Below are positions 1 through 64,000 of a stretch of DNA of 64,000 bases, one piece after another. Each line of letters opens with the position of its first letter. Positions within the stretch are counted from its first letter, which is position 1. The notes beneath the pieces were generated by a model. The model was not told the origin of the DNA. It saw nothing but the letters and a program-made list of their open reading frames with translations, and searched no databases. The translations under genes and the position numbers were made by a program. Origin of the DNA: an uncultured Lachnospiraceae bacterium (GTDB lineage Bacteria > Bacillota > Clostridia > Lachnospirales > Lachnospiraceae); assembly GCA_934401915.1 (NCBI GenBank), contig CAKRSV010000003.1:186001-250000 (forward strand), read 5' to 3'.

Positions 1-157
1 GGCCGATCAGCACCTCCATCATCCCTTCGTAGATATAGAGGACCTCCAGACTGCGGTGCCAGTGCTCCGGGACGTAGCTGTCGGAACTGTTGTAGATTTC
101 AAAACGGGCGTTGACGTCGCCGCTTAGGTGGATTTCTTCGTGAGGAAAGTGAGGCAT
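1..157 (-). CDS. AraC-type regulator, N-terminal cupin part (truncated by window edge)
   Basis: The visible 52 residues start MPHFPHEEIHLSGD and contain PEHWHRSLEVLYIYEG, the His-rich start of a small beta-barrel (cupin) sensor as found at the N-terminus of AraC-family sugar regulators. The start is set by AAAAGGAGCT just upstream of ATG at 157. The DNA-binding part lies outside the window, so a stand-alone cupin enzyme is not excluded. It is divergent from the GH3 glucosidase gene, which suggests a regulator and target pair, but this is inference. Confidence 0.6.
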   Translation of the reverse strand, partial: MPHFPHEEIHLSGDVNARFEIYNSSDSYVPEHWHRSLEVLYIYEGMMEVLIG

Positions 158-207
158 GGGAGCTCCTTTTAATAAGATTTTTATTATAAAATATAGATAT
201 ATGGTCA

Positions 208-369
208 CATATTGTCCAATGAATAACCAGGCATAGAGCCCTTGCAGGACATAGGTTCGCAAAGCGGCGAACCTACGGTACTTAGTGGCTGTGTTTTAAC
301 CACTTATGTACCACTGCATCCGGATTGGAGCGAAAGCGCGCCCATGCGGGTTATTCATCAAACAATATG
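208..369. repeat. 162-bp palindromic multi-hairpin element (MITE-like or structured RNA)
   Basis: The ends form an imperfect inverted repeat: CATATTGT (208-215) pairs with ACAATATG (362-369), and ATGAATAACC (219-228) with GGTTATTCAT (349-358). Inside are a stem TAGGTTCGC / GCGAACCTA and a second stem built from GGTAC..TTAGTGG and CCACTTA.GTACC. No reading frame fits it. The nested stems between terminal inverted repeats fit a non-autonomous palindromic repeat, or a structured RNA between the AraC-like and GH3 genes. Confidence 0.6.
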
Positions 370-421
370 AAAGGATCAGATGTTATCAATAGCTTATCCC
401 TTACTCTTTAAAAAGTCAATA

Positions 422-449
422 TTGACCTAAAAATAGGTCATAATAAGAT
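422..449 (+). promoter_or_regulatory. Candidate GH3 promoter with embedded operator palindrome
   Basis: TTGACC (422-427) and TAAGAT (444-449) are 16 bp apart. The palindrome TGACCTA-AAAA-TAGGTCA (423-440) overlaps the -35 box and spacer, so a bound protein would block polymerase. A further palindrome TCAATATTGA sits at 415-424. The -10 is only a 4/6 match, so the exact promoter is uncertain. Confidence 0.45.
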
Positions 450-553
450 ATAGAATTTCACAGGCATGCGTGATACACTGACAGCATAAAGAAACAAGAA
501 ATGAGACGGTTTGGAAGAAAATAAGAAAAATGTAAAAACAGGAGGAACAGGAT

Positions 554-2848
554 ATGACAGCAGAAAAGATCAAGGAGCTGGTGTCAAAAATGACATTGGA
601 GGAGAAAGCGGCGATGTGCTCCGGCGCGGACTTTTGGCACACAGAAGCCGTGGAACGTCTGGGCATCCCGGCGAGCATGGTGTCCGATGGACCGCATGGT
701 CTGAGAAAGCAGGACGACAAGGCGGATCATCTGGGAGTGAACGAAAGCATCAAAGCGGTATGTTTCCCCGCCGGATGCGGAACGGCGGCGTCCTTTAACC
801 GCGAACTGCTGAAGGAGATGGGAGAGGCCATCGGAAACGAGTGTCAGGCAGAAGGCGTGAGCGTCATCCTTGGACCAGCAGTCAATATCAAGCGTTCGCC
901 GCTGTGCGGACGAAATTTTGAGTATTATTCCGAGGATCCCTGTCTGGCAACCGAGATCGCAGGCGCGCTCATCCACGGCGTACAGAGCAAAAATGTCGGA
1001 ACCAGCATCAAACATTTTCTGGCGAACAATCAGGAGACCAGAAGATTGTCCTCCGATTCCAGAGTGGACGAGAGAACGCTGCATGAGATCTATCTGGCGG
1101 CCTTTGAAGGGGCGGTGACCAAGGAAAAGCCGTGGACGTTGATGTGCTCCTACAACCGCATCAACGGGACTTATGCCGCAGAGAATCATAAATATCTGAC
1201 CGAGGTGCTTCGCGACCAGTGGAAATTTGATGGATATGTGATGAGCGACTGGGGCGCGGTCAACAACCGTGTGGCAGACTTAAAGGCTGGACTGGATCTG
1301 GAGATGCCTGCGTCCGGCGGAACGAACGATGAGCTGATCGTCAGAGCGGTACAGAGCGGCGCGCTGGAGGAAAGCGTGGTAGATACGGCGGTTGAGCGGA
1401 TCCTGAACATTGTATTCCGCTATGAAGAGCACCGCGACAAGACCGCTGTCTTTGACCGGGATAAGGATCATGAGCTGGCGCGCAAGGTGGCGCAGGAGAC
1501 GATCGTTCTGTTGAAAAACGAGGGGGTTCTGCCGCTTGAGGAAAAGAAGCAGATCACTTTTATCGGTAAATATGTGAAGAAGCCGCGCTATCAGGGAGGC
1601 GGAAGCTCCCATATCAACAGCCATAAGGTGACGGCGGCGTGGGATGTGATCAAGGATATGCCGAACATCTCCTATGCGCAGGGCTTTGTGGATGATAAAG
1701 ACCAGACAGACGAAGCACTGCTGGAGGAGGCAGTACAGACCGCAGCAAAAGCTGACGTTGCTGTCATTTTTGCGGGACTTCCGGACTCTTTTGAATCGGA
1801 AGGCTATGACAGAACTCATATGCGGATGCCCGACTGTCAGAATGAGCTGATCGCGAAGGTGGCTGCGGTACAGCCGAACACCATCGTTGTGCTTCACAAT
1901 GGCTCGCCGGTGGAGATGCCCTGGGCGGATCAGGTGAAGGGAATCGTGGAAGCCTATCTGGGAGGTCAGGCGGTAGGCGGCGCTGTGTGCGACATCCTTT
2001 TTGGAAAAGTAAATCCGAGCGGCAGGCTTCCGGAGACATTTCCTAAGAAGCTGGAGGACAATCCGTCGTATCTCTCCTATATCGGTGAGGGAGATATGGT
2101 AGAGTACCGGGAAGGCATCTTTGTCGGCTACCGCTATTATGATAAGAAAAAGATGGATGTGCTGTTCCCGTTCGGATACGGACTTTCCTACACAGCCTTC
2201 GATTATTCGAACCTGCGGGTAGACAAAAAGAAGTTCAAAGATACCGATACCGTGACGGTGACCGTGGACGTCACCAATACCGGGAAGATGGCAGGAAAAG
2301 AGGTCGTACAGCTCTATGTGGCAGACAAGGAGAGCACGGTGATCCGTCCGGAAAAGGAGCTTCGCGATTTTGCCAAGGTGGAACTTATGCCGGGGGAGAC
2401 AAAGACGGTAAGTTTTACACTCGGAAAGAGAGCGTTTGCCTACTACAATACGACGATCCACGACTGGCATGTGGAGACGGGCGAGTTTGTGATCCAGATC
2501 GGAAGATCCTCGCGGGACATCGTTTTGCAGGAGACGGTCACAGTAGAATCGACAGTTAAGATTCCGTTCGTCTACACGACGGATACCACGCTTGGCGACG
2601 TGATGAAGAATCCGAAAGCCTATGAGATCGTGAAAAGCCTGTTCGAGAAGAGTATGTTTGATACGGACAGCGCAGAAGAGCGAGGCGAAGCGTCAAGCGA
2701 GGCAATCTCGGATGATATGAATGAGGCAATGCTGATCTATACACCGCTGCGCGGACCGGTGAGCTTCGGCGGAGAGGTGAGCATGGAGGATATCCAGAAA
2801 CTGGTAGATCAGATGAACGCGTTGGAAGAATGGGATGACAGCCATTAA
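554..2848 (+). CDS. GH3 family beta-glucosidase
   Basis: Hydrolyses terminal beta-linked sugars from oligosaccharides or glycosides. The 764-residue protein has the N-terminal GH3 barrel, with GPAVNIKRSPLCGRNFEYY and SIKHF, and the nucleophile in VMSDWGAV (Asp232). The second GH3 domain follows (about 315-560), then a fibronectin III-like domain around 575-650 (VTVTVDVTNTGKMAGKEVVQLYV). No PA14 insert and no signal peptide are visible, so it is probably cytoplasmic and acts on imported substrates. AGGAGG at 540-545 fixes the start. The last ~90 residues are charged and not assigned. Substrate is not predictable from sequence. Confidence 0.93.
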   Translation: MTAEKIKELVSKMTLEEKAAMCSGADFWHTEAVERLGIPASMVSDGPHGLRKQDDKADHLGVNESIKAVCFPAGCGTAASFNRELLKEMGEAIGNECQAEGVSVILGPAVNIKRSPLCGRNFEYYSEDPCLATEIAGALIHGVQSKNVGTSIKHFLANNQETRRLSSDSRVDERTLHEIYLAAFEGAVTKEKPWTLMCSYNRINGTYAAENHKYLTEVLRDQWKFDGYVMSDWGAVNNRVADLKAGLDLEMPASGGTNDELIVRAVQSGALEESVVDTAVERILNIVFRYEEHRDKTAVFDRDKDHELARKVAQETIVLLKNEGVLPLEEKKQITFIGKYVKKPRYQGGGSSHINSHKVTAAWDVIKDMPNISYAQGFVDDKDQTDEALLEEAVQTAAKADVAVIFAGLPDSFESEGYDRTHMRMPDCQNELIAKVAAVQPNTIVVLHNGSPVEMPWADQVKGIVEAYLGGQAVGGAVCDILFGKVNPSGRLPETFPKKLEDNPSYLSYIGEGDMVEYREGIFVGYRYYDKKKMDVLFPFGYGLSYTAFDYSNLRVDKKKFKDTDTVTVTVDVTNTGKMAGKEVVQLYVADKESTVIRPEKELRDFAKVELMPGETKTVSFTLGKRAFAYYNTTIHDWHVETGEFVIQIGRSSRDIVLQETVTVESTVKIPFVYTTDTTLGDVMKNPKAYEIVKSLFEKSMFDTDSAEERGEASSEAISDDMNEAMLIYTPLRGPVSFGGEVSMEDIQKLVDQMNALEEWDDSH

Positions 2849-2860
2849 AAAATAAAGAAA

Positions 2861-2912
2861 CTCCTCACAGCCATGATGGCAGATGCGACTGCTGGCGGTG
2901 AGGAGCTTTTTT
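2861..2912 (+). terminator. Terminator after GH3 gene
   Basis: CTCCTCAC (2861-2868) pairs with GTGAGGAG (2898-2905), followed by CTTTTTT. The A-rich run on the left side could let it serve the converging hcp gene too. Confidence 0.75.
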
Positions 2913-2934
2913 GTATATGCGTTATAAGATGCTG

Positions 2935-4530
2935 TTATTTCAGAAGCAGCTTTAAGTCTTCTTCCGGCGTGGTGATGGGGGCAATGCCGAAGTTTTCCAC
3001 GAGATAGTTCAGCACATTGGGCGAAAGGAACGCCGGCAGCGTAGGGCCGAGGCGGATGTTCTTGATGCCCAGGTGCAGCAGGGTCAGCAGGATGCACACC
3101 GCTTTCTGTTCGTACCAGGAAAGCACCATAGACAGCGGCAGATCGTTCACGCCGCAGCCAAATGCGTCGGCGAGTGCAACAGCGATCTGAATGGCGCTGT
3201 AAGCGTCGTTGCACTGTCCTATATCCATCAGACGGGGCAGATCGCCGATCGTGCCGAGATCGAGGTCGTTGAAGCGGTATTTGCCGCAGGCAAGGGTCAG
3301 CACCACCGTGTCAGAGGGAGTCTGCTTTACGAACTCCGTGTAGTAGTTGCGGCCGGGACGTGCTCCATCGCAGCCGGCGACCAGGAAGAAGTGCCGGATC
3401 GCACCTGCCTTTACCGCCTCGATGACCTTATCTGCCACGCCAAGCACCGTACCGCGCGCAAAGCCGGTCGTGACCGTACTTCCGCCATTGATGCCGGTAA
3501 ATGCCATGTCCTCGGAATAACCGCCAAGCTCCAGCGCCTTTTCAATGACGGGGGTGAAATCTTTGTCCTCGCCGATGTGGGTCATTTCGGGATAGGATAC
3601 CACTTCGGTGGTAAAGACACGGTCGGCATAGCTTGCTTTCGGCGGCATCAGGCAGTTGGTTGTAAACAGCACCGGTGCGGGAAGCTGTGCAAATTCTTTC
3701 TGTTGGTTCTGCCATGCCGTGCCGAAGTTGCCCTTGAGGTGGGCGTGCTTTTTCAGTTCTGGATAGCCGTGTGCAGGGAGCATTTCGCCGTGGGTGTAGA
3801 TGTTGATGCCTTTGCCCTCGGTCTGCTCCAGCAGCAGCATCAGATCGTGGAGATCGTGACCGGAAATGACGATGAACGGCCCTTTTTCCACAGTCAGAGG
3901 AACGGTGACAGGCGTGGGCGTGCCATAGCTTTCCGTATTCGCCTTGTCAAGGAGCGCCATACACTTGAGATTTTTCTCGCCAACCTCCATAACGACAGGC
4001 AGCAGCTCGTCCATACCCCAATCTTCGCCTATGGCAAAGAGCGCCTTGGCGAAGAAGCGGTTCACCTCCTCGTCGGTATAGCCCAGAACCATAGCGTGAT
4101 GCGCATAAGCCGCCATGCCGCGCACACCGAAGAGAATGAGGGATTTGAGACTGCGGATATCTTCCTGCGTAGTCCACAGACTTTCCATATCGTAATTATC
4201 GGTCCTGCCGCATACGGAAGCGCAGGCGGAGCAGCCGGGCACAAGCCTTTCCCTCTCCTCATGCACCTGGTCGATCAGGCTGCGCAAAGTCTTTTCATTG
4301 AAATTTACATTTGTGACAGTCGTGAACAGCCCCTCGATCATCAGCCGCCAGGTATCTGCGCTCACCTCCGGGGCGTTGGCTGCCGCACGCGCCAAACCCA
4401 CCAGAGCGCCGGTCAGGTCATCCTGGAGCTTCGCCACATCAGCGGTCTTGCCGCATACTCCTGCATTTCCTGTACAGCCGGAACACCCAGCCGTCTGTTC
4501 ACACTGAAAACAAAACATTTTGTTATCCAT
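2935..4530 (-). CDS. hcp: Hydroxylamine reductase / hybrid cluster protein
   Basis: Iron-sulfur protein that reduces hydroxylamine and/or nitric oxide in anaerobes under nitrosative stress. The 531-residue protein begins MDNKMFCFQCEQTAGCSGC with cluster cysteines at 7, 10, 19 and 26. Later motifs VAGCDGARPGRNYY and LACGKYRFNDLDLG supply ligands of the hybrid 4Fe-2O-2S cluster. Length and order match the family. A GGAGG site precedes the ATG at 4530. It is transcribed away from a Crp/Fnr regulator across a ~400-bp intergenic region that holds a Fnr-like palindrome, suggesting direct control. Confidence 0.97.
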   Translation of the reverse strand: MDNKMFCFQCEQTAGCSGCTGNAGVCGKTADVAKLQDDLTGALVGLARAAANAPEVSADTWRLMIEGLFTTVTNVNFNEKTLRSLIDQVHEERERLVPGCSACASVCGRTDNYDMESLWTTQEDIRSLKSLILFGVRGMAAYAHHAMVLGYTDEEVNRFFAKALFAIGEDWGMDELLPVVMEVGEKNLKCMALLDKANTESYGTPTPVTVPLTVEKGPFIVISGHDLHDLMLLLEQTEGKGINIYTHGEMLPAHGYPELKKHAHLKGNFGTAWQNQQKEFAQLPAPVLFTTNCLMPPKASYADRVFTTEVVSYPEMTHIGEDKDFTPVIEKALELGGYSEDMAFTGINGGSTVTTGFARGTVLGVADKVIEAVKAGAIRHFFLVAGCDGARPGRNYYTEFVKQTPSDTVVLTLACGKYRFNDLDLGTIGDLPRLMDIGQCNDAYSAIQIAVALADAFGCGVNDLPLSMVLSWYEQKAVCILLTLLHLGIKNIRLGPTLPAFLSPNVLNYLVENFGIAPITTPEEDLKLLLK

Positions 4531-4738
4531 TGTTTTTCCTCCCTGATTTTATGATTGCCGGGCCGGATAACTATACAGAGCCATGTAAACCGGTAATAAG
4601 CCGACCGTTAGTGGGCAGACTCTTACTGATTCAGGAAAAGCAGCCGCTTGAGCAAAAGAATGACTATAAAAATGTGCTTTTATAATGAGGTTCTGAATAG
4701 CTGGGTCCGGAATTTTTATTTCTTGTGTTTACGGTCTG

Positions 4739-4781
4739 ATTATAAAATAATAAAATCAACAAGTCTGTTGAATATTCAACA
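4739..4781 (-). promoter_or_regulatory. Fnr-like palindrome at -41.5 of a candidate hcp promoter
   Basis: TGTTGAATATTCAACA (4766-4781) is a perfect 16-bp palindrome with Crp/Fnr-type half-sites. On the minus strand a consensus TATAAT lies at 4744-4739, giving a predicted start near 4732. The palindrome centre (4773.5) is then at -41.5, the class II activator position, and there is no good -35 box. A partly overlapping inverted repeat CAACA-AGTC-TGTTG lies at 4757-4770. The rest of 4531-4936 shows only the hcp leader and AT-rich sequence. Confidence 0.6.
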
Positions 4782-4936
4782 AAACATAGGATGGAAAAAA
4801 TTGCATGGGTCTGTCATTTTTTTAAATGGCTAGTTGCTGCAGAGCAAAACGGATGGTTTATGATGCCAGAAGAAAAACGGCTGCATCAACTTCGTTGCAG
4901 TTCTTCGCAGCAGGTTGCCAGGAAATGGAGTATTTT

Positions 4937-5599
4937 ATGGAAGATTTTTTACCTGTGATTCGTTCTTCACAGCTTTTTTACGGCATTTCGGAGGAGGAGC
5001 TTACCGCTATGCTCGCCTGTCTCAAGGCAGAGAAAAAAGACTTCCCGAAGGAAGCCTTTGTGCTGCGTGCCGGCGATACGGCGGAATCGATCGGTCTTGT
5101 ACTGGCGGGAAGCGTTCTGATCATACAGGAGGATATTTGGGGAAACCGCAATATCCTTTCCCAGGCAGGACCGGGGCAGACTTTTGCCGCCGCCTTTGCC
5201 TGCGCGCCCGGTTCGGTGCTGAATGTGAGTGTAATAGCCGAAACGCCCGTCGCCATATTGTTTTTGAATGTAAAGCACATCCTGGATGTCTGTCCGTCCG
5301 CCTGCTCCCGTCACAGCCGTATGATCCGGAACCTGCTCGGCGAGCTTGCCGGGAAAAATCTGCGTTTCAGCGAAAAACTCACGCACATGGGACAACGCAG
5401 CACGCGGGCAAAGGTGATGTCCTATTTTTCTGCCGAGGTACAGCGGAGCGGAAAATACGAATTTGACATTCCATTTTCAAGGCAGCAGCTGGCAGATTAT
5501 CTTGGAGTCGAACGCAGCGGATTGTCACTTGAACTCGGGAAAATGCGTAAAGAAGGGCTTCTTGAATTCCACAAAAGCCATTTCGCTTTGAAAGTGTAA
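4937..5599 (+). CDS. Crp/Fnr family regulator, HcpR-like
   Basis: A 220-residue protein with an N-terminal cyclic-nucleotide-type sensor barrel (about 10-125, including VLRAGDTAESIGLVLAGSV) and a C-terminal winged helix (FSRQQLADYLGVERSGLSLELGKM). No Fnr-type N-terminal cysteine cluster is seen, so the signal is unknown; HcpR-type relatives sense nitrosative stress. GGAG six bases before ATG 4937 supports this start over in-frame codons further upstream. It is divergent from hcp and probably binds the palindrome at 4766-4781. The pairing is inferred from position. Confidence 0.85.
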   Translation: MEDFLPVIRSSQLFYGISEEELTAMLACLKAEKKDFPKEAFVLRAGDTAESIGLVLAGSVLIIQEDIWGNRNILSQAGPGQTFAAAFACAPGSVLNVSVIAETPVAILFLNVKHILDVCPSACSRHSRMIRNLLGELAGKNLRFSEKLTHMGQRSTRAKVMSYFSAEVQRSGKYEFDIPFSRQQLADYLGVERSGLSLELGKMRKEGLLEFHKSHFALKV

Positions 5600-5610
5600 T
5601 GGCTTTTGTG
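5570..5610. repeat. Inverted repeat across the stop codon of the Crp/Fnr gene
   Basis: CACAAAAGCCATT (5570-5582) and AATGGCTTTTGTG (5598-5610) are perfect 13-bp arms around the TAA stop. There is no T-run, so it is a weak terminator candidate or an mRNA-end hairpin between two converging genes. Confidence 0.6.
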
Positions 5611-5648
5611 AAATGTATAGATATGCTTTTCTATTTTCTTATGTAGCG

Positions 5649-7262
5649 CTAGTTAGCACGCTGATGCTGCTTGAGCGCTGCTCCGACAAAGCCCTTGAAC
5701 AGGGGATGCGGTCTGTTCGGACGGGATTTAAGCTCCGGATGCGCCTGGGTGGCAATGAAGAAAGGATGCGACGGCAGCTCGCACATTTCCACGATCCGTC
5801 CATCCGGGGAGATACCGGAAAGCCGCAATCCGCGTTCCATGAGGACGGCACGGTAGTCGTTGTTTACTTCATAGCGGTGTCTGTGTCTTTCGTGAATGGT
5901 ATCTTCTCCGTAGAGCTGATGTGCCAGAGAGTCTTTTTCCAGAACACAGGGGTAGGAGCCAAGCCGCAGGGTGCCGCCGATATCCTCGACGCCGTTCTGG
6001 TCGGGCATAAGGGCGATGACCGGATGGGTTGTGGAGGGATTCAGCTCGATGCTGTGCGCGTCGTTGTAGCCGACAACATTGCGGGCAAATTCGACGATGG
6101 AAAGCTGCATGCCCAGGCAGAGTCCAAGGTAGGGAATCTGATGGGTTCTGGCGTAGTTGATGGCGTCGATCATGCCTTCGATGCCGCGGGAACCGAAACC
6201 GCCCGGGACCAGTACGCCGTCTGCATCGGAAAGCAGTTCAGCCACATTCTCCTTTGTCACCGTTTCAGAATCGATCCATTTGATGTTGACAACGCAGCGG
6301 TTGGAGATGCCGCCGTGCTTTAAGGCCTCTACGACGCTGATGTAGGCGTCGTGAAGCTGGGTATATTTACCGACCAGTGCAACCGTCACCTCTCCGGTGG
6401 GGGTGCGGAGGGATTCTACCATATGTTTCCAGTCGGTAAGGTCAGGTTCGGGACAGTCCAGACGGAGACACTCACAGGCAACCTGCGCCAGGTGTTCCTT
6501 TTCCATGGCGAGAGGAGCCTCGTAGAGGTATTCGACGTCCAGATTCTGAAGGACATGGTTGCTCGGCACGTTACAGAAGAGGGCGATCTTGTCCTTGATG
6601 CCCTGATCAAGCGGATGCTCACTCCGGCAGACGATGATATCCGGCTGGATACCCATTCCCTGAAGGTCTTTGACGCTGGCCTGCGTGGGTTTTGTCTTGA
6701 GCTCCTGAGAGGCATGGAGATAGGGGATCAGCGTTACATGGATCAGGATCGCATTTTCATGTCCTACTTCATGCTGGAACTGACGGATGGATTCCAGGAA
6801 AGGCTGGCTTTCGATGTCGCCGACCGTACCGCCCACTTCGATGATCGCGATGCGGGTATCCTCATCGGTAAAATTGCGGTAGAAACGGCTTTTGATCTCG
6901 TTGGTGATATGCGGGATGACCTGAACGGTGCCGCCGCCGTAATCGCCGCGCCGCTCCTTCTGGAGAACGGACCAGTATACTTTGCCGGTGGTCACATTGG
7001 AGTTTTTGTCCAGGTTTTCATCAATAAAACGCTCGTAATGTCCCAGATCCAGGTCGGTTTCCGTTCCATCCTCGGTGACGAACACTTCGCCGTGCTGGAT
7101 GGGGTTCATGGTGCCGGGGTCGATGTTGATATACGGGTCAAACTTCTGCATGGTGACCTTGTAGCCTCTCGCTTTCAGCAGTCGGCCAAGTGAAGCGGCT
7201 GTGATGCCTTTTCCAAGACCTGAGACAACGCCGCCGGTGACAAATACATACTTTACTGCCAT
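5649..7262 (-). CDS. pyrG: CTP synthase
   Basis: Makes CTP from UTP, ATP and glutamine, the last step of pyrimidine nucleotide synthesis. The 537 residues are full length: N-terminal amidoligase domain ([30 protein letters not shown]) and a C-terminal class I glutamine amidotransferase with the catalytic Cys in [17 protein letters not shown] precedes the ATG at 7262. A hairpin with a U-run ends about 22 nt before the start codon, so transcription must pass a terminator (see next entry). Confidence 0.98.
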
Positions 7263-7283
7263 TTTTTTCTCCTCCCTTTCTCC

Positions 7284-7326
7284 AAAAAAAGAGCAAAGGA
7301 TACACTCCTAAGGAGCGCCTTTGCCC
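7284..7326 (-). terminator. Terminator in the pyrG leader (probable attenuator)
   Basis: On the minus strand GGGCAAAGG (7326-7318) pairs with CCTTTGCTC (7299-7291), with an inner CTCC/GGAG stem, followed by seven T. It is downstream of the DUF1846 gene but directly upstream of pyrG, leaving no room for a promoter after it. B. subtilis pyrG is controlled by a leader terminator through CTP-sensitive reiterative G addition; the same principle is plausible here. It could also simply end the DUF1846 transcript. Confidence 0.7.
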
Positions 7327-7375
7327 ATAAGAAACAGTTTGTATTGTTGATAAAATCTATCTGGAAAAGCCTATC

Positions 7376-8860
7376 TTAATGATGATAGAGCCTTTGCGAC
7401 TGATACTGCGGTTCGCAGGTGAGATTGATGCCCAGATTGCGGAACACCTTGATATCTACCTGTGAAAGGATCACGCTCGAATGTACCTCGGAACCCTTCA
7501 GGTTCTGGAGCTGTTCAATGGCCTTGGCGGCGTTTTCATCCGAGACGGCACAGATGGAGAGCGCGATCAGGATCTCGTCTGTGTGGAGCCGCGGGTTTTT
7601 GTTGTGAAGATGCGTTACCTTCAACCGCTGGATCGGTTCGATGATCGTCGGAGAGATCAGCTGGATCTCATCATCGATCCCGGCAAGCGCTTTCAGAGCG
7701 TTGAGCAGCATGGCGGAAGATGCGCCGAGCAGTTCGCTGGTCTTGCCTGTGACGATGCGCTCATCCGGAAGCTGGATCGCAGCAGCCGGTTCGCCGGTAG
7801 CCTCGGCCTTCACCTTGGCTGCGCTGATAACGGGGCGGTCCTCCAGGGTGATGTCGCCCTTTTTCATCAGAAGCTCGATGGTTGCAATCGGCGTGTCGTC
7901 GGCCTTGCCCTGGCGCTTCTGGCACAGAGCGTCGTAGTAACGCCGGATGATCTCCTGGCTGGCTGCGGCTCTGGTAGCCTCGTCGTCGCAGATGGCGTAA
8001 CCCGCCATATTGACGCCCATGTCCGTAGGAGATTTGTAAGGACATTCGCCCATGATCTTTTCAAACATGGCTTTCAGAACCGGGAAAACTTCCACATCGC
8101 GGTTATAGTTGACGGTCGTCTCGCCGTATGCCTCGAGATGGAAGGGATCGATCATATTTACATCGTTCAGATCTGCGGTTGCAGCCTCGTATGCGAGGTT
8201 TACCGGATGGTTCAGAGGCAGATTCCAGATAGGGAACGTCTCATATTTCGCATAGCCTGCCTTGATGCCGCGCTTATATTCATGGTAAAGCTGGGAAAGG
8301 CAGGTGGCCATCTTGCCGCTGCCGGGGCCCGGAGCTGTGATAACTACAAGAGAACGGGTTGTCTCAATATATTCGTTCTTGCCGTAACCGTCGTCGCTGA
8401 CGATCAGAGGGATGTTGTAAGGATAGCCCTCGATCGGATAGTGCCGATAGACCTTCATTCCCAGAGCCTCCAGACGCTTCTGATAGGAGACGGCGCTCGG
8501 CTGTCCGGCAAAGTGCGTCAGACACACGCTGCTCACATACAGACCGTATCCGCGGAAAGCGTCGATCAGACGGAGCACGTCCAGATCGTAGGTGATGCCA
8601 AGATCAGAACGGACTTTATTTTTCTCTATATCGGCTGCGCTGATGACAATAACTACTTCCGCCTGCTCCTTGAGCTGTGCGAGCATATTGATCTTGCTGG
8701 CCGGCATAAAACCCGGAAGTACCCGGGAAGCGTGGTAATCGTCGAACAGCTTGCCGCCAAATTCGAGATAGAGCTTGCCGCCAAAGGTCTGGATGCGCTC
8801 TTTGATACGCTCCGATTGCAGCTTCAGATATTTGTCATTGTCAAAGCCTATTTTCTGCAT
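7376..8860 (-). CDS. DUF1846 (UPF0371) family protein
   Basis: A 494-residue protein of the conserved DUF1846 family, recognised from its start MQKIGFDNDKYLKLQSE and from VVITAPGPGSGKMATCLSQL, a glycine-rich nucleotide-binding-like loop. Biochemical function is not established for most members. GGAGG five bases before ATG 8860 makes this the start rather than in-frame ATGs up to 27 bases upstream. No membrane segment or signal peptide. It lies upstream of pyrG on the same strand; whether the two are cotranscribed depends on the hairpin between them. Confidence 0.9.
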   Translation of the reverse strand: MQKIGFDNDKYLKLQSERIKERIQTFGGKLYLEFGGKLFDDYHASRVLPGFMPASKINMLAQLKEQAEVVIVISAADIEKNKVRSDLGITYDLDVLRLIDAFRGYGLYVSSVCLTHFAGQPSAVSYQKRLEALGMKVYRHYPIEGYPYNIPLIVSDDGYGKNEYIETTRSLVVITAPGPGSGKMATCLSQLYHEYKRGIKAGYAKYETFPIWNLPLNHPVNLAYEAATADLNDVNMIDPFHLEAYGETTVNYNRDVEVFPVLKAMFEKIMGECPYKSPTDMGVNMAGYAICDDEATRAAASQEIIRRYYDALCQKRQGKADDTPIATIELLMKKGDITLEDRPVISAAKVKAEATGEPAAAIQLPDERIVTGKTSELLGASSAMLLNALKALAGIDDEIQLISPTIIEPIQRLKVTHLHNKNPRLHTDEILIALSICAVSDENAAKAIEQLQNLKGSEVHSSVILSQVDIKVFRNLGINLTCEPQYQSQRLYHH

Positions 8861-8970
8861 GGGTGCCTCCATAAAGAATGAAAACAAAACAATTACACTT
8901 TATCATACAAAAAATCAGTTCTAAAATCAAGGATTTTTTTAGAGTGGGGGCAACGTCGGAAGTGGGGCAA

Positions 8971-9090
8971 CGCTTTGATCGCCGGATCAAAGGGTTCTAT
9001 GGATTCAGAAAATAAATGCTGGTAAGCAGAGTGCCGCCAGCAAGAATTTACGAAGGAAATTCTTGTCGCTTTGATCGCCGGATCAAAGCG
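8971..9090. repeat. Palindromic repeat pair and hairpin cluster
   Basis: CTTTGATCGCCGGATCAAAG, itself a near-perfect hairpin with a GCCG loop, occurs at 8973-8992 and again at 9069-9088. The second copy extends to 10-bp arms and is followed by TTTTAT. Between them are CAAGAATTT / AAATTCTTG (9041-9049, 9057-9065) and TGCTGG / CCAGCA (9017-9022, 9037-9042). Just left, AGTGGGG(G)CAACG is repeated at 8943 and 8961. This fills most of the gene-free stretch 8861-9258. Confidence 0.65.
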
Positions 9091-9137
9091 TTTTATAATT
9101 CTTTAATACTTGTGTCCTTAATTTCACAATTCTATTA

Positions 9138-9166
9138 TTGATTTATGTTTTTTGCTTCCCTATAAT
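9138..9166 (+). promoter_or_regulatory. ftsH promoter
   Basis: TTGATT (9138-9143), 17-bp spacer, TATAAT (9161-9166). Predicted start near 9173, giving an ~86-nt leader before the GTG start of ftsH. Confidence 0.7.
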
Positions 9167-9258
9167 AATACTAGCATTATAAAAACTGGTATCCGGTATA
9201 ATGTCCGGGTAAAAAATACAAGACTATATATCAGGAAGATTGAAAGCGAGGAAGATTC

Positions 9259-11502
9259 GTGGATAACAATGTAAACCCTTATGATAATGATTCAAACCGC
9301 GGAAGCGGCGGGCCGGGAGGTCCGGGCAACGGACAGGGCGGAGCCGGCGGAGAAGGGCGTGACCCCAGAAAACAGAGTCTGGTCATGCTGGTCATCGCGG
9401 CGATCGTAACCCTGATCTGCATCAGCCTTTTTATGAAGCTGATGACGGGAGCGACCAACCAGGAGATCACCTACAACGAATTTATCAATATGGTAGAAGA
9501 CGGAAAGGTGGAGAGCGTTTCCGTGGATTCTGACCGGATCACGATATACCCTAAGACGGAAAAGGTGCAGAGTCCGTTTGGCTACGGCTATGGAATGGGA
9601 AGCACCATGACCTACTACACCGGAAAGATGGAAGATGACGACACGCTGACCAGGCGGCTTCTGGAGCACGACGTAGAACTTTCCAAACAGACTTCGGACA
9701 GCTCCAGCATGATCATGACGATCGTGATATACTACGTTCTTCCGATCCTGCTGATGTGGGGACTTCTGAGCCTTCTGTTCAGACGGATGGGCGGCAAGGG
9801 CGGCCCGATGGGTGTCGGAAAGAGCACGGCGAAGGCATATGTCCAGAAGGAGACGGGGATCACCTTCAAGGATGTGGCAGGAGAAGACGAAGCGAAGGAA
9901 TCGTTGGTCGAGGTGGTGGATTTCCTGCACAACCCCGGAAAGTATTCCAAGATCGGAGCAAGACTTCCCAAGGGAGCGCTGTTAGTCGGACCTCCCGGAA
10001 CCGGTAAGACGCTGCTTGCAAAGGCGGTGGCTGGAGAAGCACATGTGCCGTTTTTCTCCCTGTCCGGATCAGACTTTATCGAATTGTATGTCGGCGTGGG
10101 TGCATCCCGTGTCCGTGACCTTTTTAAGGAGGCGGAAAAGAACGCCCCCTGTATCGTGTTTATCGATGAGATCGATGCCATCGGCCGGAGCCGTGATTCG
10201 AAATATGGCGGCGGCAACGAGGAACGGGAGCAGACGTTGAACCAGCTTCTCTCCGAGATGGACGGTTTCGACGGCAAGAAGGGCATCATCATTCTGGCGG
10301 CAACCAACCGGCCGGAGATCCTGGACAAGGCGCTCCTTCGTCCGGGACGGTTTGACCGACGGATCATTGTAGATAAGCCGGATCTGAAAGGCCGTGTAGA
10401 GATTCTCAAGGTACATTCCAAGGATGTGCTGATGGATGAAACGGTAGATCTGAACGAGATCGCACTTGCAACTTCCGGAGCGGTCGGCTCGGATCTTGCC
10501 AATATGATCAACGAGGCGGCGATCAACGCTGTCAAGATGGGAAGAGAATATGTAAGCCAGAAGGATTTGTTCGATGCAGTGGAGCAGGTGCTTGTGGGAA
10601 AAGAGAAGAAGGATCGTCTGATGAGCAAGGAGGAGCGAAAGATCGTTTCCTACCACGAAGTCGGACATGCGCTGATCAGCGCTCTTCAGAAAAATTCGGA
10701 GCCAGTGCAGAAGATCACGATCGTACCGAGAACGATGGGCGCGCTTGGCTATGTAATGCACGTGCCGGAGGAAGAGAAGTATCTGGACACCGAGGCAGAG
10801 CTTCGTGACAGATTGGTAGGTCTGCTCGGAGGCCGTGCAGCGGAGGAGATCGTGTTTGATACGGTGACGACAGGCGCGGCGAATGATATAGAGCAGGCGA
10901 CCAGCATTGCCCGCAATATGATCACCCGGTTTGGTATGAGCAAGAAATTCGGTCTGATGGGACTTGCGACCGTCGAAAGCCAGTATCTGGATGGAAGGGC
11001 GTCCCTCACCTGTTCGGATGTGACCGCGGCAGATATCGATACGGAAGTTATGAAGATGCTCCGCGACAGCTATAAGCAGGCGAAGAAGCTGCTGAAAGAG
11101 AATCGCGAGATCATGGATAAGCTGGCAGCTTACCTGATCGAGAAGGAGACGATCACTGGCAAGGAGTTTATGAAGATCTACCGCAAGGAGAAGGGTATCC
11201 CGGAACCGGAGGAAGAGGAAAATGCGGACGGCAAAAAGGATCACAACATCCGGATGACAGAGCCGGATGCAGAAACACAGGAAACGGAGAGCAAAGACAG
11301 CGAACCGGAGACACCGAAGCCGGATGCGCAGATCATGCCGCAGGAACAGGCACAGGAAGCGCAGGATGCGGAAGATGCACAGCCGGAGCGGGCAGAAGAA
11401 ACATCCCTGCCGGAGCCGCCGGCAGCGCAGGAGGAGCCGCAGCCGCGAGGCATTTTCTCGGGAGCCGCAGATCCTGGTCGCGATCAGGAAGGTCAGTCCT
11501 AA
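9259..11502 (+). CDS. ftsH: ATP-dependent zinc metalloprotease FtsH
   Basis: Membrane-anchored AAA+ protease that degrades misassembled membrane proteins and short-lived regulators. In 747 residues: a Gly/Asn-rich cytoplasmic head (1-35), membrane segment near 40-60, an extracytoplasmic domain, a second segment near 155-175, Walker A GPPGTGKT (from 244), Walker B CIVFIDEIDAIG, and zinc site HEVGH (from 466). The start is GTG with GAGGAA upstream. The tail from about 660 is an unusual long Glu/Pro/Gln-rich acidic extension, longer than in model FtsH proteins. Confidence 0.98.
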   Translation: MDNNVNPYDNDSNRGSGGPGGPGNGQGGAGGEGRDPRKQSLVMLVIAAIVTLICISLFMKLMTGATNQEITYNEFINMVEDGKVESVSVDSDRITIYPKTEKVQSPFGYGYGMGSTMTYYTGKMEDDDTLTRRLLEHDVELSKQTSDSSSMIMTIVIYYVLPILLMWGLLSLLFRRMGGKGGPMGVGKSTAKAYVQKETGITFKDVAGEDEAKESLVEVVDFLHNPGKYSKIGARLPKGALLVGPPGTGKTLLAKAVAGEAHVPFFSLSGSDFIELYVGVGASRVRDLFKEAEKNAPCIVFIDEIDAIGRSRDSKYGGGNEEREQTLNQLLSEMDGFDGKKGIIILAATNRPEILDKALLRPGRFDRRIIVDKPDLKGRVEILKVHSKDVLMDETVDLNEIALATSGAVGSDLANMINEAAINAVKMGREYVSQKDLFDAVEQVLVGKEKKDRLMSKEERKIVSYHEVGHALISALQKNSEPVQKITIVPRTMGALGYVMHVPEEEKYLDTEAELRDRLVGLLGGRAAEEIVFDTVTTGAANDIEQATSIARNMITRFGMSKKFGLMGLATVESQYLDGRASLTCSDVTAADIDTEVMKMLRDSYKQAKKLLKENREIMDKLAAYLIEKETITGKEFMKIYRKEKGIPEPEEEENADGKKDHNIRMTEPDAETQETESKDSEPETPKPDAQIMPQEQAQEAQDAEDAQPERAEETSLPEPPAAQEEPQPRGIFSGAADPGRDQEGQS

Positions 11503-11511
11503 GAATATCAT

Positions 11512-11540
11512 AGCGTCAACCCGGAAGGGTTGGCGCTTTT
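11512..11540 (+). terminator. Terminator after ftsH
   Basis: AGCGTCAACCC (11512-11522), GGAA loop, GGGTTGGCGCT (11527-11537) with one G-U pair, then T's. It ends just before the uvrC ribosome site. Confidence 0.75.
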
Positions 11541-11556
11541 CAGTAAAGGAAAGAGT

Positions 11557-13434
11557 ATGTTTGACGTAAAGGAAGAACTGAAAAAACTGCCCAATTCGCC
11601 GGGCGTATATCTGATGCACGATGCCAACGACACGATCATCTATGTTGGCAAGGCGGTGAACCTTCACAAACGGGTGCGCTCCTATTTCCGAAAGATCGTA
11701 GGGCGGGGACCGCAGATCGACCGGATGGTGGAACAGATCGAACGGTTTGAATATATTGTGACGGATTCCGAACTGGAAGCGCTGGTGCTGGAAAACAATC
11801 TGATCAAAGAGTACAGCCCGAAGTACAACACGATGCTGAAGGATGATAAGACCTATCCTTATATTAAGGTGACGATGGGCGAGGAGTATCCGAGGATCTT
11901 TCTGTCCAGACAGCTCAGCCCCTCCGCGGGAGGAAAAAAAGATAAATCCAGGTATTTTGGCCCGTACACCAGCGCGGCGGCAGTGAAGGATACGATCGAT
12001 CTGATGAACAAGCTGTATCAGCTCAAAACCTGCAACCGTCGTCTGCCGCGGGATATCGGACTGGAACGCCCGTGTCTGAACTACCATATCAAACAGTGCA
12101 CGGCGCCGTGTCAGGGATATATCAGCAAGGAAGACTACCGCGCCAGAGTGGAGCAGGCACTGGATTTTCTGAATGGAAACTATGCGCCCATGCTCCGGGA
12201 GCTAGAGAAGAATATGAAGGATGCGGCGGAGAAGCTCGAGTATGAGGAGGCTGCCAGATACCGGGATCTGTACAACAGCCTGAAAAGCGTGGCACAGAAG
12301 CAGAAGATCACGGGAAGCGACGGGGAGGACAAAGATATCGTTGCCCTTGCAAGAGATGAGACGGATGCGGTCGTGCAGGTGTTTTTTGTGCGGGACGGCA
12401 GGCTGATCGGCAGGGAGCATTACTACATGACGCATGTGGACGGCTGTGAGGAGGCACAGATCCTGGAGGATTTCGTAAAGCAGTTCTACGCCGGAACTCC
12501 TTTTATCCCCAAGGAACTGATGCTCCAGGAGGAGATAGCCGACATTGATATTCTGGAAAAGTGGCTCAGCAGCCGTAAGCAGGAGCGGGTCTATATCCGC
12601 GTGCCAAAGAAGGGAACCAAGGAAAAACTGGTGGAACTGGCGGCACAGAACGCCCATCTGGTGCTGAGTCAGGACAAGGAACGGATCAAGAGAGAGGAAG
12701 GGCGGACGATCGGCGCGGTCAGGGAGATCGCGGCATTGCTGGATCTGGAGGACGTAAGCCGCATGGAGGCTTTCGATATCTCTAATATCAGCGGGTTTGC
12801 CAACGTCGGTTCAATGGTGGTGTTTGAAAAAGGAAAGGCGAAACGCAGCGATTACCGGAAATTCCGGATCCAGTCGGTGGATGGACCGGATGATTATGGC
12901 TGTATGAAGGAGGTCCTGACCAGACGTTTTGTACATGGCATGACGGAAAAAGAGGAGCTTGAGCAGAGGGAGGCGGATCCGCAGTTTGGCAGCTTTACGA
13001 GATTCCCGGATCTGCTGCTCATGGACGGAGGCAAGGGACAGGTGAACGTGGCGCTTCAGGTGCTGGAGGAGCTTCATCTGGACATCCCGGTCTGTGGCAT
13101 GGTGAAGGATGACAACCATCGCACCAGAGGGCTCTATTATCACAATGTGGAAATCCCGATCGATACGCGCTCGGAAGGGTTTAAGCTCATCACACGGATC
13201 CAGGATGAGGCGCATCGTTTCGCCATAGAGTATCACCGGTCGTTGCGGTCGAAAGCACAGGTCAGATCGGTGCTGGATGATATACCCGGAATCGGGCCCG
13301 CCAGACGCAAAGCGCTGATGCGGCATTTCGGGTCGATCACGGAGATCCGGGAAGCATCGGTTGAAAAGCTGTGCGAGGTGCCGGAAATCCCGGAGCAGAC
13401 AGCAAGACAGATCTATGAATTCTTCCATAAATGA
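11557..13434 (+). CDS. uvrC: Excinuclease ABC subunit C
   Basis: Makes both incisions in nucleotide excision repair together with UvrA and UvrB, which are not in this window. The 625 residues contain the GIY-YIG nuclease (GVYLM...IIYVGKA, residues ~17-40), a UVR helix pair near 200-235 ([17 protein letters not shown]), the RNase H-like second nuclease ([16 protein letters not shown]) and C-terminal HhH motifs ([12 protein letters not shown]). AAGGA before ATG 11557 sets the start; an earlier in-frame ATG at 11530 falls inside the terminator stem. Confidence 0.97.
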
Positions 13435-13566
13435 ATTTTGCGGAACGGTTTGTAATCTGTTTTCAGTTATGATAGACTGTAACTGTTCGGGGCACAGGAA
13501 ACCGGTATAGGGTTATGTTGGGGTGTGTTCCGAAAAAAGATGGCAGATATCGCGAAGGAGAAGGGT

Positions 13567-14511
13567 ATGGCAAGCATCAATTTAACAAAGGTAATCGAGA
13601 AATTTAAGTGGGAAAATCTGACGCCGGAGATCGACATCTCCAAGATCAAGCTGACGCAACCGGATATCAACAGACCGGCGTTGCAGATGGCGGGATATTT
13701 TGAACATTTTGAGGCAACCCGTCTGCAGATCGTAGGATTTGTAGAGTATTCTTACATGAACGGGCTGGACGAGGACAGACAGAGGGAGATCTTTGAGAAG
13801 CTGCTCAACAATCCGATCCCGGGAATCGTATTCTGCCGGGAGCTGTATCCGAATGAGCTTTTCAGACAGACGGCTGTCAAGTACGGTGTGCCGCTTCTGA
13901 TGAGCAAAAAGGCAACTTCGGCGTGTATGGCGGAGGTCATCCGTTGGCTGAACGTCAAGCTGGCGCCCTGTATTTCCGTGCACGGCGTTCTGGTGGACGT
14001 CTACGGCGAGGGCGTGCTGATCACAGGCGAGAGCGGCATCGGTAAATCCGAGGCAGCGCTGGAGCTGATCAAGCGTGGACACCGTCTGGTGACAGATGAT
14101 GTGGTGGAACTCAGAAGAGTCAGCGAGGATACACTGATCGGTTCGGCACCGGACATCACCAAGCATTTTATCGAGCTCCGCGGTATTGGAATCGTGGATG
14201 TAAAGGCTCTGTTCGGAGCTTCGAGCGTGCGTGATACGCAGAATATCGATCTGGTCATCCGTCTGGAGGACTGGGATAAGGATAAAGAGTATGACCGCCT
14301 TGGACTGGAAGAGGAGTACACGGAATACCTTGGCAACAAGGTAGTATGCCATAACATTCCGATCCGTCCCGGACGGAATCTGGCAGTGATCTGTGAGTCA
14401 GCGGCGGTCAACCATCGTCAGAAGAAGATGGGCTACAATGCAGCGCAGGAGCTGTACAAGCGTGTGCAGAATTCTCTTTCCCGCAAGAGAGAAGAGGATG
14501 AGGACGAATAG
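13567..14511 (+). CDS. hprK: HPr kinase/phosphorylase
   Basis: Phosphorylates Ser46 of HPr-type proteins and reverses this, linking glycolytic state to carbon catabolite control. The 314 residues show the N-terminal domain and the P-loop GESGIGKSEAALELI, followed by the HprK signature region RGIGIVDVKALFG. AAGGAG six bases before ATG 13567 supports this start. It heads a run of same-strand genes that ends with a Ser46-containing HPr-like gene, a likely substrate. Confidence 0.97.
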   Translation: MASINLTKVIEKFKWENLTPEIDISKIKLTQPDINRPALQMAGYFEHFEATRLQIVGFVEYSYMNGLDEDRQREIFEKLLNNPIPGIVFCRELYPNELFRQTAVKYGVPLLMSKKATSACMAEVIRWLNVKLAPCISVHGVLVDVYGEGVLITGESGIGKSEAALELIKRGHRLVTDDVVELRRVSEDTLIGSAPDITKHFIELRGIGIVDVKALFGASSVRDTQNIDLVIRLEDWDKDKEYDRLGLEEEYTEYLGNKVVCHNIPIRPGRNLAVICESAAVNHRQKKMGYNAAQELYKRVQNSLSRKREEDEDE

Positions 14512-14612
14512 TTAAGGAAGATGGATCATCAGCCCATGTGCCGGCGCACAAGGCACAGGAGGCTGCACCGCCTGAGGGCGGAGAAGCAGAGTGCGCAGAA
14601 ATGAGGAGAGAG

Positions 14613-15551
14613 ATGGCAAGTTATATTTTTGGTGTGGATGTAGGCGGAACAACGGTAAAGCTGGGACTTTTCGATCTGGAAGGAAATGTGAGCGATAAGT
14701 GGGAGATCCCGACGAGAACCCAGAACGGAGGGGAGAATATCCTGCCGGATATCGCAGAAACGATCAAGAAAAAGATGGATGAGAAGTCCATTGCAAAAGA
14801 AGATGTGAAGGGCGTCGGCGTCGGCGTGCCGGGACCGGTAGACGGCAACGGCGTGGTGCACAGAGCGGTCAACCTTGGCTGGGACGTCGTTGATCTGAAG
14901 AGCAGACTCGGCGAGCTTCTGGGAGGAATGAAGGTAGAGTGTGGAAACGACGCCAATGTTGCAGCACTTGGAGAGATGTGGAAAGGTGGCGGACAGGGAC
15001 ACCAGAGCATCGTGGCAGTCACCCTTGGAACAGGCGTCGGCGGCGGCATCATCATCAACGGTAAGATCATGACGGGTGCAAACGGAGCTGGCGGAGAGAT
15101 CGGTCACATCCATGTGGAGGACGCGGAGAAGGAGGCGTGCGGTTGTGGAAATTGCGGTTGTCTGGAAGAGTACGCTTCGGCGACCGGTATCACAAGACTG
15201 GCAAACAGAGCGCTTGCCGCAAGCGATAAGGACAGCGTGCTGCGGAGCGGAGAGGTTTCCGCAAAGACCGTTTTCGATGCGGTGAAGGCAGGAGACGAAC
15301 TGGCGACGGAGGTCGCACAGAAATTTGGAGAATATCTTGGCAAGGGTCTGGGCACGATAGCAGGCGTTATCGACCCGGAGATTTTTGTGATCGGAGGCGG
15401 TGTGTCGAAGGCCGGCGATATTTTGTTTAAATTTATCAGACCACCGTATGAGAGAACCGTGTTCCATGCCTGCAAGGAGACGCCGTTTGCCCTGGCGACA
15501 CTTGGAAACGACGCCGGAATATACGGAGCAGCCAGAATGGTTCTGGATTAA
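14613..15551 (+). CDS. ROK family glucokinase
   Basis: Phosphorylates glucose at the start of glycolysis. The 312 residues carry the ATP-binding FGVDVGGTTVKLG, the GNDANVAALGE catalytic region, TLGTGVGGGIII and the ROK zinc-site cysteines CGCGNCGCLEE. AGGAG directly before ATG 14613 sets the start. No N-terminal helix-turn-helix is present, so it is an enzyme rather than a ROK repressor. It sits between hprK and murB, coupling sugar entry genes with catabolite-control genes. Confidence 0.95.
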   Translation: MASYIFGVDVGGTTVKLGLFDLEGNVSDKWEIPTRTQNGGENILPDIAETIKKKMDEKSIAKEDVKGVGVGVPGPVDGNGVVHRAVNLGWDVVDLKSRLGELLGGMKVECGNDANVAALGEMWKGGGQGHQSIVAVTLGTGVGGGIIINGKIMTGANGAGGEIGHIHVEDAEKEACGCGNCGCLEEYASATGITRLANRALAASDKDSVLRSGEVSAKTVFDAVKAGDELATEVAQKFGEYLGKGLGTIAGVIDPEIFVIGGGVSKAGDILFKFIRPPYERTVFHACKETPFALATLGNDAGIYGAARMVLD

Positions 15552-15647
15552 CTGTGACCGCATTGTGTCCATAGTACATAAAATAGAGAAAAAGAGAACA
15601 TTCTATTCGATGGAACAATGAATTCGGAAAGAAGGCAGGAGTAAGAA

Positions 15648-16559
15648 GTGAGCGCATCCATGTATGATTTTATAAAAAGTATTGTTCCGCAGGAGCGGAT
15701 TCTGTTTCAGGAACCGATGAGCCTTCACACAACCTTTCGGGTGGGGGGCGAGGCGGCATGTATGCTGCTGATCCAGAAGGAAGAGGAGCTGACAAAGCTG
15801 ATCCCCTACTTCCGCATGATCGGTCAGGACTACTTTGTTCTGGGAAACGGAAGTAATCTGCTGGTCGGCGATAAAGGCTATCAGGGCATTGTGCTCAAAC
15901 TTGACCAAGGGATGCAGGAAATCACGGTAGAGGGAACGCATATCCGGGCGAAAGCGGGAGCGCTGCTCTCACAGACAGCATCGGTTGCGAAAGATCATTC
16001 GTTGAGCGGGATGGAATTTGCTGCCGGGATCCCGGGAAGCATAGGCGGAGCCGTCGTGATGAACGCGGGAGCCTACGACGGAGAAATGAAGCAGATCGTG
16101 GAGAGCGTCAGAGTCATGGACAAAGACGGCGAAATCCTTGAACTGGACAACGATACCATGGAATTCGGATACCGCACCAGCGCTGTGCGCGACAGGCTTT
16201 TTGTGGTGCTGGAGGTTGTGCTTTCCCTGAAAGAAGGGGAACAGGAGAAGATCCGCGCGAGGATGGAGGAGCTGGCACAGCTCAGACGGAGTAAACAGCC
16301 TTTGGAATACCCGAGCGCCGGGAGCACCTTTAAAAGACCGGAGGGATATTTTGCCGGAAAACTGATCATGGATGCCGGGATGAGAGGCTTCCGGATCGGA
16401 GGGGCGCAGGTGTCCGACAAGCACTGTGGATTTATTGTAAATACCGGAAAAGCGACGGCAGCAGACATCAAGGAAGTGATCGAGGAAGTGCAGGAGCGGG
16501 TAAAGACGCGCTTTCATGTTTCCCTGGAGCCGGAAATTGTTTTTCTGGGCGATTTTTGA
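15648..16559 (+). CDS. murB: UDP-N-acetylenolpyruvoylglucosamine reductase
   Basis: FAD- and NADPH-dependent enzyme producing UDP-MurNAc for peptidoglycan. The 303 residues have the FAD-binding motifs (LGNGSNLLV, GIPGSIGGAVVMNAGAYDGE) and the C-terminal catalytic part with PSAGSTFKRPEGYFAG. It is of the shorter, type II class. The start is GTG with AGGAG seven bases upstream. rapZ follows 23 bases later, so they are probably cotranscribed. Confidence 0.97.
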   Translation: MSASMYDFIKSIVPQERILFQEPMSLHTTFRVGGEAACMLLIQKEEELTKLIPYFRMIGQDYFVLGNGSNLLVGDKGYQGIVLKLDQGMQEITVEGTHIRAKAGALLSQTASVAKDHSLSGMEFAAGIPGSIGGAVVMNAGAYDGEMKQIVESVRVMDKDGEILELDNDTMEFGYRTSAVRDRLFVVLEVVLSLKEGEQEKIRARMEELAQLRRSKQPLEYPSAGSTFKRPEGYFAGKLIMDAGMRGFRIGGAQVSDKHCGFIVNTGKATAADIKEVIEEVQERVKTRFHVSLEPEIVFLGDF

Positions 16560-16582
16560 GATAGCAGAAGAGAGAAGAAACC

Positions 16583-17446
16583 ATGCGATTTGTGATAGTG
16601 ACAGGCATGAGCGGTTCCGGCAAAAGAACGGCGATGAAGATGCTGGAGGATGTAGGATTTTACTGCGTAGATAATCTGCCGGTACCGTTGATCGAGAAAT
16701 TTGTGGAACTGATAACCGCGCCCAGAAGCGAGATCAATAAGGTCGCGCTCGGACTGGATGTCCGTGCAGACCAGCCCTTTGGCGATGTTGAGAAGCTTCT
16801 GGAGGGTATGAAAAAGAATAATTATATCTTTGAGATTCTGTTTCTGGAGGCCAGCGACGCGGTGCTCCTCAAGCGCTATAAGGAGACGAGACGGCTGCAT
16901 CCACTTTCTCCGGACGGAAGAGTGGAGGAAGGGATCCGCAAAGAGAGGGAGATCCTGAAAGGCATCCGGAATAAGGCGGACTATGTCATTGACACCTCCA
17001 GTCTGCTCACGCGGGAGCTGAAAGAGGAGGTAGACCGGATCTTTGTCAACAACGAAGAGTACAACTCGCTGATCGTGAGTGTGATGTCCTTTGGCTTTAA
17101 AAACGGCATCCCCACGGACGCGGATCTGGTGTTTGATGTGCGTTTTCTGCCGAATCCGTTCTATATAGACGAGCTGAAACATAAAACTGGTAATGACAAG
17201 GAAGTGCAGGAATATGTGATGCGTTTCCCGGAGTCGGAGACGTTTATGACAAAACTGGTAGATATGCTGGATTTCCTGATCCCGAATTATGTCAAGGAAG
17301 GAAAACACCAGCTTGTGATCGGCATTGGCTGTACGGGTGGAAAACACCGGAGCGTGACGCTGGCGAACGAGTTGTATGCCAGGATGAAAGATCATGGCAA
17401 TTACGGCATCAAACTGTATCACCGGGATGTAAAACAGGGAGTGTGA
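16583..17446 (+). CDS. rapZ: RNase adapter RapZ / YvcJ family nucleotide-binding protein
   Basis: A 287-residue protein with an N-terminal P-loop (VTGMSGSGKRTAMK) and a C-terminal domain with GIGCTGGKHRSV, the conserved family signature. In enterobacteria RapZ controls GlmS via RNase E; in Gram-positives (YvcJ) it binds nucleotides and the role is less clear. The stop codon overlaps the bases just before whiA. In many Firmicutes yvcK lies between these two genes; here it does not. Confidence 0.95.
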   Translation: MRFVIVTGMSGSGKRTAMKMLEDVGFYCVDNLPVPLIEKFVELITAPRSEINKVALGLDVRADQPFGDVEKLLEGMKKNNYIFEILFLEASDAVLLKRYKETRRLHPLSPDGRVEEGIRKEREILKGIRNKADYVIDTSSLLTRELKEEVDRIFVNNEEYNSLIVSVMSFGFKNGIPTDADLVFDVRFLPNPFYIDELKHKTGNDKEVQEYVMRFPESETFMTKLVDMLDFLIPNYVKEGKHQLVIGIGCTGGKHRSVTLANELYARMKDHGNYGIKLYHRDVKQGV

Positions 17447-17448
17447 GA

Positions 17449-18351
17449 ATGTCTTTTTCGGGAACCGTGAAAGAGGAGCTTGCAGAACATATCAGCACGG
17501 CGAGACACTGTCAGCTTGCCGAGCTTGCGGCGCTGATCCAGTTCGGGGGCAGGACGGATAAAGAGAGGAAACATCTGCTTTTTGAAGCGGAAAATGAGGC
17601 TGTAGAGAGAAAATACTTTACATTGCTCAGAAAAACCTTTAATATAGAAGCGATCATGTATGAGAAAGATGGGAGGATACCCGACGACGCGGCACAGGAA
17701 AAGCTGGTCAGGGCGTTATACCTTGCCGGGGAGGATGGAGACATTCTCGAGCTTGGCAGACCGGTCAACGCACTGCTGATCAAAAATACCTGTTGTGCCA
17801 GAGCGTATCTGCGGGGAGCTTTTTTATGTGTCGGATCCATGAGCGATCCGGAGAAGAGCTACCATCTTGAATTCGTGTGTGGAAACAGAGAACAGGCGCA
17901 GCAGCTCCGGGACGTCATCCAGGAGTTTCAGATCGAGGCGAAGATCATCAAGCGCAAGAAATATGACGTTGTCTATCTGAAAGAGGGATCCGGTATCGTG
18001 GATCTGCTCAACGTCATGGAAGCACACGTATCACTGATGAACCTGGAGAATCTCCGCATAGTAAAAGAAATGCGGAATTCTATCAATAGACGCGTAAACT
18101 GCGAGACGGCAAATATCTCCAAGACTGTTACGGCGGCGTCCAAGCAGATCGAGGATATCGTGCTGATACGGGATAAATACGGGTTTGAAAATCTGCCGGA
18201 AAATCTCAGGCAGATGGCCGAGGTGAGACTGGAGTACCCCGATGCGGCATTGAAAGAGCTGGGGGAATATCTGGATCCCAAGGTGGGAAAATCCGGTGTG
18301 AACCACAGATTGCGCAGATTAGGTGAGATAGCAGATAGGATCAGGTTTTAA
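17449..18351 (+). CDS. whiA: DNA-binding protein WhiA
   Basis: Conserved Gram-positive regulator linked to cell division and chromosome organisation. The 300 residues begin MSFSGTVKEELAEH, have the LAGLIDADG-like homing-endonuclease fold (AYLRGAFLCVGSMSDPEKSYHLEF) and a C-terminal helix-turn-helix ending GKSGVNHRLRRLGEIAD. AGGGAG seven bases before ATG 17449 supports this start; a GTG six bases earlier would sit too close to it. It is followed after 14 bases by the HPr-like gene. Confidence 0.97.
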   Translation: MSFSGTVKEELAEHISTARHCQLAELAALIQFGGRTDKERKHLLFEAENEAVERKYFTLLRKTFNIEAIMYEKDGRIPDDAAQEKLVRALYLAGEDGDILELGRPVNALLIKNTCCARAYLRGAFLCVGSMSDPEKSYHLEFVCGNREQAQQLRDVIQEFQIEAKIIKRKKYDVVYLKEGSGIVDLLNVMEAHVSLMNLENLRIVKEMRNSINRRVNCETANISKTVTAASKQIEDIVLIRDKYGFENLPENLRQMAEVRLEYPDAALKELGEYLDPKVGKSGVNHRLRRLGEIADRIRF

Positions 18352-18365
18352 AGGAGGAGAATATT

Positions 18366-18620
18366 ATGATTCAGAAAGAGGTGCAGATTAAGCTGGAGAC
18401 CGGTTTGGAGGCAAGACCGGTAGCGATGCTTGTTCAGGTGGCAAGCCAGTTTGAGAGTTCGGTCTACATCAATTCCGGCGAGAAAAAGGTCAATGCCAAA
18501 AGCATTATGGGAATGATGAGCCTTGGACTTGACAGCGGTGAAAAGGTGACTGTGATCGCAGAAGGAAGCGATGAAGAGAAGGCGGTCGCTGAGATCGAGA
18601 ACTTCCTTGGCGGAAAGTAA
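18366..18620 (+). CDS. HPr-like protein lacking His15 (Crh type)
   Basis: An 84-residue HPr-fold protein. The phosphotransfer position is Glu15 (TGLEARPVAM) instead of His, so it cannot carry PTS phosphate. Ser46 is kept in NAKSIMGMMSL, so HprK can modify it. In B. subtilis Crh has Gln15 and acts only as a regulator, partnering CcpA. Position after rapZ-whiA is the same as for crh in Bacillus, which supports the analogy. A GGAGG-like site precedes the start. A true PTS HPr would have to be encoded elsewhere. Confidence 0.9.
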   Translation: MIQKEVQIKLETGLEARPVAMLVQVASQFESSVYINSGEKKVNAKSIMGMMSLGLDSGEKVTVIAEGSDEEKAVAEIENFLGGK

Positions 18621-18666
18621 AAAGACAGGTGAAATTCTGACGAAGCAAAGCCTGTAAGAAAACGGA

Positions 18667-18694
18667 GGGATTCCAGGGAGGTGGAGTCCCTTTT
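18667..18694 (+). terminator. Terminator after the HPr-like gene
   Basis: GGGATTCC (18667-18674) pairs with GGAGTCCC (18683-18690), followed by TTTT. Confidence 0.6.
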
Positions 18695-18730
18695 GTGTTA
18701 TGGGAATTTCAGGTTACGGAGGAATGGCGT

Positions 18731-19630
18731 ATGCGGAAACAAATGCTTTTTATCTACAATCCCAAAGCCGGAAAGGGGCAGATCAGAAGTAATCTGCTGG
18801 ATATCATCGATGTTTTTGTCAAAGCGGGATATGAGGTGACGGCTTACCCCACGCAGTCGGCCGGGGATGCGGTCAGGGCAGTGCGCGAACGGCGCGCAGG
18901 CTATGATATGGTAGTGTGCAGCGGCGGCGACGGCACGCTGGATGAGGTGGTTGCCGGAATGATGCAGTCCACAGAGAGGCTGCCGATCGGCTATGTGCCG
19001 GCAGGAAGCACCAACGATTTCGCAAACAGCCTGAAGATCCCTAAGAATATGAAGGATGCGGCGAAAGTGGTAGTGAATGGCCGGGATTTTGCCTGCGACG
19101 TCGGAGGCTTTAACGACACGCATTTCATATATGTGGCGGCATTTGGGCTTTTTACGGATGTCTCCTATGAGACAAAGCAGGATCTGAAAAATGTACTGGG
19201 ACATGCGGCATACCTGCTGGAAGGAGTGAAGAGGCTCTCTGCGATCCGCTCGTATCCGCTCCGGATCACTTATGATGGAAAGGTGATAGAGGATGAGTTC
19301 CTGTATGGAATGGTCACGAACTCTTATTCTGTCGGAGGATTTAGGGGGATCACCGGGAAGAATGTCTGTCTGGACGATGGTCTGTTTGAGGTGATGCTGG
19401 TCAAGAAACCGTCTCTGGTGCGGGATCTGAATGGCATTTCCCAGGCGATGGCGGACAAGCGCTTCCATTCCGAGCATATCCTTAGCTTTATGACTTCGGA
19501 TCTGGTGATCGAGTCGCCGGAACCGCTCGCATGGACGCTCGATGGAGAGTTTGGCGGGGATCATCTGTGCGCCAGGATCCACAACTGCCACAGGGAGCTG
19601 TGCATTAAGGTGCCGGAGCAGGCAGAGTAA
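18731..19630 (+). CDS. Diacylglycerol/lipid kinase family protein
   Basis: A 299-residue protein with the DAGK catalytic motif VVCSGGDGTLDEVVAGM, the nucleotide site YVPAGSTNDFANSL and the N-terminal LFIYNPKAGKG. Such proteins phosphorylate diacylglycerol or related lipids, recycling lipid left by surface-polymer synthesis. GGAGG eight bases before ATG 18731 sets the start. No membrane segment. It is separated from the hprK-crh run by a terminator. Confidence 0.92.
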   Translation: MRKQMLFIYNPKAGKGQIRSNLLDIIDVFVKAGYEVTAYPTQSAGDAVRAVRERRAGYDMVVCSGGDGTLDEVVAGMMQSTERLPIGYVPAGSTNDFANSLKIPKNMKDAAKVVVNGRDFACDVGGFNDTHFIYVAAFGLFTDVSYETKQDLKNVLGHAAYLLEGVKRLSAIRSYPLRITYDGKVIEDEFLYGMVTNSYSVGGFRGITGKNVCLDDGLFEVMLVKKPSLVRDLNGISQAMADKRFHSEHILSFMTSDLVIESPEPLAWTLDGEFGGDHLCARIHNCHRELCIKVPEQAE

Positions 19631-19675
19631 CCGTTTAAACTGTTATAATTTTCTTTTCGAAAGGAAGAAAACTCA

Positions 19676-19704
19676 TTGCTTTTCGCGAGCATGGCTGTTA
19701 GAAT
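19676..19704 (+). promoter_or_regulatory. fba promoter
   Basis: TTGCTT (19676-19681), 17-bp spacer, TAGAAT (19699-19704), with an extended -10 TGT immediately upstream. It fits the strong expression suggested by fba codon use. Confidence 0.65.
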
Positions 19705-19768
19705 AAGAGTTGGATTCCAGCTAATGGAAAGCAGAATGAAAATAATAAAATAGAAAGGATGTAAAGTT

Positions 19769-20737
19769 ATGGCATTAGTAACAACGACAGAAATGTTCAA
19801 GAAAGCCTACGACGGCGGATATGCTATCGGTGCTTTCAACGTAAACAACATGGAGATCGTGCAGGGTATCACAGAGGCAGCCGGCGAGCTGAACAGCCCT
19901 GTTATCCTTCAGGTTTCCAAGGGAGCTCGTGCATATGCTAACCATACTTACCTTGTTAAGTTGGTAGAGGCAGCAGTTATCGAGAATCCTCAGATCCCGA
20001 TCGCACTTCATCTGGATCATGGTGATAGTTTTGAATTATGTAAGTCCTGTATCGATGGAGGATTTACCTCTGTTATGATCGATGCTTCTTCCAAGCCTTT
20101 TGAGGAGAACATCGCTCTTACAAAGCAGGTTGTAGAGTATGCACACGCTCACGGCGTTGTAGTAGAGGCTGAGCTTGGTACTCTGGCTGGTATCGAGGAT
20201 GAAGTAGTCGTTGAGTCCGGTAAGGAAGCATATACCCGTCCGGAAGAAGTAGAAGAGTTCGTAGACAAGACAGGATGTGACTCTCTTGCAATCGCAATCG
20301 GTACTTCCCACGGCGCATACAAGTTTACCGCTGCTCAGTGTACAAGAAACGCTGACGGTATCCTTGTTCCCCCTCCGCTTCGTTTCGACGTATTAGAGGA
20401 GTGCATCAAGCGTCTTCCTGGATTCCCGATCGTTCTTCACGGATCTTCTTCTGTTCCGCAGGAGTTCGTAAAGATGGTAAACCAGTATGGCGGAAATATG
20501 CCCGATGCAGTAGGTATTCCGGAAGAGCAGCTTCGTCAGGCAGCTAAACTTGCCGTATGTAAGATCAATATCGATTCCGATATCCGTCTTGCTATGACAG
20601 GTAATATCCGTAAGTATTTTGCTGAGCATCCGGATCACTTCGATCCTCGTCAGTACTTAAAGCCGGCTAGACAGGCTGTTAAGGACATGGTTGCTCACAA
20701 GATCGTGAACGTACTTGGTTCTGACGGAAAGGCTTGA
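19769..20737 (+). CDS. fba: Class II fructose-bisphosphate aldolase
   Basis: Zinc-dependent glycolytic enzyme splitting fructose-1,6-bisphosphate into two trioses. The 322 residues have the class II signatures IALHLDHGDSFE with zinc-binding His, SVMIDASSKPFEENI, and LHGSSSVPQEFV. Codon use differs from neighbours: many GTT, CTT, CGT and GCT codons against the CTG, GTG and GCG preference around it, typical of a very highly expressed gene. It stands alone between its own promoter and terminator. Confidence 0.97.
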   Translation: MALVTTTEMFKKAYDGGYAIGAFNVNNMEIVQGITEAAGELNSPVILQVSKGARAYANHTYLVKLVEAAVIENPQIPIALHLDHGDSFELCKSCIDGGFTSVMIDASSKPFEENIALTKQVVEYAHAHGVVVEAELGTLAGIEDEVVVESGKEAYTRPEEVEEFVDKTGCDSLAIAIGTSHGAYKFTAAQCTRNADGILVPPPLRFDVLEECIKRLPGFPIVLHGSSSVPQEFVKMVNQYGGNMPDAVGIPEEQLRQAAKLAVCKINIDSDIRLAMTGNIRKYFAEHPDHFDPRQYLKPARQAVKDMVAHKIVNVLGSDGKA

Positions 20738-20786
20738 TGATCGTTTCTGATCTGGACAAGCATACGACAGATAAAGAGAACATGAG

Positions 20787-20819
20787 ACAGGGCATCTGCG
20801 TTTTGCAGATGCCCTGTTT
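20787..20819 (+). terminator. Terminator after fba
   Basis: ACAGGGCATCTGC (20787-20799), loop GTTTT, GCAGATGCCCTGT (20805-20817), then TT. A 13-bp perfect stem. Confidence 0.85.
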
Positions 20820-20967
20820 GCGTTGCGCACCAATGATTTACGTGCGCCATGAGCAGAAATTCTGCTGTTTTGCAGACGCTTCTGCACATAAAAAGATCCT
20901 TTTGGAAATGAGGGATCGAATAGTTCTTAATATTTGCTTAAAACACTAGATATGGTAGGAAATTCCC

Positions 20968-20996
20968 TTGTATGGGACTAGGTGAGGTGTTATAAT
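20968..20996 (+). promoter_or_regulatory. Promoter of the large surface protein
   Basis: TTGTAT (20968-20973), 17-bp spacer, TATAAT (20991-20996), plus extended TGT. The predicted start near 21003 leaves a ~168-nt leader before ATG 21172. The rest of the gene-free stretch 20820-21171 shows a small inverted repeat AGCAGAAATTCTGCT near 20850 and nothing else recognised. Confidence 0.75.
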
Positions 20997-21171
20997 ATAA
21001 AAAGCGTAACTATTCTGTCCAGCGTTTGCCAATTTTTGTGTATGACGCGTTTTGGAAACGGCGGACGAACGATTACAGGAAGATGATGACATGACTGGTA
21101 AAAGAATATTTTTATCATGTTTTTATGTGAAACCCCGATAACGCAGATCAGAGAAAAGGTGGAGAGATACG

Positions 21172-24100
21172 ATGAGAAAGAAAAGAGTACTGGCATTGCT
21201 GCTTGCATTTAGTATGGCGGTCAGCACGAACGGAATGACAGTTTTTGCAACGGAGACGGGAACAGAACCGGTGTCGGCTGTAATGGAGGCGGAACCGGAA
21301 GAGACAGAGTCTGCGGATGAGATAGAGGAGACAACGCCGGAATCAGAAGACGCTGCCAGAGAGAACGGAGCAGAGGATCCGGAGAAATCCGGGGACGATG
21401 CAACGGAGACGGAAGATTCTGAGACAGAAACGGAGGCTCCGGAAGAGGATGGAGCAGAGAACGGGGATGCGCAGAGTGAGCCGGATACATCCATATCCGA
21501 GGAAACCCGGGAGGACGCGATCAGCGATAATACCGTAGAAGAAACGGAAGAAGAGATCGTGGAAGAAGGGCATGAGATCCGTCTGCTGAGCTTTACAGAT
21601 GAGACAGGCATGCGTGTTACATATGACGCCAATGCGGCGGCAACCTATAAATATACGGTAGAAAACGGCACTTTGACAGCTGTCACAGATGAAAATGGAA
21701 AGCCGCTTTCCGGCGTTGTTGAACTTGCGGCAGACCAGAACATTACAGCGATCGGAGAAGCCTTTGCGGGAAACACGGCGATCACATATGTGAAGCTCCC
21801 GTCAGGCGTGACCAGTATCAACGACGGGGCATTTAAAGGCTGCAGTTCTCTGAAGGGAATTTACCTGCCCAATACCATGGGAACGATCGGCGCGAGTGCG
21901 TTTGAAAGTTGCACCAAGATGACACAGCTCGCCATTCCCAAGAATGTGAAGTCGATCGGGGCAAGAGCCTTTGTCGGTGATACTGCGTTATTTATGGTCT
22001 ATATGCGGGATGCGGACTACAGCAGCCTCGTTTCGATCGGGGATGAGGCGTTTAAGGGGTGTACAGCGCTTAGCAAGTTTTGCTCGGACGACGCGTTTGT
22101 TATTCCGGGAAATCTGGAGACGATCGGGTCAAGTGCGTTTGAAGGCTGTACTTCCATTGATGCGGTCAATCTGAACGAAAGCGTCACCACACTGGGAGAG
22201 GCGGCATTCCGGAACTGTGGTTCCATTACAAGCGTGATCACTTCGAGTAAACTCACAGACATACCGGATGAGGCGTTTAAGGGATGCAACAATCTGATCT
22301 CCCTGACTTTTAAGTCGGGAAATGCGTCCATTGGAGCCAGCGCATTTGAAGGCTGTACCGGACTTGGGGGAATCAAACTTCTCTATTCTATTAAGCAGGT
22401 GGGAAATTATGCGTTCCGGGATTGTTCGAAACTGCTCCGGGCAGAGATCGCGAGCGGTGAGATCGTTTTGGGAGATGCGGTATTTTCCGGATGCGCGGCG
22501 GATCTGACACTGATCGGACAGAGAGATTCCAATGTTGAGACGTATGCAAAAAATAATGATATAAAGTTTGTATATTATTTATCAGAAGAGGAAGAAGAAG
22601 TCCATTATTATAAATATGATGTATTTGTTCCCGGGCAGACGCCGGGAGGCAAGATCATTGTCAAAGATGCAGCTGGAAAGGATCCCAACACGCTGAACCC
22701 GGACAGCAGCAAGAAGGGGCAGGGCGTAACTGCAGGGACAAAGCTGTTTGTGACGTTCCAGCCGGATCAGGGCTATAAGATGGTGACAGGATCCCTGAAA
22801 TATAATGGCAAGGTGATCAATGCAGATAAAAACGGCGTATACAGTTTTGCCATGCCTATGGGCGGCGCGCTGATCACAGCAGAATTTGAGAGCATTAATG
22901 CCGGAAAGACACTGGGTATTGATTCCGATATCAGCGTGGAGCTTTCCAATGGAGCGACAGTCAACAGCAAAAATGAGGTAGATGGTGCTGCGCTGAAGGT
23001 CGGACAGAGCACAAGGATGTTTCTGATCGACGGAAAGGATGGAAACCGGGCTGTCAAAACATCAAAGATCACATTTACATCCGGCACGACATCGGTGGCT
23101 ACCATAGACGCCGGCGGAGTGATCCGTGCAGTGAAAGCAGGAAAGGCGGAGATCACGGCCTCGGTTATCGGATATGATGATAAAAAGATTGTCCGCAGCA
23201 TTATCGTGGACGTTACCAGTGCAGATGTGGATGAGATCAGACTGAAGGCAGTGGATTATGACGCCGCTATCGTTAAGCTGACACAGAGCAGCAGCGGCTC
23301 AAATATGGCGGTGATCGATAAGACAGAGACTAAGAATAAAGCAAACACCTTTTCAATCAAAGCAACGGCGTATGACACCGAGGGCGATGATACATCAGTT
23401 GTAATGAAATGGACAAGCAGCGATACGAAGGTTGCAAAACTGGAGACTGCATCAACGACGACAACGAAGACGACTAACCGGGTTACGATCCCACAGGGAG
23501 CGACCGGAGAGACGACGATCACGGTTACAGCGACCAATACCTCAGCGACAGCCGCCAAAAAGACAGTAACACAGAAGTTTGTGATCAGCGTGGTAGATTA
23601 TACGCCAAGACTGGCAGATTCCTCACTTACGCTGAATCCTAATATCGAGAAGGGCGTCGCGCTGGAGATCATTAGCTCTTATGGCAAGGAGATCGACACG
23701 GACAGCATTAAATTTCTGAAGGCAGAAGATGGATATGCGTCGAGTGCGTTTGATGTGAAATACAGCGAAGAAGACAGCAATGATGTTGTCAAAACCTTTT
23801 GGGTGACGCCGAAACTGGTAAACGACGGAGCAACATACTCGCTGCTGGTGAGCGTAAATGGTGGGACTTATAAGATCCCGTTAAAGATCACAATCAAAAA
23901 GTCGGAGCCGAAGGTGAAACTGACTCTTGATAAAAAGCAGCCGAAGATCAATCTGTTTTACGCGAATGATGGCACGGAGATCAAGCCGGTCATCACCGGA
24001 CTGGGAACAGCGAAGATCGCATCATATGCGCTGGAGCCGCTCGGAACGGATGAGGATGCAAAGCTCTTTACCGAGAACTTTGAGATAGACCCTGATACAG

Positions 24101-26001
24101 GGGTTATTACGCAGAAGAGTGCGAGCATGCTTTACGGCACCAAGAATCAGAAGGGAAAACCGGTGGTTTCGGGCTATCTGGTGCTGAGTTACCAAGGCTA
24201 TAAATCGGATATCAAGACGAAGCTGAAGATCACGATCCCTACGCAGACGGTCAAACCGTCCTACAAGCTGGATAAGACGGCGGATACTTACAACAATGCC
24301 TGTGGAGAACAGACGATCAAACTTCATCTTCTGGATACCAAAAAGAAAAACGAGCCGGTAAATCTGAATGACGGTACGTTTGATGTAAAGGTATGGAACG
24401 GCACGGAGGCAAGGATCAACGAGTGTACGATCACTACGGACGGAGCAGTCGAGATGAAAACTCCCCGAAATATGGAATCGGGAAAAGTCGTGCTTCATGT
24501 GACCAATACAAGCTGGGCTTCCGGACAGTATTTTAATTATACTTACACGATCAAGGCGACGTCAAATACACCGAAGGCGAGCCTGACAGCAGCAACCGTG
24601 ACAATGAACCCGAGTTATCCGGAGCAGGTACAGACGTTTGCGCTGAAATCCAATCAGAAGGATACCGTGTTTGCGGATACGCAGATATTTAACGCAAAAT
24701 CTACGGTAAGGAATGCGGAAGAATATGCGAAGTTAAGCGTCACCTATGAAAATGGGGAAGGAAAAGTTGAGATCCTTGATCCGACAGTAAAAAATGGAAC
24801 ATACACATTTGTGTGTGATAAGGTTAAGCGGGTAAACACCAGAGGCGACGAGGTGGCGATCAACGGTGTGACCCTGAAGGTGAAGGTGGCAAAGGGAGTT
24901 CCGACGGTAGCATTGAAGGGAGCCGCGGCGTTTAATCTGGCAGCGACAGACGAGAGCGATAACTATGTTGAGACGGCAGTTCTGGAAATGACATCCAAGA
25001 ATCTGGCAGAAGGCTATGAGCTTGATGTGGATGAGACGAAAGCTACGATCCGGTGTACTACGAAGAACTATACGGATTCGGCATCTGCCTTTGAGTGGGA
25101 TCTTAATAATGCGGGCTACACGAAGAATGTCTGGGCAGGAAGTCTGGACGTGAAGCTGATCAGAGAACTTCCCAAGAAGAGTTACGCATTTACTATGGAG
25201 CCAGTCTATGAAAACCCGGATACCGGCAATGTGGTAAGAGGCAAAGCGGTTAAATTTACTGTAAAGGTATACAGCGCTTCTATCAGCGTAGGACTTACAG
25301 CGAAGGGAAAACTGAATCTGGTGAACCGTGATTATGCAGAGTATACGGCAAACAACAGTATTATCTATACACCTTCCTTTAAGAATCTTAAGGATAAGGT
25401 TGTAGAAGTCAAGATATTTGACGCGGGCGGTATTCAGCCGAAGTATGATGATGAGGAAAGCGAATTTTTCCAGGCAAAGGTGCTGGCGGATGGCAAGATC
25501 TATGTTTCGCCGAAACGGCAAGCAGAGATCGACAACAATAAGACGTATTCTGTGAAGATCTGGATGAAGCTGAGGGATTATCAGTTTGGTTCGGAGGATG
25601 GCTACGGAACCTGGTCTAATAAGGTGCTGAAGATCAAAACCGCGCAGATCCTTCCTAAGATTAAAACCGACAAGAGTACGGTCAACCTGTATCTCTCCAA
25701 CAAGAATTACGAGACTTCCTTTGTTATAAGCAAGAGTGATGTGAAGGCGATCGGAAGCATCGCAAGTGTTGATTTTGGAAAGGAAGATACCAAGGCTTAT
25801 GATTCGAAAGCAGCCGAATCCTTAGAAATTCGCACGGTTGAGCAGGCGGACGGATCGATGAAGGTGTATCTGAAACCCAAGGATGCGGTCTCTTATAGCT
25901 GTGGATCTACCAATAAGGTCAATATGTACGTAAGATTTGCAGGACAGGGAGCAAATACGGATGGCGTGAAACTTACGATGAACGTCCGGATCAACAAATA
26001 G
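21172..26001 (+). CDS. Large secreted LRR/Ig-like surface protein
   Basis: A 1609-residue exported protein. A signal peptide (MRKKRVLALLLAFSMAVS..., cleavage near VFA at 26) is followed by an acidic Glu/Thr-rich stretch to about 135. BspA-type leucine-rich repeats (about 185-450) recur as GxxAFxGCxxL. Next is a bacterial-repeat-like module with GTKLFVTFQPDQGYK...YSFAMPMG, then a BIG2-like Ig domain (VATIDAGGVIRAVKAGKAEITAS). The remaining ~900 residues look like further beta-sandwich repeats. No LPXTG, SLH or other anchor is visible at the C-terminus (KLTMNVRINK), so attachment is unexplained. BspA-like proteins usually act in adhesion. Confidence 0.85.
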   Translation: MRKKRVLALLLAFSMAVSTNGMTVFATETGTEPVSAVMEAEPEETESADEIEETTPESEDAARENGAEDPEKSGDDATETEDSETETEAPEEDGAENGDAQSEPDTSISEETREDAISDNTVEETEEEIVEEGHEIRLLSFTDETGMRVTYDANAAATYKYTVENGTLTAVTDENGKPLSGVVELAADQNITAIGEAFAGNTAITYVKLPSGVTSINDGAFKGCSSLKGIYLPNTMGTIGASAFESCTKMTQLAIPKNVKSIGARAFVGDTALFMVYMRDADYSSLVSIGDEAFKGCTALSKFCSDDAFVIPGNLETIGSSAFEGCTSIDAVNLNESVTTLGEAAFRNCGSITSVITSSKLTDIPDEAFKGCNNLISLTFKSGNASIGASAFEGCTGLGGIKLLYSIKQVGNYAFRDCSKLLRAEIASGEIVLGDAVFSGCAADLTLIGQRDSNVETYAKNNDIKFVYYLSEEEEEVHYYKYDVFVPGQTPGGKIIVKDAAGKDPNTLNPDSSKKGQGVTAGTKLFVTFQPDQGYKMVTGSLKYNGKVINADKNGVYSFAMPMGGALITAEFESINAGKTLGIDSDISVELSNGATVNSKNEVDGAALKVGQSTRMFLIDGKDGNRAVKTSKITFTSGTTSVATIDAGGVIRAVKAGKAEITASVIGYDDKKIVRSIIVDVTSADVDEIRLKAVDYDAAIVKLTQSSSGSNMAVIDKTETKNKANTFSIKATAYDTEGDDTSVVMKWTSSDTKVAKLETASTTTTKTTNRVTIPQGATGETTITVTATNTSATAAKKTVTQKFVISVVDYTPRLADSSLTLNPNIEKGVALEIISSYGKEIDTDSIKFLKAEDGYASSAFDVKYSEEDSNDVVKTFWVTPKLVNDGATYSLLVSVNGGTYKIPLKITIKKSEPKVKLTLDKKQPKINLFYANDGTEIKPVITGLGTAKIASYALEPLGTDEDAKLFTENFEIDPDTGVITQKSASMLYGTKNQKGKPVVSGYLVLSYQGYKSDIKTKLKITIPTQTVKPSYKLDKTADTYNNACGEQTIKLHLLDTKKKNEPVNLNDGTFDVKVWNGTEARINECTITTDGAVEMKTPRNMESGKVVLHVTNTSWASGQYFNYTYTIKATSNTPKASLTAATVTMNPSYPEQVQTFALKSNQKDTVFADTQIFNAKSTVRNAEEYAKLSVTYENGEGKVEILDPTVKNGTYTFVCDKVKRVNTRGDEVAINGVTLKVKVAKGVPTVALKGAAAFNLAATDESDNYVETAVLEMTSKNLAEGYELDVDETKATIRCTTKNYTDSASAFEWDLNNAGYTKNVWAGSLDVKLIRELPKKSYAFTMEPVYENPDTGNVVRGKAVKFTVKVYSASISVGLTAKGKLNLVNRDYAEYTANNSIIYTPSFKNLKDKVVEVKIFDAGGIQPKYDDEESEFFQAKVLADGKIYVSPKRQAEIDNNKTYSVKIWMKLRDYQFGSEDGYGTWSNKVLKIKTAQILPKIKTDKSTVNLYLSNKNYETSFVISKSDVKAIGSIASVDFGKEDTKAYDSKAAESLEIRTVEQADGSMKVYLKPKDAVSYSCGSTNKVNMYVRFAGQGANTDGVKLTMNVRINK

Positions 26002-26023
26002 GAATAGTGGTAAGTGAATTTGG

Positions 26024-26049
26024 AAAAGACTCGCGTGGGCGGGTCTTTT
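26024..26049 (+). terminator. Terminator after the surface protein
   Basis: AAAAGACTCGC (26024-26034), loop GTGG, GCGGGTCTTTT (26039-26049), one mismatch. Confidence 0.8.
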
Positions 26050-26064
26050 CTGTGGTTTATAGTA

Positions 26065-26250
26065 GGAAATTCATGGTAAATTGTGGGAGATTGCCCGCTG
26101 GAACAAATCTTTTTATGCAATAAGGGAATGCATTTAAGCGACGGAAAAATTGCTCACTGGAGCAAACCATTTTTGTGTAATATGGAAATGCTCTTAAGTG
26201 AAGGGGAAAATGTGCATTGGAACACATTTTTTTAACATAATAAGAAATAA
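26065..26250. repeat. Degenerate ~60-bp tandem repeat, three units
   Basis: Units beginning near 26065, 26125 and 26184 share the pattern GGAAAT..C-TTAAG-GA-GG..AAT-GC.C.CTGGA.CA and a T-rich end TTTT-GTAATA. The period is 59-60 bp, so one minus-strand frame (26057-26326) stays open and reads as ~20-residue repeats such as YYTKMVCSSEQFFRRLNAFP and YCIKRFVPAGNLPQFTMNFL. No ribosome site was found for that frame, so a protein is doubtful. It fills most of the gene-free stretch 26050-26368. Confidence 0.65.
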
Positions 26251-26368
26251 GAAAAGTGCCCATATAGGGTGAAGAAAAATATGCGGAAAGAAATATGGAT
26301 TTCGTATATCGTACAAAAGAAAACAATATTTAATAAATATAAAACTAAATTTGTCTGAATAATAAGCT

Positions 26369-26713
26369 CTAATGATCGCGGTGCAGGAAGTGAATGAAAT
26401 CGACTAATTCCTTGCGCCCGTATTTATCCAGACGCTGCATATCGTATACGATGTCGTGCATGGTGACAGGCCCGATAAAGCGGGCGTTCATATCGATATT
26501 GCCGGTGTAACCGGGATTGGAACTGAGAAGATAGTCCGTGCTCACTTTATAAAACTGTGCCAGCTTCACGACGACATAGGTAGGGATTTCGCGTCGACCG
26601 GTCTCATAGTTCGAATATGTCTGCTGGGTAACGCCGAGATAGTCGGCGAGAGTGCTTTGCTTGATATCGTTATCCTCCCGGAGGTCGCGAATCCGTTCGT
26701 GTAATTCTTTCAT
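26369..26713 (-). CDS. XRE-family helix-turn-helix regulator
   Basis: A 114-residue protein with an N-terminal lambda-repressor-type HTH (IKQSTLADYLGVTQQTYSNYETGRREIP, residues ~18-45) and a short C-terminal region (DYLLSSNPGYTG...). AGAGGA eight bases before ATG 26713 sets the start. The target is unknown. Upstream 26714-27033 has small inverted repeats only, TCCTA/TAGGA near 26820 and ACAAC/GTTGT near 26850, which could be operators. Confidence 0.88.
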   Translation of the reverse strand: MKELHERIRDLREDNDIKQSTLADYLGVTQQTYSNYETGRREIPTYVVVKLAQFYKVSTDYLLSSNPGYTGNIDMNARFIGPVTMHDIVYDMQRLDKYGRKELVDFIHFLHRDH

Positions 26714-27033
26714 TGATCGATCCTCTTCTGTAACTACTATAATATCCAAAAGAAGTGTATTTAATCTTCTGTTGTAAGAAATATTAGCATACAACAATAC
26801 GCAAATGGCCGGAATTGTCCTATGTGTATTAGGAATGACACAATGACAACAAAACGTTGTGAATAGCAAAACGATACTTCATTACAGCAAACAGACTGCC
26901 TGCGCTGGGTGGAGGAGAGGAAAAAGCCGATGGCGTGTGGACTGATCCTGTGAAAAGAGAGAGGATTTCATTGTATAATACAGCCAAATGAGGTAAAATT
27001 TGAAAATAAGGACAGGAAGAGGGAACGGAAGAA

Positions 27034-27789
27034 ATGCAGAAAGTTTCGTTGTTAGTGACAACTTATCAGGCGGCAGAAAATCTCCCCGATACCTTTCAGA
27101 GTATTCTGGAACAGGACTATGACAGGATCGAGGTCGTGATCGCAGACGGGGGATCGACCGACGGCACGGTGGAGTTGATCCGGAAGTTCGCCGGGCAGAG
27201 TATGGAAAGAGGCTGGCCCGAGGTGCAGTGGAGATCGGAGCCGGATCTGGGACTGTATGATGCGATGAACAAGGCATTTCACAGAAGCAGCGGAGAGATC
27301 ATCGCCGTCTGCAACGACAGGCTGTGCAGAAAGGATACGGTCAGCCGGCTTGTCCGGGCAATAGAGGAGGCGGGAGAAGGCTGCGTGGGAGCACATGCGG
27401 ATCTTGTCTATGCAAGTGGAGAAAAGATCATCCGCGGCTGGCATATGGGTGAAGGAAGGATCGCTGACGGCTGGATGCCGGGGCATCCAACGCTTTTTCT
27501 GAAGCGGAAGATCTATGAAACCTATGGAGATTACGATATTTCGTATCGATGTGCGGCAGATTATGAGTTTATGGTCCGCTTTTTGAAGGATGAGAAAAAC
27601 CGGCTGGCATATGTGCCGGAGGTGCTGGTATCCATGTTTTATGGAGGAACCAGCAATGCGGGACTGAAGAATTATCTGGTATCCTTTCAGGAAGCATATC
27701 GGGCGCTGAAAAAAAATCAGGTGCGGCATCCGCTTTGGATAACCGTGAAGAGAACGATAAGGGTACTTTGTCAGTTTACCCGGAAATAA
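27034..27789 (+). CDS. GT2 family glycosyltransferase
   Basis: A 251-residue cytoplasmic transferase with a nucleotide-sugar GT-A fold: SLLVTTYQAAENL, VVIADGGSTDGTVE and NKAFHRSSGEIIAVCNDR, where the usual DxD is replaced by CND. It probably adds one sugar to a lipid-linked repeat unit. A TATAAT at 26974-26979 with a weak -35 may be the promoter. It opens the polysaccharide island and is 19 bases upstream of the next gene. Donor and acceptor cannot be read from sequence. Confidence 0.88.
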   Translation: MQKVSLLVTTYQAAENLPDTFQSILEQDYDRIEVVIADGGSTDGTVELIRKFAGQSMERGWPEVQWRSEPDLGLYDAMNKAFHRSSGEIIAVCNDRLCRKDTVSRLVRAIEEAGEGCVGAHADLVYASGEKIIRGWHMGEGRIADGWMPGHPTLFLKRKIYETYGDYDISYRCAADYEFMVRFLKDEKNRLAYVPEVLVSMFYGGTSNAGLKNYLVSFQEAYRALKKNQVRHPLWITVKRTIRVLCQFTRK

Positions 27790-27808
27790 AGAGAGTCGGA
27801 GAAGAAAC

Positions 27809-29977
27809 ATGGAAAAGAAAAAGGGACTTTATCTTTTTGCAAACAGATTGATCAGACTGCTTGCGGCATGTGTCATTTTTGTGCTTTTTCTACACAGTAT
27901 ATTCAGTACAAGCTTTATCGGCTGGACGGAAAGCTACGGCGGAGGAATGCAGAAGCGGACGCTGAACATTGCAGACAGTCCGTTGAAGCATCTGATCGCT
28001 TATGCGTTGTTTTTGCTTGTGAGCTGGGGAATCTACAGGGGCTATGCCCGCCTCCGGGAAAAGGGGCGCTTTGGCGCAGTCTGTCCTGAAAAAGGGGTAA
28101 AGATCCTTTGTTTTATGGCATTTTTACTTGGAATGGTGTGGATCATGGTCACACAGCTTGCACCGGGAAATGACCCGGCGAAGATCTATGCGATCGCGAT
28201 GCAGTGGAGAATTGGAAATTTCAGCTCTTTTGCAGAGGGCGGATATCTGTTCCGCTATCCCTTTCAGTCCGGGATTGTGCTGTTTTACTATCTTTTGTCG
28301 TTTGTGACGGGAGTCGATAACTACGTTGGCCTGCAGCTGGTAAATGCGGTTGCGCTCGCTTTTATCTACTATTTTCTGGCGAAGCTGTCCTGGATGTTCT
28401 GGAAAAGCGATAAAAGGTTTCCTGTGCTGGCATGTCTTTCTACGATCCTCTGGATCCCGATGCTGTATTATACGACCTATCTCTACGGGGTCTTGCCGGG
28501 GATGGCCTTTGCACTTGCCGCAGTATATCAGATGCTGCGGTATCTGGAGTCGAAAAAGCTCCGCAATGGTATTGGGATGGCAGTCTGCATCGGGATCGCC
28601 ATTGTACTCAAGTCCAACTGCCTGATCTATCTGGTGGCAATGCTGTGTTTTCTTCTGTATGATATCCTGGAAACTTTACTGTACCACGGAAAAGAGGCGG
28701 GAAAGAAGTGGCTCATCTCTGCGCTGTGTATCGTGCTGTGTCTGGGAAGCTATCTGGGTTTTACAGCGGCTTATGAGAAGGCGACGGAAAAGATTTCCGG
28801 CTATGAACTGACGGACGGGGCGGCTATGGTGTCGTGGGTGGTCATGGGCTTGCAGGATTCGGAAAATGCAACGGGTCCGGGTGAATACAACGGGTATATC
28901 ATTGATATTTTCCAAAAGTATCATTATGACAGCAGGCTGATCAAGGATGCGTCGGTGACCGATATCCGGAAGATTCTGAAAAGAATGAGTGAAAATCCGC
29001 TGGACGACGGCGTCACTTTTTTTGCACAGAAGATGGCGTTTCAGTGGAACGATCCGACGTTTGCGGCGATAGAGCGGTCGCAGGAGCGGGAGTCTGCCGT
29101 TAAGATGCCTGCGCTTGTCGCCGGAATGATAGACGGACAGGAGAGCGTCTGGATCTCGGTCGCATTAAACGGCATACAAACACTGGTATGGATCGGCGTG
29201 CTGCTTTATCTGTATCTCCATCGGAAAAGTGAAAATCTATACGAATTGACCGGGATAGTCATTTTTCTGGGCGGATATCTGTTTCATTTTGCCTGGGAGT
29301 CGGGCGCGTCCTACACGCTGCCATATTTTCTGATCCTGATCCCCTATGCTGTGAAGGGACAGCTTGATCTTGTGCGCAGGATTGAGGTCAAAAGAAAGGC
29401 GTGGAAAGCCGGGACATTGCAGGAAAACAGGAGACAGTTCATCTCGGTTGCAACGGGTGTTGTACTGGCGGTGGTTTTTGTGCTGCTTCTTCGCACCACG
29501 AACCTGTTTTACGAGACGATCGCGCTGGATGACGGCAGCTATGCGAGGGAACAGTTTTATCACCGGGAAAAGACGGCGACTCTGGAAAATGGCAATTACG
29601 TGGTCTCGCCGATGGAAGATGCGGAAAGTTGTCTTGCGCATCAGGGAGAAATGGTCTGCGTCAAGGACGGGCAGCTTTCCGATGTACACATGGAAGGGAC
29701 GGACGAGGGCTGGATCTTCCGCTATCCGGATAACGAACAGGTGCTTGGTGCACGGGGAGAACGGCTGACTGTCTACATGGATGACGAGCTGAATATGTAT
29801 TACCAGCAGGATCCGGATGTCCGTTTTGTGTGGACGCTGAAAAAAGCGGAGGACGGGCAGAGTGTAGAAAACGTCTGGTTTATCCTGGTGGATGATTATG
29901 CGCTGACCTGGCGGTCCGGGAAGGTTGCGCTGGAAGCCTACAGCGGCGACCGTTCCCAGATGTGGCAGATCCGGTAA
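27809..29977 (+). CDS. GT-C-like multipass protein with C-terminal ricin-like tail
   Basis: A 722-residue membrane protein with about a dozen hydrophobic segments up to ~570. After an early segment comes QLAPGNDPAKIYAIAMQW, an extracytoplasmic acidic motif like that of PMT/ArnT-type transferases using polyprenyl-phosphate sugars. After the last membrane helix (VVLAVVFVLLLR) come ~150 residues ending ALEAYSGDRSQMWQIR, with the QxW motif of ricin-type lectin domains. This suggests transfer of sugar outside the membrane with a glycan-binding tail. Family assignment is by pattern only. Confidence 0.7.
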   Translation: MEKKKGLYLFANRLIRLLAACVIFVLFLHSIFSTSFIGWTESYGGGMQKRTLNIADSPLKHLIAYALFLLVSWGIYRGYARLREKGRFGAVCPEKGVKILCFMAFLLGMVWIMVTQLAPGNDPAKIYAIAMQWRIGNFSSFAEGGYLFRYPFQSGIVLFYYLLSFVTGVDNYVGLQLVNAVALAFIYYFLAKLSWMFWKSDKRFPVLACLSTILWIPMLYYTTYLYGVLPGMAFALAAVYQMLRYLESKKLRNGIGMAVCIGIAIVLKSNCLIYLVAMLCFLLYDILETLLYHGKEAGKKWLISALCIVLCLGSYLGFTAAYEKATEKISGYELTDGAAMVSWVVMGLQDSENATGPGEYNGYIIDIFQKYHYDSRLIKDASVTDIRKILKRMSENPLDDGVTFFAQKMAFQWNDPTFAAIERSQERESAVKMPALVAGMIDGQESVWISVALNGIQTLVWIGVLLYLYLHRKSENLYELTGIVIFLGGYLFHFAWESGASYTLPYFLILIPYAVKGQLDLVRRIEVKRKAWKAGTLQENRRQFISVATGVVLAVVFVLLLRTTNLFYETIALDDGSYAREQFYHREKTATLENGNYVVSPMEDAESCLAHQGEMVCVKDGQLSDVHMEGTDEGWIFRYPDNEQVLGARGERLTVYMDDELNMYYQQDPDVRFVWTLKKAEDGQSVENVWFILVDDYALTWRSGKVALEAYSGDRSQMWQIR

Positions 29978-29983
29978 AGCCGG

Positions 29984-31012
29984 TTATTTTTTGAGCAGCG
30001 CCAAAAGGATCAGAGGGTACAGATGCAGCCGGAATCCGTAGACGAAGAGCTTGTTGCGGATGCCGGTGATGTCTTTAATTTGAATAGCAGACAGGGCGTG
30101 ATTTATGTGAGGATTTCTTACCGTATCAAGGTAGAGCTGGCGTATCGTATGCAATTTTTCTTTGTTATGATACATCTCTTGCAAGAGTGGTAAACAGTAC
30201 AGCAGGGTTTGGTATACAGTGTAATAGGTGAGTTGAACGTTTAGTTCAGGATACTGTGTACAGTCTAAAACCTGGTCGATGGAATCCAAAAGGATAAATA
30301 ATTTCTGTAACTGCTCCTTTGTGATAACGCGACACATAGAGTTTATCCGACTGTAGTAATGATAAAATGCCTGGTCTATAAAGTATACGGAGTTTGCCTC
30401 CAGCATACAGGGATAAGTTACGAGAAAATCCTCTCCATTTTGTATTTCGTGAGGAACCTGTAGAAGATATTTTTCAAGAAGAGATCTGCGGAATATCTTA
30501 TTCCAGATATTTGGTGCGGCGCCAAAGGTAAAATAATGACCTGTATAAATAAGCTGAGGGTATATCTGGCTGCGCAGATGTTGTTTATCGTAATAACCGT
30601 AGGGAAAAGGAATGGAACAGTTTTTTGTCTTTGTTGGCATAACAGCAAGAAAATCACAGTGAACGATATCAACATCATACTGCATGGCAATGTGACACAT
30701 TTCAAAGTACATTTTTACATCAATGGTGTCATCACTATCGACAAAAGCACAATAATTACCGGTAGATAGACGAAAACCCGCCTGTCTTGCAGCAGGAAGT
30801 CCTCCGTTTGGCTGATGCAGGACGCGCACACGCGGATTCCGGGCGGCATATTCATCGCAGATGGCGGGACAACGGTCGGTAGAGCCGTCGTCGACCAGGA
30901 TTACTTCATAGTCGTCAAAGGTCTGGGCGAGAATGCTGTCTACACAGTCGCGAAGATAAGCCTCTGCGTTATATACAGGTACGATAACACTCAAAAAAGG
31001 GGTAGCAGACAT
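29984..31012 (-). CDS. GT2 family glycosyltransferase
   Basis: A 342-residue transferase with FLSVIVPVYNAEAYLRDCVDS, ILVDDGSTDRCP and the DxD motif in AFVDSDDTID. GGAG five bases before ATG 31012 sets the start; an earlier in-frame ATG has no ribosome site. The C-terminal half is helical and lacks membrane segments. It runs opposite to its neighbours and shares a divergent promoter region with the GT4 gene. Lower GC in its middle than the adjacent genes hints at separate origin. Confidence 0.9.
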   Translation of the reverse strand: MSATPFLSVIVPVYNAEAYLRDCVDSILAQTFDDYEVILVDDGSTDRCPAICDEYAARNPRVRVLHQPNGGLPAARQAGFRLSTGNYCAFVDSDDTIDVKMYFEMCHIAMQYDVDIVHCDFLAVMPTKTKNCSIPFPYGYYDKQHLRSQIYPQLIYTGHYFTFGAAPNIWNKIFRRSLLEKYLLQVPHEIQNGEDFLVTYPCMLEANSVYFIDQAFYHYYSRINSMCRVITKEQLQKLFILLDSIDQVLDCTQYPELNVQLTYYTVYQTLLYCLPLLQEMYHNKEKLHTIRQLYLDTVRNPHINHALSAIQIKDITGIRNKLFVYGFRLHLYPLILLALLKK

Positions 31013-31116
31013 AAGATCTCCATTCTGGGGCGCATGGACGATTCCGGACACATCCGCGGCGCTCCCGCGTGGACGGCCGGTGTAATAAAATCGCCGCACA
31101 AACTCAAGTATAGTTC

Positions 31117-31168
31117 ATTATAGCGGGGAGAGTGCAGATTTGTAAATATCCACGGGAAATGTTATAGT
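31117..31168. promoter_or_regulatory. Divergent promoters sharing one -35 region
   Basis: Plus strand: TTGTAA (31140-31145), 17 bp, TATAGT (31163-31168) with extended TGT, for the GT4 gene. Minus strand: TTTACA (31146-31141), 18 bp, TATAAT (31122-31117), for the GT2 gene. The two -35 hexamers overlap by five bases, so both cannot be bound at once. Confidence 0.6.
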
Positions 31169-31223
31169 GTAACGGGGAGCGGAACTGTTTTATATACAAG
31201 ATACAAGCGAAATCGAGGAGCGT

Positions 31224-32282
31224 ATGAAAAAGATTGTATTTGTGATTCCAAATATGACAGGTGGCGGGACAGAACGGGTCATCTCCCTGCTGTCCGACCA
31301 GTATGTCAAGATGGGATTTGAAGTGGCGATCATGCAGTTTGCAGGGTATCAGCATGCCTATGAGCTGAATGAAAAGGTGGAGGATTTTTGTATCGCGCCG
31401 CAGTCGCACAGAAATCCGGTCACCATGATCCGCCGCATTGTGGATATGAGACGCTATTACAGGGAGAATCCTGACTGCTATATTTTTGCATTCTGTGTCA
31501 ATGGAACGGTTTTTTCGGTACTGGCAACCCTTGGAAGGAAACGGCATCTGCTTGTTGCGGAACGGAGCAGCCCGCTTAGCTGCAAAGAACCGCGGATCCG
31601 GAACTGGGCATACCGGTACGCGGACAGGATTGCTTTTCAGACGCCGGACGGGATCCGCTTTTTCCAAAAGCAGATCGCAGATAAGGCAGTGATCATCCCG
31701 AACGCAGTAGCCGGGGACGTGCCGGAGCGATATACCGGAAAGCGGAGCAAAAGGATCGCGTCGGTAGGGCGGCTTGGAAAAGAAAAGAACCACAGGCTTT
31801 TGCTGGAGGCATTTGCGCTGTTCCGAAAAAAGATTACGGATTACGAGCTTCATGTTTACGGAGAGGGAGAGCTGGAGCAGGAGCTGAAAAGCTACGCAAA
31901 GGTGCTTGGAATCTCCGAGGCGGTCGTCTGGCATGGCTTTTGCCCGAATGCCAGAAACGAGATCGTGGATTTTGGAATGTTTGTGCTGCCTTCCGATTAC
32001 GAGGGGATTTCAAACTCGATGGTGGAGGCGCTTGGAATGGGGATTCCGACTATTGCGACGGACTGTCCGATCGGAGGAGCCAGGACCTATATCGAGGATG
32101 GCGTCAACGGCCTGCTGGTTCCAGTGGGGGATAAGGACGCCATGGCAAAGGCAATGGAACGGATCGCGCTGGACGGAGATTTCGCGGAAAGGCTTTCCGT
32201 CAACGCGGCAAAGATACGAGAAAAATATTCGATGGAGAACATAGCAAAACAGTTTTTGGAGGCGGCGGGAATCCATGAATAA
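31224..32282 (+). CDS. GT4 family glycosyltransferase
   Basis: A 352-residue GT-B fold transferase. The N-terminal domain has VIPNMTGGGTERVI; the C-terminal donor domain has SVGRLGKEKNHRLLLEAF, HGFCPNAR and the EX7E-type region PSDYEGISNSMVEALGMGIPTIATD. GAGGAG directly precedes ATG. It overlaps the next gene by eight bases, so they are cotranscribed and probably act on the same polymer. The sugar is not predictable. Confidence 0.95.
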   Translation: MKKIVFVIPNMTGGGTERVISLLSDQYVKMGFEVAIMQFAGYQHAYELNEKVEDFCIAPQSHRNPVTMIRRIVDMRRYYRENPDCYIFAFCVNGTVFSVLATLGRKRHLLVAERSSPLSCKEPRIRNWAYRYADRIAFQTPDGIRFFQKQIADKAVIIPNAVAGDVPERYTGKRSKRIASVGRLGKEKNHRLLLEAFALFRKKITDYELHVYGEGELEQELKSYAKVLGISEAVVWHGFCPNARNEIVDFGMFVLPSDYEGISNSMVEALGMGIPTIATDCPIGGARTYIEDGVNGLLVPVGDKDAMAKAMERIALDGDFAERLSVNAAKIREKYSMENIAKQFLEAAGIHE

Positions 32283-33216
32283 TCTGACCATATTGACGCC
32301 CACATACAACCGGGCTTCCCATTTGCGAAAGCTGTATGACAGCCTTACCGGGCAGACGGATTCTGATTTTGAATGGCTGGTCGTAGACGACGGGAGCACG
32401 GATGAGACACAGGAGCTGCTGGAGGAACTGATGCAGGAGCATCGGCTTCAGATGCGTGTCCTCAGGCAGGAGAACGGCGGAAAGCACAGAGCGCTGAACC
32501 GTGGGATCGCGCAGATCGAGACAGAGCTGACGTTTCTCGTGGACAGCGACGATTATCTGCCGCCGGAGGCAGTGGAGACGATACACAGATACCATGAAAA
32601 ATATTACGAAACCTTCTGTAAAAGCATAGCGGTGAAGGACGCCCGTGATATACCAGAAAATGACGGGAATGTCATTTTGTGCGGCTACAGTTTTTTGCGC
32701 TGTCATGCGGATGGCAGAGTGAACACCGCGTATTTCCCGGAGGACGAGATGATCGGAACGTACCGGGATGTGCGGATTAACGGGAATATCGGCGGAGACA
32801 AGGCGGAGGTTTTTTATACGGAAATCCTGAAGCGGTATCCGTTTCCGACGTTTGAAGGAGAAAAATTTCTGCCGGAGGATCTGGTGTGGATGCGTATGTC
32901 GGGACCGTACCGGATGGTGCATATCAACGAAAACATCTACACCTGCGATTACCTCGAGGGCGGTCTGACGAAGTCGGGACACCGGATGAAGGTCCATTCG
33001 CCGAGGGGAATGATGCTTCGCTCCCAGGTATATCTGGAGGACTCGGCGGTGCATTTTCGAGTAAGACTGAAGATGATGCTGCTCTATCAGATCTATGGAC
33101 GGTTTGCGGGGATGAAGCTTGGCAGACAGCTTTCCGGTGTGTCACGGAAAGGACTGTTCGCAGCCTGTATTCTTCCCTCCTGTCTGATCTATCTCAAGTG
33201 GAAAAAAGAAGGATAA
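32275..33216 (+). CDS. GT2 family glycosyltransferase
   Basis: A 313-residue transferase with LTILTPTYNRASHLRKLYDSL, WLVVDDGSTDET and DSDD in TFLVDSDDYLPPEA. The start overlaps the end of the GT4 gene, with GGAGG inside that gene as ribosome site. Probably a cytoplasmic side-chain or backbone transferase in the same operon. Confidence 0.93.
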   Translation: MNNLTILTPTYNRASHLRKLYDSLTGQTDSDFEWLVVDDGSTDETQELLEELMQEHRLQMRVLRQENGGKHRALNRGIAQIETELTFLVDSDDYLPPEAVETIHRYHEKYYETFCKSIAVKDARDIPENDGNVILCGYSFLRCHADGRVNTAYFPEDEMIGTYRDVRINGNIGGDKAEVFYTEILKRYPFPTFEGEKFLPEDLVWMRMSGPYRMVHINENIYTCDYLEGGLTKSGHRMKVHSPRGMMLRSQVYLEDSAVHFRVRLKMMLLYQIYGRFAGMKLGRQLSGVSRKGLFAACILPSCLIYLKWKKEG

Positions 33217-33246
33217 CTATCGCAATTAGCGGAGAGGTTTGCTATA

Positions 33247-34185
33247 ATGAGAATAAATGTGGCATTTTGCTTTGATGAAAATTTGATGCGGCAGGTGCGG
33301 GTGACGGTCGCGGCGCTTCTGGATGCGCGCACGGACAAAACGACGCATTACGACATTTACTGCGTATGTACGAAGGAGGCGGCGGAAGCCCAAACATATC
33401 TGGATGATATTGTAAAAAAGCGCGACCTGGAATCAGAACTGTACTTCATTGATATTAAAAATGCGTATGAGAAAGCATATGAAGTGCGCGGTATCTCATC
33501 GGGAGCGTACCTGCGTTTGGAACTGCCACGGCTGCTTCCGAAGGTGGATAAGATCCTATATCTGGACATTGACACATTTGTGAGAGGGGGGCTGGAGAGC
33601 CTCTGGCAGATTGAACTGAAAGACTATCTGCTTGCCGGGGTGAAGGCTGCTGTAAATATAACAGATAAATGGGAATGGAACAGCGACAGACCATATTGGG
33701 GGATGTTGAAAGATATGAAAGGAAAGTACGTGAATTCCGGCGTGCTTTTGATGAATCTGGCTAAAATGAGGGAACGTCAGATGGAATGTCAATGGAATGA
33801 ACTTGCGAAGATCCGGCTGTACTATCAGGATCAGGACATTCTCAATATCACCTGTCAGGGCGCGATCTATCACCTGCCGCCGGAGTACAACCGTTTTGCG
33901 TACTTCCCAGATGAGGAATACCGGCAGTTTGTGGAGGAAGGGATGTACACGCAGGAGGAATGTGAAAAGGCGGTACACAGGCCGACCATCATTCACTATG
34001 CGGGGGACAAACCCTGGAAACGCTATGATGGCAACCTCTGCAGCCTGTGGTGGGACTATGTGAACAGCCAGCAGGATTTAAAGGGACTGTTCGATGAGGC
34101 GAAGGCGCGCAGATATCATGGTCCGACGTTCTGGGAAAAAGTTGTGCGCAGAATCAAAAAGATATTAAGTAAGGAAAAGCTGTAG
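33247..34185 (+). CDS. GT8 family glycosyltransferase
   Basis: A 312-residue retaining transferase of the LPS-galactosyl/glucosyl type: INVAFCFDENLMRQVRVTVAALL at the start, DID in KILYLDIDTFV for metal-nucleotide binding, and NSGVLLMNLAKMR. HYAGDKPWK near the C-terminus is a further GT8 signature. The ATG lies inside a perfect TATAAT, which is probably chance since the N-terminus fits the family. GGAGAGG precedes it. ugd follows in the same direction. Confidence 0.93.
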   Translation: MRINVAFCFDENLMRQVRVTVAALLDARTDKTTHYDIYCVCTKEAAEAQTYLDDIVKKRDLESELYFIDIKNAYEKAYEVRGISSGAYLRLELPRLLPKVDKILYLDIDTFVRGGLESLWQIELKDYLLAGVKAAVNITDKWEWNSDRPYWGMLKDMKGKYVNSGVLLMNLAKMRERQMECQWNELAKIRLYYQDQDILNITCQGAIYHLPPEYNRFAYFPDEEYRQFVEEGMYTQEECEKAVHRPTIIHYAGDKPWKRYDGNLCSLWWDYVNSQQDLKGLFDEAKARRYHGPTFWEKVVRRIKKILSKEKL

Positions 34186-34214
34186 ATCAGGAAACTTAGG
34201 AGGAGCAGAACAGC

Positions 34215-35528
34215 ATGAAAATAGCAGTAGCGGGAACTGGATATGTAGGACTGGTGGCAGGCGTATGCTTTGCAGAAAAGGGGCACGACGTTACCTGTGT
34301 GGATGTTGATGAAAGCAAGGTAAAAATGATGGAGGCGGGTATCACGCCGATCTATGAAGAAGGTCTGCAGGAGCTGATGCAGAAGAACAATGCGGTGGGA
34401 AGACTGCATTATACGACAGATTATCAGAGAGCCTACAAGGATGCAGAGGTCATTTTTATCGGAGTCGGGACGCCGGAGCAGCCGGACGGTTCAGCAAATC
34501 TGAGTTATATCGCAACCGTTTCGCGGCAGATCGCAGAGTCGGTGGAAAGAGACTGTCTGGTTGTGGTGAAATCGACGGTGCCTGTGGGTACAAACGATAA
34601 GGTAGACCAGTTTATCCATGATTTTCTGATGCGTGATGTGAAGGTGGAGGTTGCCTCCAACCCGGAATTCCTTGCACAGGGTTCTGCGGTACATGACACG
34701 CTCCATGCGGCGCGTATCATTATCGGAACAGAGAGTAAGGAAGCAGAAGCGACACTGAAAAAGGTATATGAGCCGTTCGGGCTTCCGATCGTATCCGTCA
34801 ACAGAAGATCCGCAGAGATGATCAAATACGCCTGCAATGATTTTCTGGCGCTCAAGATCTCTTATATGAACGATATCGCGAATCTGTGCGAGCTGGTAGG
34901 GGCCGATATTGAGGCTGTTGCGGAAGGCATGAGCTACGATGCGAGGATCGGGGCAAACTTTTTGAGAGCGGGCATAGGCTATGGCGGAAGCTGTTTTCCG
35001 AAGGATACAAAGGCGCTCAAATATCTGGCAAGACAGAATGGCTATGAGCTGAAAACAGTAGAGGCAGCAGTCGATGTGAATGCGAAGCAGAAGACGAGAC
35101 TCTACGATAAGGCATGCCGGAGAATGATCACATTCCAGGGCTTGAAGGTTGCCGTGCTCGGACTTGCCTTTAAGCCCGGAACGGACGATCTCAGGGAGGC
35201 TCCGTCGATCGACAATGTGAAACTGCTTCTGGAGCAGGGCGCAGAGATCATCGCGTATGATCCGGTAGCGGCAGACAATTTTAAAAAGCGGTTTCCGGAA
35301 GGACCGATCGCAAAGGGAAGCATCCGCTATGTGGAGGATCCGCAGGAAGCCTTAACCGGTGCGAACATCTGCTTTATTTTTACAGAGTGGAAAGAGATCA
35401 AAGCGGTACCGGCGGCGGCTTACAAAGAAAAGATGCGTATCCCGCTGGTATATGACGGCCGGAATATCTACAGACCGCAGGAGATGGCAGAGGCAGGCAT
35501 CGAATATTACAGCATTGGCAGAAAATAA
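34215..35528 (+). CDS. ugd: UDP-glucose 6-dehydrogenase
   Basis: Oxidises UDP-glucose to UDP-glucuronate with two NAD+. The 437 residues have the Rossmann start KIAVAGTGYVGLVAGVCFAEKG and the catalytic Cys in GIGYGGSCFPKDTKALK. AGGAGG precedes the ATG at about 10 bases. It is followed by the nucleotide-sugar epimerase, so uronic acid is a likely component of the polymer made by this island. Confidence 0.97.
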   Translation: MKIAVAGTGYVGLVAGVCFAEKGHDVTCVDVDESKVKMMEAGITPIYEEGLQELMQKNNAVGRLHYTTDYQRAYKDAEVIFIGVGTPEQPDGSANLSYIATVSRQIAESVERDCLVVVKSTVPVGTNDKVDQFIHDFLMRDVKVEVASNPEFLAQGSAVHDTLHAARIIIGTESKEAEATLKKVYEPFGLPIVSVNRRSAEMIKYACNDFLALKISYMNDIANLCELVGADIEAVAEGMSYDARIGANFLRAGIGYGGSCFPKDTKALKYLARQNGYELKTVEAAVDVNAKQKTRLYDKACRRMITFQGLKVAVLGLAFKPGTDDLREAPSIDNVKLLLEQGAEIIAYDPVAADNFKKRFPEGPIAKGSIRYVEDPQEALTGANICFIFTEWKEIKAVPAAAYKEKMRIPLVYDGRNIYRPQEMAEAGIEYYSIGRK

Positions 35529-35551
35529 AAAGAAAAAGAAGGAATACGGTA

Positions 35552-36547
35552 ATGAACCAACTTGATCTTTCCAAAACCTATCTGATCACGGGAGGCGCCG
35601 GTTTTATCGGCTTTCATCTCTCAAAAAGCCTGCTGGAAAAGGGCGCGCAGGTGATCGGGTTCGACAATCTGAATGATTATTACGAGGTCAGTCTGAAAGA
35701 GGCGAGGCTTGCGATTTTGCAGCAGTATGGATCCTATCGCTTTATCAAGGGAGATCTGGCAGACAATGCAGATGTATTTCGCATCTTTCAGGAATATCAT
35801 CCGCAGATCGTAGTAAATCTCGGAGCGCAGGCGGGGGTCCGATACAGCATTGACAATCCGGAAGCGTATATGCAGTCGAATATGATGGGATTCTTTCACA
35901 TACTGGAGGCATGCCGCTATTTTCCGGTAGAGCATCTGGTGTATGCGTCGTCCAGCTCTGTCTATGGAGGAAACGAGAAAGTTCCGTTTTCCACGCAGGA
36001 TAAGGTGGATGAGCCGGTCAGCCTGTATGCGGCGACCAAGAAGTCTAATGAGCTGATGGCGCATGTTTACAGCAAGCTGTATTCCATACCGACTACCGGA
36101 CTTCGTTTCTTTACAGTATACGGTCCGTTCGGAAGACCGGATATGGCGTACTTTAAATTCACGAATAAGATCCTGGCAGGCGAGCCGATCCAGATCTACA
36201 ATAACGGCGATATGTACCGTGATTTCACGTATGTGGACGACATTGTCAAGGGCATAGAATGTATGCTTTGCACGCCGCCAAAGCCAAACAGTAAGGGCGT
36301 GCAATATAAACTTTACAATATTGGGAACAATAAACCGGAAAAGCTGATGGACTTTATTGAAACACTGGAAAGCTGCCTGGGATGTACGGCGAAGAAGGAG
36401 TTTTTGCCGATGCAGCCGGGGGATGTGTATCAGACGTATGCGGATGTCAGCGAGCTGATGCAGGATTTTGATTTTAAACCCGATACCCCGATAAAAGATG
36501 GACTTGGCAGATTTGTTGCCTGGTACAGGGAGTATTACAAACGGTAG
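35552..36547 (+). CDS. NAD-dependent epimerase, UDP-glucuronate 4-epimerase-like
   Basis: An extended SDR enzyme of 331 residues with the NAD-binding GGAGFIGFHL and the YxxxK catalytic pair in SLYAATKKSNE. FDNLNDYYEVSLKEARL and AQAGVRYSIDNP are the features of UDP-glucuronate 4-epimerases, which give UDP-galacturonate. Directly after ugd, which supplies the substrate. Other UDP-sugar epimerase activity is possible. Confidence 0.9.
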   Translation: MNQLDLSKTYLITGGAGFIGFHLSKSLLEKGAQVIGFDNLNDYYEVSLKEARLAILQQYGSYRFIKGDLADNADVFRIFQEYHPQIVVNLGAQAGVRYSIDNPEAYMQSNMMGFFHILEACRYFPVEHLVYASSSSVYGGNEKVPFSTQDKVDEPVSLYAATKKSNELMAHVYSKLYSIPTTGLRFFTVYGPFGRPDMAYFKFTNKILAGEPIQIYNNGDMYRDFTYVDDIVKGIECMLCTPPKPNSKGVQYKLYNIGNNKPEKLMDFIETLESCLGCTAKKEFLPMQPGDVYQTYADVSELMQDFDFKPDTPIKDGLGRFVAWYREYYKR

Positions 36548-36646
36548 GGCGAGCATGTTGCAGACTGCAATGCAGATAGATAATCCCGGATGGAAAACAG
36601 AATTTCCGGAGTGGACAGAGAGAAACCGACAGGGAGTCAGAAACAG

Positions 36647-37660
36647 ATGGAACAACAGAACACAGCTACTATAAACAGGATACAGGAGAAAAAAGAGCGG
36701 GAAATCCCGGTGCTGTATCTTGTCGTACCCTGCTATAACGAGGAAGAAGTCGTGGAAAAGACGGCGCAGGTGATGGGAGAAAAACTTCACCGGCTACAGC
36801 AGGAAGGTAAGATAAAAAAGGGCAGCAAGATCATGTTTGTCAACGATGGCAGCAAGGATGAAACGCTTCATCTGCTGTATCAGATTTCAGCAAAGAGCGC
36901 GATATATTCGGTGGTGAGTCTCAGCGGAAATTACGGACACCAGAGCGCGATCCTTGCGGGAATGATGATGGCGAGAAAATATGCGGATGCCGTAGTGACG
37001 ATCGACGCGGATCTGCAGCAGGATATCGAAGCGCTTGACAAATTCCTGGAGTGTTATCAGAAGGGAAGCGACGTAGTCTACGGAGTGCGCAACGACCGCC
37101 ATTCCGACGGAGCTTTTAAGAAATCAACGGCGACTGCCTACTATAAGCTGATGCACCTGCTGGGGAGCAACGTTATCACCAACCATGCGGATTACCGGTT
37201 GATGTCTAAGAGAGCGCTGGATGCGCTGGCTGAGTACAAGGAGACAAACCTTTTCCTCAGAGGACTGATCCCTACGATGGGATTCCCCTCAGACATTGTA
37301 TATTTTGACGTGAAGGCGAGAGAGGCCGGGCATTCCAAATATACCCTGAACAAGATGGTCACGCTGGCGATGGACGGCATCACCTCCATGAGCGTCAGAC
37401 CGCTTCGGATGATCAGCGGACTTGGTTTTCTGGTTTTTGTGTTCAGCCTTGTCATGTGCGTGATCAGTCTTGTGGACTGGGTAAACGGCAACAATGTGCC
37501 GGGTTATACGACAACGCTGATCGTTTCGCTTCTGATCGGTGGCGTGACGCTGCTTTCTCTGGGGATTATCGGCGAGTATATCGGCAAGATCTATATGGAG
37601 ACAAAGCACCGGCCAAGGTATATTATTGATACGTTTGTGTGGAAGGAAGACGAGGAGTAG
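36647..37660 (+). CDS. Polyprenyl-phosphate sugar synthase-like GT2 (GtrB/DPM type)
   Basis: Transfers a sugar from a nucleotide donor to undecaprenyl phosphate, making a lipid-linked donor. The catalytic domain has YLVVPCYNEEEVVEKT, MFVNDGSKDET and DADLQQD; two C-terminal membrane segments follow near the end (LGFLVFVFSLVMCVISLV and a Thr/Leu-rich helix). Start chosen by AGGGAG ten bases before ATG 36647; an in-frame ATG at 36590 lacks a ribosome site. Next to a YdjC-type deacetylase, recalling the ArnC and ArnD pair. Confidence 0.9.
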   Translation: MEQQNTATINRIQEKKEREIPVLYLVVPCYNEEEVVEKTAQVMGEKLHRLQQEGKIKKGSKIMFVNDGSKDETLHLLYQISAKSAIYSVVSLSGNYGHQSAILAGMMMARKYADAVVTIDADLQQDIEALDKFLECYQKGSDVVYGVRNDRHSDGAFKKSTATAYYKLMHLLGSNVITNHADYRLMSKRALDALAEYKETNLFLRGLIPTMGFPSDIVYFDVKAREAGHSKYTLNKMVTLAMDGITSMSVRPLRMISGLGFLVFVFSLVMCVISLVDWVNGNNVPGYTTTLIVSLLIGGVTLLSLGIIGEYIGKIYMETKHRPRYIIDTFVWKEDEE

Positions 37661-37688
37661 AACAGTAGTATAGAAAGGTCAGAAGAGC

Positions 37689-38636
37689 ATGGGGAAAATA
37701 GACATTCACGCAGATGATTATGCGTTGACGCCAAACACATCGAAAGATATGCTGGAATGTATGCAGGCAGGAAAACTGGACAGTATCAGTATCGTGCCGA
37801 ATACGTCCTGCTTTGAAGAGTGCATGGAGCTGTTGTATGAAAGGATACCGCAGCTCCCGTTTTTGCCAAAAATGTCTGTGCATCTTGACTTCGTGGAAGG
37901 AAGGAGCCTTGCACCGGAGGGAATGACAGAGCTGCTGACAAAGGAAGGAAGCAGTCTGATGGGACTTTCATGGGGAGGCCTGTTCAAGTTGTCCTATCTG
38001 CCGTGGAAGCGGGCTCAGGCCAAAGAACAGCTTAAATGCGAGATCCGGGCGCAGATCCAAAAAGTGCAGGACGCGGTAAAGAAGTGCCGGGAGATTGCAC
38101 AGCAGAGTCAGGTACGAGTGGAACAACAGGGACTCCGCATCGATTCACACCAGCATGCGCATATGATACCGGTGGTGTGGGAAGCTGTCACGGAGGTAGT
38201 GGCGGAAGAAAACTACTCGCTTGAGTATATCCGCAATTCGAAGGAACTCTTATGGCCGTTTGTGTCAAAGGTGTCGCTTTGGAAAACTTACCGCCCGATC
38301 AATTTTGTCAAGAACAGACTGCTTTCCTGCTATTCGCATAAGGCGGACCGCTATTGCAGAGAACATGGGCTGGATCAGATGTATCTGTGGGGGCTGGTTA
38401 TGAGTGGACGCATGGATGCAGACCGGATCGGAAAGCTGTATCCGGCCATTGCCGGAAAGGCAGATAAAAAGGGACGGACGCTCGAGATTCTTTTCCATCC
38501 GGGGGCAACTCTGCCGGATGAAGTGACAGAGGAGATCGGGAAGGAAGCAGCAGAGGATTTTTACCTTACAGAGGGTAGAAAGATCGAATATCAGGCAGTG
38601 ATGAAAGGCGGGTTCAGACAGGATCTTAGCGAATGA
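37689..38636 (+). CDS. ChbG/HpnK (YdjC) family deacetylase
   Basis: A 315-residue metal-dependent deacetylase-fold protein with the motifs IDIHADDYALTP, MSVHLDF and DSHQHAHMIPVV, which hold the metal ligands. Family members remove N-acetyl groups from chitooligosaccharides or lipid-linked sugars. With the GtrB-like gene just upstream, a lipid-linked N-acetyl sugar is a reasonable substrate (inference). Its 3' end overlaps the convergent SGNH gene by 11 bases. Confidence 0.9.
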   Translation: MGKIDIHADDYALTPNTSKDMLECMQAGKLDSISIVPNTSCFEECMELLYERIPQLPFLPKMSVHLDFVEGRSLAPEGMTELLTKEGSSLMGLSWGGLFKLSYLPWKRAQAKEQLKCEIRAQIQKVQDAVKKCREIAQQSQVRVEQQGLRIDSHQHAHMIPVVWEAVTEVVAEENYSLEYIRNSKELLWPFVSKVSLWKTYRPINFVKNRLLSCYSHKADRYCREHGLDQMYLWGLVMSGRMDADRIGKLYPAIAGKADKKGRTLEILFHPGATLPDEVTEEIGKEAAEDFYLTEGRKIEYQAVMKGGFRQDLSE

Positions 38637-39594
38637 TTTGCTGAAGCTCCGGAACCTCCTCTTCCAGAATCTGCATGAAATAAGCAGCTCCCTCGTCGTT
38701 TAGGTGGTCAGAGTCAGAGAAGTAATCCAGGTTGCCACGGAACCTGGCGTCATAGGAATAATCATAATAACTGACACCTGTGTCAGATGCAATGGTATTC
38801 ACCTTCTCGGCAAACTCGGAGAGAAACTCAGCGGATACCAGATCACGATAATACTTCGAAAAGGGAGTGGTGATCAGGACAGGCGTGATGTTGCGTTCTT
38901 TACAGTAGGAGATGATCTCGCGCAGCTCTTCCTCGCGCTCAGGCATGAAATAGGTGTCCTTGTTGGCAAAATGACGATCATAGCGATCCTGTGCGCGCCG
39001 CTGGAACTCGGCAACATCGTCGCCGGTATCGGCGGCGAGAGCGATCAGAGACAGCTTGGGAAACAGCTCGAGGATATCTTCCCCGGCTGACAGGATAGGT
39101 AGCCTTGTGGTGACGATGTCGGTAAAAAGATCGTAATCCGGCATATTCTGAGGAGAAAGACAGTGGTAATATTTAACGCTTAGAGCCTGCGCCTCGCTGT
39201 CGGTCGTTACCTCGTTATTGAAGGAGAAATAAGACACAGGTATAAACAGAACGCTTCCGGGAGCCAGATAGCTCCCGTATTCTTTTAATATCGCATAGTC
39301 GTAATTGAAGGTCTGGCTGACGTTGCCGTAGTTAAAGCAGGAATAGCCGCGTTCCTCCAGATCTGTATATACGAAGTCATAGGCACCATGAGAGCTTCCG
39401 ATGTTGGCAACCTGTATGTTTTCGACCGGATTCCCCAGTGTGCTGAACTTGGCAAGATCCAGGTATTTCGCCTCATCAATTTTTCGGTAGGGCTTGTTGA
39501 GAAGGCAGATCACCAGCAGTGCCGCCGCCGGAAAGGCAAGGCATTTTACGATCAGTTTTATAAAATCCAAAGTCTGTTTTTTATTTTCCTTCAT
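38626..39594 (-). CDS. SGNH/DltD-like acyl-decoration partner protein
   Basis: A 322-residue protein with one N-terminal membrane segment (CLAFPAAALLVICLL) and an extracytoplasmic SGNH-type domain. GSSHG at the nucleophile position (NIGSSHGAYDF) and SDSDHLNDEG near the C-terminus match the catalytic Ser and Asp-His of SGNH esterases and of DltD/AlgX-type proteins. GAGG precedes ATG 39594. It is 20 bases downstream of an MBOAT gene, as in dltB-dltD, suggesting O-acyl transfer to a surface polymer. Confidence 0.85.
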   Translation of the reverse strand: MKENKKQTLDFIKLIVKCLAFPAAALLVICLLNKPYRKIDEAKYLDLAKFSTLGNPVENIQVANIGSSHGAYDFVYTDLEERGYSCFNYGNVSQTFNYDYAILKEYGSYLAPGSVLFIPVSYFSFNNEVTTDSEAQALSVKYYHCLSPQNMPDYDLFTDIVTTRLPILSAGEDILELFPKLSLIALAADTGDDVAEFQRRAQDRYDRHFANKDTYFMPEREEELREIISYCKERNITPVLITTPFSKYYRDLVSAEFLSEFAEKVNTIASDTGVSYYDYSYDARFRGNLDYFSDSDHLNDEGAAYFMQILEEEVPELQQIIR

Positions 39595-39614
39595 ATTCTT
39601 TTACCCCTCGTCAC

Positions 39615-41060
39615 TTAAAACTGGAAATAGATAAATTCGGTTGCGATTCCCTTGTTGGAAAAGAGGGCGATCACGACCAGAAGCAAAACATAGATCAGCC
39701 AGCGTACAAGAAAATTCTGCCTGCTGATCAGGGCGATCACATCCTGCTTGAGAGAGATGTAATCATAAATACCGAGAATGACCACAGAGAAGAACATACC
39801 AAACATGGACACATAGGGCATATCCAGACAGATCACCGCAGTTTTCAGATAGTTGACCGGCCGGGAAGCATCCCAGAACAGTCTGGAGAGGATCCACAGA
39901 GCATCCTGAATGGTGTTTGCACGGAAAAAGATCCAACTGAGGCAAAGCAGAATAAAGGTGATGGGCAGCTGCCACCAGTGCTTTTTGTGAGTAAGCCGGA
40001 TACCGTTTCGCTCTTTGGGGTAGAGAAAAGACTCTACGATCTGCAGAAAACCGTGGATGCCGCCCCACAGGATGTAGGTCAGACTGCTTCCATGCCAGAA
40101 GCCGCTGACCAGAAACGTGATCATCAGGTTCAGACAGTGGCGGAAGCGTCCGACGCGGTTGCCGCCCAGCGGAATGTACACATAGTCACGAAACCAGGTG
40201 GAAAGGGAGATATGCCAACGGCTCCAGAACTCTTTGATCGTAAATGAGTAGTAGGGACTTTTAAAGTTGGTCATAAGCTCAATTCCGAAAAGTCTGGCAC
40301 AGCCGATCGCAATGTCGGAATAGCCGGAAAAATCACAGTAGATCTCAATGGCAAACATAACGGTGACAATGATAAAGACAAGACCGACATAGCTTCCGGC
40401 ATTGTTGTATACCTTATCCACGACGGCAGCAAAGACGTCGGCAATCACCAGTTTTTTAAAATACCCCCACGCCATCTGACGAAGCCCGTAAGTGACGTTC
40501 TCGTAGGAAAAAGGTCGCTCCTTTTTGTATTGCGGAAGCAGGCTGTCCGCTCTGCCGATCGGTCCTGCCAGGAGCTGTGGGAAAAAGGAGACAAACAGTG
40601 CATAATATCCAAAGTGCTTTTCCGCGGGAATCTTCTTCTTGTAAACATCGATGAGATAGCCCATTGACTGAAAAAAATAAAAGGAGACGCCGGCAGGGAG
40701 AAGGATCCGCACGGTGATGGGCTGCATCGGAAGCCGGCCTGCGTCGATCAGGACATTCAGACGGTCGATCAGAGGCGAAGCCGTCTTATAGAACAGCAGG
40801 ATCAATACCAGAGGGAGAATACCGCCAAGGAGACAGCTGCGCCGCCCGGTATCTGCTGTACAGTTTTCCAGCTTTCTGGCAAGAAAGTAGGTAAGAACGG
40901 TCGTCAGAAAGAGCAGGATCCCATACCCGACATGCAGATTCATATAGAAGACATAGCTTGCCACCAGCAAAAAAATCCAACGGTACTTGTGCGGAAGCGC
41001 ATAGTACAGAAGAAAGACAACTGGCAGAAATATGGCAAAGGTCATGGAATTAAATAGCAT
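39615..41060 (-). CDS. MBOAT family O-acyltransferase
   Basis: A 481-residue multipass protein. Family signatures are QLLAGPIGRADSLLPQ, EFWSRWHISLSTWFRDYVYIPLGGNR and NLMITFLVSGFWHGSSL, with the catalytic-type His in GGIHGFLQ. It moves acyl groups across the membrane onto polysaccharide. GGAG before ATG 41060 and the family N-terminus (LFNSMTFAIFLPVVFLLYY) set the start. It forms a two-gene unit with the SGNH gene under its own promoter. Confidence 0.95.
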   Translation of the reverse strand: MLFNSMTFAIFLPVVFLLYYALPHKYRWIFLLVASYVFYMNLHVGYGILLFLTTVLTYFLARKLENCTADTGRRSCLLGGILPLVLILLFYKTASPLIDRLNVLIDAGRLPMQPITVRILLPAGVSFYFFQSMGYLIDVYKKKIPAEKHFGYYALFVSFFPQLLAGPIGRADSLLPQYKKERPFSYENVTYGLRQMAWGYFKKLVIADVFAAVVDKVYNNAGSYVGLVFIIVTVMFAIEIYCDFSGYSDIAIGCARLFGIELMTNFKSPYYSFTIKEFWSRWHISLSTWFRDYVYIPLGGNRVGRFRHCLNLMITFLVSGFWHGSSLTYILWGGIHGFLQIVESFLYPKERNGIRLTHKKHWWQLPITFILLCLSWIFFRANTIQDALWILSRLFWDASRPVNYLKTAVICLDMPYVSMFGMFFSVVILGIYDYISLKQDVIALISRQNFLVRWLIYVLLLVVIALFSNKGIATEFIYFQF

Positions 41061-41122
41061 AGTTTCTCCGTTCCGGAGCTCTCGCGGCTCCCTGCTGGAA
41101 TCTGATTTCCAAAGATAGTAAC

Positions 41123-41151
41123 AGTTTAGCACAAAGTCCGGAATTAAACAA
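41123..41151 (-). promoter_or_regulatory. Promoter of the MBOAT-SGNH unit
   Basis: Minus strand TTGTTT (41151-41146), 17 bp, TAAACT (41128-41123) with extended TGC. The predicted start is near 41116, 56 nt before the ATG. Confidence 0.65.
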
Positions 41152-41205
41152 TTCATGGAGAAGTCGAAAGATCGCCCGGTATAGGAGCTTATATGGCAAT
41201 GCAGA

Positions 41206-41235
41206 TTGCCAAAAGCATACCAATGATGGTAAAAT
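41206..41235 (+). promoter_or_regulatory. Promoter of the multipass protein at 41347
   Basis: TTGCCA (41206-41211), 18 bp, TAAAAT (41230-41235) with TGG before the -10. Confidence 0.6.
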
Positions 41236-41346
41236 ATGTGAGAACAAATTTCGGGAAAACCACAGAGATTCCGGATAGAGCGATGCGGGCTCAAGAGTTG
41301 AGTACGTGCAAAGAGAAATGCTGGTACGAGGGAGTAACTGGAAAAG

Positions 41347-42957
41347 ATGAAGGAACGAAGGCGTAGATCGATCAGGGACTGGATGCCTGAGCTATTGTTT
41401 GGGATGGCGGGCGCAGGAATCCTGTGCGTCGGGAAAAGTATATACGAGACGACAGATTTTAGCGGAATTGCAGAAGGACCGGCCTTTTATCTTCTTTTTT
41501 GGCTGGTGGGAAGTGTTTTGACGGCGGCGTTACTGTATGGTTTTGACATGCTTCTGAAGAAAACGGGTTGTATCCCGCAGTGGGAAAAATGCCGGAAAGT
41601 CCTAGAACGAAAGGAAGCCTTCTGGATTCTTGGCGCGACCCTGCTTGCGGTCTATGGGTTTTGTTATCTCTCTTATTTTCCGGGAACATATGCGTATGAC
41701 GCCCCGCCGCAGACCTATCAGGCGTATGGCAGAGATCCGCTGAATACGCATCATCCGGTGTTCCACACATTGTTCTGGGCGCTGTGTCTTCGAATTGGAA
41801 CCGGAATCTCCGGAGGAAATGAAGCGGGGGGGCTGGTCGTTTACAGTGTGTGCCAGATGCTTTTCGTAGTGGCGGTTACGATGTTTACCGTGTACTGGAT
41901 CTACAAGGCAACGAGAAATGTCTATGCGACGCTGGCTGCTTACCTGTATTATCTGCTGACGCCGATGCTGCAGCTTATGTCGTTCAGTCTGACCAAGGAT
42001 ATCCTCTTTTCCTGTTTTCTGATCCTGTTTTGTATGTCACTGGTGCAGGTGGTGAAGAATCCGGGAGGCAGGTATCTGGCTGCCGTTTTCGGAACGGGAC
42101 TTCTGGCCTGCCTGTTTCGGAACAATATGGTTTATGTGGTGATGCTTGCATTGATCGCGGCATTTGTGCTGCGGTATATGTCTAAGATCCGGTTAGTGCT
42201 TTTGGGCGTGATCTTTGCCTATTATATTATTATGAAGGTCTTGTTTCCGGTGATGGGTGTGCAGGAAGGGGAAAAAAGTGAGACATTTCCGGCGGTGCTT
42301 GTACAGCTTAGCGGCATCTATGTCGATCATCCGGAAGTATTGGACGAGGAAGAAAGAGAAATCATTCTCTCATATATACCGGATGCAGAGGCATTCAACC
42401 GCCATTTTGCCGATTATGTAAAAAGTTCGTTTAATAACAAACACTATGAGGAAGACCCGGAGACATTCTGGACGACCTATTTTCAGATTCTGGCAAAAGC
42501 ACCGGTGGAATGTCTGTGTCTGTTTCTGGATCTGAACGTGGACTACTGGTATCCGGGGGCGATGACTCCCGATCCGTACTCGGCTCGCAGATACATTGAG
42601 ACGGATACTCTGGAACGGGAGATATACTGGGTAGATAATGCCGGTTTGCTTCCGGGGGTGCATAGCTTTTATGAGAAGGTGGCAGACCATGACAGCTGGT
42701 TTATGAAGATCCCTGTGCTCTGTTATTTTTATTCGCTTGCCTTTCCATTTGTCAGTATGGTGGTATGTCTGTATCTGATGATCAAACATAAAAGGAAAGA
42801 AGGCATTGTGGTATTTACTGTGCTCATAGGGCTGTTCCTGACGTTTATTCTGGGACCGGTGAGCAATTTCCGCTATATCTATGGATATTATCTTGCCTTT
42901 CCGCTGTATTTCTGTATCGCAGCGGGGAAGACTCCGAAGGAAGAGATAGGAAAATAA
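41347..42957 (+). CDS. Multipass membrane protein, GT-C-like (resembles DUF6020)
   Basis: A 536-residue protein with about a dozen membrane segments. After the third comes SYFPGTYAYDAPPQTYQAYGRDPLNTHHPVFHTLF, an extracytoplasmic loop with Asp and His that recurs in this family. The C-terminal half has a soluble region (about 310-440), then three more segments. Function is not established; membrane fold and neighbourhood suggest a polyprenyl-linked glycosyltransferase. The MBOAT gene follows after only four bases. Confidence 0.7.
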   Translation: MKERRRRSIRDWMPELLFGMAGAGILCVGKSIYETTDFSGIAEGPAFYLLFWLVGSVLTAALLYGFDMLLKKTGCIPQWEKCRKVLERKEAFWILGATLLAVYGFCYLSYFPGTYAYDAPPQTYQAYGRDPLNTHHPVFHTLFWALCLRIGTGISGGNEAGGLVVYSVCQMLFVVAVTMFTVYWIYKATRNVYATLAAYLYYLLTPMLQLMSFSLTKDILFSCFLILFCMSLVQVVKNPGGRYLAAVFGTGLLACLFRNNMVYVVMLALIAAFVLRYMSKIRLVLLGVIFAYYIIMKVLFPVMGVQEGEKSETFPAVLVQLSGIYVDHPEVLDEEEREIILSYIPDAEAFNRHFADYVKSSFNNKHYEEDPETFWTTYFQILAKAPVECLCLFLDLNVDYWYPGAMTPDPYSARRYIETDTLEREIYWVDNAGLLPGVHSFYEKVADHDSWFMKIPVLCYFYSLAFPFVSMVVCLYLMIKHKRKEGIVVFTVLIGLFLTFILGPVSNFRYIYGYYLAFPLYFCIAAGKTPKEEIGK

Positions 42958-42961
42958 TAAT

Positions 42962-44497
42962 ATGGGTATTACTTCTTTTACATTTATCTGTTTTTTTGCA
43001 GGGATACTGATACTGTACTATCTGATCCCGAAAAAGCTGCAGTGGGGATTTCTGCTTCTGTGCAGCGTTGCCTACTATCTGTTATCGGGAAATGGATTTC
43101 TGATCTTATATCCCCTGTTTTCTGTGACGGCGTGCTATGCAGGGACAAGGCTTTTTTTGAACACACCGGAAGAGCAGACCGGGCGCAGAAGAGCGATCCT
43201 CTGGCTGACGATCGCGGCAAATCTGGGCGTGCTGGTGGTGCTCAAATATGTAAATTTCGGTATTTATACCATAGACGGGATCGCAAAGCTGTTTGGCAGT
43301 TCGGAGGAACTGATAAGAAGTGTGGATTTCATGGTGCCGCTGGGGGTATCGTTTTATACGTTCTCCCTGCTTGGATATGTGATCGATGTGTACAATGGGA
43401 TTGCGATCCCACAGAAAAACTATGCAAAGCTGGCGTTGTATGGGATGTATTTCCCTGTGATCCTGTCGGGACCTATTTTGAAGTACCGGGAGCATGGAGA
43501 GCAGTTCTTCTTGCCGCATCCATTTTGCTATGCAAAAGTGACGCGCGGTCTGCAGCGGATGCTGTGGGGCTTCTTTAAGAAGCTGGTGATCGCGGAGCGG
43601 CTGGGAACGCTGGTGGATACGGTTTACGGGCAGTATGGAGAGTATCCGGGCGCATATATCTGGTTTGCGACCGTGTGCTATGCGTTCCAGCTCTACACGG
43701 ACTTTTCAGGTGGTATGGATATCGTACTCGGCATTTCGGAAAGTTTCGGGATCGACCTGCCGGAAAATTTCGAGACGCCCTTTTTCGCGAAGAGTATCTC
43801 AGAATACTGGCGCAGATGGCATATTACGCTCGGTGTATGGATGAAAGAGTATGTATTCTATCCAGTGCTGAGAACGAAGGCGTTTACGAAGCTGAATAAA
43901 AAGTGGAAAGAAAAGTTTGGGAAGAAAAAGGGAAAGCAGTATACCACATTTGCAGCAATGTTTATCCTGTGGTTTACGGTGGGCGTGTGGCATGGAGGCG
44001 ACTGGAAGTATGTGATCGGCTCCGGACTGCTGCACTGGTGCTACATCGTGCTGGAGGAACTGCTTGCAGCACCCTGCGCACGCGCGATGGACAGGATGCA
44101 TATCCGTGCCGATGGCAAGGGCATCGCCGTGGTCCGTGTGCTCCGGACCTTTTTCCTGGTATGCATCGGAGATCTTTTTTTTCGGGCAGCATCCGTCGGG
44201 GATGCGTTTGCCATGCTGGCAAAGGCAGTCGCAGTGTGGAATCCGCAGATTTTATGGAACGGAGCTCTTTTGAATCTGGGGCTGGAGCCGGAGGAGCTGC
44301 TGATCGCGCTGGTGTCGCTTCTGATCCTGTGGTTGGTATCGTGTCTGCAGCAGAAGGAATCGGTACGGGAGAGAATTGGCAGGAAACCGCTTCCGGTTCG
44401 CTGGGTCATCTGGTATGCGCTTTTATTCTACGTGATCCTGCTCGGCTGTTATGGACCAGGGTACAGCGCATCGGAGTTTATCTATCAGGGATTTTAG
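42962..44497 (+). CDS. MBOAT family O-acyltransferase
   Basis: A 511-residue multipass acyltransferase, second of its kind here. Motifs: VPLGVSFYTFSLLGYVIDVYNG, MYFPVILSGPILKYRE, EYWRRWHITLGVWMKEYVFYP and WFTVGVWHGGDW, with LLHW at the catalytic His position. Distinct from the one at 39615, so probably a different acyl group or acceptor. No SGNH partner is adjacent; the nearest are at 47749 and 60667. It may transfer the acyl group held by the carrier protein at 52631. Confidence 0.95.
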   Translation: MGITSFTFICFFAGILILYYLIPKKLQWGFLLLCSVAYYLLSGNGFLILYPLFSVTACYAGTRLFLNTPEEQTGRRRAILWLTIAANLGVLVVLKYVNFGIYTIDGIAKLFGSSEELIRSVDFMVPLGVSFYTFSLLGYVIDVYNGIAIPQKNYAKLALYGMYFPVILSGPILKYREHGEQFFLPHPFCYAKVTRGLQRMLWGFFKKLVIAERLGTLVDTVYGQYGEYPGAYIWFATVCYAFQLYTDFSGGMDIVLGISESFGIDLPENFETPFFAKSISEYWRRWHITLGVWMKEYVFYPVLRTKAFTKLNKKWKEKFGKKKGKQYTTFAAMFILWFTVGVWHGGDWKYVIGSGLLHWCYIVLEELLAAPCARAMDRMHIRADGKGIAVVRVLRTFFLVCIGDLFFRAASVGDAFAMLAKAVAVWNPQILWNGALLNLGLEPEELLIALVSLLILWLVSCLQQKESVRERIGRKPLPVRWVIWYALLFYVILLGCYGPGYSASEFIYQGF

Positions 44498-44633
44498 ATG
44501 TGCTGGAAAACGATGCTGACCGGAACAGACGACTATTATAAATTTGAGGATGAACTGCTATAAAAAGGTGACAACCCGCTGTTACCTGTGTTAAACTGAA
44601 ATCGTATACTTATTAGGAAGTGGGAGGACCCCT

Positions 44634-45575
44634 ATGGACAAAATAGCAATTTTGATTCCTTGCTATAATGAAGAAAAGACGATTGCCAAAGTGGTGAGGG
44701 ATGCTAAGAGTGCATTGCCGGATGCGGTGGTGTATGTTTACGACAATAATTCAACGGATCGCACAGTAGAACTGGCCAGAGAGGCAGGTGCGGTGATCCG
44801 TTATGAGCATATGCAGGGAAAAGGAAATGTCATCCGCAGGATGTTCCGCGAGATTGAGGCAGAGTGTTATATCATGGTGGACGGAGACGACACCTACCCC
44901 ATGGAATATGCCAGGGAGATGGCGGACAAGGTGCTTTTGAACAATGCGGATATGGTAGTAGGCGACAGATTGTCCTCCACTTATTTTACAGAGAATAAAA
45001 GACCGTTCCACAATTTCGGCAATACGATCGTGCGGAGCAGCATCAATCGGTTATTCCACTGCGAGATCAAGGATATTATGACCGGATACCGCGCATTCAG
45101 CTATGGTTTTGTCAAGACGTTCCCGATTCTTTCCACTGGATTTGAGATCGAGACGGAGATGACGATCCATGCGGTATACAACAACATGCAGATCGAGAAT
45201 GTGATCGTTGATTACCGGGACAGACCGGAGGGAAGCGAGTCCAAACTCAATACTTTTTCGGATGGATTTAAGGTGCTCCATACGATCATCAAGCTGTATC
45301 GGGATTACAAACCCCTCGGATTTTTCGGTCTGTGTGCGATCATTCTGGCGCTGGTGGCGGTACTGCTGTTTATTCCGATCCTGATAGCTTATCTGGAGAC
45401 AGGGATGGTTCTGCGGTTTCCGACCCTGTTTGTCAGCGGATTCGTGGGACTGGCGGCTCTGCAGTCTTTCTTTTCCGGCCTGATCCTGGAGAATATCGCA
45501 CTCAAGAACCGGCGTGACTTTGAATACCGGCTTACACTGGTGACAAGAAGGATCCCGATGAAGCAGGAATCTTAA
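44634..45575 (+). CDS. DPM1-like GT2 glycosyltransferase
   Basis: A 313-residue transferase with AILIPCYNEEKTIAKVV, VYDNNSTDRTVEL and DGDDTYPMEYA, and two C-terminal membrane segments (FGLCAIILALVAVLLFIPILIAY and a following one). The fold matches polyprenyl-phosphate sugar synthases. It would load a lipid carrier used by the GT-C-like proteins. It stands alone between the MBOAT gene and a bidirectional terminator. Confidence 0.9.
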   Translation: MDKIAILIPCYNEEKTIAKVVRDAKSALPDAVVYVYDNNSTDRTVELAREAGAVIRYEHMQGKGNVIRRMFREIEAECYIMVDGDDTYPMEYAREMADKVLLNNADMVVGDRLSSTYFTENKRPFHNFGNTIVRSSINRLFHCEIKDIMTGYRAFSYGFVKTFPILSTGFEIETEMTIHAVYNNMQIENVIVDYRDRPEGSESKLNTFSDGFKVLHTIIKLYRDYKPLGFFGLCAIILALVAVLLFIPILIAYLETGMVLRFPTLFVSGFVGLAALQSFFSGLILENIALKNRRDFEYRLTLVTRRIPMKQES

Positions 45576-45600
45576 GATAACGGAGATAATGAAAAGGCTT

Positions 45601-45650
45601 AAAAAAGGTGGACAAGTCTCTCGTGAGAGAGGGATTTGTCCACCTTTTTA
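45601..45650. terminator. Bidirectional terminator
   Basis: AAAAAGGTGGACAAGTC and GATTTGTCCACCTTTTT form a 17-bp stem with one G-U pair and an inner CTCTC/GAGAG. T-runs lie on both strands, serving the converging genes at 45575 and 45700. Confidence 0.85.
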
Positions 45651-45699
45651 TATAATTAAGGAAATTGCCTGTATGCAGTGGGGAAAATCTAAGCAGTTG

Positions 45700-47466
45700 T
45701 CATTTGTCCGTGAGCTGGTATACTTCATAGACAGCGTCTCCGGCGGTGAAACGGTCAACCAGTTCGCATTTCTTCTCATAAGTATGCCGGAAATACATGA
45801 CCACCGGATGCTCGTCGGAATACAAATCCTGACGGAAGATAAAGCGTACGGAGGGACTGTCGGCCAGCTCCTGCCCAAAATCGCCGATGCCATGCTTTTG
45901 CAGCTTTGTTTGGCTGTTCGGGTTGCAGACCACGCCCCAGTTAGTATAGAAGAAATTGTTGTAGGTATCCTGACCGGGGGCAAAGGCTGCCTCGCAGTAG
46001 TTGTCGAGGGTACCGGTATTGTAACTCCAGATATAGAAGTTTTCCGGATTGGCATGGCAGTAGTCCTTCAAGCCGTTCCAGACGGCTTCCTTGCTGTGGT
46101 AGGAGCGGTCGATATCGGTCTTGGTGCAGTATATGGATATGGCGCTGAGAAGGATGACACACGGAAGTGCGGCTCTGGCAAGGGCTTTCTTTTCCAGAGG
46201 AAGCAGATGAAAACCCAGGAGGATCCCAAATAAAACCATAAAGTCTGTGAGCAGCAGCGGCTGTATGATCCGTTTGGGGAAGCGCCCCTCATACAGCACA
46301 TAGGCCCAGCTCACCGAACGCCCGCCAATATAGAGAAGATAGACGAGCAGGGCGGTCAGGTTGCGGGAGCGACAGATCAGCAGGAGCGTCAGGATAAAGA
46401 GAAGTCCGACGATCAGGTTGAGCGGCTGCATACCATCTCCATAGAAAAACACGCTGACACTTCCGATGACGACGTTTTTCAGCCGGGAAGTCATGCTTGT
46501 GCGATTCTGGTAGCATTGTCTGGCGATATCGTGCATGGCCTTCCAGTCGTCGAGATCCATCCCGTATCCGATGTAGGGCGCCCCGTTTCTTCTTTCGTTG
46601 TATTCTTCCTCCGAAATGCCGAGGGCGGAAAGCTGGGAGGAACATTCCTCGTAGGCAGGCCAGGTGTAAAAGTCGCCTACCCGCTCGCGATAATGGTTGA
46701 TCTTGACAAAATCAGCCCAGGGCTGGGAATGGTAGGCCGCCTTGTGGATGCCAAACAGGATGCCCATCCCGAGAACCAGGATCCCGAGAAAGACGAGGAG
46801 ACGGAAAACAACCTTTTCACAGCCTTCCCTGCGGCCGATGATCAGCTTTGCCAGCCACAGCATACCGGCCATGGGAAGCATCAGATAGAAGATATTCTGG
46901 CGCATGCTGAAGGACAGAAAGGACAGGATAAAGGTTGGTATATTCTGTTTCAGGAAACCTGCTATCGGCTGATTCATCCGGCTTGTGGTAAAACAGAACA
47001 GGGCAGACGCCGCGGCAACGCCTGCGGTCGTAGTATATTGCGCCTCTGAAAGCACGTTCAGGTCCACGGCAAAAAACAGAAGAAGGAAGAGCATACAGCC
47101 GAAACAGAGATCAAAGGACGGACGATCTTCGTGGTGTTTCCGGATGGTGAGGCAGCGGCTGTAGACACAGTAGAGACTGTAGATCTGTACGGCGTGCTGG
47201 AACAGACCAAACCATGGAAGAAAGGAGCATAGTCTGTAGAGCTGGCAGAGAAGCCAGGACAAAGGGTACAGAAAAAACAGTACGTGCGCATCCGGCTGTC
47301 CGGTATAGGCGCCGGATAACGTGCTGTACATGCCCCAGTCATCATTGATTCCGTCCACCGGACGGATAAACAGGATCTCAAAGATATAAAATAAGAAGAG
47401 AAGAGCCAGGAATAAAATGCGGTAGTAGCTCATGCTTTTTTCTTTTGGCTGACTGAATGTGATCAT
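45700..47466 (-). CDS. Multipass membrane protein, GT-C-like
   Basis: A 588-residue protein with an N-terminal membrane helix followed by RPVDGINDDWGMYSTLSGAYTG, an extracytoplasmic Asp-Asp pair, and about ten more membrane segments to ~450. The C-terminal ~130 residues are soluble. This layout resembles GtrII/GT-C transferases. AAGGAG precedes ATG 47466 at ten bases; a second ATG 33 bases on is possible. Function unproven. Transcribed alone against the main direction. Confidence 0.7.
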   Translation of the reverse strand: MITFSQPKEKSMSYYRILFLALLFLFYIFEILFIRPVDGINDDWGMYSTLSGAYTGQPDAHVLFFLYPLSWLLCQLYRLCSFLPWFGLFQHAVQIYSLYCVYSRCLTIRKHHEDRPSFDLCFGCMLFLLLFFAVDLNVLSEAQYTTTAGVAAASALFCFTTSRMNQPIAGFLKQNIPTFILSFLSFSMRQNIFYLMLPMAGMLWLAKLIIGRREGCEKVVFRLLVFLGILVLGMGILFGIHKAAYHSQPWADFVKINHYRERVGDFYTWPAYEECSSQLSALGISEEEYNERRNGAPYIGYGMDLDDWKAMHDIARQCYQNRTSMTSRLKNVVIGSVSVFFYGDGMQPLNLIVGLLFILTLLLICRSRNLTALLVYLLYIGGRSVSWAYVLYEGRFPKRIIQPLLLTDFMVLFGILLGFHLLPLEKKALARAALPCVILLSAISIYCTKTDIDRSYHSKEAVWNGLKDYCHANPENFYIWSYNTGTLDNYCEAAFAPGQDTYNNFFYTNWGVVCNPNSQTKLQKHGIGDFGQELADSPSVRFIFRQDLYSDEHPVVMYFRHTYEKKCELVDRFTAGDAVYEVYQLTDK

Positions 47467-47569
47467 ACGACAGGCTCTCCTTTGCAGATGGCGTCTGAAT
47501 AATTCCGGGTTGACAGGAATATAATGTAATTGCAGGCAGGAATGGTTTCAGACATTTACCTTTTGAACC

Positions 47570-47599
47570 ATTATATACTATATTTTGGGACAGTTACAA
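47570..47599 (-). promoter_or_regulatory. Promoter of the multipass gene ending at 45700
   Basis: Minus strand TTGTAA (47599-47594), 18 bp, TATAAT (47575-47570). Confidence 0.6.
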
Positions 47600-47682
47600 G
47601 GCTGTACGGGGGGAGGATGTCTTAAAAAGTTATGAATGTTTCCTTAATTCTTGGGCGAACGGGATACAAACCGGTAAAATTG

Positions 47683-47691
47683 TGCTATGAT
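47683..47691 (+). promoter_or_regulatory. Extended -10 promoter of the SGNH gene
   Basis: TGCTATGAT, an extended -10, with no clear -35. If used, transcription starts near 47698, which excludes the in-frame ATG at 47632 as a start. Confidence 0.5.
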
Positions 47692-47748
47692 ATCGTCAGA
47701 AAGCAGGTCTGTCTGAACACCGGCGGACTGGGAAAGGCGTGGTTATCA

Positions 47749-48909
47749 ATGATGGAACAGAGAAATCAAAAAAGAAGCAGCAGATACAACAGCAGAGTTC
47801 TTCTGCTGGCAGTTCTTGTCGGGTTCTGTATTCTGGCGCTGATTGAGATCATATATGGACAGAGACAGATAAAGCTCGAAAAGGAAAGGATCGCTCTTGA
47901 GCAGGACAATCAGCAGAAAATGCAGGAGCTTCAGGAGCGGTGGGACGCTCTGGATACGGCTTCGCAGGAGTCTGCGGATGAGGCGCAGACGGATCAGACG
48001 GCCTCGGCGAACAAGACGTCGGAACCGGATGTAGATACCAGTAAATTCACAAATTCAGAGCCGCAGCAGAGCACGGAAAGCGCGGAACAGGAGCAGCCGG
48101 TGGGAACCTCCACGGTCAAAAAAGGCGAGACGGCGACGATGGATGAAAAGCAGTATGATATGCAGATCGTCTTTATGGGCGACAGCATCCTTGACAATGA
48201 CAGGGAGGACGGCGGCGTGGCGTCCCTGGTCAGCGACGGCTGCAATGCCAGAGTGTACAACATGGCGATCGGCGGTACGACAGCGGCACTGACGACTTAT
48301 CAGAAATATGATTTTAACGACTGGCAGTCCTCGGGACTTCTGGGAATCGTCAATGGGATCCTGGGAAATATCCCTCCGTCCTATTTTGAAGGGAAACAGG
48401 CAGAATGGATCCTGGAAGAGTGTGATTTCAGCAAGACGGACTATTTCGTGATCGAGTACGGGATCAACGATTTCCTTTCGGGTCAGATTCCGCAGAGCCG
48501 TTACCTGGCAGATGGATCGACCCTTGCAGTAGACGATGTGCACACGTATTCAGGGGCGCTTTCAACGGCGGTGACTCTTTTGCAGAATAATTTCCCGAAT
48601 GCCAAGATCCTGCTGATCGCACCGCACTATTGTCAGATCTTCAGCGGGAATACCTTTATCGGCGATGGCTATTCGGTAAATTACGGTTACGGAGCGCTGG
48701 TAGAGTTTGCGAGATGCGCCGGTTACGTGTATGAGCAGAACAAGGATAAGAATGTACTGTTCTTCAATGCGTTCGAGGAGAGCGGCATCAATGCGGAGAC
48801 GGCAGATAAGTATCTGCTGGACGGGATCCATCTGAACCCCGAGGGCAGGAGGATCTATGCAGATTATGTGATACGGCTGATCAAAGCGGATTTCTATCCG
48901 GAAGAGTAG
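47749..48909 (+). CDS. Membrane-anchored SGNH/GDSL hydrolase
   Basis: A 386-residue protein: one membrane segment near residues 15-35 (VLLLAVLVGFCILALI), a coiled-coil and Gln/Ser/Glu-rich linker to ~125, and an extracytoplasmic SGNH domain with IVFMGDSILDN (catalytic Ser), VIEYGINDF and DGIHLNPEGRR (catalytic Asp-His). Such proteins remove or transfer acyl groups on surface glycans. Directly upstream of the FkbH-like gene, so it could act with that acyl pathway. Start chosen from promoter position; the ribosome site is weak. Confidence 0.85.
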   Translation: MMEQRNQKRSSRYNSRVLLLAVLVGFCILALIEIIYGQRQIKLEKERIALEQDNQQKMQELQERWDALDTASQESADEAQTDQTASANKTSEPDVDTSKFTNSEPQQSTESAEQEQPVGTSTVKKGETATMDEKQYDMQIVFMGDSILDNDREDGGVASLVSDGCNARVYNMAIGGTTAALTTYQKYDFNDWQSSGLLGIVNGILGNIPPSYFEGKQAEWILEECDFSKTDYFVIEYGINDFLSGQIPQSRYLADGSTLAVDDVHTYSGALSTAVTLLQNNFPNAKILLIAPHYCQIFSGNTFIGDGYSVNYGYGALVEFARCAGYVYEQNKDKNVLFFNAFEESGINAETADKYLLDGIHLNPEGRRIYADYVIRLIKADFYPEE

Positions 48910-48946
48910 TAGCGATTGCGGAGAACCTAAGAGATGTGGTATGATA

Positions 48947-48981
48947 ACAGGCAGGGGCAGAATTTGACCTGCCTGTTTTTT
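48947..48981 (+). terminator. Terminator between SGNH and FkbH-like genes
   Basis: ACAGGCAGG (48947-48955) pairs with CCTGCCTGT (48968-48976), followed by TTTTT. A TTGCGG-18-TATGAT pair at 48916-48945 lies just upstream but would start transcription inside the hairpin. Confidence 0.75.
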
Positions 48982-49019
48982 GACTTTTTGCATAAATCAG
49001 ACTAGAAGGAGAACAACAC

Positions 49020-50879
49020 GTGATGCAGGAACTACAGTATCCGTTTGACAGTGAATATCTTTTAAAAAAATCGAAGAAGATCAGGAGACAGCTTCTGGAG
49101 GGAAATAACAATTTCCTTCATAAGAAGATTGCGGTTCTGGGGGGGAGCACGACCCATGACATCATCCGGATGCTGGAGTTATTCCTTCTGGATCAGGGAA
49201 TTCAGGCGGAGTTTTACGAGTCCGAGTACGGACAGTACTGGCAGGATGCGATGTTTGGAAATCCGGAGCTGGATCAGTTTGAGCCGGATCTGATCTTTGT
49301 GCACACTTCGAACCGGAATATCACCGCCTATCCGGCGCCCGGCGATCCGGAGGAGAAGATCGAAGCGATGCTCGGGGAGCAGTATGCGCATTTTGAGACG
49401 ATGTGGGGCAAGCTGGAACAGACCTTTCACTGTCCGATCGTGCAGAACAATTTCGAATATCCCTTTTATCGTATTCTGGGGAATCAGGATGCGGCGGATA
49501 TGCACGGAAGGATTCATTTTATCAATCACCTGAATGAAAAGTTTTATGAATATGCGGGGAAACATGAAGCGTTCTATATCAACGATATGAACTATGTGGC
49601 GGCAGCATACGGGCTGGACAAATGGGCCGATCCGTTTTACTGGCATATGTACAAGTATGCGATGTGCATGCAGGCGATTCCTTCGTTTGCTTTTAATGTT
49701 TCCAATATTATCAAGGCAATCTTTGGAAAGAACAAAAAATCGCTGGTGCTGGATCTGGATAATACGCTCTGGGGCGGCATCGTGGGAGACGACGGGGTAG
49801 AAAATCTGGAGATCGGACAGGAAACCTCCATGGGCCAGGTCTATCTGGAGTTTCAGAATTATGTCAAGGCGCAGAAGGATCTCGGCGTTATGCTGAATGT
49901 GGATTCCAAGAACGAATACGATAATGCGGTGGCGGGGCTGAATCACCCGGACGGAGCGCTGAAGCCGGAAGACTTTATTCTGATCAAGGCGAACTGGGAT
50001 CCCAAGAGCAAAAATATAGCGGATATCGCAGCAGAACTGAATATTCTGCCGGACAGTCTGGTGTTTGTAGATGACAATCCGGCGGAGCGGGAGATCATCC
50101 GTGCGCAGGTGCCGGGGGTGGCGGTGCCGGAGATCGGAACGCCGGAGCAGTATATCCGGATTCTGGATCATTCCGGATTCTTTGAAGTGACACATCTGTC
50201 AGAAGACGATCAGAAGCGAAATGAAATGTACAAGGCCAATATCCAGCGGAAGAAACAGCAGGAGAGCTTTGGAGACTACCGGGAATATCTGCTTTCTCTG
50301 GAGATGCGCGCCGTGATCAAATCTTTTGAACCGCTTTATATGGCGCGTATTGCGCAGCTGACGAACAAGAGCAATCAGTTTAACCTTACGACAAGAAGAT
50401 ATACGCAGAGCGATATTGAAGGATTTGCAGCGGATAACGATTACATCACTCTGTACGGGAAGCTGGAGGACAAATTTGGAGACAACGGCGTGGTCAGCGT
50501 GGTGATCGGCAAAAAGGGAACCATGGAGGACGTCCCGGCTTATCTGGAGCAGGGGAGCGCGGCAAGGACGGACGCGGAGAAAAAGGTGCTGCATCTGGAG
50601 CTTTGGCTGATGAGCTGCCGTGTATTGAAGCGCGATATGGAATTTGCCATGATGGACGGCGTGGTGAAGCGCTGTATCGAGTGCGGTCTGGACACGATCA
50701 TGGGATATTATTATCCGACAGCCAAAAACGCGATGGTCAGAGAGTTTTATGCGGCACAGGGATTCGAGAAAGTGCAGGAGACGGAAGACGGGATCAGCGT
50801 ATGGAAATTCCAGATCCCGGAAAACTATAAGAATAAGAATGAAGTGATCCGGTGTGACGGAGAGAATGAGGTAGAGTAA
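49020..50879 (+). CDS. FkbH-like HAD-IIIC/GNAT enzyme
   Basis: A 619-residue three-domain protein. The N-terminal part (1-235) has VLGGSTTHDI, an SGNH-like fold. The HAD domain has the nucleophile in SLVLDLDNTLWGG (Asp245) and VDDNPAERE (350). The C-terminal part (~430-600) is a GNAT-type acyltransferase with IAQLTNKSNQFNLTTRRY. Characterised FkbH enzymes dephosphorylate 1,3-bisphosphoglycerate and load glyceryl onto an acyl carrier protein. The carrier gene lies 1.75 kb downstream. AAGGAG fits GTG 49020 (8 bases) or ATG 49023. Confidence 0.93.
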   Translation: MMQELQYPFDSEYLLKKSKKIRRQLLEGNNNFLHKKIAVLGGSTTHDIIRMLELFLLDQGIQAEFYESEYGQYWQDAMFGNPELDQFEPDLIFVHTSNRNITAYPAPGDPEEKIEAMLGEQYAHFETMWGKLEQTFHCPIVQNNFEYPFYRILGNQDAADMHGRIHFINHLNEKFYEYAGKHEAFYINDMNYVAAAYGLDKWADPFYWHMYKYAMCMQAIPSFAFNVSNIIKAIFGKNKKSLVLDLDNTLWGGIVGDDGVENLEIGQETSMGQVYLEFQNYVKAQKDLGVMLNVDSKNEYDNAVAGLNHPDGALKPEDFILIKANWDPKSKNIADIAAELNILPDSLVFVDDNPAEREIIRAQVPGVAVPEIGTPEQYIRILDHSGFFEVTHLSEDDQKRNEMYKANIQRKKQQESFGDYREYLLSLEMRAVIKSFEPLYMARIAQLTNKSNQFNLTTRRYTQSDIEGFAADNDYITLYGKLEDKFGDNGVVSVVIGKKGTMEDVPAYLEQGSAARTDAEKKVLHLELWLMSCRVLKRDMEFAMMDGVVKRCIECGLDTIMGYYYPTAKNAMVREFYAAQGFEKVQETEDGISVWKFQIPENYKNKNEVIRCDGENEVE

Positions 50880-50882
50880 GCG

Positions 50883-52583
50883 ATGCTGACGGTACTGATT
50901 AGTTGGGGCTATATGTTTCTTCTCTGTATGATCCTTGGAATGGGGATCCTGAAGCTCATGCAGAAGCTGCTGGGAAGGGACGCACACCCGGGGAAGAAAG
51001 CGTACGGCGTTACCGATATGGTGATGGCTGGTATTCTTGGCGTCACGGTATACACGGAATATGTTAGTCTGTTTGGAAAAATTGGTATGGCCGCCCAGTT
51101 GGGCATGCTGGCGCTCGGACTTTGCTCCATGTGGCTGACGAGACAGGAACTCGCAGCGCTGCTCCAAAAAATGGGAAAAGAGATGATAAGCTGGGAGGGC
51201 TTATTCTATCTGGGATTCTTGCTCTTTCTGGCCTTTTTTACATCCAGAGGAGAGTTTCATACGGACACCAATATTTATCATGCGCAGGCGATCAGGATGT
51301 ATGAGGAATATGGTGTGCTCAAGGGAAGCGGAAACCTGCAGCTCCATTATGGCTACAACAGTGCAGGGCTGGCGTTCTCTGCCTTTTTCAGCCTGAACTG
51401 GCTGCTCGGTGCGCCGCTGCATACGACGACAGGGTTTCTGGAGGCGGTGCTTGGGATCTATGCCTTTCATGGACTGAAAGATTTCCGGATCCACACAAAG
51501 CATAAGGCGGATATGATGCGGGTCGGGATCCTGTTTTATATTCTGATCATTCTGGTCAGAAGTATGTCGCCTGCTACGGACTACAGTACGATGCTCCTCA
51601 CCTTTTATGTGCTGACTGCATGGTGCGTCGAGCTGGAAGGGACAAAAGCAGTGGAAAATTACGCCCTTTTGTCAGTGTATGCGGTGCTGCTGATAACCTA
51701 CAAGTTTTCTGCCTGTTTTCTGGTGCTGCTGGCAGTGTACCCTGCGGTGTGCCTGATCCGTAAGCGCAAATGGCAGCAGATCGGCATTTTGATCCTCTGT
51801 GGCGTTCTGGTGCTTGCCCCTTTTCTGATCCGCAATTATCTGATCTCGGGGTGGCTGCTGTATCCCTTCGGAGGGATCGATCTGTTTCATCCGGTCTGGA
51901 AAGTGCCCAGAGAGTATCTGCAGGTGGACGCTGACCAGATCAAGGTGTGGGGGCGGTGCCTGTTTGATATAAAAAAGACGGATGCGCCGCTTAGCGAATG
52001 GCTTCCGGTATGGTGGAGCGACAAGGAGCGGTACGAGCAGATGTTTCTTGGCAGCGTAGGAATCGGAGCGGTTCTTTTGCTGGCACAGTTCGTAAGGAGA
52101 AGGCTTCGCAGAGAAAAGTGGGATCTGGCTTATGCAGCTTTCCTGCTTGCCGTTGCGGCAAATCTGCTTACCTGGTTTTTCATGGCGCCCTTTATCCGGT
52201 ACGGGCTGGCTTTCCTGCTCGCGGTTCCGCTTCTGGCAGTTGGCGTGTGGCTGGAAGAATCCAGAAAGGGCTTTTACAGTATCCTGAGCGGGTGTCTGCT
52301 GTTTGGGATCGTGATCACCCTCAGCGCATACTGGCAGCCGTATATTACCTATGCCGGCGTTTTTGTGAAACAGAATTTCCGCCAGCCGTATTACCTTACC
52401 CAGCAGGAATATGACCGGGGTGAGGTGGGAAGCCTTGAAATCAACGGAAATACGATATATTATAACAGCGGAACGGAAGAGATCAACAGCTATTATTATT
52501 TCCCAAACACATGTTATGGGTGGATGCTGGAGAGAAGTACGCTGATCGGGGATCGGATAGAGGACGGTTTCCGTGCAAAATAA
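50883..52583 (+). CDS. Multipass membrane protein (resembles LIC_10190 family)
   Basis: A 566-residue protein with about 12 membrane segments. FHTDTNIYHAQAIRMYEEYG and NLQLHYGYNSAG after the fourth segment form the conserved extracytoplasmic motif of this family. The final ~60 residues are soluble. No function is established. Its start lies four bases after the FkbH-like gene and the carrier protein gene follows, so it belongs to the same operon. Confidence 0.7.
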   Translation: MLTVLISWGYMFLLCMILGMGILKLMQKLLGRDAHPGKKAYGVTDMVMAGILGVTVYTEYVSLFGKIGMAAQLGMLALGLCSMWLTRQELAALLQKMGKEMISWEGLFYLGFLLFLAFFTSRGEFHTDTNIYHAQAIRMYEEYGVLKGSGNLQLHYGYNSAGLAFSAFFSLNWLLGAPLHTTTGFLEAVLGIYAFHGLKDFRIHTKHKADMMRVGILFYILIILVRSMSPATDYSTMLLTFYVLTAWCVELEGTKAVENYALLSVYAVLLITYKFSACFLVLLAVYPAVCLIRKRKWQQIGILILCGVLVLAPFLIRNYLISGWLLYPFGGIDLFHPVWKVPREYLQVDADQIKVWGRCLFDIKKTDAPLSEWLPVWWSDKERYEQMFLGSVGIGAVLLLAQFVRRRLRREKWDLAYAAFLLAVAANLLTWFFMAPFIRYGLAFLLAVPLLAVGVWLEESRKGFYSILSGCLLFGIVITLSAYWQPYITYAGVFVKQNFRQPYYLTQQEYDRGEVGSLEINGNTIYYNSGTEEINSYYYFPNTCYGWMLERSTLIGDRIEDGFRAK

Positions 52584-52630
52584 ACAGAAAAGAAGAACAG
52601 CCTTTATAAGGCGGTCAGAATGGAGGAAAA

Positions 52631-52873
52631 ATGAGCAGAGAAGAAGTATTTGAGAAATTGAACGAGGTATTCCGGGATGTATTCGACGATGAGTCGATCA
52701 CCGTGACAGATGCGACGACAGCAAACGATATTGACGACTGGGATTCGCTGGAGCATATCAATCTGCTTGCGGCGATCGAGCAGGAGTTTGGAATGAAGTT
52801 CAACATGGGGCAGGTCGTTTCCATGAAGAATGTGGGCGAGATGGCGGATATTATTATCAGCAAGATCGGCTGA
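52631..52873 (+). CDS. Acyl carrier protein
   Basis: An 80-residue acidic carrier with the phosphopantetheine site in DDWDSLEHINLLAAIEQ (Ser39). GGAGG just before the ATG. It is not next to fatty acid synthesis genes but follows the FkbH-like gene, so it is likely a dedicated carrier for a hydroxyacyl group, possibly glyceryl, used to decorate the polysaccharide. It is the analogue of DltC in teichoic acid D-alanylation. Confidence 0.95.
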   Translation: MSREEVFEKLNEVFRDVFDDESITVTDATTANDIDDWDSLEHINLLAAIEQEFGMKFNMGQVVSMKNVGEMADIIISKIG

Positions 52874-52905
52874 TCCGGATAGAATATGGGAGCCATTGAG
52901 AGGGA

Positions 52906-54447
52906 ATGATGACAGAAAAGATAATAAATGGGATCCATAGAGGGTATCAACGCCTGGAAAATATGGGGAAGAAGAGAGAGGCCGTCTGCGTATGGCTTTT
53001 CTTTGCTGTCCTGGTATTCGGCGTCGTGACGTTCAAAGGGACGTTGACTTCCGGCTTTCATCTCGTGGATGACTGGGAATTTGCCAAGTATCAGAACTGG
53101 ATGCAGCTTGAGGGACAGAGCCTGTGGGACTGCCTGCGGCAGGCTGTCGGTTATGATCTGACCATGCGTTTTCGTCCTCTGTACTATATTAACAGGGTGC
53201 TGATGACGGCGGTCTTTGGAATAAATCTGACAGCGATGTCAGTTGTGAAGGCGATGGAGATCGTCATTGCGATGGCGGCGCTCTATTATTGTGCACGCAG
53301 GCTGAAATGCAATCCGGTCTACGCGCTTCTCTTTTCGCTTACCGTTATGGTCGGCTATCAGTCGCCTGTGTGGTGGAAGCTGGGACCGCAGGAATCCTAT
53401 GATATCATGATGTTTGCCATCGGCTTTTATTTTCTGCTGCGCTGGCTGCAGGAGAAACGGAAGAGGGACGCGGTGATCAGCATTGCTTCGCTGATCCTGA
53501 TGTCGATCTATAAAGAGCCTTTTATCCTGCTGCTGCCGTTTGTATGCCTGTTTGTGGTATGGCAGGATATGCAGGGAAAGAAAGTCACAGTAAAAAGCCT
53601 GTGGGAAGCGGTCAGAGGCAGGCTGCCGTATCTGCTGACGCTTGTGCTGGTGTTTGTCGCAGAAATGTTTCTGCTGGTGTTTGTGATCGGAACAAACAAT
53701 TACGATTATGTGGGTATGGACAGCAGTCTGACGCTGGCTGACTATAAAAGGATATGGCTGGATACGGCAGGTGCTGATCTGAAGTGGTATGTCCGTTTCG
53801 GGATCCTCATGGGGCTGATCCTGCTCACGTATTGGGAACAGGTGAAAAAACTGGGCTGGGAGCTTCTGCTGACAGTGGCTGTTATTCTGCCGCAGTGCGT
53901 TTCCTACAGTAAGACGGGGATCGCGGAACGGTATCTTCTGCCCTGTATTGTGGGATATGCTTTTTTCTTTGTAATTGTCGGATGCAATTTCAGACCGCTT
54001 TCCGGGAAAAGGAGGATCCTGTATGTGCTCTGCCTGCTTCTGATGCTGGCGGCGCATGGGCGCGTGGCGCTTCGGGAGGCGGAATATTTTGCCTATCGGG
54101 GAGAAAGCGTAAAGACGGCGATGGAGGACACGCTGGAGCTTGTCCGGGGAACGGACAAAAAGGTGTTGTCCTGCTTCTATCCGAATCTGGAGGCGAACCG
54201 GACGATGTACTACTGGTTCCGGCTGAAAGGCTATGATGAATTTTTCTACTGGGAAGAGGAACGACAGATCATTACCAGAGAGTTTGGAGAGCGTGAGGAC
54301 GAGACGGCCAGCCTTGATGAGATGGACGTTATTCTTATGTACAACGAGGAGGACCGGCACTGGTGTTATACGCCGAGTCTGGATCTGTCAGGATTTACGG
54401 AATATAAATGCGGTACGATCACGATGTATGTGCGGGATGGAGCCTGA
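52906..54447 (+). CDS. Multipass membrane protein, GT-C-like
   Basis: A 513-residue protein. After the first helix (AVCVWLFFAVLVFGVVTF) comes the loop FHLVDDWEFAKYQNWMQLEG with an Asp-Asp motif, then about ten membrane segments and a soluble tail of ~110 residues. This matches the GT-C pattern also seen at 45700. GAGGG precedes ATG 52906. It follows the carrier gene by 32 bases. Function unproven. Confidence 0.7.
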   Translation: MMTEKIINGIHRGYQRLENMGKKREAVCVWLFFAVLVFGVVTFKGTLTSGFHLVDDWEFAKYQNWMQLEGQSLWDCLRQAVGYDLTMRFRPLYYINRVLMTAVFGINLTAMSVVKAMEIVIAMAALYYCARRLKCNPVYALLFSLTVMVGYQSPVWWKLGPQESYDIMMFAIGFYFLLRWLQEKRKRDAVISIASLILMSIYKEPFILLLPFVCLFVVWQDMQGKKVTVKSLWEAVRGRLPYLLTLVLVFVAEMFLLVFVIGTNNYDYVGMDSSLTLADYKRIWLDTAGADLKWYVRFGILMGLILLTYWEQVKKLGWELLLTVAVILPQCVSYSKTGIAERYLLPCIVGYAFFFVIVGCNFRPLSGKRRILYVLCLLLMLAAHGRVALREAEYFAYRGESVKTAMEDTLELVRGTDKKVLSCFYPNLEANRTMYYWFRLKGYDEFFYWEEERQIITREFGEREDETASLDEMDVILMYNEEDRHWCYTPSLDLSGFTEYKCGTITMYVRDGA

Positions 54448-54456
54448 TCCGTCAGG

Positions 54457-54852
54457 TCAGCGGATCAGCTCGATCATTCCCATGGCGGCGTGGTTCAGAA
54501 AGACGACCTGCCGGTTTCCCAATGCGGGCGCGGGGGTCAGTTCGTCGATCGCGAGAAAGCCGTTCGCGGTAAGGTCTGCATAGTCCTTGTCAAAGTCAGA
54601 CGTCTCATAACAGATGTGGTAGGGCGTATTTTTATAGCGTTTCATCAGCCCGGCAACCACAGAATCCTCCGAGACGGGGGATACCAGTTCGACACGGTAG
54701 CCATCCTTTGTCAGGAAGCAGATGTCGACTTTGCGGATATCGTCGTAGAGCGTATCCTGTTCGATGGTGTATCCGAGATTCAGAAAGGACTGCTTTGCCT
54801 TTTCTATTTTTTTTACAAGATAACCGATGTGGTGTACGGTAAGGGATTTCAT
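54457..54852 (-). CDS. VOC (glyoxalase/methylmalonyl-epimerase-like) protein
   Basis: A 131-residue metal-site fold starting MKSLTVHHIGYLVKKIEKAKQSF, with VDICFLTKDGYRVELVSP and HICYETSDFDKDY, giving the usual His and Glu ligand positions. AGGAG seven bases before ATG 54852 sets the start. Reaction unknown; relatives epimerise or isomerise small acyl groups. It lies inside the FkbH-carrier region on the opposite strand, so a role in acyl-group processing is possible but unproven. Confidence 0.85.
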   Translation of the reverse strand: MKSLTVHHIGYLVKKIEKAKQSFLNLGYTIEQDTLYDDIRKVDICFLTKDGYRVELVSPVSEDSVVAGLMKRYKNTPYHICYETSDFDKDYADLTANGFLAIDELTPAPALGNRQVVFLNHAAMGMIELIR

Positions 54853-54895
54853 AGATAACTCCTGTCTGTGCTTTATGATATTTTTCAGATAAATC

Positions 54896-54904
54896 ATTGT
54901 AGCA
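54896..54904 (-). promoter_or_regulatory. Extended -10 promoter of the VOC gene
   Basis: Minus strand TGCTACAAT, a TGn-extended -10. No good -35. Confidence 0.5.
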
Positions 54905-54955
54905 CAGAACGGCGCTTTTTGTATACACCAGAATTTACAGATGGGAGTCGTGGCA

Positions 54956-57262
54956 ATGGATCTGCGATGGAAAAAGAACAAAAGAAGGATCCTGGTGATC
55001 TGCCTGAATTTATGCCTGCTTGTACTGGCAGGGCTGTCGTACCGGGAGGATTCCTATTCCCGCGAAGTCGGACTTTCGGAGTTTAACGTAATGGAGGAAG
55101 CGGCTGTGACGGCTCAGGATGAGACTGGAATGACCTTCGACACGGGCAGCAGCGGGGACGCCCTGCTTCTGTGCGGCCCGTACATATCCGTTCCGGCGGG
55201 GAGATACACGCTGACCGTGCAGTACACGGCGGACGTTGACGGAGCAGTGTGTGAGATCTACAGCAACCAGGTGGTAAACGAGGACAACAGCCGCGGCAGG
55301 GTCTTTGCCACAGAGGTGCTTCCGGCAGGTGAAAATACGGTAGTCATTCCCTATGAGACAGAGGAGCGGATCGGGGGAATGGAATATAAGTTTTATGGAA
55401 ACGGCGGCGCATTTACGCTGCAGCAGGTCACCAACCAGTCGGACAGACGCTTTACGGACGCATGGTGTCTTTTGGCAGTGTTTGTCCTGCTGGAGATCCT
55501 GTTTTACCTTTTGTACCGTTTTTGCAGGGACAGGAGAAATGGGGATATGGAGCCGGTATGGAACGGCGTGGCGCTGCTTGTTCTGGCTTTGTTGTCCTCA
55601 GTTCCGGTCATGAATGATTTCCAGACGATGACGGCGGATCATATGATCCATTATGCGAGGATAGACGATATTGCGGACTGGATGCGGAATATTTCGTGGA
55701 ATCAGCCGGTCCTGCGCCTTGCCGCCTCCGAGCACAGCGGATACGGCTATATCACGCCGGTCATGTACCCGCAGCTTTTCCTGTATTTTCCGGCGATCCT
55801 GCGCCTGTGCGGCTGTTCGATGCTGATGGCGTACAAGATATTTCTGTTCGTGGTGAACGGCGCTACGGCGGCGATCGCGTTTTTCTCCTTTGGACGGTTA
55901 TTTCCGAAAAAGAGGAGTCTTACCCTTCTGTGCACTTCGCTTTATGTGATGAACCTGTACCGGCTGATCGATCTGTATACAAGAGGCGCTGTGGGGGAGT
56001 TCCTGGCGATGGCGTTTCTTCCGTTGATCCTGTATGGAATGTATGAAATATTTTATGGAGATCATCATAAATGGTATTACGCGATGCTGGGCTATACCGG
56101 CGTGTTGCAGAGCCATGTCCTGTCGACTCTGATGGCGGGGGTGTTCTCTGTCTTTCTGCTGATCTTTGCCGTAAAAAAGATCCTGCAGGAAAAGGAAAGG
56201 CTTCTGGCGTTGTGCAAGGCGGCGGCAGGAACGGTCGTGTGCAATATCTGGTTTCTTATCCCGTTTTTGCAATACAGCCGTCTCGACCTGATCGTGAATG
56301 AAAACGGAAGCGACCTGGCGCTGTCGGGCGTCTACCTGTCCCAGATGTTTGCATCCTTTGTAGAAAACACGGGCGTCAATCAGGTCAAGGGGAGCACGGC
56401 AAATGAAATGCCTCTGACGCTGGGCGTGATCACCCTGTTCGGATTGCTGTTTACGGCATATTATCTGTATCGGGACAGGGAAAAGAAGGACAGAACGTAT
56501 CGAATCTGCGCTGTGTGTGCGGTGATGGGCATGGCAGCCCTGTTTCTGGCTTCGGTGTATTTTCCGTGGGGACCGGTCGTGGCAACCGGTCTGGGAAGCC
56601 GGTTCCAGGCGATCCAGTATACGTGGAGATTTCTGGCGATCGCCGCAGTATTTCTCTCTGTGAGCGGGGGAGTGGCGTTTGATCAGATCGTCATGGAAGG
56701 AAAGTCGCAGCGGGAGAAAGAGTGTCTGTTGCTTTTGACGCTGGGAGCGGTGCTGCTCTCGTCCTGGCCATATATCGATTCGGTCATCCGGACGGACGCT
56801 ATCTCCAAAAGCTATTGTGAAGTGACCCGCGAAATGGATGAACTTTACCTTCCGACGGCGGCAAGAGGAACGAAGGATGCGCTGGAGGGAAGAATCCTGA
56901 CAGGTGGATGCGAGGCCGCAGTTACCGGTATGCAAAGAACGTACGGAGGGCTGGAAGCCACTCTGAATTTGCAGGAGGTGTCCGCGGACGCCTATGTGGA
57001 ACTGCCGCTTTTCTGCTATCCGGGTTATCATATTGAGGATGAAAACGGGACAGAACACGCTTACGGGCAGGGAACGGCAGGTGTGATCCGTGTGGCGGTG
57101 GACGATACCATAAGCCATCTGTCCGTCCACTACGAAGAACCGGTTCTCTGGAGGATCTGCACGGTCATTTCGGTGGCAGGAACGATCGCGATCGCCGTCT
57201 GCATGGTACGCAAACGGGGTGGAGAACGCAAGGAGAGCAGAAAGGGGCAGAACAGCCGATAG
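54956..57262 (+). CDS. Multipass membrane protein (PTPS_related-like)
   Basis: A 768-residue protein. The first helix (ILVICLNLCLLVLAGL) is followed by a ~140-residue extracytoplasmic beta domain, then about 12 membrane segments with TADHMIHYARIDDIADWM and GYGYITPVMYPQLFLYFPAILRL, as in the PTPS_related group of GT-C-like proteins. A C-terminal extracytoplasmic region and final helix end it. GGGAG seven bases before ATG 54956 sets the start. Function unproven. Confidence 0.7.
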   Translation: MDLRWKKNKRRILVICLNLCLLVLAGLSYREDSYSREVGLSEFNVMEEAAVTAQDETGMTFDTGSSGDALLLCGPYISVPAGRYTLTVQYTADVDGAVCEIYSNQVVNEDNSRGRVFATEVLPAGENTVVIPYETEERIGGMEYKFYGNGGAFTLQQVTNQSDRRFTDAWCLLAVFVLLEILFYLLYRFCRDRRNGDMEPVWNGVALLVLALLSSVPVMNDFQTMTADHMIHYARIDDIADWMRNISWNQPVLRLAASEHSGYGYITPVMYPQLFLYFPAILRLCGCSMLMAYKIFLFVVNGATAAIAFFSFGRLFPKKRSLTLLCTSLYVMNLYRLIDLYTRGAVGEFLAMAFLPLILYGMYEIFYGDHHKWYYAMLGYTGVLQSHVLSTLMAGVFSVFLLIFAVKKILQEKERLLALCKAAAGTVVCNIWFLIPFLQYSRLDLIVNENGSDLALSGVYLSQMFASFVENTGVNQVKGSTANEMPLTLGVITLFGLLFTAYYLYRDREKKDRTYRICAVCAVMGMAALFLASVYFPWGPVVATGLGSRFQAIQYTWRFLAIAAVFLSVSGGVAFDQIVMEGKSQREKECLLLLTLGAVLLSSWPYIDSVIRTDAISKSYCEVTREMDELYLPTAARGTKDALEGRILTGGCEAAVTGMQRTYGGLEATLNLQEVSADAYVELPLFCYPGYHIEDENGTEHAYGQGTAGVIRVAVDDTISHLSVHYEEPVLWRICTVISVAGTIAIAVCMVRKRGGERKESRKGQNSR

Positions 57263-57286
57263 AACGGTAGAGCTGCATGGAAAAGG

Positions 57287-57757
57287 ATGATGAAATTGAA
57301 AAAACTTTATCTGCAATACAAGGATTTTATTATGGAGGTGATCCACTTTGGGATCGTGGGTGTGATGAATACCCTGATCGGATGGATCATCATGTTTGGT
57401 CTGTACAATCTGGCGCATTTTAATTACTGGCTCGCCAGCGGCATCTCCTATTTTGTGGGAAGCGTGTATTCCTACTTTATGAACAGCAAGCTGACCTTCA
57501 AAGTGAAGGACAAGGATAAGTGGCTCCCGTGGCGCTTTGCGGGAAACATCATTGTCTGCTATGGCGTGTCCTTCGGCGTGGCGAAGCCGGCAGTGCGCTA
57601 TCTGCTCGCGGCGCAGCCGGTGGCGGTCGTAGAGAATGTGGCGATGATCCTTGGAATGGGAATCTTTATCGTGATGAATTTCTTTGGTCAGAAGATCTTT
57701 GTGTTCCGCAAAAAGGGAATTCGCACGCAGTCTGAGGAGAAGCAGGGCGAGAATTAG
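57287..57757 (+). CDS. GtrA family protein
   Basis: A 156-residue protein with four membrane helices: FGIVGVMNTLIGWIIMFGL, YWLASGISYFVGSVYSYFMNSKLTF (the conserved GtrA core with NSKLTF) and two more. GtrA proteins are thought to flip undecaprenyl-phosphate sugars. It would supply donors made by the GtrB-like enzymes to the GT-C-like proteins. The next gene starts 20 bases after. Confidence 0.93.
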   Translation: MMKLKKLYLQYKDFIMEVIHFGIVGVMNTLIGWIIMFGLYNLAHFNYWLASGISYFVGSVYSYFMNSKLTFKVKDKDKWLPWRFAGNIIVCYGVSFGVAKPAVRYLLAAQPVAVVENVAMILGMGIFIVMNFFGQKIFVFRKKGIRTQSEEKQGEN

Positions 57758-57776
57758 GAAAGGAAATTGGGGAAGG

Positions 57777-59534
57777 ATGGAGAACAACAGACCGAGGCAG
57801 GGCTTTTGGAGCTGGCTGACAAAATACTGGTTTTATTTTCCGATCGTTGGATTTTTACTGCTGATGGCAGGTGTCTTTTTCGGGTACGGGGAAAAGAGCT
57901 ATGTGGCTGTGCACGACAATATGGATCTGTTCCTGGCGCAGTATCAGATGCTCAAGAATACAGGGCTGTTCTGGAAAAGCGGCGAGATTCCGTTCCTTGG
58001 CGGGATCAGCAGGGACAATCTTCCGTCGGCGCTTTCCCTGTACAGTATGCTCTATATGCTCTTTCCGACCTATACAGCGTATGTGCTCGGGCTGATCGGC
58101 AAGGTGCTGCTGGGGATGTTTTCCTTCCGGCTGCTGGCAAAGGAACTGTATCCGGAAAAGTATCTGCAGTACCGGCCGCTGATCTATATGGTGGGTTTCG
58201 CCTATGGGATTATCTGGTTTTTCCCGGCATTTGGCTTTGCCTTTGCATCGATCCCGCTCTGCGTATACCTGCTTGTCAGAATATACCGTGAGCCGAAGCT
58301 GTGGCTGTATGTGGCGCTGTTTGCATACCCGCTTGTCTCTTATTTTTCCTACCATGGGATTTTCCTGCTGGGATATCTGGTTCTGGCGATCGTCTGGATG
58401 TGGATCCGGGACAGGCGGTTTCCGCGATCTCTTGCGGCGGCGCTTGTCACGCTGAGCGTCGGTTACGTGGTGTGCGAATACCGGCTTTTTATGCAGATGC
58501 TCTTTGAGGATGAGGTGACGATCCGCTCTACGCTGGTGAACCCTTCGCTCTCGGCGGCAGAGGTTCTGCGGGAGATGGCGGATGTCTGGCGCAACGGGCT
58601 TTTTCATGCGGACGGCGTGCAGGCAAAATTCGTCGTGCCGGTCTGCGTGATCTATTTTGTGGGAAAGAACGGATACCGTCTGCTGAAAGGAAGAGGCAGA
58701 GAAATAGGCAAGGACCTGTTTAATTTTATCATGCTTTTTCTGATCTTTAACAGCGTGGTCTATGGACTGTATGACTGCGAGCCGGTCAGAACGCTGGTGG
58801 AGACGCTTGTCCCGCCGCTGAAAGGGTGGCAGTTTAACCGCACAGTGTTTTTCAACCCGTTTCTGTGGTACGCCGCATTCTTTTTGATCCTGAAACGATT
58901 TTATGACAGAAATGTCATAAGTATGTGGATCGCCAATGCGGCAGTCTGTGTGGCTGTGCTGCTCATCATCCTCACACCGACCAGGTATAACGATCTGTTT
59001 GCAACCTGCTATAATCATTTTTATGAGTACAACCATGGGCAGGAGGTAGATGTTTACAATTATGGACAGTTCTACGCGGAGGATCTTTTTGCGGAGATCA
59101 AGGAGGACATCGGCTACGACGGAGAATGGTCGGCGGCCTATGGGATGCACCCGGCGGTTCTGGAGTACAACGGGATCGCTACGCTGGACGGATACCTCGG
59201 TTTTTATTCGCAGGAGTACAAGGAGCAGTTTCGAAGGATCATTGCGCCGGCGCTGGACCGGGTGGAGGCGAGCCGGATCTATTACGATACCTGGGGCGCG
59301 CGGGTGTATCTGTATTCGGGAGAAAATGACAGTATTGTCACATCTGGAAAATATATTAATACGGAGGATGATGTACTCTATATAGATACGGATGCGTTTC
59401 AGGAGCTTGGCGGAAAATATATTTTTTCTCGCATCTGCTTTTCCAATGCGCAGGAGCTCGGGCTTTCACTGAAGGGCACTTATACGGCGAAGGACGGAAG
59501 CTGTACGGTGTATGTGTATGCGGCGACAAAATAG
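57777..59534 (+). CDS. Multipass membrane protein, GT-C-like (resembles DUF6044)
   Basis: A 585-residue protein. The first helix (YFPIVGFLLLMAGVFFGY) leads to YVAVHDNMDLFLAQYQMLKN, an extracytoplasmic loop with two Asp, and then about 11 membrane segments. The last ~160 residues form a soluble extracytoplasmic domain. GGGGAAGG precedes ATG 57777; an upstream in-frame ATG at 57684 lies inside gtrA and is unlikely. Substrate unknown; adjacent gtrA supports use of a lipid-linked sugar. Confidence 0.7.
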   Translation: MENNRPRQGFWSWLTKYWFYFPIVGFLLLMAGVFFGYGEKSYVAVHDNMDLFLAQYQMLKNTGLFWKSGEIPFLGGISRDNLPSALSLYSMLYMLFPTYTAYVLGLIGKVLLGMFSFRLLAKELYPEKYLQYRPLIYMVGFAYGIIWFFPAFGFAFASIPLCVYLLVRIYREPKLWLYVALFAYPLVSYFSYHGIFLLGYLVLAIVWMWIRDRRFPRSLAAALVTLSVGYVVCEYRLFMQMLFEDEVTIRSTLVNPSLSAAEVLREMADVWRNGLFHADGVQAKFVVPVCVIYFVGKNGYRLLKGRGREIGKDLFNFIMLFLIFNSVVYGLYDCEPVRTLVETLVPPLKGWQFNRTVFFNPFLWYAAFFLILKRFYDRNVISMWIANAAVCVAVLLIILTPTRYNDLFATCYNHFYEYNHGQEVDVYNYGQFYAEDLFAEIKEDIGYDGEWSAAYGMHPAVLEYNGIATLDGYLGFYSQEYKEQFRRIIAPALDRVEASRIYYDTWGARVYLYSGENDSIVTSGKYINTEDDVLYIDTDAFQELGGKYIFSRICFSNAQELGLSLKGTYTAKDGSCTVYVYAATK

Positions 59535-59606
59535 CTGCAGGAGAAAGACGAATGTGAGTGAGCCGGGAGAGGACAAGCCTGCCGGAGAAATAATAAAACG
59601 GAAAGG

Positions 59607-59635
59607 TTGTCTGACACAGCAAAAGCATATATAAT
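59607..59635 (+). promoter_or_regulatory. Promoter of the radical SAM gene
   Basis: TTGTCT (59607-59612), 17 bp, TATAAT (59630-59635), predicted start near 59642. A GTG at 59643 would be leaderless, so ATG 59673 is preferred as start. Confidence 0.7.
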
Positions 59636-59672
59636 GAGGTAAGTGCATAAAAGCACGGAAATGAGGTTTATC

Positions 59673-60656
59673 ATGGCAATCAGAATACACAATTTTATGG
59701 GATCTCTGGGATGGAACGCGCGGAAATACCTTCCGCAGCTTTCCAGTGAGAGTTATCTGAAGCTGCAGTTTGTCAGAAGACGGAGATCGCAGCAGAAATA
59801 TATTGATTATTTTATGGGACAGGAGAAAGCGCCGCATCCGCTGGTGGTGAATATCGAGACGGTGAACCGCTGCAACAGCACCTGCGAATTCTGTACAGCA
59901 AATATCCATGCGGAGAAGCGTCCGTACCGCAAGATCGACGATGCGCTGTACTATTCGATCATCGACCAGCTTCACGACTGGAATTACAAGGGACATCTGA
60001 CACTGTACGGCAACAACGAACCGTGGCTGGACAAGCGGATCGTTGAATTTCATAAGTATGCCAGAGAGAAGTTGCCGGACGCGTTTATTTTCATGTCTAC
60101 AAACGGGCTTCTGCTGGATGTGGAAAAGGTCAAGACCATCGTACCCTACGTGGATCAGCTGATCATCAACAACTACTGTCTGGACATGAAGCTCCACGAT
60201 AACATCCAGGTGGTTTACGATTACGTGAAAGCACATCCGGATGAATTTAAGGACGTCGATATTCTGATCCAGATGCGCTATCTGAAAGAAGTGCTGACCA
60301 ACCGCGCGGGAAGTGCACCGAACAAGCAGTCGAAGGGAAAGATCATCAAGGAAACCTGTCTGATGCCCTTTACGGATATGTGGATCATGCCAAACGGCAA
60401 AATGGGGATCTGCTGCTGCGATAACTTTGAGGTGACAGATCTGGCGGATCTGAACCAGGTTTCGCTTGTGGATGGCTGGAACAGCGCGAAGTACGGAGAA
60501 CTGCGCAAGGCGATCGTGGACGGACGGCAGAACTATCCGTTCTGTAAATACTGCGATTTCATTGACGCAGGACTTCGTATGGATGCAGTGGACGATGTGC
60601 TGAAACACGCGGAAAAGCTGCACGGAGCAAGACAATCGGTATTCCGGAAGGGTTGA
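59673..60656 (+). CDS. Radical SAM/SPASM protein
   Basis: A 327-residue iron-sulfur enzyme with the CxxxCxxC cluster motif in NRCNSTCEFCTANI and a C-terminal SPASM-like set of cysteines (CLMPF, GICCCDNF, CKYCDF). GAGG six bases before ATG 59673 sets the start. The reaction is unknown. Related genes occur in polysaccharide and RiPP loci; no precursor peptide was found nearby. It has its own promoter and is 10 bases from the SGNH gene. Confidence 0.88.
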   Translation: MAIRIHNFMGSLGWNARKYLPQLSSESYLKLQFVRRRRSQQKYIDYFMGQEKAPHPLVVNIETVNRCNSTCEFCTANIHAEKRPYRKIDDALYYSIIDQLHDWNYKGHLTLYGNNEPWLDKRIVEFHKYAREKLPDAFIFMSTNGLLLDVEKVKTIVPYVDQLIINNYCLDMKLHDNIQVVYDYVKAHPDEFKDVDILIQMRYLKEVLTNRAGSAPNKQSKGKIIKETCLMPFTDMWIMPNGKMGICCCDNFEVTDLADLNQVSLVDGWNSAKYGELRKAIVDGRQNYPFCKYCDFIDAGLRMDAVDDVLKHAEKLHGARQSVFRKG

Positions 60657-60666
60657 TGCGGGCGAG

Positions 60667-61758
60667 ATGAAGAGGAAAAGAAGGCAGGCAAAAGCCAGCC
60701 GTGGAAAGAAGATTTTAGCGGTGCTGCTGATCGCTGTGGGTCTTTGTGCAGTGGCAGCAGGAATATATGGGTTTAACCGGGAGAAAAGGCGCGCATCGGT
60801 CGCGGGACAGCAGGAGAAGGATGCAGTAGAGCAGGACGTTGCGGTCAGTAAGGAGGAAATACCCGAAGAAAGTGCAGATTCCCGTAAGGAGAAAACGCCC
60901 GGACAAAGCGCGAGCTCTGATGTGAAGACGGAACATGGACAAAATGGAACTTCTGATGCGGAGATGGCAGCCGGACAAAACGGAGAGCCGGTGCAGGAGA
61001 AAACATCCGGACAAAGCGAAGACTCGGAGAAGGAAGAAACAGGTTCCCAGAGAGAAACCATATCGATCGTGGGAGACAGCATATCTACTTTTAAGGGGGC
61101 GATACCGGAGGGGTACTATGATTTCTTCCCGGAAAATGGAACGGTCGGGAGCATAAAGGAAACCTGGTGGAGACAGGCGTTTGAGGAATTGAACCTTGAA
61201 TTGTGTGTCAATGCGTCCAGTTCGGGGGCAACCTGCGCTGGAGACTCAACCAGCGCGGAGAATCCGCAGGTCGGGTGTGATGAGTTTCGCACCGGCGGAC
61301 TGGCGGATGCAGAAGGGAACGCGCCGGACATCATTCTGGTGTACATGGGTACAAATGATCTGCTGGAAAGTATTCCCATGGGAAGCAACGACGGAACGAC
61401 GCAGGTCAGCGATGGTGTGATCGCCAATTTCAGCGATGCCTATACCCTGATGCTTGATAAGCTGCGTATAAAGTATCCGCAGGCGAAGATTTACTGTTGC
61501 ACGATCCTGCCAGTAGGCACGTGGGGAACGGATGGGGCGATGATCCCGTTTTGCAATGGAGCGGATGGTGGACTGCAGGCGTCCAGCTATGCGGATAAGA
61601 TCCGGCAGATTGCAGAAAACAAAGGATTGCAGGTGATCGACCTGTATTCCTGTGGAGTGACGATGGAAAATATACTTGAGATGACTTCGGACGGAGTTCA
61701 TCCGACGCCAGCAGGGATGCGGTGCATCGCTGCAAAAGTAGAAGAGTGTTTAAGATAA
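60667..61758 (+). CDS. Membrane-anchored SGNH/GDSL hydrolase
   Basis: A 363-residue protein with a membrane helix near 15-35 (ILAVLLIAVGLCAVAAGIYGF), a long Gln/Glu/Ser linker with irregular GQxx repeats to ~135, and an SGNH domain with SIVGDSISTFKG (catalytic Ser), YMGTNDLLES and SDGVHPTPAGM (Asp-His). It probably removes or adds acyl groups on surface glycans. It shares a transcription unit with the radical SAM gene, which is an odd pairing. Confidence 0.88.
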   Translation: MKRKRRQAKASRGKKILAVLLIAVGLCAVAAGIYGFNREKRRASVAGQQEKDAVEQDVAVSKEEIPEESADSRKEKTPGQSASSDVKTEHGQNGTSDAEMAAGQNGEPVQEKTSGQSEDSEKEETGSQRETISIVGDSISTFKGAIPEGYYDFFPENGTVGSIKETWWRQAFEELNLELCVNASSSGATCAGDSTSAENPQVGCDEFRTGGLADAEGNAPDIILVYMGTNDLLESIPMGSNDGTTQVSDGVIANFSDAYTLMLDKLRIKYPQAKIYCCTILPVGTWGTDGAMIPFCNGADGGLQASSYADKIRQIAENKGLQVIDLYSCGVTMENILEMTSDGVHPTPAGMRCIAAKVEECLR

Positions 61759-61789
61759 AAAAGTTTGCCCATGCGAGGCAAACTTTTTT
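61757..61789. terminator. Bidirectional terminator
   Basis: AAAAAAGTTTGCC (61757-61769), short loop, GGCAAACTTTTTT (61777-61789), 13 bp. It serves converging genes. Confidence 0.85.
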
Positions 61790-61810
61790 ACGTCATTTTT
61801 TGAAAAGAAT

Positions 61811-63361
61811 CTACGATTCCTCATGGTATTCCTTATCCGTGTTTACATTCCAGATATTGTCCTTGCTCTTGACGCCGTGAAGAATATTTTTTACGGTTTC
61901 AAAGGACGTTACCATGGAATGGTCGATATTGTTGTAGCGGTGCTGCCCATTTCGACCGACGCAGTACAGATTGTCGATCGTTTTCAGATAATCGATCAGA
62001 GTATCCATCTCATCGTACGTGTCAAAATATGCAGGATATGCTTTTTTGACTCTCTCTACGTGGGTATCCATCACGACATCGGGGGAGCTGATCAATCCCA
62101 TTTTTACCATCTCATCAACGGCAAATTTGGAAAATGCCTCGTCGGACATCGTCCAGTACTGATCACCTTCGTTTACAAAGTATTCCAAACCAACCCATAC
62201 GGTGTTTTCCAGATCCTTGATCATGTAGGGAGACCAGTTGTTGTATATCTGGAAACGGCCCATCATCACTTTGCGCTCCTGCACATAGATCCAGCAGTCA
62301 GGAACGATATTGCTGACCGTTTTAATAGCGGTCTTGTTGATCAGATTGAGCTTCGGAACCAGAACGCCGACTGTCATATAGTCGCGGTAAGGCAGTCCGG
62401 CAGCGATCCGGCCAGGCTCTGCGGGAACGTCATTCATGCCGCCGACCAGATCCTTGACGGGCATGGAAGAGATGAAAATGTCCCCATCCACGATGATCTT
62501 CTCCCCGTTTTTTTCATAGGTAAGAGAGGTGAGATGGTTGTTTTCGTCCTTATGAAGTCCGGTTACGCGGGCGTTTTTGACGATCGTGCCGCCCATCTGT
62601 GTGATCTTGTCGGCGGTCACTTCCCAGAGCTGGCCGGGACCGAGCTTGGGATATTTGAACTCTTCGATCAGGGACGTCTCGACCTTGCGGTTTTTCACAT
62701 GGAAGATCCGGCCGAAGAAATCCTTGATGATCGCAAAGATGGAAAGCCCTTTGGTCCGCTGGGCGCCCCAGGATGCGTCGATCTCACGCGGGTGGCGTCC
62801 CCAGAGATTTTCGGTATAGTATTCAAAAAACATCGAGTAAAGCTTGCGCCCAAAGCGGTTGATATAAAAGTTTTCCAGATTCGTCTCCGGCAGTTTGTGG
62901 AACACCGAAGCAAGGTAGCTGAAGCCGACTTTCATCGTGGTGAGAAAGCCGAAGTTTTTCAGCGTTTCCGGTTTGAGCGATATGGGATAGTCATAAAAGG
63001 AACCGTCAAAAAGGATGCGCGACACGCGGTGTCTTGTCAGCATGACCTGGTCTTCCTTTTCAGGATCGGGGCCGCCTGCGCTTACCGGCATAGGGCGGTT
63101 CAGCATAATGTCATCTTTGGTCGGGCCGCCCTGCATAGGAAGGATGCTGTCCCACCATGCGTTTACCTCCGGTACTTTGGAGAAAAAACGGTGTCCGCCC
63201 ATATCCATGCGGTTTCCTTTGTAGTTCACCGTTTTGGAGATACCGCCGATGGCGTCGCTCTCTTCCAGAACGGTAACTTCGTAATCTTTGCTCTGCTTTA
63301 AAAGTTCATATGCGGCTGTCAGTCCTGCAGGACCGGCACCGATGACATATACTTTCCTCAT
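61811..63361 (-). CDS. NAD(P)/FAD-dependent oxidoreductase (UDP-galactopyranose mutase-like fold)
   Basis: A 516-residue flavoprotein with the dinucleotide-binding start [18 protein letters not shown], then [22 protein letters not shown]. Members of this group sit in polysaccharide loci and resemble UDP-galactopyranose mutases and amine oxidases. Reaction unknown; a role in making a rare sugar is plausible. GAGG precedes ATG 63361; a GTG 12 bases earlier is possible. Confidence 0.88.
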
Positions 63362-63460
63362 AAGATACCTCACTTTACTGCATATAAAATTATTTTACCA
63401 CGTTTGCACATTATTGTATAGGCAAGCTGTGAAAGAAATCTATATAATCCCGGCAAAATG

Positions 63461-63469
63461 TGTTATACT
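63461..63469 (+). promoter_or_regulatory. Extended -10 promoter before the last gene
   Basis: TGTTATACT, an extended -10, ~72 bases before ATG 63541. No clear -35. Confidence 0.45.
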
Positions 63470-63540
63470 GTCTATAAAACATGCTTTCCTCCGGCAGTCG
63501 AAAACGGAGAAAAGCACACGGAACAGAAATGAGGATTTTT

Positions 63541-64000
63541 ATGGTACATGCAGTCAGCTTGATTTTCTGGCTTATATTGATCCCGTTTTGCATCGGTCTG
63601 GTGCCGGGAGTGATGCTTTCCCCTGCAAAGCGGAGCCCGGGAACTGTATTCCTGGGGGGATATTTTTTGATGTGGGCGCTTTTTGAACTCGTCTGTATTC
63701 CGATGGTGATACGGGCGGGATACCACAATTTTTCGATCGCCTGCCGTATCTTCACCGTGCTGGCGGTGGGGCTTGCGATAGCCGGAGTGCTCCTCTGGCA
63801 GCGCAGATGGAAACAGACCGGGGAGACGCTGTTTGCGACCGGCAGGGAAAAGGCGCAGCAGGAGAAACCACGCTGGGATATCTGGGTGGAATGGATCCTT
63901 TTTTTCATTCTGGCAGGCTTCCAGATCTACAAATCGCTGGCGTATGCGTCCTTTGACGGGGACGACGCCTACTATGTGGTGGAATCGCTGATCGCGCAGC
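63541..64000 (+). CDS. Multipass membrane protein (resembles DUF6077), truncated by window end
   Basis: The first 153 residues of a membrane protein, MVHAVSLIFWLILIPFCIGL..., with four hydrophobic segments and then SFDGDDAYYVVESLIAQ, an acidic motif after the fourth segment like those in the other multipass genes of the island. TGAGG precedes ATG 63541. The open frame runs off the window. Function unproven. Confidence 0.8.
   Translation, partial: MVHAVSLIFWLILIPFCIGLVPGVMLSPAKRSPGTVFLGGYFLMWALFELVCIPMVIRAGYHNFSIACRIFTVLAVGLAIAGVLLWQRRWKQTGETLFATGREKAQQEKPRWDIWVEWILFFILAGFQIYKSLAYASFDGDDAYYVVESLIAQ

Follow-up and report, generated by a model that had tools for sequence, protein, structure and literature searches.

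The closest described systems each share some pieces with the locus presented here. In the Dlt pathway (DltA, DltC, DltB, DltX and DltD), the donor is a carrier protein, and an MBOAT protein, a tyrosine acyl-shuttle motif (on a separate protein, DltX) and an SGNH acceptor enzyme complete the route. In O-acetylation of the PatA/PatB and AlgI/AlgJ type, the MBOAT carries the motif fused to its own C-terminus, as the FXYXXF that the accessible part of PMC12148441 defines as the acyl shuttle, and again has an SGNH partner, but the donor is acyl-CoA; that part of the paper describes other MBOAT/SGNH pathways as lacking a DltC-like carrier protein. The tetronate and methoxymalonyl glycerate-utilisation operons pair FkbH with a stand-alone acyl carrier protein (ACP). 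Finally, Lachnospiraceae have operons (L239–L252) in which genes for an AMP ligase and a DltC-like carrier are joined by those for an MBOAT and an SGNH-like protein. These MBOATs are related to ours, bear a fused motif that reads FIYNQF or FIYAQF at nine of the 14 loci, and have SGNH-like partners of the c16 type; there, unlike here, an adenylating ligase charges the carrier.

We have focused on one locus in 64,000 nucleotides of DNA from an uncultured Lachnospiraceae bacterium (the window, by which we mean that whole stretch), and its genes (Table 1) raise a simple question: what charges the carrier in a Dlt-like pathway that has no DltA? A phmmer search of every frame in the whole 64 kb with one true DltA (E 0.1) returned no DltA-like frame, and FkbH stands in its place. 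The other differences from Dlt are the fused motif, an MBOAT far under the DltB cut-off (TIGR04091 139.2 bits against 375), even though DltB gives its sole PDB sequence matches, and an ACP that scores only 14 bits against the DltC of a true Dlt operon. Unlike the tetronate and methoxymalonyl operons, the locus is without FabH-like or dehydrogenase partners and combines MBOAT and SGNH with a glycan context. We think it likely that these genes encode a Dlt-like transmembrane acylation pathway that is charged by FkbH and decorates a surface glycan.

Table 1. Features of the window, with positions counted from its first nucleotide.
Feature	Position	Strand	Basis
DltD-like SGNH	38626-39594	-	PF04914 3.1e-5; TIGR04092 24 bits
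Second MBOAT	39615-41294	-	PF03062 4.7e-26; ends FIYFQF
MBOAT	42962-44497	+	PF03062 55.6 bits, 6.9e-15; PDB DltB 6bug 8e-24
C-terminal acyl-shuttle hexapeptide FIYQGF	44477-44494	+	sequence; end of MBOAT 42962
GT2	44634		between MBOAT 42962 and SGNH 47632
Opposite-strand gene	45700m	-	between MBOAT 42962 and SGNH 47632
Membrane-anchored SGNH protein	47632-48909	+	Lipase_GDSL_2 PF13472 41.4 bits, 2.8e-10
FkbH	49020-50879	+	N-terminal domain + HAD phosphatase + C-terminal GNAT fold; TIGR01686 4.2e-75; PF21211
LIC_10190-family membrane protein	50883-52583	+	NF047510 5e-84; between FkbH and ACP
ACP	52631-52873	+	PF00550 (PP-binding); PDB 2lml 8e-21 best PDB match
VOC isomerase-like protein	54457-54852	-	PF13669 64.7 bits

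The original prediction had named an FkbH-like HAD/GNAT enzyme, an ACP and an MBOAT, and profiles recover all three, FkbH with 252.9 bits by TIGR01686 against a cut-off of 146.65. The SGNH protein that it placed nearby is also real, although the gene starts at 47632 and not at 47749, and so is the VOC protein; the latter lies on the minus strand, however, and thus does not belong to one operon with FkbH and ACP. From the end of the MBOAT gene to FkbH, which lies downstream, there are 4.5 kb that hold other genes, among them one on the opposite strand.

How general is this arrangement? We surveyed 80 FkbH loci picked by similarity, together with 29 sampled FkbH genes. An ACP is encoded no more than 4 kb from FkbH at 76 picked and 25 sampled sites, and an MBOAT within 7 kb in 53 and 17, respectively; a DltA-like ligase within 10 kb, where the flanks reach that far, was found at 0/80 and 0/29. 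SGNH profiles match within 5 kb at 35 picked and 3 sampled sites and within 7 kb at 57 and 9. Twelve of the 29 sampled genes are without an MBOAT within 7 kb, 3 of these on contigs shorter than 6 kb, and at one further sampled site (L130), which the FkbH profile left unscored, there is a frame of 1376 aa that resembles a ligase. Chance neighbourhood can be set aside: from 154 MBOAT matches in 29 FkbH genomes of ~3.3 Mb each, and ignoring the clustering of glycan genes, ~0.7 of 30 FkbH sites would have an MBOAT within 7 kb, against the 17 observed. By the counts for ligase and MBOAT, the finding that the original prediction had named as its refutation, FkbH and ACP mostly in the company of polyketide or fatty-acid genes, does not hold in the lineage of the window.

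The window FkbH, whose model matches 3slr and GNAT folds, has in common with the tetronate-type FkbHs that make glyceryl-ACP the HAD blocks DLDxT, SKN and DDxPxER and the cysteine of a C-terminal SCR. Across 79 FkbHs, C138 and C533 are the sole invariant cysteines, and C533, not C138, persists in the 10 distant FkbHs of the motif alignment (among them those of Streptomyces, Methylosinus and Pseudalkalibacillus); C533 is also invariant in the 26 rows of a separate alignment. The cysteine of CSKN was considered as the catalytic residue and rejected, for that position varies across the 79 (Asn, Asp, Ala and Cys are commonest). From these motifs we infer a glyceryl-ACP synthase, which would load from 1,3-bisphosphoglycerate onto the ACP, where Ser39 in WDSL is the expected phosphopantetheine site. 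The LIC_10190-family protein encoded between the two has a homologue in 1 of 80 FkbH loci and is probably a glycan enzyme rather than a core part.

The VOC protein, a neighbour of FkbH within 5.5 kb at 43 of 80 picked and 10 of 29 sampled sites, scores 52.9 bits with the methylmalonyl-CoA epimerase profile TIGR03081 (cut-off 114.95) and has a closer PDB match in glyoxalase I (3hdp, 7.5e-31); the residues H, E, H, E are invariant in 57 VOCs. We propose that it acts on C2 of a 2-hydroxyacyl-ACP. The same route could instead deliver a different group, lactyl or another hydroxyacyl built on the ACP by extra enzymes, a reading that overlaps with ours and that we regard as somewhat unlikely. It draws on the resemblance of VOC to glyoxalase I, whose product is a lactoyl thioester, and on the MaoC-profile genes, mostly accompanied by an SDR gene, that stand near FkbH–ACP at 6 of 80 picked and 4 of 29 sampled sites and could convert glyceryl to pyruvyl and then to lactyl; yet the 34 kb searched around the window FkbH holds no MaoC or SDR profile match, and the FkbH motif blocks are those of the glyceryl-ACP types.

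A glyceryl group carried by the ACP would leave through the MBOAT, which has the WHG histidine motif and, in FIYQGF, a C-terminus of the FXYXXF type; no window frame of at least 45 codons apart from the two MBOATs has F-[ILVMA]-Y-x-x-F at its end, and none stands as a separate DltX microprotein. FIYQGF followed by a stop occurs 8 times in 150 genomes, 6 times near FkbH; one other match (G025), with no MBOAT seen, we treated as chance, and another (G082) stands beside an AMP ligase, so the sequence is not exclusive to FkbH. In Lachnospiraceae, the shuttle tyrosine is often followed by Q at FkbH loci, by N or A at ligase loci and by F elsewhere, and one might imagine that this residue reads the acyl group. 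We rejected this idea: two ligase operons have FIYEKF and FIYEQF, FIYGRF occurs in the group of MBOATs in trans described below, G082 breaks the pattern and the acetyl transferase PatA of C. jejuni ends in FIYSSF (PMC12148441, accessible part), which excludes a universal code. The residue is a lineage marker only, with no general rule.

For the last step, the SGNH protein at 47632 is likely the final transferase, a partner assigned by position only. Its catalytic blocks, read by eye, are GDS, GIND and DGIH, and it has no NCBIfam match and so lies outside the DltD family as defined by TIGR04092. Several SGNH genes compete for the role of partner to this MBOAT. The second MBOAT of the window has a DltD-like SGNH of its own, encoded with it at 38626-41294 on the minus strand (its TIGR04092 score being under the cut-off of 150), and the two are probably a separate pathway for another acyl group.

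Besides linkage, evidence that FkbH and MBOAT belong together comes from the MBOAT trees, whose support values are SH-aLRT only. The window MBOAT falls in a clade (SH-aLRT 99) whose 37 rows come without exception from FkbH loci: 33 are on the same strand within 6.6 kb of FkbH, 3 are farther away and 1 is on the opposite strand. Another 20 MBOAT rows near FkbH and on its strand fall outside, including those of Sinorhizobium meliloti, Rhodobacteraceae and Tistrella, as does the second window MBOAT; the 17 sampled sites with an MBOAT divide into 8 inside, 8 outside and 1 unplaced (L118, where the contig end cuts the gene). The clade sits among MBOATs of ligase–carrier operons, so FkbH and ACP seem to replace ligase and carrier, which fits the original proposal that FkbH takes the place of DltA. 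When window-like MBOATs were ranked in 150 genomes, ranks 1–6 were all within 7 kb of FkbH; among the best 30, one per genome, the 8 in the clade come from genomes with FkbH (8/8), against 6 of 22 for those outside, and 11 of 14 next-ranked MBOATs examined have an AMP ligase beside them, together with a frame for a DltC-like carrier.

Could FkbH–ACP feed a cytoplasmic N- or O-acyltransferase that acts on a nucleotide sugar, with MBOAT and SGNH performing ordinary acetylation from acetyl-CoA and linked to FkbH merely as glycan genes? We consider this unlikely. Some FkbH–ACP pairs do occur without an MBOAT beside an aminotransferase-like cluster, DegT-type by eye (L111, L116, L113 and L128), and others with a WcbI-like gene or nonulosonate genes, as such a scheme would have it. 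The position of the FkbH-linked clade among carrier-operon MBOATs argues against it, as do similar modules in Alphaproteobacteria and the genomes with a lone FkbH–ACP pair: all nine have a window-like MBOAT elsewhere, at 7 of 8 such loci examined the MBOAT is paired with an SGNH-like protein and neither ligase nor carrier was seen, and these 7 MBOATs fall inside the clade (only this placement counts, since 85 of 150 genomes have a window-like MBOAT somewhere at E 1e-60). That FkbH–ACP serve a secondary metabolite (a tetronate or methoxymalonyl polyketide), as described for FkbH in the accessible part of PMC7489565 and as its relatives beside ketosynthases in Streptomyces, Methylosinus and Pseudalkalibacillus might suggest, is highly improbable and largely refuted for the window locus, where the 40 proteins scanned with Pfam have no ketosynthase or NRPS domain and FkbH is surrounded by glycosyltransferases and by glycan enzymes of the membrane.

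The suggestion of a joint action of these parts is supported by synteny, phylogeny, the fused acyl-shuttle motif and occurrence in more than one phylum, all of it sequence evidence (parts, motifs, linkage and MBOAT phylogeny). In the scheme that we infer from it, as regards which acyl group is carried, what VOC does, which SGNH is the partner and what accepts the group, FkbH would start from a three-carbon hydroxyacid in phosphorylated form, with D-1,3-bisphosphoglycerate as the likeliest candidate. It would transfer the acyl group, probably by way of Cys533 in the GNAT domain, and strip the phosphate with its HAD domain, leaving the dedicated ACP loaded as glyceryl-S-ACP; FkbH and ACP would thus stand in for the DltA-like AMP ligase and DltC-like carrier of related operons. 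At the thioester stage, C2 of the acyl group may be inverted or adjusted by VOC. MBOAT would then move the group across the membrane onto the tyrosine of its own FIYQGF, from which SGNH (here the protein at 47632, in many relatives an adjacent SGNH-like protein of cluster c16) would hand it to a surface glycan, presumably the product of the surrounding glycosyltransferase cluster. In other words, the surface sugars of this bacterium and its relatives probably receive a three-carbon hydroxy acid drawn from a glycolysis intermediate. The widest form of the proposal—a third feed for MBOAT–SGNH acylation that spans phyla, in which FkbH captures the acyl phosphate of 1,3-bisphosphoglycerate with no ATP-consuming ligase or CoA, VOC sets the stereochemistry of C2 and glyceryl leaves via the MBOAT tyrosine—is tentative, and we place it a little short of an even chance.

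Outside Lachnospiraceae, pSymB of S. meliloti has a similar module in the order VOC–MBOAT[FLYQGF]–SGNH–ACP–FkbH, and a Rhodobacteraceae plasmid has another, with an MBOAT ending in FIYFNF. FkbH-like or HAD-IIIC proteins are on record from Sphingomonas and Erythrobacter, with one protein from Novosphingobium. We know of no enzyme identified for the glyceryl group of gellan. Orthologous modules could provide the glyceryl esters that decorate bacterial polysaccharides, for example the L-glycerate at C-2 of gellan (PMC9104527, accessible part).

The open literature library that we searched yielded no link of FkbH, ACP and MBOAT with a polysaccharide, and none of FkbH with O-antigen, of HAD-IIIC and ACP with lipopolysaccharide or of HAD-IIIC with MBOAT; FkbH with MBOAT returned only work on the peptides suomilide and aeruginosin. 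Because S. meliloti is genetically tractable, its module makes the proposal testable. If it is true, there would be a second charging chemistry for carrier-protein-dependent acylation of the envelope, surface decoration would be tied directly to a glycolytic intermediate, the role of FkbH would reach beyond natural-product biology and the glyceryl decoration of bacterial glycans would have concrete candidate genes.

The window carries a glycan locus of Lachnospiraceae type: protein scans of 31-61 kb found several glycosyltransferases, a UDP-sugar dehydrogenase and epimerase, GT-C-like membrane proteins and GtrA, and the best matches of its FkbH in named genomes are Lachnospiraceae proteins (76-77% identity). 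The original prediction put FkbH, an acyl carrier protein (ACP) and an isomerase-like VOC protein in one block near SGNH and MBOAT genes; the latter do lie close by, both upstream, and FkbH and ACP run together on the forward strand, while VOC lies on the opposite one. Across the 64 kb no DltA-like frame turned up, and the ACP profile has a single match, the gene at 52631. Between 50883 and 61758 lie a number of large membrane proteins that are GT-C-like or unassigned (NF047510, PMT_2, DUF6044, 54941), together with GtrA, a further SGNH (60667) and a radical SAM/SPASM protein (59643), and a BspA-type leucine-rich-repeat protein of 1609 aa (21172-26001) precedes the glycan locus.

Features of the FkbH locus (window positions)
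Feature	Position	Orientation or placement
Second MBOAT + DltD-like SGNH	38626-41294	(-)
MBOAT	42962	upstream of FkbH
SGNH	47632	upstream of FkbH
FkbH	49020	same direction as LIC_10190-family protein, ACP, GT-C-like protein
LIC_10190-family membrane protein		co-directional with FkbH, ACP, GT-C-like protein
ACP	52631	co-directional with FkbH
GT-C-like protein	52906	co-directional with FkbH and ACP
VOC	54457-54852	strand opposite to FkbH-ACP run

How often does FkbH keep company with an ACP and an MBOAT, and is a DltA-like ligase ever among them? Among 80 loci chosen for the similarity of their FkbH, 76 have an ACP within 4 kb of that gene, 53 an MBOAT within 7 kb (61 within 10.5 kb) and 43 a VOC within 5.5 kb; none has a DltA-like ligase within 10 kb. 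Because picking by similarity was to be avoided, we also drew 150 genomes evenly from the family, 29 of which have FkbH over cut-off, at 30 sites; one site (L130), whose truncated FkbH frame gave no score with our profile and whose locus has a ligase-like frame of 1376 aa, was left out. Here ACP accompanied FkbH at 25 of 29 sites, MBOAT (within 7 kb) at 17, VOC at 10 and a DltA-like ligase at none. True DltB passed its cut-off in 6 of the 150 genomes and true DltA in 4; only one genome (G083) was both Dlt-positive and FkbH-positive.

The window MBOAT has the WHG His motif, ends in FIYQGF and, judged by sequence, is of the Tyr-shuttle kind. PMC12148441 describes an FXYXXF tyrosine, on the MBOAT C terminus or on DltX, that hands the acyl group to an SGNH protein, and its authors state that MBOAT-SGNH pathways except Dlt lack a carrier protein. 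All five true or near-true Dlt operons that we fetched have an MBOAT without the motif, and four (L141-L144) have a small ORF ending FVYSQF, FIYSQF, FVYTQF or FTYAAF. Among untruncated MBOATs on the FkbH strand and within 6.6 kb of it, 65/70 end in F-x-Y-x-x-F, 44 of these 65 in FIYQGF; that end is found in 9/30 MBOATs farther off within FkbH loci, 0/11 on the opposite strand, 0/5 in ligase loci and 0/27 in other loci. Exact FIYQGF-stop occurs eight times in the 150 genomes (reversed control pattern, 0), six times near FkbH, once adjoining an AMP ligase (G082) and once without a visible MBOAT.

With the C-terminal motif removed, a tree of 112 MBOATs (rows collected largely via FkbH) contains a 37-row clade, SH-aLRT 99, drawn wholly from FkbH loci, with 33 rows on the FkbH strand and within 6.6 kb; outside it fall 20 other rows that are likewise FkbH-near on the same strand, as do second MBOATs from many of these loci. 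Because the rows had come largely through FkbH, we ran the test in reverse, from MBOAT similarity: when every MBOAT of the 150 genomes is ordered by likeness to that of the window, ranks 1-6 (811 to 446 bits) all lie within 7 kb of FkbH, and rank 7 falls to 388 bits. Eight of the best 30 (one per genome) fell inside the clade (24 rows, SH-aLRT 99), and FkbH was present in 8/8 of their genomes vs 6/22 of those outside (probability ~5e-4 by our arithmetic). The 17 sampled FkbH sites with an MBOAT divide into 8 in the clade, 8 outside and 1 cut by a contig end.

Fourteen loci fetched from among the next-ranked MBOATs (L239-L252) include 11 with a DltA-like ligase, each accompanied by a carrier-like frame of 75-85 aa, recognised in 10 through a weak phmmer match (14-28 bits) to a DltC and in 1 by eye; neither was seen in L247 and L249, and only a carrier in L248. 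Nine of the 14 MBOATs end in FIYNQF or FIYAQF, and 13 adjoin a protein matched by the profile of our cluster c16, which has no Pfam match and which we call SGNH-like because of a GSS motif and weak cross-matches with a DltD-like profile. Such operons of AMP ligase, DltC-like carrier, fused-motif MBOAT and SGNH-like protein, unlike true Dlt, occur in Lachnospiraceae genomes (L239-L252, L150, L173); L150, L173 and L251 have an extra ORF of ~390-400 aa that by eye resembles a PLP decarboxylase or racemase. On the trees, the FkbH clade has ligase-linked MBOATs as its closest neighbours, which fits the idea of FkbH in place of DltA, and the simplest reading is that FkbH and ACP took the place of ligase and carrier on a pre-existing MBOAT-SGNH chassis.

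In some relatives FkbH-ACP adjoins Pfk-, DnaX- and RecR-like genes, with no MBOAT in reach. In all nine searched genomes of this kind an MBOAT resembles that of the window at E 1e-60, a match common in general (85/150 genomes). Seven of eight fetched loci pair an MBOAT ending FIYGRF with a c16-type protein, no ligase or carrier being seen in those seven, and the eighth (L268) has a ligase; all seven FIYGRF MBOATs belong to the FkbH clade (36 rows, SH-aLRT 100).

Similar modules also occur in other phyla. A Rhodobacteraceae plasmid has the order ACP, FkbH, MBOAT, hypothetical protein (whose GSS motif looks SGNH-like by eye), VOC, acyltransferase; S. meliloti pSymB has VOC, MBOAT (FLYQGF), SGNH-like, ACP, FkbH, with capsule genes ~9 kb further on; and in Tistrella MBOAT, ACP and FkbH are near one another. 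FkbH matched 40 Sinorhizobium plasmid records, two of them inspected. The SGNH-like protein of S. meliloti (L202 12768-13997) is labelled a TonB-dependent receptor, which is likely a misannotation: by eye it has SGNH-like GGST and DPGH blocks, and in a sister record it scores 42 bits by profile. A search of 348 Bacillota genomes gave FkbH over cut-off in 13 of them, at 14 sites, one already counted (G001); the other 13, when fetched, included two with MBOAT (L189, L191), three with a ligase-like frame (L186, L192 and, at 47 bits, L191) and one (L193) whose FkbH sits in a frame of >2000 residues. It follows that outside Lachnospiraceae the module is rarer.

What might be transferred? The window FkbH looks full-length and CATALYTICALLY intact, and passes the cut-off of the family model TIGR01686. 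Its AlphaFold model (pLDDT 83, pTM 0.62) matches 3slr over the N-terminal region together with the HAD part (TMt 0.86), and the remaining 49 structure matches listed are mostly GNAT acetyltransferases. Aligned with FkbHs of tetronate-type clusters (Streptomyces, Methylosinus, Pseudalkalibacillus), it shares DLDxTLW, SKN, DDxPxER, NQFN, FGD and SCR. C138 and C533 are the only invariant cysteines among 79 FkbH sequences (window included); C533 is kept in 26/26 rows of a further alignment, and we infer that it carries the acyl group. MaoC-type genes stand at four sampled FkbH sites, and MaoC-profile genes follow FkbH-ACP in L120, L132, L133, L140 and L196 (with SDR-profile genes except in L133); such genes could take glyceryl-ACP to pyruvyl-ACP and lactyl-ACP. 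The closest solved structures to VOC are entries named glyoxalase I or lactoylglutathione lyase, and across 57 VOCs H51, E98, H122 and E171 (numbered on the 174-aa frame) never vary. The carbon adjoining a thioester or hemithioacetal is where glyoxalase I and methylmalonyl-CoA epimerase act, and from this chemistry we propose that VOC may act at C2 of hydroxyacyl-ACP, perhaps by D-to-L inversion.

The comparative evidence makes us rather confident that FkbH-ACP feeds the window MBOAT; homology inclines us, less firmly, to a glyceryl or glyceryl-derived acyl group. The second MBOAT ends in FIYFQF and has its own DltD-like SGNH, and the presence of two MBOAT systems in this locus suggests that the glycan bears two different acyl groups.
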